From positions 1-23,455 of IMG/VR virus record IMGVR_UViG_3300032893_000274: a stretch of 23,455 nt of DNA; one strand, given 5' to 3'. Below, in pieces: positions 1 through 23,455 of this stretch; position 1 is the stretch's first letter, and the number at the start of each line of letters is the position of its first letter. This stretch comes from a virus. The position numbers were made by a program, and so were the translations under genes. A model generated the notes under the pieces. It searched no databases, was not told the origin of the DNA, and saw only the letters and a program-made list of their open reading frames with translations.

Positions 1-79
1 CGAGGAGGTCAACAAGAACCTCCTACGCAACCATGCGAATGACGCCATGCGCCAGATCCTGAGCAGGGTCGAACGATGA
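1..79 (+). CDS. C-terminal end of upstream gene, probably terminase large subunit (partial)
   Basis: An open frame enters from the left edge and ends at TGA 77-79. About 25 charged residues are visible (ending Arg-Val-Glu-Arg), too few for a family match. The stop overlaps the portal start in an ATGA junction, so the two genes are translationally coupled. The terminase call rests only on position: the large terminase gene usually lies just before the portal in tailed phages. It could equally be a small gene between the two. Confidence 0.5.
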   Translation, partial: EEVNKNLLRNHANDAMRQILSRVER

Positions 80-1515
80 TCGCCGTCACGTCGCGCCAGA
101 ACCTCCTGTCATCTATCGCCACGCCGCGCGGACGCATGGCGCTGCGGACGCAGATCTACGGCTATCGGACCAGCCCCAAGCGGATCCCGGCCGACAGCAC
201 GTCCGCCATCATCAGCAATCAGGGCGGCTCGTACGTCATGGGCGACCGGTCGAGGGTCGGCAAGCCCAAGGCGCAGGTCTACCGGAGGTGGGCCGAGGGC
301 TCGGAATGGGTCCGGGCCGCCATCGACGTGCGCAAGACGCAGGTCAGCCAGAGCGAGTGGACGATCGCGAAGTTCGACCCGGACGGGCCGGAGCCGAGTG
401 TCACGCTCGCGGCCAAGATCAAGGAGATGTTCGAGCAGCCCAGCCCGACCGTCGACTCGTTCCGGAGCTTCATCGAGCCCATCATCGAGGACATCCTCGT
501 CCTCGATGCCGGGGTCATCGAGAAGGAGCGGACCTACCGAGGCGACCTCGTGTACCTGCACCCGGTCGACGGGGCGGAGATCCGGGTCAATGCGTACTGG
601 GACGGCACTGACCCGACCGAGGCCCGCTACTTCTGGTACCCGGACATGTTCGAGCGGGCCCGGTTCGCCAACCTCGACATGGTCTACATGATGGAGAACC
701 CGGCCACCTACCGGGTCGTCGGGCTGTCCAAACTCGAAGTCCTCAAGAACACCATCGACGCGGAGCTGAACGGCCACGCCTACAACAACCGGCAGGTGGT
801 CAACGCCGCTCCGGACGGCCTGCTCGACCTCGGCGAGGGCGCCCGCGGCGAGCAGGTCGACGCCTTCAAGGCGTACTGGAACGGAGAGGTCGCCGGTCGT
901 GGCGCGATGGCGTTCATCGGCGGGACCAAGAACGCGAAGTTCGTGCCGTTCCGCGGCTCCAACCGGGACATGCAGTTCCTTGAGTGGCAGATGTACCTCG
1001 TGCGGAAGATCTGCGCGGTGTTCGGACTGTCCACCATGGACCTCGCCATCTCTGGCGACTCCAACCGATCGACCGCCGACACGCAGTCCGAGATGACCGA
1101 GGATCGCGGCCTCCGGCCACTGCTCGGGCTGATCTCGAACTACCTCACGCGGGAGGTGGTCTGGGACCCGTCCTTCGGCGGTCGGGACAACAACCTCTGC
1201 TTCAAGTTCACCCGTCTGAACCTGAAGGAAAGCCTCACCCGCGCGCAGATCAACCGCTACGCACTCGCGGGCGTCAGCTGGAAGTCGATCAACGAGGCGC
1301 GGAACGACGACGGGCTTGAGCCCAAGACGGGAAAGCAGTACGACTCGATGATGGTCATCACGCCGACAGGAGCGGTCACGCTCGACGACGTTCCGTCCGC
1401 CGCGGACAACGCCGAGAGCAAGGCCCCCGCCCCGGCAGGACCTCCCTCGGGCGGCCAGTCGAAGCCGTCGGGCGGAAGCAAGCCCCCGTCGGGGAACAGC
1501 AAGAAGGAGCATTGA
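76..1515 (+). CDS. Phage portal protein
   Basis: This 479-residue protein fits the HK97/SPP1-type portal family in length and layout. A portal forms the dodecameric ring at the capsid vertex through which DNA is packaged and ejected, and it docks the terminase and the head-tail connector. Visible support: the early segment with W-x-x-G-S-E-W-V-R-A-A-I (about residues 68-80) typical of portal N-termini, a mixed alpha/beta core, a segment near residue 325 (MDLAISGDSNRSTAD) like the stem and crown region of this family, then I-N-E-A-R near residues 405-410 with a 'GLEP' turn that many portals share. The last ~40 residues are a low-complexity Pro/Gly/Ser/Lys tail, probably disordered. ATG 76 overlaps the preceding stop; the gene ends at TGA 1513-1515, touching the next ATG. 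Unusually, the protease and capsid genes do not follow directly but lie about 14 kb away. Confidence 0.88.
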   Translation: MIAVTSRQNLLSSIATPRGRMALRTQIYGYRTSPKRIPADSTSAIISNQGGSYVMGDRSRVGKPKAQVYRRWAEGSEWVRAAIDVRKTQVSQSEWTIAKFDPDGPEPSVTLAAKIKEMFEQPSPTVDSFRSFIEPIIEDILVLDAGVIEKERTYRGDLVYLHPVDGAEIRVNAYWDGTDPTEARYFWYPDMFERARFANLDMVYMMENPATYRVVGLSKLEVLKNTIDAELNGHAYNNRQVVNAAPDGLLDLGEGARGEQVDAFKAYWNGEVAGRGAMAFIGGTKNAKFVPFRGSNRDMQFLEWQMYLVRKICAVFGLSTMDLAISGDSNRSTADTQSEMTEDRGLRPLLGLISNYLTREVVWDPSFGGRDNNLCFKFTRLNLKESLTRAQINRYALAGVSWKSINEARNDDGLEPKTGKQYDSMMVITPTGAVTLDDVPSAADNAESKAPAPAGPPSGGQSKPSGGSKPPSGNSKKEH

Positions 1516-2000
1516 TGGCAGCCTCCCTCAGCCTACGCGTCTACACGGGCGCGGGGCCGTCTGAGTCTGGGGCCGTCACGGGCATCGACCTTGAGTCCGC
1601 CGACAACGCGACGAACTCGCTCGCCAACCGGCAGGCGAACCCGATCTCGGTCGGGACGTACAGCTACGAGAAGTGGCTGAAGCTCAAGGTTGACACCGCA
1701 CCCGCGAACGGCGTCACCAACTTCAAGATCTGGGGCGGCGGGTCGGACATGACCTCGACGACCCTCAAGTTCACGGCGAACTTCGTGACCTATCAGCAGG
1801 GCACGACCGCCGCCTCGACCATTGCCAACGTGGCCTTCACCGGCTACACGTCGGGCAACAAGGCGACATGGGACGCCTCGTCGTACACGGCAGCGAACGC
1901 GACGACCCGGTTCGCCGTGTTCCAGCTGGGCATCGACGCCACGGCCGGGCCGGGCAACTGGACCCAGCAGACGATCTCGTACTCCTATGACGAGACATGA
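1515..2000 (+). CDS. Small beta-rich probable virion structural protein
   Basis: 161 residues, starting at ATG 1515, which shares its A with the portal stop codon; GGAG lies just upstream. I do not recognise a named family. The sequence is rich in Thr, Ser, Ala, Gly and Asn with alternating hydrophobic residues (for example W-L-K-L-K-V near residue 55 and the final T-I-S-Y-S-Y), as expected of an all-beta jelly-roll or Ig-like fold. There is no signal peptide or membrane segment. Its coupling to the portal suggests a head decoration or other virion component. A TTG three bases earlier is a less likely start. Confidence 0.65.
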   Translation: MAASLSLRVYTGAGPSESGAVTGIDLESADNATNSLANRQANPISVGTYSYEKWLKLKVDTAPANGVTNFKIWGGGSDMTSTTLKFTANFVTYQQGTTAASTIANVAFTGYTSGNKATWDASSYTAANATTRFAVFQLGIDATAGPGNWTQQTISYSYDET

Positions 2001-2008
2001 TCTAGGTG

Positions 2009-2044
2009 TGTGTTTCTCGTAACAGAAGTGCTAGCATTCGGGAC
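2009..2044 (+). promoter_or_regulatory. Possible promoter for the homing endonuclease (leaderless)
   Basis: TAGCAT at 2032-2037 matches the actinobacterial -10 pattern TANNNT. It lies seven bases before the ATG at 2045, so initiation about seven bases downstream would begin at or next to the start codon. The -35 region (about 2009-2015, TGTGTTT) is weak. No good Shine-Dalgarno sequence precedes the ATG, which fits leaderless expression. The call rests on a short motif and its spacing only. Confidence 0.35.
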
Positions 2045-2491
2045 ATGGAAGACATCCTTCTCGTCCCGTATCTTGCTGGCTTCTTCGATGGCGAGGGCCA
2101 CATCGCGATTGGTCTCAACAAGAACCCGGGCGGAAAGCGCAGGTGGTACTTGCGCTTCGCCGCGCATCAGGTTGACCCAAGACCGCTGCGTCTCCTCCAA
2201 GAGAGATACGGCGGCTCAATCCAGTTCACCGACAGACGAGGGCAGCAGCGTCCCATCTACGAATGGGTGGCGACGTCAATCAAGGCATACAAGGCCCTAA
2301 AGGAGCTGAGCCCGTTCCTGATCGTCAAGGCGGACGAAGCCCGTCTTGCCATGGCTTTTCAGGAACTCTTGTTCTCTCGCGGGACCGATCGCTCCGTTCT
2401 GACGGCAGAAGAGGAGGACGCTCGCCACCGGATCTACCTCGCCATGAGGGAGATCAAGAAGCGCTCATACGAGACGCAGCAGGAGAAATAG
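2045..2491 (+). CDS. LAGLIDADG homing endonuclease (single motif, free-standing)
   Basis: 149 residues from ATG 2045. The LAGLIDADG helix is at residues 9-18 (YLAGFFDGEG), with Glu17 at the position of the metal-binding acidic residue. One motif means the enzyme should act as a homodimer and cut a long, partly palindromic site. Downstream blocks also fit the family: a helix ending Y-G-G-S-I, the W-V-A-T-S strand-helix, and a 'PFLIVKADEA' segment like the usual P-Y-L-x-x-K block. The frame stays open upstream to GTG 2006, but the motif and promoter spacing favour 2045. Its G+C is visibly lower than its neighbours and its codon choice differs (CTT, TCT, AGA, ATA), which suggests separate acquisition. 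The flanking genes look intact and I see no intron boundaries, so it is probably free-standing. Its likely target is a nearby sequence in related phages that lack it. Confidence 0.88.
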   Translation: MEDILLVPYLAGFFDGEGHIAIGLNKNPGGKRRWYLRFAAHQVDPRPLRLLQERYGGSIQFTDRRGQQRPIYEWVATSIKAYKALKELSPFLIVKADEARLAMAFQELLFSRGTDRSVLTAEEEDARHRIYLAMREIKKRSYETQQEK

Positions 2492-2496
2492 GCATC

Positions 2497-2667
2497 GTGG
2501 AGTACCCCGAAGGGGCTGTCGAACTTGAGGACATGAGCCCGGACGCCCCCCGCGTCAGGTGCTCCGAGTGCGGCAACGAGCTGCTCTCGGACCCGCGCGG
2601 GGGCGACTGGATCGAGCACCACGAGGACGGCACCCACACCTACCACCCGCCCTCCAGCGAGGTGTAG
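2497..2667 (+). CDS. 56-residue putative zinc-binding protein
   Basis: Short frame from GTG 2497 to TAG 2665-2667, with AGGAG at 2481-2485 (spacing a little long at 11 bases). It has one C-x-x-C knuckle (C-S-E-C) in the middle and a His cluster (H-H...H...Y-H) in the last 25 residues, so a C2H2-like metal site is possible. This resembles the many small zinc-ribbon proteins of actinophages, but no specific family is recognised and the function is unknown. A start at ATG 2533 would still keep both metal-ligand clusters. Confidence 0.55.
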   Translation: MEYPEGAVELEDMSPDAPRVRCSECGNELLSDPRGGDWIEHHEDGTHTYHPPSSEV

Positions 2668-2671
2668 CCTC

Positions 2672-3013
2672 ATGGACGAGCAGCTGGACGTCAGGGACCT
2701 CGGAGAGGTCTTCAACACACTCGCGGAACTCGCAGAAAGGCTGAAGCTCATCATGGCCCTGCTCGATCAGGCATTCACCGAACTCGCCAGCCTCGCGGCC
2801 GAGGCGCAGTCGGCGGCAACGCGCGTCACCACTGACCTCGCGTCGGTCGCTGCCGCGCGGGACGCTGCCGTGGCGCAGGTGGCAGATCTCCAAACTCAGG
2901 TTGCCTCCCTCACGGCCATGGCCGTGACGCAGGACGAGCTGGACACACTCTCGGCGCAGCTCGCGGCCGTCCTCGCTGCGGTTCAGGCCATCGACCCGGC
3001 GCCTGCGGCGTAG
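2672..3013 (+). CDS. Coiled-coil protein of unknown function
   Basis: 113 residues, starting at ATG 2672 with GAGG just upstream, four bases after the preceding stop. The protein is almost wholly Ala/Leu/Glu/Gln with heptad-like spacing from about residue 10 to 107, so a long alpha-helical coiled coil is likely. There is no catalytic motif, signal peptide or membrane segment. Such short helical proteins in phages are often oligomerisation, scaffold or tail-fibre accessory proteins; which of these applies cannot be told from sequence. It directly precedes the glycosyltransferase cluster. Confidence 0.6.
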   Translation: MDEQLDVRDLGEVFNTLAELAERLKLIMALLDQAFTELASLAAEAQSAATRVTTDLASVAAARDAAVAQVADLQTQVASLTAMAVTQDELDTLSAQLAAVLAAVQAIDPAPAA

Positions 3014-3037
3014 CCCGACGTTCTGGAGGGATCCCGG

Positions 3038-3742
3038 ATGGGCATCACCGTCTTGTGCCCCACGCGCGGCAACCCGGCCGCGCTCAGAGAAGCGCACCAG
3101 TCGTTCGTCGACACGGCCACCCGGCGGGACTCCCGTTTCGTGGCCGTGGTCGACGGCGACGATCCGCTGCTTGAGCAGTACGTCTCGGAGGCCGAGGATG
3201 TTGTCGACCTCCGGCTCGACCTCGTCCCCAAGGGCGAGACCGGGACCATGAACAAGGCGCTCAACTGGGCGGCCGTCCGATGGGCAAAACGCGACAGCGT
3301 CGTCGGCTTCATCGGCGACGACCACCGCTTCCGGACCCGTGGCTGGGACGACACGATCGTCTCAGTCCTCGACCGTGAGGGCGGCGGCTTCGCCTACGGC
3401 AACGACCTGTTCCAAGGCGAGCGGCTCCCGACGCAGGTGTTCATCTCCAGCCAGATCGTGCTGGCGCTCGGGTGGTTCGCGCCGCCAGCCCAGTGGCATC
3501 TGTACCTCGACGACGCATGGAAGCTGCTCGGCGACACGGCCGACTGCCTGTACTACCTGCCGGACGTCGTGGTCGAGCACATGCACCCGGCGGCTGGCAA
3601 GGCGGAGTGGGACGAGAACCACCAGCGCGTCAACTCGTCGGCGTTCTACGACCACGACCGGGCGGAGTTCGAGAGGTGGCGCCAGACCCGGATGGCGGAG
3701 GACGTGAGGACTGTGAGGCGTGCCATCGGGAGGTCGGCGTGA
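3038..3742 (+). CDS. GT-A-fold glycosyltransferase-like protein 1
   Basis: 234 residues, with a strong ribosome site (GGAGGGATCC, 3025-3034) before ATG 3038. The N-terminus V-L-C-P-T-R-G-N (residues 5-12) is the first beta strand and nucleotide-binding loop of family-2-like transferases. V-V-D-G-D-D follows at 37-42, then K-G-E-T-G-T-M-N-K-A-L-N at 65-76, the usual region after the second strand. G-D-D-H at 93-96 stands where the metal/UDP-binding D-x-D lies. Later blocks (Y-L-D-D-A-W at 156-161 and V-E-H-M-H-P at 179-184) match the acceptor-side acidic and His segments of these enzymes. It is soluble, with no membrane helix, so it should act in the cytoplasm. Donor and acceptor are unknown. 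Its stop overlaps the next GTG (GTGA). Confidence 0.78.
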   Translation: MGITVLCPTRGNPAALREAHQSFVDTATRRDSRFVAVVDGDDPLLEQYVSEAEDVVDLRLDLVPKGETGTMNKALNWAAVRWAKRDSVVGFIGDDHRFRTRGWDDTIVSVLDREGGGFAYGNDLFQGERLPTQVFISSQIVLALGWFAPPAQWHLYLDDAWKLLGDTADCLYYLPDVVVEHMHPAAGKAEWDENHQRVNSSAFYDHDRAEFERWRQTRMAEDVRTVRRAIGRSA

Positions 3743-4383
3743 GCCTCGTCTCGGTCATCATCCCGACCTACAACCGGAACGACCTCCTGTTCGGCCGGTG
3801 CCTGCCATCCGTGCTCGCCCAGACGCATCGCGAGGTCGAGGTCCTCGTCGTCTCGGACGGCATGGAGGGCGAGCAGCTCGAAGATCTTGAGAGTAGGTAC
3901 AAAGCTCTCCAGTTCGAGACGGAGTTCCCGCTCCGGCTGTGGGTCGTCGACCGCCAGCCGTACCCCGACGACCAGCACCTCCGGTGGGGGCTGTCCGGGC
4001 TCGCGGCGCGCAACTTCGGCCTCGACCACGCCCGCGGCGAGTTCGTCGCCGCCCTCGACGACGACGACAGGATGCTGCCGGACGCGATCGAGCGGCTGGT
4101 CGGCGAGATGGACGACAGCGTCGACTTCGTCTACGGCATCAGCGAGACGTGGAAGGACGGCAGGACGACTGGGCAGCTGTATGGCCGGTATCCGCCGGGT
4201 GACGGGGCGCTCTGCAACGGGGCGTACGTCTACCGTACGTCGCTGCCGTACCGCTTCGACCTCGACTGCACGAGCCGAGGCAGGGCTGGCGACGCCGACA
4301 TGTGGCTCCGGATGCTGGACGGCGGCGTGCGGTTTCGGTTCCTCCCGAGGATCGTCCACCAGTACCACAGGAACTGGCCGTGA
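3739..4383 (+). CDS. Family-2 glycosyltransferase 2
   Basis: 214 residues from GTG 3739, overlapping the previous stop, with GGGAGG at 3728-3733. It is a clear GT2 protein: S-V-I-I-P-T-Y-N-R (residues 5-13), V-L-V-V-S-D-G (35-41), A-A-R-N-F-G-L-D-H-A-R-G (89-100), and the D-x-D region A-L-D-D-D-D (105-110). D-A-D-M-W (185-189) fits the catalytic-base segment, and H-Q-Y-H follows near the end. It is shorter than many GT2 enzymes and lacks membrane helices, so it is probably a cytoplasmic enzyme that adds sugar to protein or glycan. Long frames upstream in the same register are not coding; the GTGA junction and ribosome site fix the start. Confidence 0.88.
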   Translation: MSLVSVIIPTYNRNDLLFGRCLPSVLAQTHREVEVLVVSDGMEGEQLEDLESRYKALQFETEFPLRLWVVDRQPYPDDQHLRWGLSGLAARNFGLDHARGEFVAALDDDDRMLPDAIERLVGEMDDSVDFVYGISETWKDGRTTGQLYGRYPPGDGALCNGAYVYRTSLPYRFDLDCTSRGRAGDADMWLRMLDGGVRFRFLPRIVHQYHRNWP

Positions 4384-5069
4384 ACATCCCGGTCCTCGGC
4401 GTACCGTACGTCAGCCAGTCAGGGCTACTCCGCAAGCTGTTCGAGTCGATCGACTACCCGGTCGACAGGATCATCGTCGTCGACAACAGCGAGCGCGGCG
4501 AGGCGCACGTCCCCGAGGGGGCAGTCCACATCTCGGCCCGCCACAACCTCGGCGTGGCGGCCAGCTGGAACCTTGTCATCAAGGCAGCCCCGAGGGCGCC
4601 GTGGTGGCTCATCGTCAATGCCGACGTGGAGTTCGAGCGGGGTGACCTGTGCCGTTTGGCCGGGAGCATCCTCGGTGGTCCCGCCATCTACCAGATGGAC
4701 GGCTTCGCTGCCTTCGCCATCTCGGCCGAGGCAGTCCAGACGGTTGGCCTGTTCGACGAGAACTTCGTCCCCGCGTACTACGAGGACAACGACTACCACC
4801 GCCGGGCCGTCCTGCTGGGCGTCCCCGTCATTCAGGTCCCGTCACGGCTGCGACACGCCGGGTCGATGGTGATCCGGGGAAGCGACCACTTCCGCAGCGA
4901 GAACAACCGCACATTCCCCCTCAACGGGGACTACTATCGTCGCAAGTGGGGCGGCATGCCCGGATCGGAGAAGTTCGCCACGCCGTTCGACCGAGGCGGG
5001 AGCCCGGCGCAGTGGGAGTTCGACCAGAGACGGCTGGCCGAGCTGACTTGGAGCCCAGAAGGAGCCTAG
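4380..5069 (+). CDS. Family-2 glycosyltransferase 3
   Basis: 229 residues from GTG 4380, again in a GTGA overlap. It has the rhamnosyl/galactofuranosyl-transferase-like GT2 layout: I-P-V-L-G-V-P-Y at the start, I-I-V-V-D-N-S (31-37), N-L-G-V-A-A-S-W-N (56-64), N-A-D-V-E-F (80-85) as the D-x-D block, and Y-Y-E-D-N-D-Y-H-R-R (133-142) as the acceptor/base segment. There are no transmembrane helices. The sequence differs enough from its two upstream neighbours that it probably uses another donor or linkage, so the three genes may build a short oligosaccharide in steps. The stop TAG abuts the next ATG. Confidence 0.87.
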   Translation: MNIPVLGVPYVSQSGLLRKLFESIDYPVDRIIVVDNSERGEAHVPEGAVHISARHNLGVAASWNLVIKAAPRAPWWLIVNADVEFERGDLCRLAGSILGGPAIYQMDGFAAFAISAEAVQTVGLFDENFVPAYYEDNDYHRRAVLLGVPVIQVPSRLRHAGSMVIRGSDHFRSENNRTFPLNGDYYRRKWGGMPGSEKFATPFDRGGSPAQWEFDQRRLAELTWSPEGA

Positions 5070-5387
5070 ATGACCACCATCGCGATCACCCCGGCCGCGC
5101 CGATCGCGGTCACGTCAGCCTGTCGCGTGGACGTGACGGACGCCCCGGTGAACGACGCCACGGCGTACGACGCCTCGAAGTACCCGAGCGAGCCCGCCAT
5201 CCTGTACTACCTCTCGTTCGAGCGGACCGGCTCGGACACTGGCAAGTCGCAGGCGTTCCAGCCTGCCGCCGACGGGTCGTTCACCTTCAACAGCTACATC
5301 TTCCCCGACGCGGGAAGCTGGACGGTCCACCTCCGGAAGGTCTCGGACGACTCGTCCGTCGCCCAGACGTCGGTGACCGTCTCCTGA
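5070..5387 (+). CDS. Ig-like / beta-sandwich small protein
   Basis: 105 residues from ATG 5070, directly after the glycosyltransferase stop, with AAGGAG upstream. The sequence alternates hydrophobic and Thr/Ser/Asp residues and ends in a G-S-W-T-V-H-L-R strand and an S-V-T-V-S strand, typical of Ig-like or PKD-like domains that decorate phage virions. There are no catalytic motifs. A perfect hairpin follows the gene, so its transcript may end or be stabilised there. A place in the virion surface is inferred from fold type and company only. Confidence 0.62.
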   Translation: MTTIAITPAAPIAVTSACRVDVTDAPVNDATAYDASKYPSEPAILYYLSFERTGSDTGKSQAFQPAADGSFTFNSYIFPDAGSWTVHLRKVSDDSSVAQTSVTVS

Positions 5388-5392
5388 CTCCA

Positions 5393-5427
5393 GAGGGCCG
5401 CCGCGGCTCCCCGGCACGGCGGCCCTC
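5393..5427 (+). terminator. Perfect 11-bp stem-loop after the Ig-like gene
   Basis: Arms GAGGGCCGCCG (5393-5403) and CGGCGGCCCTC (5417-5427) are exact reverse complements around a 13-base loop. No T-run follows, so it is either an actinobacterial-type terminator without U-tract or an RNA-stabilising hairpin. It lies six bases after the stop codon and before the methyltransferase ribosome site. Confidence 0.6.
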
Positions 5428-5455
5428 GAACATCGCTCACCGGGTGGAGGGATCC

Positions 5456-6055
5456 ATGCGGCGCATCCACAAGGAGCTGGCGTCTGCTGACGACGCCGTC
5501 GTGTACAACCTGCGCGGTGACGGTCAGGAGTTCACGATCTTCGGGGTCGTCCAGTCCGACCGGGTTGGCAAGGCGCGCGAGATCATCGAGGCTGTCCGTC
5601 AGGACGACCCGTCCGCCCGGAAGATCATCGAACTGGGCTGCTCGACGGGCGACATCAGCGGCTACTTCGCCCAGACCTGCGACGTCATCGGCGTGGACGT
5701 GGTGCCGGGTGCGGTCGCCGAGGCCAAGCGCCGCTATCCGATGGGCCGCTGGCTTGAGGCGAGGGTCGAGAGCCTGACGCCCGAGCACTGCGACATCCTT
5801 GTCCTGTGTGAGTTCCTTGAGCACGTCGCGGACCCGATCCTGCTGGCCCGGGAGTGGATGCCGCTCGCCAAGCACGTTGTGATCGGCCACCCGGTCGTCG
5901 GGAGCGGTGACGACCCGGAGCCGGGCCACCTCTGGGCGTACGACGCCCGCGACTTCGACGACTGGTGGAGGATCGGCGGCCACGAGATGGTCCGCGCCTA
6001 TTCGTTCGCCATGGGCCCGTACCAGATGGTGATGGGCTGGGGGAACCGGGCATGA
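5456..6055 (+). CDS. Class I SAM-dependent methyltransferase
   Basis: 199 residues from ATG 5456, with GGAGGGATCC (5446-5455) directly before it. Motif I, I-I-E-L-G-C-S-T-G-D, is at residues 57-66, the acidic ribose-binding strand I-G-V-D-V is at 78-82, and the motif IV/post-I region C-D-I-L-V-L-C-E-F-L-E-H-V is at 112-124. This is the Methyltransf_11/23 type, common for small molecules and sugars. There is no DNA-methyltransferase N-P-P-Y or P-C motif, so DNA modification is unlikely. Among glycosyltransferases the natural inference is O-methylation of a sugar or capping of a glycan, but the substrate is not shown by sequence. Its TGA overlaps the next ATG. Confidence 0.85.
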   Translation: MRRIHKELASADDAVVYNLRGDGQEFTIFGVVQSDRVGKAREIIEAVRQDDPSARKIIELGCSTGDISGYFAQTCDVIGVDVVPGAVAEAKRRYPMGRWLEARVESLTPEHCDILVLCEFLEHVADPILLAREWMPLAKHVVIGHPVVGSGDDPEPGHLWAYDARDFDDWWRIGGHEMVRAYSFAMGPYQMVMGWGNRA

Positions 6056-6228
6056 GGCTGCGGCTGGAACGCGAGGCGTTCGACTACCAGACGCTCAGGG
6101 TGAACCTCGGCTGGCCGGAGCACTCCGTCAGGCTCCACGCCATGGCCGGAATCATCGCGTCGAGCGGTGCCACCTCCCTCTTGCGCTTCCCGACCATGTA
6201 CGACTTCCAGATCTGGGTGTGCTCGTGA
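6052..6228 (+). CDS. 58-residue protein of unknown function
   Basis: Short frame in an ATGA overlap with the methyltransferase; its own stop overlaps the GTG of the epimerase (GTGA). The product has an Arg-rich start, an aromatic middle and no recognisable motif. Continuity of the overlap pattern and the G-rich stretch at 6038-6045 upstream of its ATG support real translation. It might be an accessory subunit or simply a coupling peptide between two enzymes; I cannot decide. Confidence 0.5.
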   Translation: MRLRLEREAFDYQTLRVNLGWPEHSVRLHAMAGIIASSGATSLLRFPTMYDFQIWVCS

Positions 6229-7178
6229 CCACTGTGCTCGTCACCGGGGCGTCAGGCTTCCTCGGCTCCCACTTCCTAGACTGGCTGATCCGGAACAAGT
6301 CGGACGACCTCGACCTGTGGTGCGTCGACCTCAACCCACACCCGCTCGGCATCCCCTACGATCATCAGGACCTCGGCCTGTGGCTGGAGGACTTCGACGT
6401 CGACTGCGACCTCGTCTTCCACATGGCCGCCCCGGTCGGCGGCAGGGAGAAGATCGAGGGCGATCCGCTGTACAACGCGGACAGCCTGCGGCTCGACTCC
6501 GCGCTGTTCCGCTGGGCCGTGAAGCACGCGAAGACCGTCGTCTACCCGTCCTCGTCCGCCGTGTACGGGACGGTGCTCCAAGACGCCGACGGGCAGCCGA
6601 TGTTCGAGGGCCAGTTCGACCCGTCGGGCATGACGTGGCTGGCCCCTGACGAGATGTACGGGTTCACGAAGCTCGCTGGTGAGGTGCTGGCATGGAAGTC
6701 CGTCGCCTACGGGCTCAACGCGCTCTGCATCCGGCCCTTCTCGGGGTACGGCGAAGGCCAGAGCTTCGAGTACCCGGTGCCCTCCATCGCGCGCAGGGCG
6801 CTGCACCGGGAGAACCCGCTGACAGTCTGGGGACCGGGGACGCAGCGCCGGGACTTCATCCACGTGGACGATCTGGTGGCGGCGACGATGGCCCGGCTGG
6901 AGCGACCGGTGGAGGGCTATGAGGCCCTGAACCTCGGGAGCGGGAGGGGCACGGACTTCGACGAGGTCGCCCGGATCTGCGCCGAGGTCGTCGGGTACAG
7001 CCCGCACATCCTGCACCGGGTCGACAAGCCCGTCGGCGTCACCTCCCGGGTCGCCGACGTGACCCGGATGCGGCAGTTCTACGAACCGAAGGTCGGGCTT
7101 CGCGAGGGTCTGGAGCGTGTCGTCAACTTCATCCGCTCATTCGAGGAGGCGGCCGGTGCCCAAGACGATCAGGACTGA
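6225..7178 (+). CDS. NAD-dependent epimerase/dehydratase (extended SDR, nucleotide-sugar type)
   Basis: 317 residues from GTG 6225, chosen for its GTGA overlap; GTG 6219 is a close alternative. The Rossmann signature T-G-A-S-G-F-L-G-S is at residues 7-15 (G8, G11, G14). The catalytic Ser lies in P-S-S-S-A-V-Y-G (108-115), with Tyr145 and Lys149 in Y-G-F-T-K. R-D-F-I-H-V-D-D-L-V (209-218) is the substrate-binding block of UDP/GDP/dTDP-sugar epimerases, dehydratases and reductases. All catalytic residues are present, so it should be active. It would convert an activated sugar in the cytoplasm, giving the neighbouring glycosyltransferases a donor. The exact reaction (4-epimerase, 4,6-dehydratase or synthase/reductase) cannot be fixed from sequence. 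Confidence 0.9.
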   Translation: MTTVLVTGASGFLGSHFLDWLIRNKSDDLDLWCVDLNPHPLGIPYDHQDLGLWLEDFDVDCDLVFHMAAPVGGREKIEGDPLYNADSLRLDSALFRWAVKHAKTVVYPSSSAVYGTVLQDADGQPMFEGQFDPSGMTWLAPDEMYGFTKLAGEVLAWKSVAYGLNALCIRPFSGYGEGQSFEYPVPSIARRALHRENPLTVWGPGTQRRDFIHVDDLVAATMARLERPVEGYEALNLGSGRGTDFDEVARICAEVVGYSPHILHRVDKPVGVTSRVADVTRMRQFYEPKVGLREGLERVVNFIRSFEEAAGAQDDQD

Positions 7179-7995
7179 CCCGACAGCGCCGCAGATGATC
7201 GAGTACCGATCGGGCGAGACGCCCGGGACCATCGGCACGCTGGCCTTCTGCACTCGGGACCGGCTCAGCGCCGGTACGTTCATCAGCATGCTGATGGCGG
7301 ACCGGTCGAGCTTCTTGCGCCCGGGCGAGAACCTCGCCGTCCACATCGTGCAGGGCCACGTCCTGACGGCCCAGCGCAACGAGTGCGTCCAGAACATGCA
7401 GGGCGACTGGATCCTGTTCATCGACGACGACATGACGTTCCAGCCCGACGCCATCCGGCTCCTGATCGAGCGCCAGCGCGAGCACGACCTCGACATGGTC
7501 AGCGCGCTGTGCTTCCAGCGGATCTCGCCGCACCAGCCGACGCTGTACATGCGCGAGACCCCCAGCGCGGGCAACTACACCTTCCTTGAGGACTGGGAGC
7601 CGGGCGAGGTCATCGAGGTCGATGCCACGGGGCTCGCCTTCGTGCTCATCACCCGGCGCATCCTTGAGCGGATCGCGGGCGAGTTCCCGAGCTTCGAGGA
7701 GCGCCAGAGGTTCAACCGCGCCCCGTCGTACTTCCGGTGGGACGAGCGCGGTTATGGCGAGGACATGGCGTTCTGCCAAGATGTCAGGGCCGCTGGTGGC
7801 CGCATCTTCGTCGACACCGGGATCAAGACGGGCCACGTGAGCGAGATGATCGTCACCGAGGAGACGTTCCTCGACGTGCTCTCGCACCGGCCGGACGACC
7901 TGCGCGAGAAGGTCACCCAGATGAACGACCGGTTCGGCCTGCCGACGGTCACGCCGGAGCGGGCGCTGGAGCGGCTGGAGGCGCTCCGTGGTTGA
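7156..7995 (+). CDS. GT-A-fold glycosyltransferase 4
   Basis: 279 residues from GTG 7156, with an excellent GAGGAGG ribosome site at 7143-7149 inside the end of the epimerase gene (23-base overlap). The D-x-D block W-I-L-F-I-D-D-D-M is at 85-93, after a conserved L-T-A-Q-R-N region (70-75) typical of this phage glycosyltransferase group. Y-G-E-D-M-A-F-C (200-207) is the acidic acceptor segment, followed by G-G-R-I-F-V-D-T and a conserved H (227) in K-T-G-H-V. It is soluble. Proteins of this layout recur in actinophage and cyanophage genomes. The donor is unknown; the adjoining epimerase is a candidate source. Confidence 0.83.
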   Translation: MPKTIRTDPTAPQMIEYRSGETPGTIGTLAFCTRDRLSAGTFISMLMADRSSFLRPGENLAVHIVQGHVLTAQRNECVQNMQGDWILFIDDDMTFQPDAIRLLIERQREHDLDMVSALCFQRISPHQPTLYMRETPSAGNYTFLEDWEPGEVIEVDATGLAFVLITRRILERIAGEFPSFEERQRFNRAPSYFRWDERGYGEDMAFCQDVRAAGGRIFVDTGIKTGHVSEMIVTEETFLDVLSHRPDDLREKVTQMNDRFGLPTVTPERALERLEALRG

Positions 7996-8470
7996 CCACG
8001 ACCCGTGGGCGGGCGACACGCCGTACTTCCTGCTGATCTCGTCGCTGGAGCCCAACGAGGGCGGGGCGTACGGCTTCCTCGTGCTCGACGTGGACCGGCC
8101 CGGGTGGCAGACCGAGCACGAGGACTGGCTCCGCAGGTCCGCCGAGTGGCACCTGTGCGACAAGGAGACGGAGCGCGTCCTGCTGTCGCAGCTCGTGTAC
8201 CGCGGCGAGTACCCGTACTACGTCAAGCGCCACGTCGGCCAGATCAAGCTCAACGGGGAGCAGATGCGCGAGGTGTCCGTGTACGGGATCGGGAAGCGCG
8301 TCCCCGCCGCCCGAGAGGGCCGCAAGGTCGTCAGGCCGGAGCGGACCGACCGGCTGTGGATCCTTCCCGGCGGCGTCGTCTGCGGGGGGGATGACGTCGA
8401 GCCGCTCGCGATGCAGATCGTCCAGATGATGGACTGGGAAGCCCAGCATCGGGACGATGACGCGGTGTAG
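7988..8470 (+). CDS. 160-residue protein of unknown function
   Basis: Starts at GTG 7988, overlapping the glycosyltransferase stop by eight bases, and ends at TAG 8468-8470. No family is recognised. The protein is soluble and rich in charged and aromatic residues (W-H-L-C, Y-P-Y-Y), with an acidic end. A run of seven G (8384-8390) near the 3' end could be prone to slippage. As the last gene of the cargo operon it may help glycan synthesis or attachment, but only position says so. Confidence 0.6.
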   Translation: MVDHDPWAGDTPYFLLISSLEPNEGGAYGFLVLDVDRPGWQTEHEDWLRRSAEWHLCDKETERVLLSQLVYRGEYPYYVKRHVGQIKLNGEQMREVSVYGIGKRVPAAREGRKVVRPERTDRLWILPGGVVCGGDDVEPLAMQIVQMMDWEAQHRDDDAV

Positions 8471-8627
8471 CATGTAGGCAGGGCATCAGCCGCGAGGCGT
8501 GCCGGGCCCAATCCAATGGGCCCTCGTCCGAAGGCAATCCAATGCCGGTCGAGCGGGCGCAGATGAAGACGACACGGTGTAGCGGGTACCTCCGGGTGCC
8601 CGCTTTCTTCGTGTTCGGTGACCGCTG
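8471..8627 (+). ncRNA. Structured non-coding spacer with twin same-loop hairpins
   Basis: This 157-base gap holds several inverted repeats. Hairpin A: GGGCCCA (8504-8510) with TGGGCCC (8517-8523). Hairpin B: GGCA (8533-8536) with TGCC (8543-8546). Both enclose the identical six-base loop ATCCAA although their stems differ. Upstream, GCC-GCGA-GGC within GGCA...TGCC (about 8482-8502) can form a hairpin with a GNRA-type tetraloop. An intrinsic terminator ends the region. It could be the 3' UTR of the cargo operon, a small RNA or a protein-binding RNA site. A 27-codon frame (8499-8582) exists but looks incidental. Confidence 0.35.
8581..8616 (+). terminator. Intrinsic terminator at end of glycosylation operon
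   Basis: A ten-pair stem, AGCGGGTACC (8581-8590) with GGTGCCCGCT (8595-8604) and one G-U pair, around the tetraloop TCCG, followed by the T-rich run TTTCTTCGTGTT. This is the clearest rho-independent terminator in the window. It separates the cargo operon from the repeat-protein genes. Confidence 0.8.
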
Positions 8628-11372
8628 ATGGCCGTCGCGCTCGTCGGGACCATCGGGGTGGTCTCGGGCCCGACCCTCAACACCGCCCTCACCCCGGCGT
8701 GGGGCACGTCCGAGAACCGGACGGCGGGCAACCTGCTCGTCCTGTGGGTGGCGGTGGACGCCGTCGCCACGCTCCCGTCGCTCACGGCGAACGCCGCCGG
8801 ATGGTCCGTCTTCAAGCAGGTCGCGGGCACGTCGTGCTCGATGACCATCTACACCAAGCGAGCCAATGGCGGCGACGCAGCTCCGACAGTCGGCGCCATC
8901 TCGTCGGGCTATGTGTCGTGCCAGCTGGCCGAGTTCAGCGGCGTCGGATCGACGACGGCTTACTCGTCGTCGTCTGCGACCGGGACTACGACCAGCCCGA
9001 TCGTCGCCACCAACGGCGCCATCGACCCGGTCACGGGGATGCTGGTCCTCGTCGGGGCGGCGGACTTCTACTCGTCCGCCGCGACCAAGACCCTGACCCA
9101 CACCGTCACGGGCGGTGCGGCGACGATCACCGCGACGTCCAATGCGGGCACGTCCATCGCCCGTCACTACAGCTTCGGCTACGGCCCGACGACCACCAAC
9201 GCGAGCGCGACCAGCGACTCCTACGCCTTCACGACCACCAACGGCACGGGTCAGGCGCTGGTCATGGGCACGCTGCGCCCGGGCGGCATGCCCGGGTTCA
9301 CGTTCACCGCCGACGCCGTCATCAGGCGGACGCAGTCCGGGTCGGGCACCGCCGACGCCGTCATCAGGGTGCCACGATCCTCCTCTGTCACCGCCTACGC
9401 CGTCATCAAGCGGACGCCATCAGCCTCGTTCACGGCTGACGCCGTCATCAAGCGGTCCGGGCAGCTGGGATCTGCCACGGCGAACGCCGTCATCAAGCGC
9501 AGCGGTCAGCCGGGGTCAGCCACCGCGGACGCCGTCATCCGGGTATCGCGCTCTGGATCCGCTACGGCGGACGCCTACCTCAACCGGCGGGTCAGCGGCT
9601 CGGTGACGGCGGACGCGGTCAAGAAGCGGACGCTCGTGTACTCGGCCGGGTCCGGGTCGAGCGGGACGACTCGCCTCACCTATGCCGATGACGCGAGGAT
9701 CGGCGAGCTGACGCCGAACATTCCCGGCTCCACCGCTTATGCCGAGACGACCGACATCTTCGGTCAGGCCAACTACGCCGGGTGCCAGTCGATCATCCGG
9801 CTGTACGTCATGGGACCGTCAACCCTGACGGTCAAGTCGTACGGCGGTCAGGCCACCCTGCTCATCGACGGGGTGTCGGCGGGGACGCTCGACGGACTCG
9901 GGTCGACCGGCCAGCAGCAGTCGTTCTCCATTCCGACGACGGGCTGGTCGCTCGTCCAGATCCAGAACCCGACAGACAGTCCAACCTCGTACGCCTTCGC
10001 GTGGATGGATGCCGACCTCGGACCGGCCCCGTCTGCCACCTACCTGCGTGGCGACGCCGCCCTGAACGAGACGACGCCGGACATCTTGGACTACCTCGGT
10101 TACGCCGACCCGACCGATATCTGGGGTAGCGGCAAGACGAACGTCGTGACGCTGAACAGCGTCCCGCCCAACGCGCTCGTCATGTTCTACGGGTACGGCG
10201 GCGGGGCAGACCTGACCGTCGACGGTGTTGCCTCCTACGCGAAGGATGCCTTCGGGAACGGGTACAACTTCGGGTCTGCTGGCAGGCGCTGGTCCGTCAA
10301 GGCCGGGTCGTCGGGATCGACGGTCAGGGTCACGAACACCGAAGACAACACCGGTTCATACGCCCTTGCCAAGGTCGAGGTCTACCCGGCCTCGTACACG
10401 GTCTACGACGGGGCTGGACCGACGGCGGACGCCGTCATCCGGGTCCCGCGGTCGGGATCGGTCACGGCCGACGCCATCGTCAAGCGAACTCCAACCCCGA
10501 CGGCCACTGCCGATGCCGTCGTCAAGCGGAGCGGTCAGCCGGGGTCTGCGACCTCCGACGCGGTCATCAGGCGCAGTGGCCAGTCTGGCTCTGCCACCGC
10601 CAACGCGATGGTCCGTGTCCCGAGATCCGGGTCCGTCATCGCGGACGCCGTGGTCAAGCGGACCCAGACTCCGACGTCCACCGCCGACGCGGTCGTCAAG
10701 CGCTCCCAGTCCGGGTCCGTCACTGCGGACGCGGTCGTCAAGCGCTCCCAGTCCGGGTCAGCTTCAGCTGACGCGGTCACCCGGGTAGGCAGGTCCGGTT
10801 CGGCGACAGCGGACGCGATCCGGAGGACGTCGCGCTCGGGCTCGGCAACGGCCGACGCCGTCGTCAAGCGGACGCAGTCCGGGTCGGGCACCGCCGACGC
10901 CGTGGTCAAGCGCTCCGGCCAGTCAGGGTCGGGTACCGCGGACGCCGTCCTCAAGCGGTTGGGGACCGCGTCGTCCGCCACGGCTGACGCCGTCATCAGG
11001 ATCGGGCGCTCGGGGTCTTGGTTCGCCGACGCCATACTGCGCGTCGGACGATCCTCGTCCGGCACGTTCGATGCTGCCCTCAAGCGCACCCAGACGCCGA
11101 GTTCGTCTGCCGATGCGGTCCTCAAGCGGAGCGGTCAAACAGGGACGTGGACAGCGGACGCTGTTATCCGGATCGCGCGGTCCACCTCGGCCACCGCCGA
11201 CGCCGTGGTCCGGCGAGTAACGGCGTCGTCTGCCACGGCTGACGCCTACATCAGGAACGTACGGTCCGGGTCGGCTACCGCTGATGCCGTCGTCAAGCGG
11301 ACGCAGACTCCAGCGACGACAGAAGACGCGATCATCCTGCGCACGTTCAAGTTCGGAAAGGCGGGCCAGTGA
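8628..11372 (+). CDS. Large repeat protein 1 (probable tail-fibre/adhesin or decoration protein)
   Basis: 914 residues from ATG 8628. Layout: residues 1-225, a Gly/Ser/Thr-rich beta-sandwich domain (A-G-N-L-L-V-L-W-V near 32-40), a type common in phage structural proteins; 227-337, eight degenerate repeats of 14-15 residues with core T-A-D-A-V-I-[KR]-R and a S-G-S spacer; about 349-466 and 470-590, two related beta modules sharing T-P-x-I, T-D-I-[FW]-G and G-G-x-A-x-L-x-[IV]-D-G-V; 599-904, about 22 more repeats. There is no signal peptide, membrane helix or catalytic motif. The regular period, small residues and Ser/Thr content suggest a fibrous beta shaft with knob-like modules, on the tail or capsid surface. 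The many Ser/Thr could be targets for the neighbouring glycosyltransferases (inference). The stop overlaps the next ATG. Confidence 0.72.
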   Translation: MAVALVGTIGVVSGPTLNTALTPAWGTSENRTAGNLLVLWVAVDAVATLPSLTANAAGWSVFKQVAGTSCSMTIYTKRANGGDAAPTVGAISSGYVSCQLAEFSGVGSTTAYSSSSATGTTTSPIVATNGAIDPVTGMLVLVGAADFYSSAATKTLTHTVTGGAATITATSNAGTSIARHYSFGYGPTTTNASATSDSYAFTTTNGTGQALVMGTLRPGGMPGFTFTADAVIRRTQSGSGTADAVIRVPRSSSVTAYAVIKRTPSASFTADAVIKRSGQLGSATANAVIKRSGQPGSATADAVIRVSRSGSATADAYLNRRVSGSVTADAVKKRTLVYSAGSGSSGTTRLTYADDARIGELTPNIPGSTAYAETTDIFGQANYAGCQSIIRLYVMGPSTLTVKSYGGQATLLIDGVSAGTLDGLGSTGQQQSFSIPTTGWSLVQIQNPTDSPTSYAFAWMDADLGPAPSATYLRGDAALNETTPDILDYLGYADPTDIWGSGKTNVVTLNSVPPNALVMFYGYGGGADLTVDGVASYAKDAFGNGYNFGSAGRRWSVKAGSSGSTVRVTNTEDNTGSYALAKVEVYPASYTVYDGAGPTADAVIRVPRSGSVTADAIVKRTPTPTATADAVVKRSGQPGSATSDAVIRRSGQSGSATANAMVRVPRSGSVIADAVVKRTQTPTSTADAVVKRSQSGSVTADAVVKRSQSGSASADAVTRVGRSGSATADAIRRTSRSGSATADAVVKRTQSGSGTADAVVKRSGQSGSGTADAVLKRLGTASSATADAVIRIGRSGSWFADAILRVGRSSSGTFDAALKRTQTPSSSADAVLKRSGQTGTWTADAVIRIARSTSATADAVVRRVTASSATADAYIRNVRSGSATADAVVKRTQTPATTEDAIILRTFKFGKAGQ
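9306..9638 (+). repeat. First T-A-D-A-V repeat block (8 units)
   Basis: Eight tandem units of about 42-45 bases, coding T-A-D-A-V-I-[KR]-R plus a six- to seven-residue Ser/Gly/Thr spacer. A 36-base stretch (9326-9361) is identical to 10868-10903 in the second block, so copies have been exchanged or duplicated recently. Confidence 0.85.
10422..11342 (+). repeat. Second T-A-D-A-V repeat block (about 22 units)
   Basis: About 22 tandem units of 42-45 bases coding the same motif. Two adjacent units share an exact 32-base stretch (10686-10717 and 10728-10759) exactly 42 bases apart, which points to recent tandem duplication. Spacers vary between T-Q-S-G-S, S-G-Q-x-G-S and T-x-T-P types. Confidence 0.85.
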
Positions 11373-11794
11373 TGGCCACCCCCATCTCCGACGCCATCGC
11401 CTCCCTCCCGACCACGGCGGAGAAGTCGGCCTACAAGGCATCTGCCTACGCCGGGCTGCCCAACGCCGTGTGGTCGGCCACGGTCGGGACGTCGCCCGTC
11501 TACACCGTTCGTTTCTCGGTGGTCCCGGTCGCCAACGCGGCCCTGCTCCAGTTCAGCATCAAGGTCACGAAGCCGTCCGGGAACATCAACCCGCCTATCA
11601 ACGTGACGCCAGCTGGGATCAACCCGGTCAGCGTCTACAACCCGCCGATCCTCGTGCCGGACCCGGCGGGTGACGTGGTGAGGACGTGGACGAACCCGGA
11701 CGGGACGACCGGGTCCGCCACGTTCCGCGAGGACCTCCCGGCCGCCCTCACCCGGATGATCCTCGACCTGCTCGCCCAGCGGGGCATCCCGTGA
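11372..11794 (+). CDS. 140-residue probable virion accessory protein
   Basis: ATG 11372 overlaps the stop of repeat protein 1, with GGAAAGG upstream. No family is recognised. It has an alpha-helical N-terminus (A-E-K-S-A-Y-K-A), a beta-rich Pro/Asn/Val middle with N-P-P-I repeated twice, and a short helical end. It sits between the two repeat proteins and is translationally coupled to both (the GTGA overlap follows), so it may help assemble or attach them, as fibre chaperones and small connectors do. That role is inference from position. Confidence 0.6.
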   Translation: MATPISDAIASLPTTAEKSAYKASAYAGLPNAVWSATVGTSPVYTVRFSVVPVANAALLQFSIKVTKPSGNINPPINVTPAGINPVSVYNPPILVPDPAGDVVRTWTNPDGTTGSATFREDLPAALTRMILDLLAQRGIP

Positions 11795-13794
11795 GCACGC
11801 TCGTCGTCTATGGTGACCTCGGGAACGGGTTCATCGAGTCCGACTCCTATGTGTCGTACTCGGCAGCGAGGTCCGGCGACCAGCTGACCGAGCAGGGTAT
11901 CGGCGTCCTGTATGTCGGCCAGCAGTACAACGACTCCGGTGACCCGGACTATGCGCCAGTCTGGTCCGCCTTCGAGACTGGCCTGTCGTTCGACACATCG
12001 TCGCTCGGGTCAGGGGCCACGGTCTCGGCTGCCACACTCAGTCTCGTCTCCAGTAGCGACCTCTCCGACACCGACTTCACTATCGAGGCTCGGCTCGACG
12101 ATTGGGGAGCCTCGTACACGACGGCGGACTGGATCGCCGGGGCCAGCCTGTCCGGCAAGACACTGGTCGCCCACTACGCCACGTCGGGCGGGTTCACGCC
12201 AGAGACACGTTACGACTTCGCGGACGACGCGATGGCCACGAACGTCAACAAGACGGGCGAGACGAGGCTGCTCCTCGCGTCTGACCGCCAGCGAACCGGT
12301 GTCATCGGGCCGCAGTATGTAGATGAAATCGTCATCGCCTACTCAGGCGATCAGGCCGGGACGACGAAGGACCCGAGGATCATCGTCACCTACACGGTGG
12401 GCGGTGAGGTCTATGACGGGCCCGGGCCGACGCTCGACGCGGTCATCCGCCGGACTTCAAGCGCGAGCCTCAGCGCCGACGCCGTCGTCAAACGGAACCA
12501 GACCGGAACGCGGACGGCTGACGCGGTCGTCAGACGTTCGACGTCACTGTCGGCCACGGTGGACGCTGTCCTGCGATCGGCCCGCGCATCCAGCGTCTCA
12601 GTCGACGCGGTCGTCCGCCGGATGGCCTCTGCGTCGACCACGGCTGACGCCATCCTGCGTTCGACGAGGTCCGGGTCGCTCTCGGTCGATGCCGTCGTCC
12701 GGTCTTCCCGATCGTCCTCTGCGACGGCAGACGCGGTGGTGCGAACGTCGCCGACCGCGTCGTTCTCGGCGGACGCGTACATCAGGACGCCGGTCGGGAC
12801 CTCGTTCACCGCCGACGCCGTGGTCAGGGCCGGTCGGTCCTCGTCCCTGTCGGCGTCGGCATGGGTGTCCGGTTCCGGGCACGCCGCACTGTCGGCCGAT
12901 GCGGTCATCCTCAGCACGAAGACGGCCTCGTACAGCACAGATGCCGTGCTGCGTGCTCTCCGGTCTGCTACATTCACGGCGAGCGCGGTCACGCGCGCAA
13001 TCGCCGTCGGCTCCGCTGGCGCCGCGGCGGTCATCGCCAAGACGGCTACGGCCTCGCACGCAGCAGACGCGGTCGTGCAGGCGCCTCGAACGGTCGGGGT
13101 CACCGCCAGCGCGGTGATCCTGTCCCCGAGGACCGGATCAGCCACCGCCAGCGCCTTCATCACAGCGTCCCGCACGCGCTCCGCCTCGGTCGACGCCGTC
13201 ATCCGTGCCAGCCACGGGTCGTCGGCCAGCGTCGACGCCATCGCCAGAGTCGCCCGGTCGGGGTCCCTGTCGGCGAGCGCGTTCATCAGGTCGAGCGTTG
13301 CGAGCGGGTTCGGGGCGGACGCGGTCATCGCGGGGTCCCGTCAGGGCCTGCTCGCCGTCGGGGCCGTCGTCCGGCGCGAGAGCGTCAACGTCTTCACAGC
13401 AGCTGCCCTCCTTCGCCGGTCGCGCAGCATCGCATTCACAGTCGACGCGAACGTCCTGAGGACGGCCCCGGCCTCGTTCACCGCAGACGCCGTCATCAGG
13501 GCGAACGTCTACTCGGCGACGGCGGACGCGGTCATCGCGACCGCGACCCAGTTCGGGGCCACAGCCGACGCGGTCATCACCGTCAGCCGGGCGGAGCGGG
13601 TCGCCTCGGCCATCACGTCGCACGGGTCGGCAGCCAGAGTCACGACACCCGCCTCCACGTCGGCCGTCACGTCGCACGGAGCGGCAGCGGAGGTGTCCTC
13701 GCGGTACATCAGCGCGTCGGTCCTCGCGGACGGCTCGCGTGCAGCGCTTGACATCGCGTACCCGAGGTTCTCGGCCGACGCCGTCATCGCGTAG
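11791..13794 (+). CDS. Large repeat protein 2 (probable tail-fibre/adhesin or decoration protein)
   Basis: 667 residues from GTG 11791 (GTGA overlap). Residues 1-212 resemble a DNRLRE/CBM96-type jelly-roll: G-L-S-F-D-T-S-S-L followed by G-A-T-V-S-A-A-T-L-S-L matches the hallmark strand pair of that carbohydrate-binding family. Residues 214-598 hold about 28 degenerate 14-residue repeats of the [TS]-x-D-A-V-[IV]-R type, more diverged than in repeat protein 1; the motif appears once more at the extreme C-terminus (S-A-D-A-V-I-A). Before that lies a short double S-H-G-[SA]-A-A segment (near 610-635). There is no signal peptide, transmembrane helix or enzyme motif. The shared repeat type implies that both large proteins form similar fibres or interact. 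Cell-surface sugar or glycan binding is a reasonable guess from the N-terminal domain. Confidence 0.7.
   Translation: MSTLVVYGDLGNGFIESDSYVSYSAARSGDQLTEQGIGVLYVGQQYNDSGDPDYAPVWSAFETGLSFDTSSLGSGATVSAATLSLVSSSDLSDTDFTIEARLDDWGASYTTADWIAGASLSGKTLVAHYATSGGFTPETRYDFADDAMATNVNKTGETRLLLASDRQRTGVIGPQYVDEIVIAYSGDQAGTTKDPRIIVTYTVGGEVYDGPGPTLDAVIRRTSSASLSADAVVKRNQTGTRTADAVVRRSTSLSATVDAVLRSARASSVSVDAVVRRMASASTTADAILRSTRSGSLSVDAVVRSSRSSSATADAVVRTSPTASFSADAYIRTPVGTSFTADAVVRAGRSSSLSASAWVSGSGHAALSADAVILSTKTASYSTDAVLRALRSATFTASAVTRAIAVGSAGAAAVIAKTATASHAADAVVQAPRTVGVTASAVILSPRTGSATASAFITASRTRSASVDAVIRASHGSSASVDAIARVARSGSLSASAFIRSSVASGFGADAVIAGSRQGLLAVGAVVRRESVNVFTAAALLRRSRSIAFTVDANVLRTAPASFTADAVIRANVYSATADAVIATATQFGATADAVITVSRAERVASAITSHGSAARVTTPASTSAVTSHGAAAEVSSRYISASVLADGSRAALDIAYPRFSADAVIA
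12430..13584 (+). repeat. T-x-D-A-V repeat block of repeat protein 2 (about 28 units)
   Basis: About 28 consecutive 42-base units in frame, with core D-A-V-[IV]-[RK]. Drift is greater than in the first repeat protein: some units read S-A-S-A-W, G-A-A-A-V or T-A-A-A-L. The period stays at 14 codons almost throughout, so length is conserved while sequence drifts. Confidence 0.82.
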
Positions 13795-13802
13795 GAGAGG
13801 GC

Positions 13803-14132
13803 ATGGCGACGATCGAGGCCACCTTCGTTCAGGGCGACACCAAGCCCGACATCACCGCCACCCTGTACGAGGAAGAGGACCGGGAGAACGTCCTCGACCT
13901 CACGACAGCCGACAGCGTCAGGTTCCAGATGCGCAAGCCTGACGACGAGGTGTTCACGGTCGACGACTCGGCCGACGTGGTGGTGGCGGATCAGGGCGCC
14001 GTGTCGTACAGCTGGAAGGAGAACGACCTGTCGGTCCCCGGACTGTACGACGCCCAGTGGGAGATCCACTGGAACGACGGGAAGGTCCAGACCACGGTCT
14101 ACCCCAACCGCATCTTGGTCCGCCGCAAGTAG
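13803..14132 (+). CDS. BppU N-terminal-like (baseplate/fibre attachment) domain protein
   Basis: 109 residues from ATG 13803, with GGAGAGGG upstream. The pattern matches the N-terminal domain of lactococcal phage baseplate protein BppU and relatives (DUF2479 type): Q-G-D-T-x-P at 10-15, V-L-D-L-T-T-A near 30-36, V-R-F-Q-M-R at 39-44, G-A-V-S-Y-S-W near 64-70, P-G-L-Y-D-A-Q-W near 78-85, and a final P-N-R-I strand. In BppU this domain anchors fibres to the tail baseplate. Here the domain stands alone just after the repeat proteins, so it may be their adaptor to the virion. The match is by pattern, not by search. Confidence 0.7.
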   Translation: MATIEATFVQGDTKPDITATLYEEEDRENVLDLTTADSVRFQMRKPDDEVFTVDDSADVVVADQGAVSYSWKENDLSVPGLYDAQWEIHWNDGKVQTTVYPNRILVRRK

Positions 14133-14145
14133 GGGCTGATCCCCC

Positions 14146-14169
14146 GACGGTGCTGTGGACTGCATCGTC
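14146..14169 (+). terminator. Weak stem-loop between BppU-like gene and GT4 gene
   Basis: GACGGTGC (14146-14153) pairs with GCATCGTC (14162-14169), including one G-U, around an eight-base loop. No T-run follows, so it is at best a weak terminator or a processing/stability hairpin. Confidence 0.35.
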
Positions 14170-14183
14170 AGTGAGGGATCACG

Positions 14184-15455
14184 TTGGCCCGCATCCTCTG
14201 GATCAGTGACGCCGGAAGCTACTCCGGGTTCGCCCACGTCACCCACCACATCGGCGAGCGACTTGTCCGCGACTACGGACACGAGATCCACGTCCTCGCC
14301 ACGAACTTTCGCGGGGACCCGTTCCCGTCGATCCTTGAGCCCAACCGCCAGACGTTCCTGAAGCTGTACCTGCCAACCCAGCTCTCGCCGACCGACATGT
14401 ACGGCGCGAGCCGTGTGCAGGAAATGCTCGGGATGCTGATCGAGGGGCGCGGACCGGACCTCGACGCCGTCGTCATGCTCAACGACCCGGACCTGATCCT
14501 CCAGCTCCTGTTCGAGAACCCGTACGACAAGGAGCGGATCCTCCTACAGGCCCGGCCGATCCTGAGCTATGTGCCCGTCGACGGGACGGACCTGCCCCAG
14601 ATGTGGACCGACGTGGTGCCGAAGGTGACCAACGTCGTGGCCATGTCGAAGTGGGGCCAGCAGTTCTTCGAGCCCAGCAAGCTGACGTTCCACGGCGTCG
14701 ACCCCGACCACTACTGGCCAGTGCGCGAGAAGCCGATCAGGCTCTCCAACGGGACGGTCTGCCGGACGAAGAAGGACTGCAAGAAGGCGTTCGGAATGAA
14801 CCCGGACAGCTTCGTGATCGGGCGCATCGACAGCAACAGCGGGCGCAAGGACTGGCCCGCCTTCATCAAGGCGGTCCTGCCGCTCATGGCGAGGCACAAG
14901 GACATCGAGGTCTTCGCCCACACCCAGACCGTCCAGAAGCAGCACGGCGTCGACATCCCGTCGATGCTCATGCGCTGGCCGGAGGTCGACTCGCGCCAGC
15001 GGTTCCACACGCCCGGCAACTACACCCGGTACGCGGGCTGGCCGGTCGAGGACATGAACGGCCTCATCAACGCCTTCGACGTCACCGTGACCACCTCCCG
15101 CGGCGAGGGCGCGGGGCTCTCGAACCTCCAGTCGATCGCCTGCTCTGTGCCGGTGGTCGCCCAGAACGTCAGCGCGATCCCCGAGTACGTGGGGCCGGGC
15201 GGCGTCCTCATCGAGCCGCTTGAGCGGCGCATCACCGTACCGGCAGGTCAGGACATGTGGCTCGCCGACATCGACGCCTTCAGCCGTGAGGTCGAGCACC
15301 TCTACGAGGCTCGCGGAGTGGTCCGCAAGCTGGGCGAGGCAGGCAGGGAGCACGCGCGCGGGTTCAGCTGGGACGTCGCCGCTGCGGAGTTCGACACCTA
15401 CATCACTGGACTGAGCCGGAGTGCAAGTCCAGTTCAGGAGGTAGCAGCTCAATGA
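14184..15455 (+). CDS. GT-B glycosyltransferase (GT4-like)
   Basis: 423 residues from TTG 14184, with GAGGG at 14173-14177. The two-Rossmann GT-B layout is visible: R-I-L-W-I-S-D-A-G-S-Y-S-G at 3-15 with the Gly-rich N-terminal loop, F-H-G-V-D (169-173) at the domain linker as in GT4 enzymes, I-G-R-I-D-S-N-S-G-R-K-D-W (212-224) as the start of the donor-binding domain (usual G-R-L-x-x-x-K-G), and T-T-S-R-G-E-G-A-G-L-S-N-L (303-315) with the Glu of the E-x7-E donor motif. It is cytoplasmic with no membrane segment. It sits at the end of the cargo region and is coupled (ATGA) to the prohead protease gene, placing a sugar transferase inside the head operon. Donor and acceptor are unknown. Confidence 0.87.
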   Translation: MARILWISDAGSYSGFAHVTHHIGERLVRDYGHEIHVLATNFRGDPFPSILEPNRQTFLKLYLPTQLSPTDMYGASRVQEMLGMLIEGRGPDLDAVVMLNDPDLILQLLFENPYDKERILLQARPILSYVPVDGTDLPQMWTDVVPKVTNVVAMSKWGQQFFEPSKLTFHGVDPDHYWPVREKPIRLSNGTVCRTKKDCKKAFGMNPDSFVIGRIDSNSGRKDWPAFIKAVLPLMARHKDIEVFAHTQTVQKQHGVDIPSMLMRWPEVDSRQRFHTPGNYTRYAGWPVEDMNGLINAFDVTVTTSRGEGAGLSNLQSIACSVPVVAQNVSAIPEYVGPGGVLIEPLERRITVPAGQDMWLADIDAFSREVEHLYEARGVVRKLGEAGREHARGFSWDVAAAEFDTYITGLSRSASPVQEVAAQ

Positions 15456-17392
15456 AGGACTTCGGTGAGGACGTCCTGACGACGGCCATCCGCTTCGAGA
15501 TGTTCACCCGGACGTGGAACGAGCAGACCCGGTCATGGGAAGGCTCGATGCTCAAGGCATTCGAGGCCGACAACCCGGACGGCACCAAGCGGATGATGCT
15601 GCACGGGGTCGCCAGCTCGACGATCAAGGACCTCCACGGCGACACCATGCTGGAGTCCGCGCTCGACGACATGGAGCGGGCGGCCAACTCCGGGCTGACG
15701 ATCTTCGGCAACCACAGCTACGTCGTGCCCGAGGACGACTACGGCCACGTCGAGAGCGCCCAGATCCGCAACTCCGGCAAGATCGACGAGGCCGGAGACC
15801 CGATCTACGACCTGATGTTCGACATCGAGGTCAACGACGAGAACGACCGGGCCATCAAGACGTGGCGGTCGATCCGCAAGAAGAGCAAGCTGGGCCTCTC
15901 GATCGGGGCCATGATCCCGCCGGGCGGGGCGGTCCGCGACAAGAAGTCCGGTGCATTGACGATCTCCCACGTGGAGCTGCTGGAGACCAGCATCGTCGGC
16001 ATCCCGGCGAACCCGCGCAGTTGGATCGAGAACGCGGTCCGCGCCTCGCTCGCCGTCCCGGTCTCCAAGTCATCCACGTCCGCCAGCCTTGGGACGCCCC
16101 AGCTCACGCTGGACACCGAGACCGGGCACTACGTCATCGAGGGGAGCATCGCCGACATCGCCGCTGGCGATGCTGTCTCGTTCGGCTTCGGCAAGACCGT
16201 CGCGCCCGACGTGACCGAGAGCCACAACGAGTTGCCCGACTCCGCGTTCGCCTGCATCAGCCCCGGCGGCCACAAGGACGCCGACGGCAAGACAACCCCC
16301 AGAAGCCTGCGGCACTACCCGCACCACACCTCTGGCGGAGCCGTGGACAAGAACCTCCTGCGCAACGCGCTGGCGAGGTACGAGGACCCCAAGTCACCCA
16401 AGTGCGGCAAGGCCCACCTCGACGCCCACGCCAAGGCGGAGGGGATCGGGGACGACAACAGCTCGGACAAGTCGGTGGACGACTTGGTTCTCGAAGCCGT
16501 CACCACCGACTTCGACGTCGACCACTTCGTGGCCTTGGCTGGCGGCGAGTTCAGCCACGACCACGACCACGCCCACACGCACGACCACGAGCACAGCCAC
16601 GACGACGGCGAGATGCGGCACTCCCACGAGCACAGCCACATCCATGCTCACGGTCACGATCACGGTGGGACGGACGACCACGACCACGACGAGGAGATGA
16701 ACCACCCCGACCACGACCACGACCACGAGGGGTCGGAGGGTGACCATCCCCACGACAACGACAACGACAACGACAACGACAGCGGCAACGAGCCCGACGG
16801 CGACGAGGACGACAAGTCCCAGCGTGGCCAGAAGGCGGCCGTGTGCCCCGACTGCGGGCACGGGAAGGGCGGCGGCGGCGGCTGCCAGAACCCCTTCCAC
16901 TCGAAGGATGCGGACCCGGACGTCACTGACGCCAAGGTCCGGATCATCGAGATCGACACCGGGGACGACTCCGGTGCCTCATCGCAGGGAGCTTCAGGGA
17001 GCGAGCCTGCGGACGAGGATGGGGACGTGATCGACGCCGCTGCGGCGGACCAGATCATCACCTCGTCCCGGGACATGGCGGCCACGCTGGATCCGGAGGT
17101 CACAAGCCAGTTCCAGCTCCTCATCGACCTCGCGAACGGCCTGAACCGCGAACTGGCCGCCTCGATCGAGCGCGAGAGGACCGCCTCTGCCGTGGCTGAG
17201 CAGGCCGAGCGGCAGCGTGACGAGATCGCCGTCCTGTGCGGGAAGCTCATGTCCAGCACGAACGAGATCCTCAACAAGCTCGCCGACCAACCGGTCGGCC
17301 GTCGCGCGGTGTTCCGGGAGGCGCAGGAGGAGTTCTCCGGCCTCGAAGGGATCTACTCGCGCGACTTCCTGACGATGCTTAGGAGCAAGTGA
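15452..17392 (+). CDS. Prohead protease with His-rich insert and scaffold-like C-terminus
   Basis: 646 residues, about three times a typical prohead protease. ATG 15452 has AGGAGG upstream. Residues 40-190 are an HK97/U35-type protease: L-H-G-V-A-S-S-T-I-K-D-x-H-G-D (50-64), likely catalytic His88 in F-G-N-H-S, likely Ser150 in L-G-L-S-I-G-A, and the closing strand H-V-E-L-L-E-T-S-I-V-G-I-P-A-N-P (173-188). Residues 260-335 (P-D-S-A-F-A... P-R-S-L-R-H-Y-P) are an accessory domain I associate with actinophage maturation proteases. Residues 369-434 are extremely His/Asp-rich, then a D-N repeat, then a Cys/His cluster (C465, C468, H470, C478, H483) that may bind zinc. Residues 540-646 are helical and scaffold-like. 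No separate scaffold gene exists, so protease and scaffold appear fused. Confidence 0.85.
   Translation: MKDFGEDVLTTAIRFEMFTRTWNEQTRSWEGSMLKAFEADNPDGTKRMMLHGVASSTIKDLHGDTMLESALDDMERAANSGLTIFGNHSYVVPEDDYGHVESAQIRNSGKIDEAGDPIYDLMFDIEVNDENDRAIKTWRSIRKKSKLGLSIGAMIPPGGAVRDKKSGALTISHVELLETSIVGIPANPRSWIENAVRASLAVPVSKSSTSASLGTPQLTLDTETGHYVIEGSIADIAAGDAVSFGFGKTVAPDVTESHNELPDSAFACISPGGHKDADGKTTPRSLRHYPHHTSGGAVDKNLLRNALARYEDPKSPKCGKAHLDAHAKAEGIGDDNSSDKSVDDLVLEAVTTDFDVDHFVALAGGEFSHDHDHAHTHDHEHSHDDGEMRHSHEHSHIHAHGHDHGGTDDHDHDEEMNHPDHDHDHEGSEGDHPHDNDNDNDNDSGNEPDGDEDDKSQRGQKAAVCPDCGHGKGGGGGCQNPFHSKDADPDVTDAKVRIIEIDTGDDSGASSQGASGSEPADEDGDVIDAAAADQIITSSRDMAATLDPEVTSQFQLLIDLANGLNRELAASIERERTASAVAEQAERQRDEIAVLCGKLMSSTNEILNKLADQPVGRRAVFREAQEEFSGLEGIYSRDFLTMLRSK
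16754..16780 (+). repeat. GACAAC hexanucleotide microsatellite
   Basis: Four and a half perfect copies of GACAAC encode an Asp-Asn run just after the His-rich segment of the prohead protease. Perfect short tandem copies in a coding region may change length by slippage in steps of two codons without breaking the frame. Confidence 0.8.
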
Positions 17393-17394
17393 CC

Positions 17395-18753
17395 ATGGGT
17401 GGACTCTCCCCGGAGATGCTCCAGCTGATGCGGCAGAACGCCGAGACGCTGGAGCAGATCCAGAAGACGCTGATCGCGCTCAATGACGAGCCGCGAGTCG
17501 GCGCCGCTGCCAGTCCTGCCGCTGTGCAGGGCGTGGGCAGCGGCCTTCAGCCTGCCGCGCCCTCGCGCCAGATGCTGACCAACAAGCAGATGTTCGACAT
17601 GCGGAAGACCCTTCGCGAGAAGAGCACCGCCGAACTCCTGATGCTGTTCAGCGAGCAGGCTCGCCAGAAGAACACCGGCATCCCGGTCGACGTCTGGCTC
17701 AGCCGGGGCGGCAGCTCTCTTCAGGACCGTTACGACGGCCTGAACGGTGAGGTCGACGACTTCACGCGCAAGGCGCTCGACACGGGCGGGGCGGCGGCCC
17801 TGATCCGGCAGGACCTCGAACCGGTCCTGTACGAGCTGTACATCCGCCAGTTCCCGGCCTTCGACCGGTTCCGCAAGGAGCCCGCCAACGGCCTCACCCA
17901 CACGTTCCAGCAGATCACGAACTACGGCGGGGCCGAGTTCATGGGCGAGCTGGGCACCGTGGTCGATGACAAGTCGACCTACCATCGCGAGACGACGAAC
18001 GTGGCGATCATCGCCACGCGGCGCGGCGTGTCGCTCAAGAGCCAGTACGCCATCACCGCAGGCGGCATGGCGTTCAACGCGGAGCAGCTGGAGCTTCAGG
18101 GCGGCCTCCGGGCCATGTCGCTGAAGATGCAGCAGACGCTGTTCGGCGGCAACGGGACCGACTCCGGCGGCACGGCCGCGAACGAGCTGGGCCTGTACGA
18201 CGCCAACGGCTTCACCGGCCTCCGCTCGATCCTCAACACCGCCCGCGCGAAGGACGTGGACCCGGCCACCCAGCCGGACACGACCGGCTACATCCGGCGC
18301 GCGGTTGACGCGGCGGCCACGGAGATCATGCAGGCGGGTGGCCCCGTCCCCTCGATCGCGTGGACGAACCCGTGGGACATGAACACCTTCAACGAGCAGC
18401 AGGACTCCAAGACGCGGATCGTGGTCCCCAATCAGGTCCAGATCGGCGTCGGCGTCACCGCTCGCGAGGTGAACACGGTGGCGGGCCCGGTGCCGTTCGG
18501 CATCGTGCCGGGCGACTCGATCAGCGCGTACACGGCGAGCGCGGGGACGTACACGGGCGCCAGCGTCCGCGACATCTACCTGCTCGACGAGGCCACCATC
18601 TCGATGCCGTACCTCGGCACCGACGGGCCGACCGTGCTGGACATCCCGATCGGGATCTCGGGCCAGCTGACCCACATGTTCATCATCTTCGGGATGTGGG
18701 GTCTCGCCGTGAAGGCGCCCCAGTTCTCGAACAAGGTGCGCGTGAAGCAGTAA
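17395..18753 (+). CDS. Major capsid protein (HK97 fold)
   Basis: 452 residues from ATG 17395; AGGAG at 17381-17385 gives good spacing to it, whereas GTG 17389 would be too close. It forms the icosahedral shell. Residues 1-35 are helical and may be part of a delta-domain-like arm; the segment to about 145 is mainly helical and charged and precedes the shell core. The core includes the E-loop/N-arm-like region (F-R-K-E-P-A-N-G near 160-170), a long spine helix region (Q-L-E-L-Q-G-G-L-R-A-M-S), A-domain strands and a final W-G-L-A-V-K-A-P-Q-F strand. The size, the position after the protease and before connectors, and the strong terminator hairpin behind it all agree. Cleavage of the N-terminal part by the upstream protease is expected from family behaviour; the site is not visible. 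Confidence 0.87.
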   Translation: MGGLSPEMLQLMRQNAETLEQIQKTLIALNDEPRVGAAASPAAVQGVGSGLQPAAPSRQMLTNKQMFDMRKTLREKSTAELLMLFSEQARQKNTGIPVDVWLSRGGSSLQDRYDGLNGEVDDFTRKALDTGGAAALIRQDLEPVLYELYIRQFPAFDRFRKEPANGLTHTFQQITNYGGAEFMGELGTVVDDKSTYHRETTNVAIIATRRGVSLKSQYAITAGGMAFNAEQLELQGGLRAMSLKMQQTLFGGNGTDSGGTAANELGLYDANGFTGLRSILNTARAKDVDPATQPDTTGYIRRAVDAAATEIMQAGGPVPSIAWTNPWDMNTFNEQQDSKTRIVVPNQVQIGVGVTAREVNTVAGPVPFGIVPGDSISAYTASAGTYTGASVRDIYLLDEATISMPYLGTDGPTVLDIPIGISGQLTHMFIIFGMWGLAVKAPQFSNKVRVKQ

Positions 18754-18763
18754 GGCCCCAGAC

Positions 18764-18794
18764 GGCGGGGGAGCGCCCTCCTCGCTCCCCCGCC
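18764..18794 (+). terminator. Perfect 12-bp stem-loop after the capsid gene
   Basis: GGCGGGGGAGCG (18764-18775) and CGCTCCCCCGCC (18783-18794) are exact reverse complements around a seven-base loop. No T-run follows. A strong hairpin right after the most highly expressed gene is typical of phages and either stabilises the capsid mRNA or lowers downstream transcription. Confidence 0.75.
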
Positions 18795-18815
18795 CGACCA
18801 ACCGGAGCAGTGACC

Positions 18816-19733
18816 ATGCCGATGTACGTCACGCCAGAGAAGTACCGGACTATGGGCTTCGGCATGGACATCGACGACCTCGACGACATCGAGCTGGCGA
18901 CCACGCTCAGCCGGGCTTCGGCGATCTCCGAGACCTACTGCGCCGTCCCGCGCTACCCGAGGCAGTACTCGTTCCTCGGCGGCGAGATCACCCCCGAGTT
19001 CCCCGAGCAGCACCCGTGGCGCCTGCCCGAGAACGACTTTGACGCCGGGAGCCGTCGCGTCTACCCGTACAGCTGGCCGATCAAGGAGGTCACGGACTTC
19101 AAGGTCAAGGTGACCAACACCCAGTACGTCTCCATCGCCCCGGCCGAGCTGTTCGTCAACAACAACGAGCGGTACGTCGAGGTCATCAGCCTCCAGTTCA
19201 CGGGGGTCGGCCTGTTCGGGGCCATCATGCCGTCGATCGGCCTGATGCGGCCGGTGGCGCAGATCTGCTACACGTACGGCTTCCAGTTCGAGATGGTCGA
19301 CGAGATCGCCTTCCCGACAGACGCCCGGACCTATCGCGGCCAGAACCAGTACTGGCTCGATGACGGGCCGACGGTGAAGGTCGACGGGATCGTGCAGGAC
19401 ACCGGGTTCACGATCGACCTGATCGAGGGGTCGGTCCAGTTCGACCACAACCTACCGGCAGGCAGCCGGGTCCAGCTCTCGTACCGGTACACGCTGCCCA
19501 CCGAGGTGCGCGACGCCGTCGGCGAGGTCTGCTCCTACCTGCTCGGACGCAGGGAGAGCCGCCGACGCGGCATGGCGGACGTCAACGCCGTGAAGATCAG
19601 CGAGCTGTCGATCACCAAGCGGGCGGCCCGGTCGAGCGGGCCCTCCGACTCGACGATCGCGGCCCAGCTCGCCGCCCTCGTCCCCGAAGCCGCCATCCTC
19701 CTCGACAGCCTCAAGAACGCGACCATCCGTTGA
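18816..19733 (+). CDS. Head-tail connector (adaptor) protein
   Basis: 305 residues from ATG 18816, with GGAG at 18804-18807; GTG 18810 and ATG 18822 are in-frame alternatives. This is the gp6/gp15-like adaptor ring slot, which joins the portal to the head-closure protein. The N-terminal helix with D-L-D-D-I-E-L-A-T-T-L-S-R-A-S (about 19-33) and the helical C-terminal part (E-V-R-D-A-V-G-E-V-C-S-Y-L-L-G-R) are as expected. Between them lies a beta-rich insertion (about 60-225), so it is longer than the usual 100-200-residue adaptors. Its stop overlaps the TTG of the next gene. Confidence 0.7.
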   Translation: MPMYVTPEKYRTMGFGMDIDDLDDIELATTLSRASAISETYCAVPRYPRQYSFLGGEITPEFPEQHPWRLPENDFDAGSRRVYPYSWPIKEVTDFKVKVTNTQYVSIAPAELFVNNNERYVEVISLQFTGVGLFGAIMPSIGLMRPVAQICYTYGFQFEMVDEIAFPTDARTYRGQNQYWLDDGPTVKVDGIVQDTGFTIDLIEGSVQFDHNLPAGSRVQLSYRYTLPTEVRDAVGEVCSYLLGRRESRRRGMADVNAVKISELSITKRAARSSGPSDSTIAAQLAALVPEAAILLDSLKNATIR

Positions 19734-20113
19734 GCGCGCCGTTCTTCTCCAGCAGGCAGGTTCGGCACCTCCAGAAGGTCGTCCTGCACGCCCTGACGAC
19801 GCAGGTGGAGATCCTGCGCCGGGTCGTGGCGGACGATGCAGACCCGTACGGGTCGGACGTGTCATACGACGACATGACGCCGGTCGGCGGGTGCCTCGGC
19901 TGGCTGCACTCGACGCCGACCCCGATGCAGCAGGTCGACAACGGGATGCTGGTCACGTTCAACACGTACCGGCTGTACGTCCCGGTCGGCACGGACATCC
20001 TCCCGGGTGACCGGGTCGTGATCGACGGCGGGGCGCAGTACAACGTGTCGGACACGACCAACGACGAGACGTGGCCCGCCCTGCTGGCCTGCTCGCTGCG
20101 GCTCAAGGAGTAG
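19730..20113 (+). CDS. Head closure (stopper) protein
   Basis: 127 residues from TTG 19730 in a TTGA overlap; no strong ribosome site, so it probably depends on translational coupling. The pattern fits the SPP1 gp16/HK97-type stopper: a short N-terminal helix with V-E-I-L-R-R-V, then a small beta barrel with Y-V-P-V-G-T-D-I-L-P-G-D-R-V-V-I-D-G near residues 83-100, the hallmark 'D-x-I-x-x-G-D-x-V' of this group. It seals the head after packaging and gives the tail a docking surface. Confidence 0.75.
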   Translation: MSAPFFSSRQVRHLQKVVLHALTTQVEILRRVVADDADPYGSDVSYDDMTPVGGCLGWLHSTPTPMQQVDNGMLVTFNTYRLYVPVGTDILPGDRVVIDGGAQYNVSDTTNDETWPALLACSLRLKE

Positions 20114-20116
20114 GCC

Positions 20117-21010
20117 GTGGCAGATGCCGTCAGCGCGGACTACATCACTCAGTACCTGCTCGACGCCGCCGGTCGCGGGCTCATGCACGCGGCCGAGCAC
20201 GTGGCCGCCCTCGCCCGGACCAAGGCGCCCGTGCGGAGGATCTTCGCCGTCGGCCGGGGCGAGGGCCGCAGGTCCCACTCTGTCGACGTGGTCCTGCCGT
20301 CGAAGTTCAACAAGCGGCAGGGCCCGGTCACCATCAGCATCGCCGAGTCGACGGGCGGCGGATCGCCGTGGAAGGTGCGTGCCGGTCGGGAGATCGTGTC
20401 GGGCGACTACGGGATCGGCGTCGCCTCGTCGAAGATGATCCGGGGCAGGGTCAACAGCCTCGCGCCCGTCGTGAACTCGCCGATCGGCCTCATCGGCGGC
20501 GAGGCCCTCCGGGCGTGGAGCGGGAAGCCCGGCTCCGGGTTCCTGTCGGTGACGAAGATCCGCAAGCCGACGGGCGGCAGCTTCGCCCTGTCGAGCCTGC
20601 TCACGAGCCGCGGCCGATACGAGGTCTCGTCCGGCCGGGCAGTCCACGAGGGGCTCGTCGGCGGGAAGCTCCGGGCGAGCATCCACGCCTCGGGTCCGAT
20701 CGAGGAGGGGTACAGGATCAGCGCCCTCGTCAGCGCAGAGGCGCACGACAAGGGCCGGACCCACAACTACGCGAGGGATCAGGAGTTCGGGTCCCGGCAC
20801 AACCGGAAGCACCCGTTCCTCCGTCCCGCCCTGCTGGAGTCGAAGGACTACCTGTTCAAGGCGCTGAAGCGCGAGATGGAGAGCGGCCAACGGCCGAGGA
20901 ACGACTCGCACGGAGAAAGCGTCCCGGTCCTCCTGCACCTCAACGTCCGAGTCAGGGGCGTCGAGGCCGTCAACGCAGAGATCGACCGGATGCTTGAGGG
21001 GCTCGGGTGA
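20117..21010 (+). CDS. HK97 gp10-like neck/tail completion protein
   Basis: 297 residues from GTG 20117, with AAGGAG at 20105-20110. The start has the usual helix plus A-P-V-R-R segment (about 36-40), and near 215-240 it has the family's hallmark Y-A-R-D-Q-E-F-G-S followed by H-P-F-L-R-P-A-L. Relatives are about 110-190 residues, so the middle (about 70-200, Gly/Ser-rich) is an expansion. The protein should sit at the neck and help join head and tail. Confidence 0.75.
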   Translation: MADAVSADYITQYLLDAAGRGLMHAAEHVAALARTKAPVRRIFAVGRGEGRRSHSVDVVLPSKFNKRQGPVTISIAESTGGGSPWKVRAGREIVSGDYGIGVASSKMIRGRVNSLAPVVNSPIGLIGGEALRAWSGKPGSGFLSVTKIRKPTGGSFALSSLLTSRGRYEVSSGRAVHEGLVGGKLRASIHASGPIEEGYRISALVSAEAHDKGRTHNYARDQEFGSRHNRKHPFLRPALLESKDYLFKALKREMESGQRPRNDSHGESVPVLLHLNVRVRGVEAVNAEIDRMLEGLG

Positions 21011-21014
21011 CGGC

Positions 21015-21440
21015 ATGGTGACCATGACGACGTCTGCGCCCATCAAGCGGGCCATCGTGCGGAACGCACGGGCCAATGCGCCCCTCAAGGCCGCCCTCGT
21101 CGGCGGGATCCACGAGGGGTTCGCTCCCGCCAAGACGGCCTATCCGTTCATGGTCTACGACATCGTGGCCGCCCCGTACGCCAATCTCTGGGGCAGCCGC
21201 GTGATCGTGACCTTGGTGGATCTGGTCGTCTTCGCGGAGAAAGGGGTCGACGCCAGCAACGTCGACCAGCTCGTCCTCAACGCGTTCGATGGAGCGCAAC
21301 TCACCGTGGACGGGCAGACAACCCTCATCTGTCGTCGAGTGGCGGACATCCCCGGCGGACCCGACACCGACTCAGAGGGGAAGCGGATCTACCAGATCGG
21401 CGGCTCGTACGAGATCTGGACAGACCAGCCTTCTGAGTAG
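21015..21440 (+). CDS. Tail terminator protein
   Basis: 141 residues from ATG 21015; ATG 21024 and TTG 20994 are other possible starts. The fold pattern resembles the DUF3168/gpU-like group that caps the tail tube: A-L-K-A-A-L type N-terminal helix, P-F-M-V-Y-D-I strand, a helix with D-A-S-N-V-D-Q-L-V-L-N-A-F (about 79-91), then I-C-R-R-V and a final Y-E-I-W-T strand. Position between the gp10-like protein and the tail tube is the standard place for this gene. Confidence 0.75.
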   Translation: MVTMTTSAPIKRAIVRNARANAPLKAALVGGIHEGFAPAKTAYPFMVYDIVAAPYANLWGSRVIVTLVDLVVFAEKGVDASNVDQLVLNAFDGAQLTVDGQTTLICRRVADIPGGPDTDSEGKRIYQIGGSYEIWTDQPSE

Positions 21441-21458
21441 AAAGGGAACAGCGCGGAG

Positions 21459-21905
21459 ATGGCAGCCAACTCTGGCCTCAAGCTCCACGGCAAGAACGGT
21501 GCGATCTACCTCAACGGGGGCAAGATCGGCACCGGCTTCCCGCAGACGAACAAGGTCGCGAACAAGGTCGAGTGGACACTCAACCTGAACCGCGACTACG
21601 TCGACGCCACGGTCTTCGGCGACACCAACAAGACCTACCTCGTCGGCCTCAAGGACATTCAGGGCACGTTCAACGGGATCCTCGACGTGTCCGGCGACCT
21701 TCTGGTCAACGCGACCAACTCGGACACCGTGTACATCTACCTGTACGCGGATGACCGGGACTCCCATGAGATCCTCGTGGCCTACGGCCCGGGCCTCATG
21801 GACGCCTCCATCACGGCCAGCAACACGGATGCGATCCGCGTCACGAGCAACTTCCGGGCCTCGGGCGCATGGACCGTCTTCACGGCGGGCTCGCTGGAGT
21901 CGTAA
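21459..21905 (+). CDS. Major tail (tube) protein
   Basis: 148 residues from ATG 21459, with an AAAGGGA stretch upstream. The all-beta sequence has G-A-I-Y-L-N-G, a V-E-W-T-L-N-L-N-R-D-Y-V-D-A-T strand pair (about 37-51), a L-K-D-I-Q-G-T-F-N-G turn and a final F-R-A-S-G-A-W strand, as in siphoviral tube subunits. It polymerises around the tape measure to form the tail tube. A strong terminator follows, as expected for an abundant structural protein. Confidence 0.83.
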   Translation: MAANSGLKLHGKNGAIYLNGGKIGTGFPQTNKVANKVEWTLNLNRDYVDATVFGDTNKTYLVGLKDIQGTFNGILDVSGDLLVNATNSDTVYIYLYADDRDSHEILVAYGPGLMDASITASNTDAIRVTSNFRASGAWTVFTAGSLES

Positions 21906-21915
21906 GGCGACCATA

Positions 21916-21969
21916 GGGTGGCCCGGGCGCGATGATCCCTCCCGCCCGGGCCGCCACCCCTTCTTCACT
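21916..21969 (+). terminator. Terminator after the tail tube gene
   Basis: GGGTGGCCCGGGCG (21916-21929) pairs with a 3' arm at 21943-21959 (CGCCCGG and GCCACCC with a three-base GCC bulge) around a 13-base loop. The run CTTCTTCACTC follows, giving some T-richness. This is the second-best intrinsic terminator in the window. Confidence 0.7.
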
Positions 21970-21992
21970 CCGTTCCGCGGAGGAGAGCGCAG

Positions 21993-22355
21993 ATGCCCAG
22001 AGGGCTGTTCCAGAAGATCAGCGGCGAACAGGGGTCGGTCACCATACCGACGCTGGGGGTGCAGGTCGGCACCATGTCCCAGTGGCGGCTCACGCTCCGG
22101 CCCGCGGCTGACGGGTCGGACGACAGTGACGGCCTGTACGACCTGCGGGCCGTGTTCAATCAGTTCCAGCCATACCTCTGGGAGGACGAGGACTACGAGA
22201 AGTTGATCGTGGTCGTCCTCGGCAGGGGGAAGCAACGCCTACAGTTCCGAGTCCAGAAGGCCAGCGGCGAGGCAACGGTACTCACAGGCCGGACCCTACT
22301 GATGAAGGGAGTCTCCATCCATGTCCACGGCGAAGAGCGCCATCGAGGTCAGTGA
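21993..22355 (+). CDS. 120-residue tail-region protein of unknown function
   Basis: ATG 21993 is preceded by GGAGGAG. No family is recognised. It has a beta-rich centre (V-T-I-P-T-L-G-V-Q-V; W-R-L-T-L-R), an acidic middle (D-G-S-D-D-S-D) and a Y-E-K-L-I-V-V-V-L-G-R-G-K strand. Its last 35 bases overlap the start of the tail assembly chaperone in another frame. It is probably a minor tail component or tail assembly factor. Confidence 0.65.
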   Translation: MPRGLFQKISGEQGSVTIPTLGVQVGTMSQWRLTLRPAADGSDDSDGLYDLRAVFNQFQPYLWEDEDYEKLIVVVLGRGKQRLQFRVQKASGEATVLTGRTLLMKGVSIHVHGEERHRGQ

Positions 22356-22707
22356 CCCGGGGATCACGCCCGAGGAGGTCACGGTCGAGATCCGGGGCCA
22401 GCGGTACACGTTCCGCGAGCTGGAGATCAGCGAGTACAACAAGCTCGTGAAGCAGGCGTCGCACGAGGAGGCGGACGCGGACGGGATCATGCAGGAGGTC
22501 GTCGACAACGGCGTCCTGATGCTGCTGATGATCCGCAGGAGCTGCATCTCCCCGGTGATGACGCCCGATCAGGTCGCAGCTCTCCCGACGCGCGCCCAGC
22601 GCGCCATCTCCGGCATCGTCAACACCCTCCACTTCGGCGTGGAGCCGATCGTCCAGATCGGCAAGGACGGGACGGCTGAGAAGGAGACCCCCAAGGGAAA
22701 CGACTGA
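22321..22707 (+). CDS. Tail assembly chaperone, short form (gpG-like)
   Basis: 128 residues from ATG 22321, with AAGGGAG upstream inside the preceding gene. It is mainly helical, acidic and of the right size and place (between tail tube and tape measure) for the gpG-type chaperone that coats the tape measure during tail assembly. Near its end the frame reads AAG-GGA-AAC-GAC-TGA, carrying the slippery heptamer GGGAAAC two codons before the stop, so part of the ribosomes should shift to make the longer form. Confidence 0.82.
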   Translation: MSTAKSAIEVSDPGITPEEVTVEIRGQRYTFRELEISEYNKLVKQASHEEADADGIMQEVVDNGVLMLLMIRRSCISPVMTPDQVAALPTRAQRAISGIVNTLHFGVEPIVQIGKDGTAEKETPKGND

Positions 22708-22916
22708 CGCCGCGCCAGACGGCCTTTGCGGTGGCCAAGTACTGGGGCCTCCAGCCGAACGAGGTCTGGAGCTACCCCTACCGGTACTACATGGAGCTTC
22801 GCGGGTTCTACCTCGCGTCGCTCGCGCAGCCCGAGAGGGAGGAGAGCAGTGAGAGGTCTGATGACGACATCGACTTCGACTACGACGCCGACCTCTTCCG
22901 CGGCGACTCGCTCTGA
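22321..22916 (+). CDS. Tail assembly chaperone, -1 frameshift product (gpGT-like)
   Basis: A -1 slip at GGGAAAC (22695-22701) joins the first 127 codons to a 71-residue extension that reads R-L-T-P-R-Q-T-A-F-A-V-A-K-Y-W-G-L and ends at TGA 22914-22916, about 198 residues in total. The extension's Y-W-G-L...W-S-Y-P-Y-R segment and acidic D-D-D-I-D-F-D-Y-D tail resemble the T part of other G/GT pairs. The downstream frame also has a possible GTG start at 22731, but no ribosome site fits it well, which favours frameshifting. Confidence 0.8.
22695..22701 (+). promoter_or_regulatory. -1 programmed ribosomal frameshift site GGGAAAC
   Basis: The heptamer has the canonical X-XXY-YYZ form in the zero frame (G-GGA-AAC), equivalent to the lambda G/T site GGGAAAG. 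The zero-frame stop is two codons downstream, and the -1 frame is open from well before the site to 22916. Confidence 0.82.
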
Positions 22917-22929
22917 CCGGAGGCCCTAG

Positions 22930-23455
22930 ATGGCTGCTGACACGACGGCTGGCGCGATCTCCGTCAAGCTCGGCGTCGACGCGAAGTCGATCAAGGGCGA
23001 CGTCTCCACGGCCAACTCCGCCCTCGACGAGCTGGGCAAGGGCAAGAGGCGCGAGGTCAAGGTCGACGTCGCCGTCGGGCTCAAGCAGGGCGGGTCCGCG
23101 GCCATCAACCGCATCGAGTCGCTCAAGCGCGGCTTCGACGTCAAGATCGGCCTTGGGGTCAACCAGACCGGGCAGTACTCGGCCGCGTCCTTCAAGACCA
23201 AGATCCAGAGGGCTCTGGCCGGGGCTGGTGGCGTCAACGTCCCAGTCAAGATCTCGCTCAACGAGTCGCAGGCGCGCGGGCTCGTCAATCAGGTGCAGCG
23301 GGCGATCAACGATGCTGCGAGGCAGGGGAAGTCTGTCATCGTCCCGTTCGACTGGGAGGCGAGGGGCGTCCCCGAGTACAAGGGTGAGCCGATCAAGGTC
23401 CCATGGGAGTTCGGCAAGGGGCCTGACGGCTTCACGCCGGGCGGCGGTGGCGGTG
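22930..23455 (+). CDS. Tape measure protein, N-terminal part (runs off the window)
   Basis: ATG 22930, with GGAGG at 22919-22923, opens a frame with no stop to the right edge (175 codons seen). The start A-I-S-V-K-L-G-V-D-A-K-S-I-K-G-D-V is the usual N-terminal pattern of siphoviral tape measures, followed by V-K-V-D-V, V-K-I-G-L and V-P-V-K-I strands in a repeating beta/helix layout. The visible part ends in a Gly-rich stretch. Tape measures set tail length and lie directly after the G/GT chaperones. Most of the gene is outside the window. Confidence 0.82.
   Translation, partial: MAADTTAGAISVKLGVDAKSIKGDVSTANSALDELGKGKRREVKVDVAVGLKQGGSAAINRIESLKRGFDVKIGLGVNQTGQYSAASFKTKIQRALAGAGGVNVPVKISLNESQARGLVNQVQRAINDAARQGKSVIVPFDWEARGVPEYKGEPIKVPWEFGKGPDGFTPGGGGG

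Follow-up and report, generated by a model that had tools for sequence, protein, structure and literature searches.

Widespread uncultivated phages were found to form a clade in which the head genes are interrupted by a cluster of sugar-enzyme and fibre genes, which most likely coats the particle with sugar. Gene content, gene order and conservation of this cluster, together with two new features, a slot in which the gene pair GTb-GTc and the gene x4 exclude each other and have repeatedly been switched, and the separability of the enzymes from the repeat proteins, are observed directly in the genomes. The cluster is probably a late-expressed locus for the glycosylation of virion proteins with exchangeable sugar cassettes, a reading in which we infer the protein target, the sugar, the order of action and the carrier protein. 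The clade is known from its genes alone, and the glycan is a prediction.

Gene content and layout of the island

The window (the whole analysed stretch of 23,455 nucleotides from an IMG/VR virus record) had been described in an earlier note as carrying a glycan-building island between a portal gene ending at 1515 and a protease gene starting at 15452, and Pfam and PHROG profile matches confirmed both edges. The same profiles bear out five glycosyltransferases of at least two folds, an NDP-sugar epimerase and a SAM methyltransferase, which share the gap with two repeat proteins and a BppU_N protein. Four of the glycosyltransferases are of the GT-A/GT2 type (GTa to GTd) and the fifth is a GT4 enzyme (GT-B), giving two GT classes.

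76..1515, +, portal protein, left edge of the island (PF04860, E 3.7e-33; phrog_12)
1515..2000, +, g2, conserved Ser/Thr-rich protein of 161 aa (36-80% identity, 14 members)
3038..3742, +, GTa, glycosyltransferase (phrog_14945, E 1.2e-42)
3739..4383, +, GTb, GT2, cassette gene 1 (PF00535, E 2.7e-21)
4380..5069, +, GTc, GT2-like, cassette gene 2 (phrog_29879, E 6e-40; PF00535 just below cut-off)
5070..5387, +, g9, small Ser/Thr-rich protein of 105 aa (in 30/31 spanning contigs)
5456..6055, +, SAM methyltransferase (PF08241, E 1.4e-9)
6052..6228, +, g11, 58 aa, overlapping the genes on both sides (codon score and a match in contig L041)
6225..7178, +, NAD-dependent nucleotide-sugar epimerase/dehydratase (PF01370, E 1.2e-34; phrog_540)
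7156..7995, +, GTd, GT2-like (PF00535, E 2.4e-9; homologue of Dove gp12)
7988..8470, +, g14, conserved protein of 160 aa (in 30/31 spanning contigs)
8581..8604, +, putative terminator-like hairpin between the enzyme block and the repeat/head block (10-bp stem, T-rich tail)
8628..11372, +, RepA, 914-aa protein of 14-residue repeats
11372..11794, +, g16, 140 aa, between RepA and RepB (homologue in contig L042)
11791..13794, +, RepB, 667-aa protein of 14-residue repeats
13803..14132, +, BppU_N-type protein (PF10651, 25.8 bits against a curated cut-off of 23.1)
14184..15455, +, GT4, GT-B class glycosyltransferase (PF13692, E 1.9e-10; 4-base overlap with the protease start)
15452..17392, +, prohead protease, right edge of the island (PF04586, over cut-off)
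17389..18753, +, major capsid protein (phrog_752, E 5e-8; relatives 79-80% identical)

GTa, which has no Pfam match, gave tblastn matches in 71 phages. The nearest solved chain to the epimerase is MoeE5 (E 6e-25), and the substrate of the methyltransferase is probably a sugar.

The genes had been described as coupled by overlapping stops and starts. Such overlaps occur at ten junctions, namely GTa/GTb, GTb/GTc, methyltransferase/g11, g11/epimerase, epimerase/GTd and GTd/g14 in the enzyme part and RepA/g16, g16/RepB, GT4/protease and protease/capsid in the right part, but the coupling is not continuous, being broken by gaps at 5388-5455 and 8471-8627. Since the second gap holds the terminator-like hairpin, the sequence suggests that the island may comprise two transcriptional blocks; similar hairpins lie 3' of g14 in 10 of 34 relatives. 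No sigma-70-type promoter was found, and an Rfam scan gave no matches.

The small genes g2, g9, g11, g14 and g16 and the BppU_N gene were omitted from the earlier description, although three of them, g2, g9 and g14, rank with the best-conserved genes. The actinophage frame of that description was not established, as a tblastn search with the capsid protein against 50,697 phage genomes gave no match and a search of GTDB genomes returned one cellular relative, 40% identical, in a Chloroflexota MAG.

Conservation and cassette exchange

The island block recurs in dozens of contigs at roughly 40-80% protein identity, which argues against its being a chance assembly. In the comparison set of 31 non-redundant IMG/VR contigs covering the region, gene order is near-fixed, with GTa and GTd present in 28 of the 31 and the epimerase in 26, and GT4 lies directly upstream of the protease and capsid genes in every contig where that side is present. 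Matches to the GT2 enzymes and the epimerase fall within or beside the island in the records searched.

Gene-order comparison had been proposed as a way of seeing whether these genes travel together; it shows a chassis that remains in place, within which sugar cassettes are exchanged. Between GTa and g9, 11 contigs have GTb-GTc and 12 have x4, another GT2, and none has both; GTb is always accompanied by GTc, and the portal tree requires at least 7 switches between the two states. Other alternative cassettes are a third GT type (L013 and L208) and an aminotransferase set (L022). The rank correlation of gene distance with portal distance was 0.08-0.14 for GTa, GTb, GTc, the epimerase and the methyltransferase, 0.48 for GTd and 0.56 for x4, all values of little weight, the portal distances being narrow in range.

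Tentatively, and with confidence somewhat short of even, the region may be regarded as a phage-borne serotype locus, in which a constant chassis (g2, GTa, g9, GTd, g14 and GT4) within the head operon receives alternative glycan cassettes that are repeatedly swapped, so that the virions of close relatives would carry different sugar coats, much as in bacterial capsule or O-antigen variation. A clade of many environmental contigs with a near-universal trait at one fixed place and repeated cassette replacement renders the role of virion glycosylation testable, including the questions of which protein is coated, what selects for different coats and how a lineage that has lost most of the enzymes (L213, below) manages.

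Virion proteins as candidate acceptors

According to the proposed virion-glycosylation mechanism, the epimerase and the methyltransferase would make or finish an unusual sugar, which the soluble cytoplasmic enzymes GTa, GTd and GT4 and the GTb-GTc cassette would build onto Ser/Thr-rich proteins of the virion, either while the particle assembles or beforehand. GT4, which is constant and overlaps the protease gene, would likely start or anchor the glycan, and the glycan type would likely be set by the GT2, epimerase and methyltransferase genes that are exchanged. The possible carriers include g2, g9, the capsid, the tail tube and the repeat fibre. The mechanism is supported by the fixed position in the head operon in 28 of the 31 spanning contigs and by the chain of overlaps from GT4 to protease to capsid, and is weakened by the GTa homologues of Streptomyces and Arthrobacter phages, which sit amid DNA-metabolism genes and not structural genes. 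The earlier suggestion of a dedicated virion-decoration system is thus strengthened by clade-wide conservation, by the GT4/protease overlap and by comparable gene sets that other phages carry in this slot or next to it, with the acceptor and the chemistry remaining at the level of prediction.

Among the small proteins, g2, whose profile matches 248 viral contigs and whose Ser+Thr content averages 25% across the clade, is a candidate virion protein and a candidate glycan acceptor. Its structure model is beta-rich (pLDDT 87), and a fold search of PDB and BFVD returned nothing with E below 0.001; no fold family is claimed, the best VIA-align Z of 6.8 lying in the range that common beta sandwiches reach. 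A further candidate acceptor is g9, with 25% Ser+Thr in the window copy and a clade mean of 19%; its sequence pattern may hint at an Ig-like protein. Profile searches matched no family to g14.

The two long repeat proteins described previously were borne out, with lengths of 914 and 667 aa and a dominant 14-residue spacing. RepA, which gave zero tblastn matches and whose relatives occupying the slot have CBM_4_9 or Laminin_G_3, is probably a fibre or adhesin, and RepB is probably a fibre. The RepB model has a mean pLDDT of 53 and an unusable N-terminal domain, and its repeats are modelled as beta strands with pLDDT of about 70-80 at best. The BppU_N protein is probably an attachment module for the repeat fibre; in L014, L015 and L051 the repeat protein itself carries this domain as a C-terminal fusion, the fused copies of L015 and L051 scoring just below the PF10651 cut-off. 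RepA, RepB and the BppU_N protein would make up a fibre whose genes lie in this region, which may be glycosylated and is not needed for retention of the enzymes.

In bacterial serine-rich-repeat adhesin (SRRP) loci, a repeat adhesin gene adjoins GT4 and GT2-type enzymes, and the island likewise holds a GT4 and GT2s beside Ser/Thr-rich repeat proteins. RepA and RepB could accordingly be the dedicated acceptors of a phage counterpart of such loci, in which GT4 would start O-glycosylation and the GT2s would extend it to yield a glycosylated fibre. This is unlikely, despite the location of RepA and RepB between the GT2 block and GT4, their Ser+Thr content of 25% (most 14-residue units having two to three such residues) and the high content (17-28%) maintained in their relatives, as beta-rich fibres are usually rich in Ser/Thr anyway. 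Moreover, L017 has kept GTa, x4, the methyltransferase, the epimerase, GTd and GT4 but has no repeat gene in the slot, where g14 is separated from GT4 by only about 240 bp, whereas L213 (59.9 kb) has kept GT4 and a 1333-aa repeat-slot protein despite lacking any GT2 or epimerase. These two contigs decouple the enzymes from the repeat proteins, although an SRRP-type locus would be expected to keep the two together. The repeat proteins are therefore not an obligate acceptor, which weakens one of the acceptor options raised earlier, and may still be glycosylated. The absence of the GT2s and the epimerase from L213 also implies that at least one lineage can do without the complete glycan. The island further differs from SRRP loci in its repeat sequence and in having none of their accessory Sec genes among its annotated genes.

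Other targets and known systems

Phage glycosyltransferases should not be taken as host- or DNA-modifying by default. Modification of host-surface glycans during infection, for superinfection exclusion or serotype conversion, is improbable here: phage GT2s are often host-glycan modifiers and GTb matches GtrB-like PHROGs weakly and only in part (E about 1e-3), but the membrane-bound GtrB-type enzyme and flippase of Gtr serotype-conversion cassettes were not found, none of the island GTs having a membrane segment by hydropathy (no 19-residue mean above 1.6) and no flippase-like gene being seen in the island, which is placed among late head genes. Three contigs of 68-74 kb contain no tyrosine integrase, so that a role in lysogenic conversion is not indicated.

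Glycosylation of phage DNA as an escape from restriction is very improbable. It is suggested by the match of GTa to phrog_2675, labelled DNA methyltransferase, and by a match of about 46 residues between GTd and an HMC-glucosyltransferase PHROG (E 0.004). However, the phrog_2675-type protein of phiAsp2, encoded after the tail genes, combines a GTa-type domain with a Methyltransf_24 domain and was annotated as a putative O-methyltransferase when deposited. The thymidylate-synthase/hydroxymethylase family (PF00303) was absent from 8 clade records, which are possibly incomplete, a search for Tet/JBP, run without a positive control, gave no match, and the island enzymes sit with head genes.

A few mycobacteriophages are documented to have glycosylated virions. 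In cluster O (Corndog, Firecracker), the gap between portal and protease likewise holds a methyltransferase gene and several glycosyltransferase genes whose ends overlap (PMC4351075), the arrangement of the Corndog-type module that the island shares, but this gap has no epimerase, repeat proteins, BppU_N gene or GT4 of the island's kind. Che8 gp108-110 likewise rank among the nearest known systems. The Corndog enzymes were detected in infected cells and not in virions, capsid peptides being scarce (PMC4351075), and Corndog gp38 and Che8 gp110 are reported to glycosylate the capsid (Freeman 2023, as cited in PMC12363180). Blastp of the island enzymes against Firecracker gp36 (Corndog gp38) and Che8 gp110 gave no match at E 0.05, which leaves room for remote homology; short marginal matches were obtained to gp35, Che8 gp109 and gp33 only.

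In the Pontimonas phage phiPsal1 and the Synechococcus phage S-CBS4, which are not of the same phage group, a set of only three genes, encoding a GT4, a GTc homologue (39% and 30%, respectively) and a methyltransferase, lies near the capsid genes; these phages gave no match to the repeat proteins, which also argues against the latter as dedicated acceptors. Cluster J phages (Dove, Omega) resemble the island in having a head-region block of glycosyltransferases, a methyltransferase and a sugar-related gene (PMC3706429), which differs in lying between the capsid and head-tail connector genes and in containing a kinase and a peptidase and no repeat fibre. The gene directly following the capsid gene in the mycobacteriophage Dove encodes gp12, a homologue of GTd (E 2e-12).

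Layout of the island

The window, an IMG/VR virus fragment of 23,455 bases (67 % G+C), carries every clear gene on the + strand, among them three morphogenesis genes.

76-1515, + strand, portal (profile match)
15452-17392, + strand, prohead protease, 646 aa (profile match)
17389-18753, + strand, capsid (profile match)

The portal-protease gap holds the GT2-like glycosyltransferases GTa, GTb, GTc and GTd, a methyltransferase, an epimerase and GT4, a GT-B class glycosyltransferase that adjoins the protease. Overlaps of 4 to 23 bases join most neighbouring genes, including GT4/protease and protease/capsid. This chain is interrupted at 5388-5455 and 8471-8627, the latter gap containing a terminator-like hairpin, and comparable hairpins occur 3' of g14, a small conserved island gene, in 10 of the 34 relatives scanned. 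Between g2, another small conserved gene, and GTa lies a homing-endonuclease-like gene (2006-2491; phrog_5046 match, LAGLIDADG_1 slightly below cut-off), which has a relative at the identical position in contig L042. The protease contains a His/Asp-rich insert of ~180 residues (16289-16834), possibly metal-binding or scaffold-like, that is absent from relatives L007-L009, whose protease matches break off at residue 279 and restart at 462.

Conserved skeleton and exchangeable cassettes

IMG/VR queries with the capsid, GT4, GTc, epimerase and g2 yielded a clade of uncultivated phages, nearly all represented by fragments. Genes were called with a codon model and cross-checked by profile searches, contigs were deduplicated by name and near-identity, and the skeleton was derived from gene calling and clustering, plus six-frame profile searches. 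It runs terminase, portal, g2, GTa, cassette, g9, methyltransferase(s), epimerase, GTd, g14, repeat protein, BppU (a BppU_N-type protein), GT4, protease and capsid, with local changes of order such as an epimerase upstream of GTa in L013 and L021. In the 31 non-redundant contigs reaching from g2 to g14 or GT4 (the spanning set), the small genes g9 and g14 are each present in 30 and GTa and GTd each in 28; 26 carry the epimerase and 20 carry a methyltransferase of the window's family. Matches to PF00535 and PF01370 in nine records searched were confined to the island or its flanks.

The slot between GTa and g9 holds one of two cassettes in the window's closest relatives: GTb-GTc (window, L042, L140) or x4 (L041), a GT2-like gene with a PF00535 match in L017 and a weak one in L041. 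GTb always occurs together with GTc. Twelve spanning contigs carry x4 only, 11 GTb only and 0 both (Fisher p 0.0014, contigs being treated as independent and kinship uncorrected); x4 and GTb were not found together in any contig. A portal tree of 41 contigs, which is only a part remedy for the independence assumption, requires at least seven changes between the two states and includes sister pairs with opposite cassettes (L161/L183, L012/L145). A third glycosyltransferase type occupies the slot in L013 and L208. The donor-sugar enzymes also vary: in the L013 phage there are two epimerase genes, together with an enzyme of the rhamnosyl-O-methyltransferase type, and L022 has a DegT aminotransferase, an additional GT2 and a weak hexapeptide-transferase match.

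Repeat proteins and their separability from the enzymes

RepA (914 aa) and RepB (667 aa) consist mostly of 14-residue units, with 25 % Ser+Thr, and are followed in the window by a BppU_N protein of 109 aa. The RepB structure model shows the repeats, and only these with moderate confidence, as beta strands. In L014, L015 and L051 the C-terminus of the repeat protein is fused to BppU_N; repeat-slot proteins carry a Laminin_G_3 domain in L022 and CBM_4_9 in L041; and the TADAV-type motif of RepA/RepB recurs in the L016 genome in proteins downstream of the tape measure gene (L127:3563-7831, L127:10524-10883). The repeat proteins are therefore probably carbohydrate-binding virion appendages.

Two natural variants indicate that enzymes and repeat proteins are separable in inheritance. 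L213 (59.9 kb) retains terminase, portal, protease and capsid, the small genes g2, g9 and g14, BppU, GT4 and, in the repeat slot, a gene for a long protein; neither a GT2 nor an epimerase was found within this record, which was one of the nine searched and gave zero PF00535 or PF01370 matches. Since their portals are identical, L213 and L215 count as a single lineage. Conversely, L017 retains GTa, x4, GTd and GT4 along with the methyltransferase, the epimerase and g14; only ~240 bp separates g14 from GT4, so that the repeat gene and BppU are absent from that slot; the contig stops shortly past GT4, and the repeat gene may have been relocated elsewhere in this phage. GT4 is present in both variants.

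Proposed virion glycosylation and its precedents

In cluster O mycobacteriophages, as in the window, a methyltransferase and glycosyltransferases occupy the portal-protease gap. The cluster O gap enzymes were detected in infected cells and were absent from virions, and capsid peptides were scarcer than expected (PMC4351075). Cluster J (Dove) has a comparable block, but downstream of the capsid gene (PMC3706429). Corndog gp38 and Che8 gp110 were later reported to be required for capsid glycosylation (Freeman 2023, as cited in PMC12363180). The window's enzymes are not close in sequence to the Corndog-type or Che8 enzymes; therefore we propose for the window locus only a like mode of action, not a common lineage.

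The most likely role of the locus is cytoplasmic glycosylation of virion proteins late in the infection cycle, given its position, the GT4/protease overlap, these phage precedents and the glycosyltransferases themselves, in which no membrane segments were found. GT4 would start the glycan chain, its constancy being our sole ground for assigning it that role. Composition makes g2, the repeat proteins and g9 candidate acceptors. The g2 product is the most conserved non-enzyme; its model (pLDDT 87) gives middling matches to pilin-type beta sandwiches.

The only cellular relative of the capsid (40 % identical) lies on L138, a contig from an Anaerolinea (Chloroflexota) MAG, in a protease-capsid pair (L138:8760-11230) with portal and terminase upstream; GT4 was not found beside its protease. 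This contig hints, weakly, at which host the phages infect and at what an island-less state looks like. In the Actinoplanes phage phiAsp2, pas34 (L220:7992-9782), situated downstream of the tail genes and flanked by two glycosyltransferase genes, combines a GTa-type domain with a Methyltransf_24 domain, and the label "DNA methyltransferase", which it shares with phrog_2675, looks misleading.
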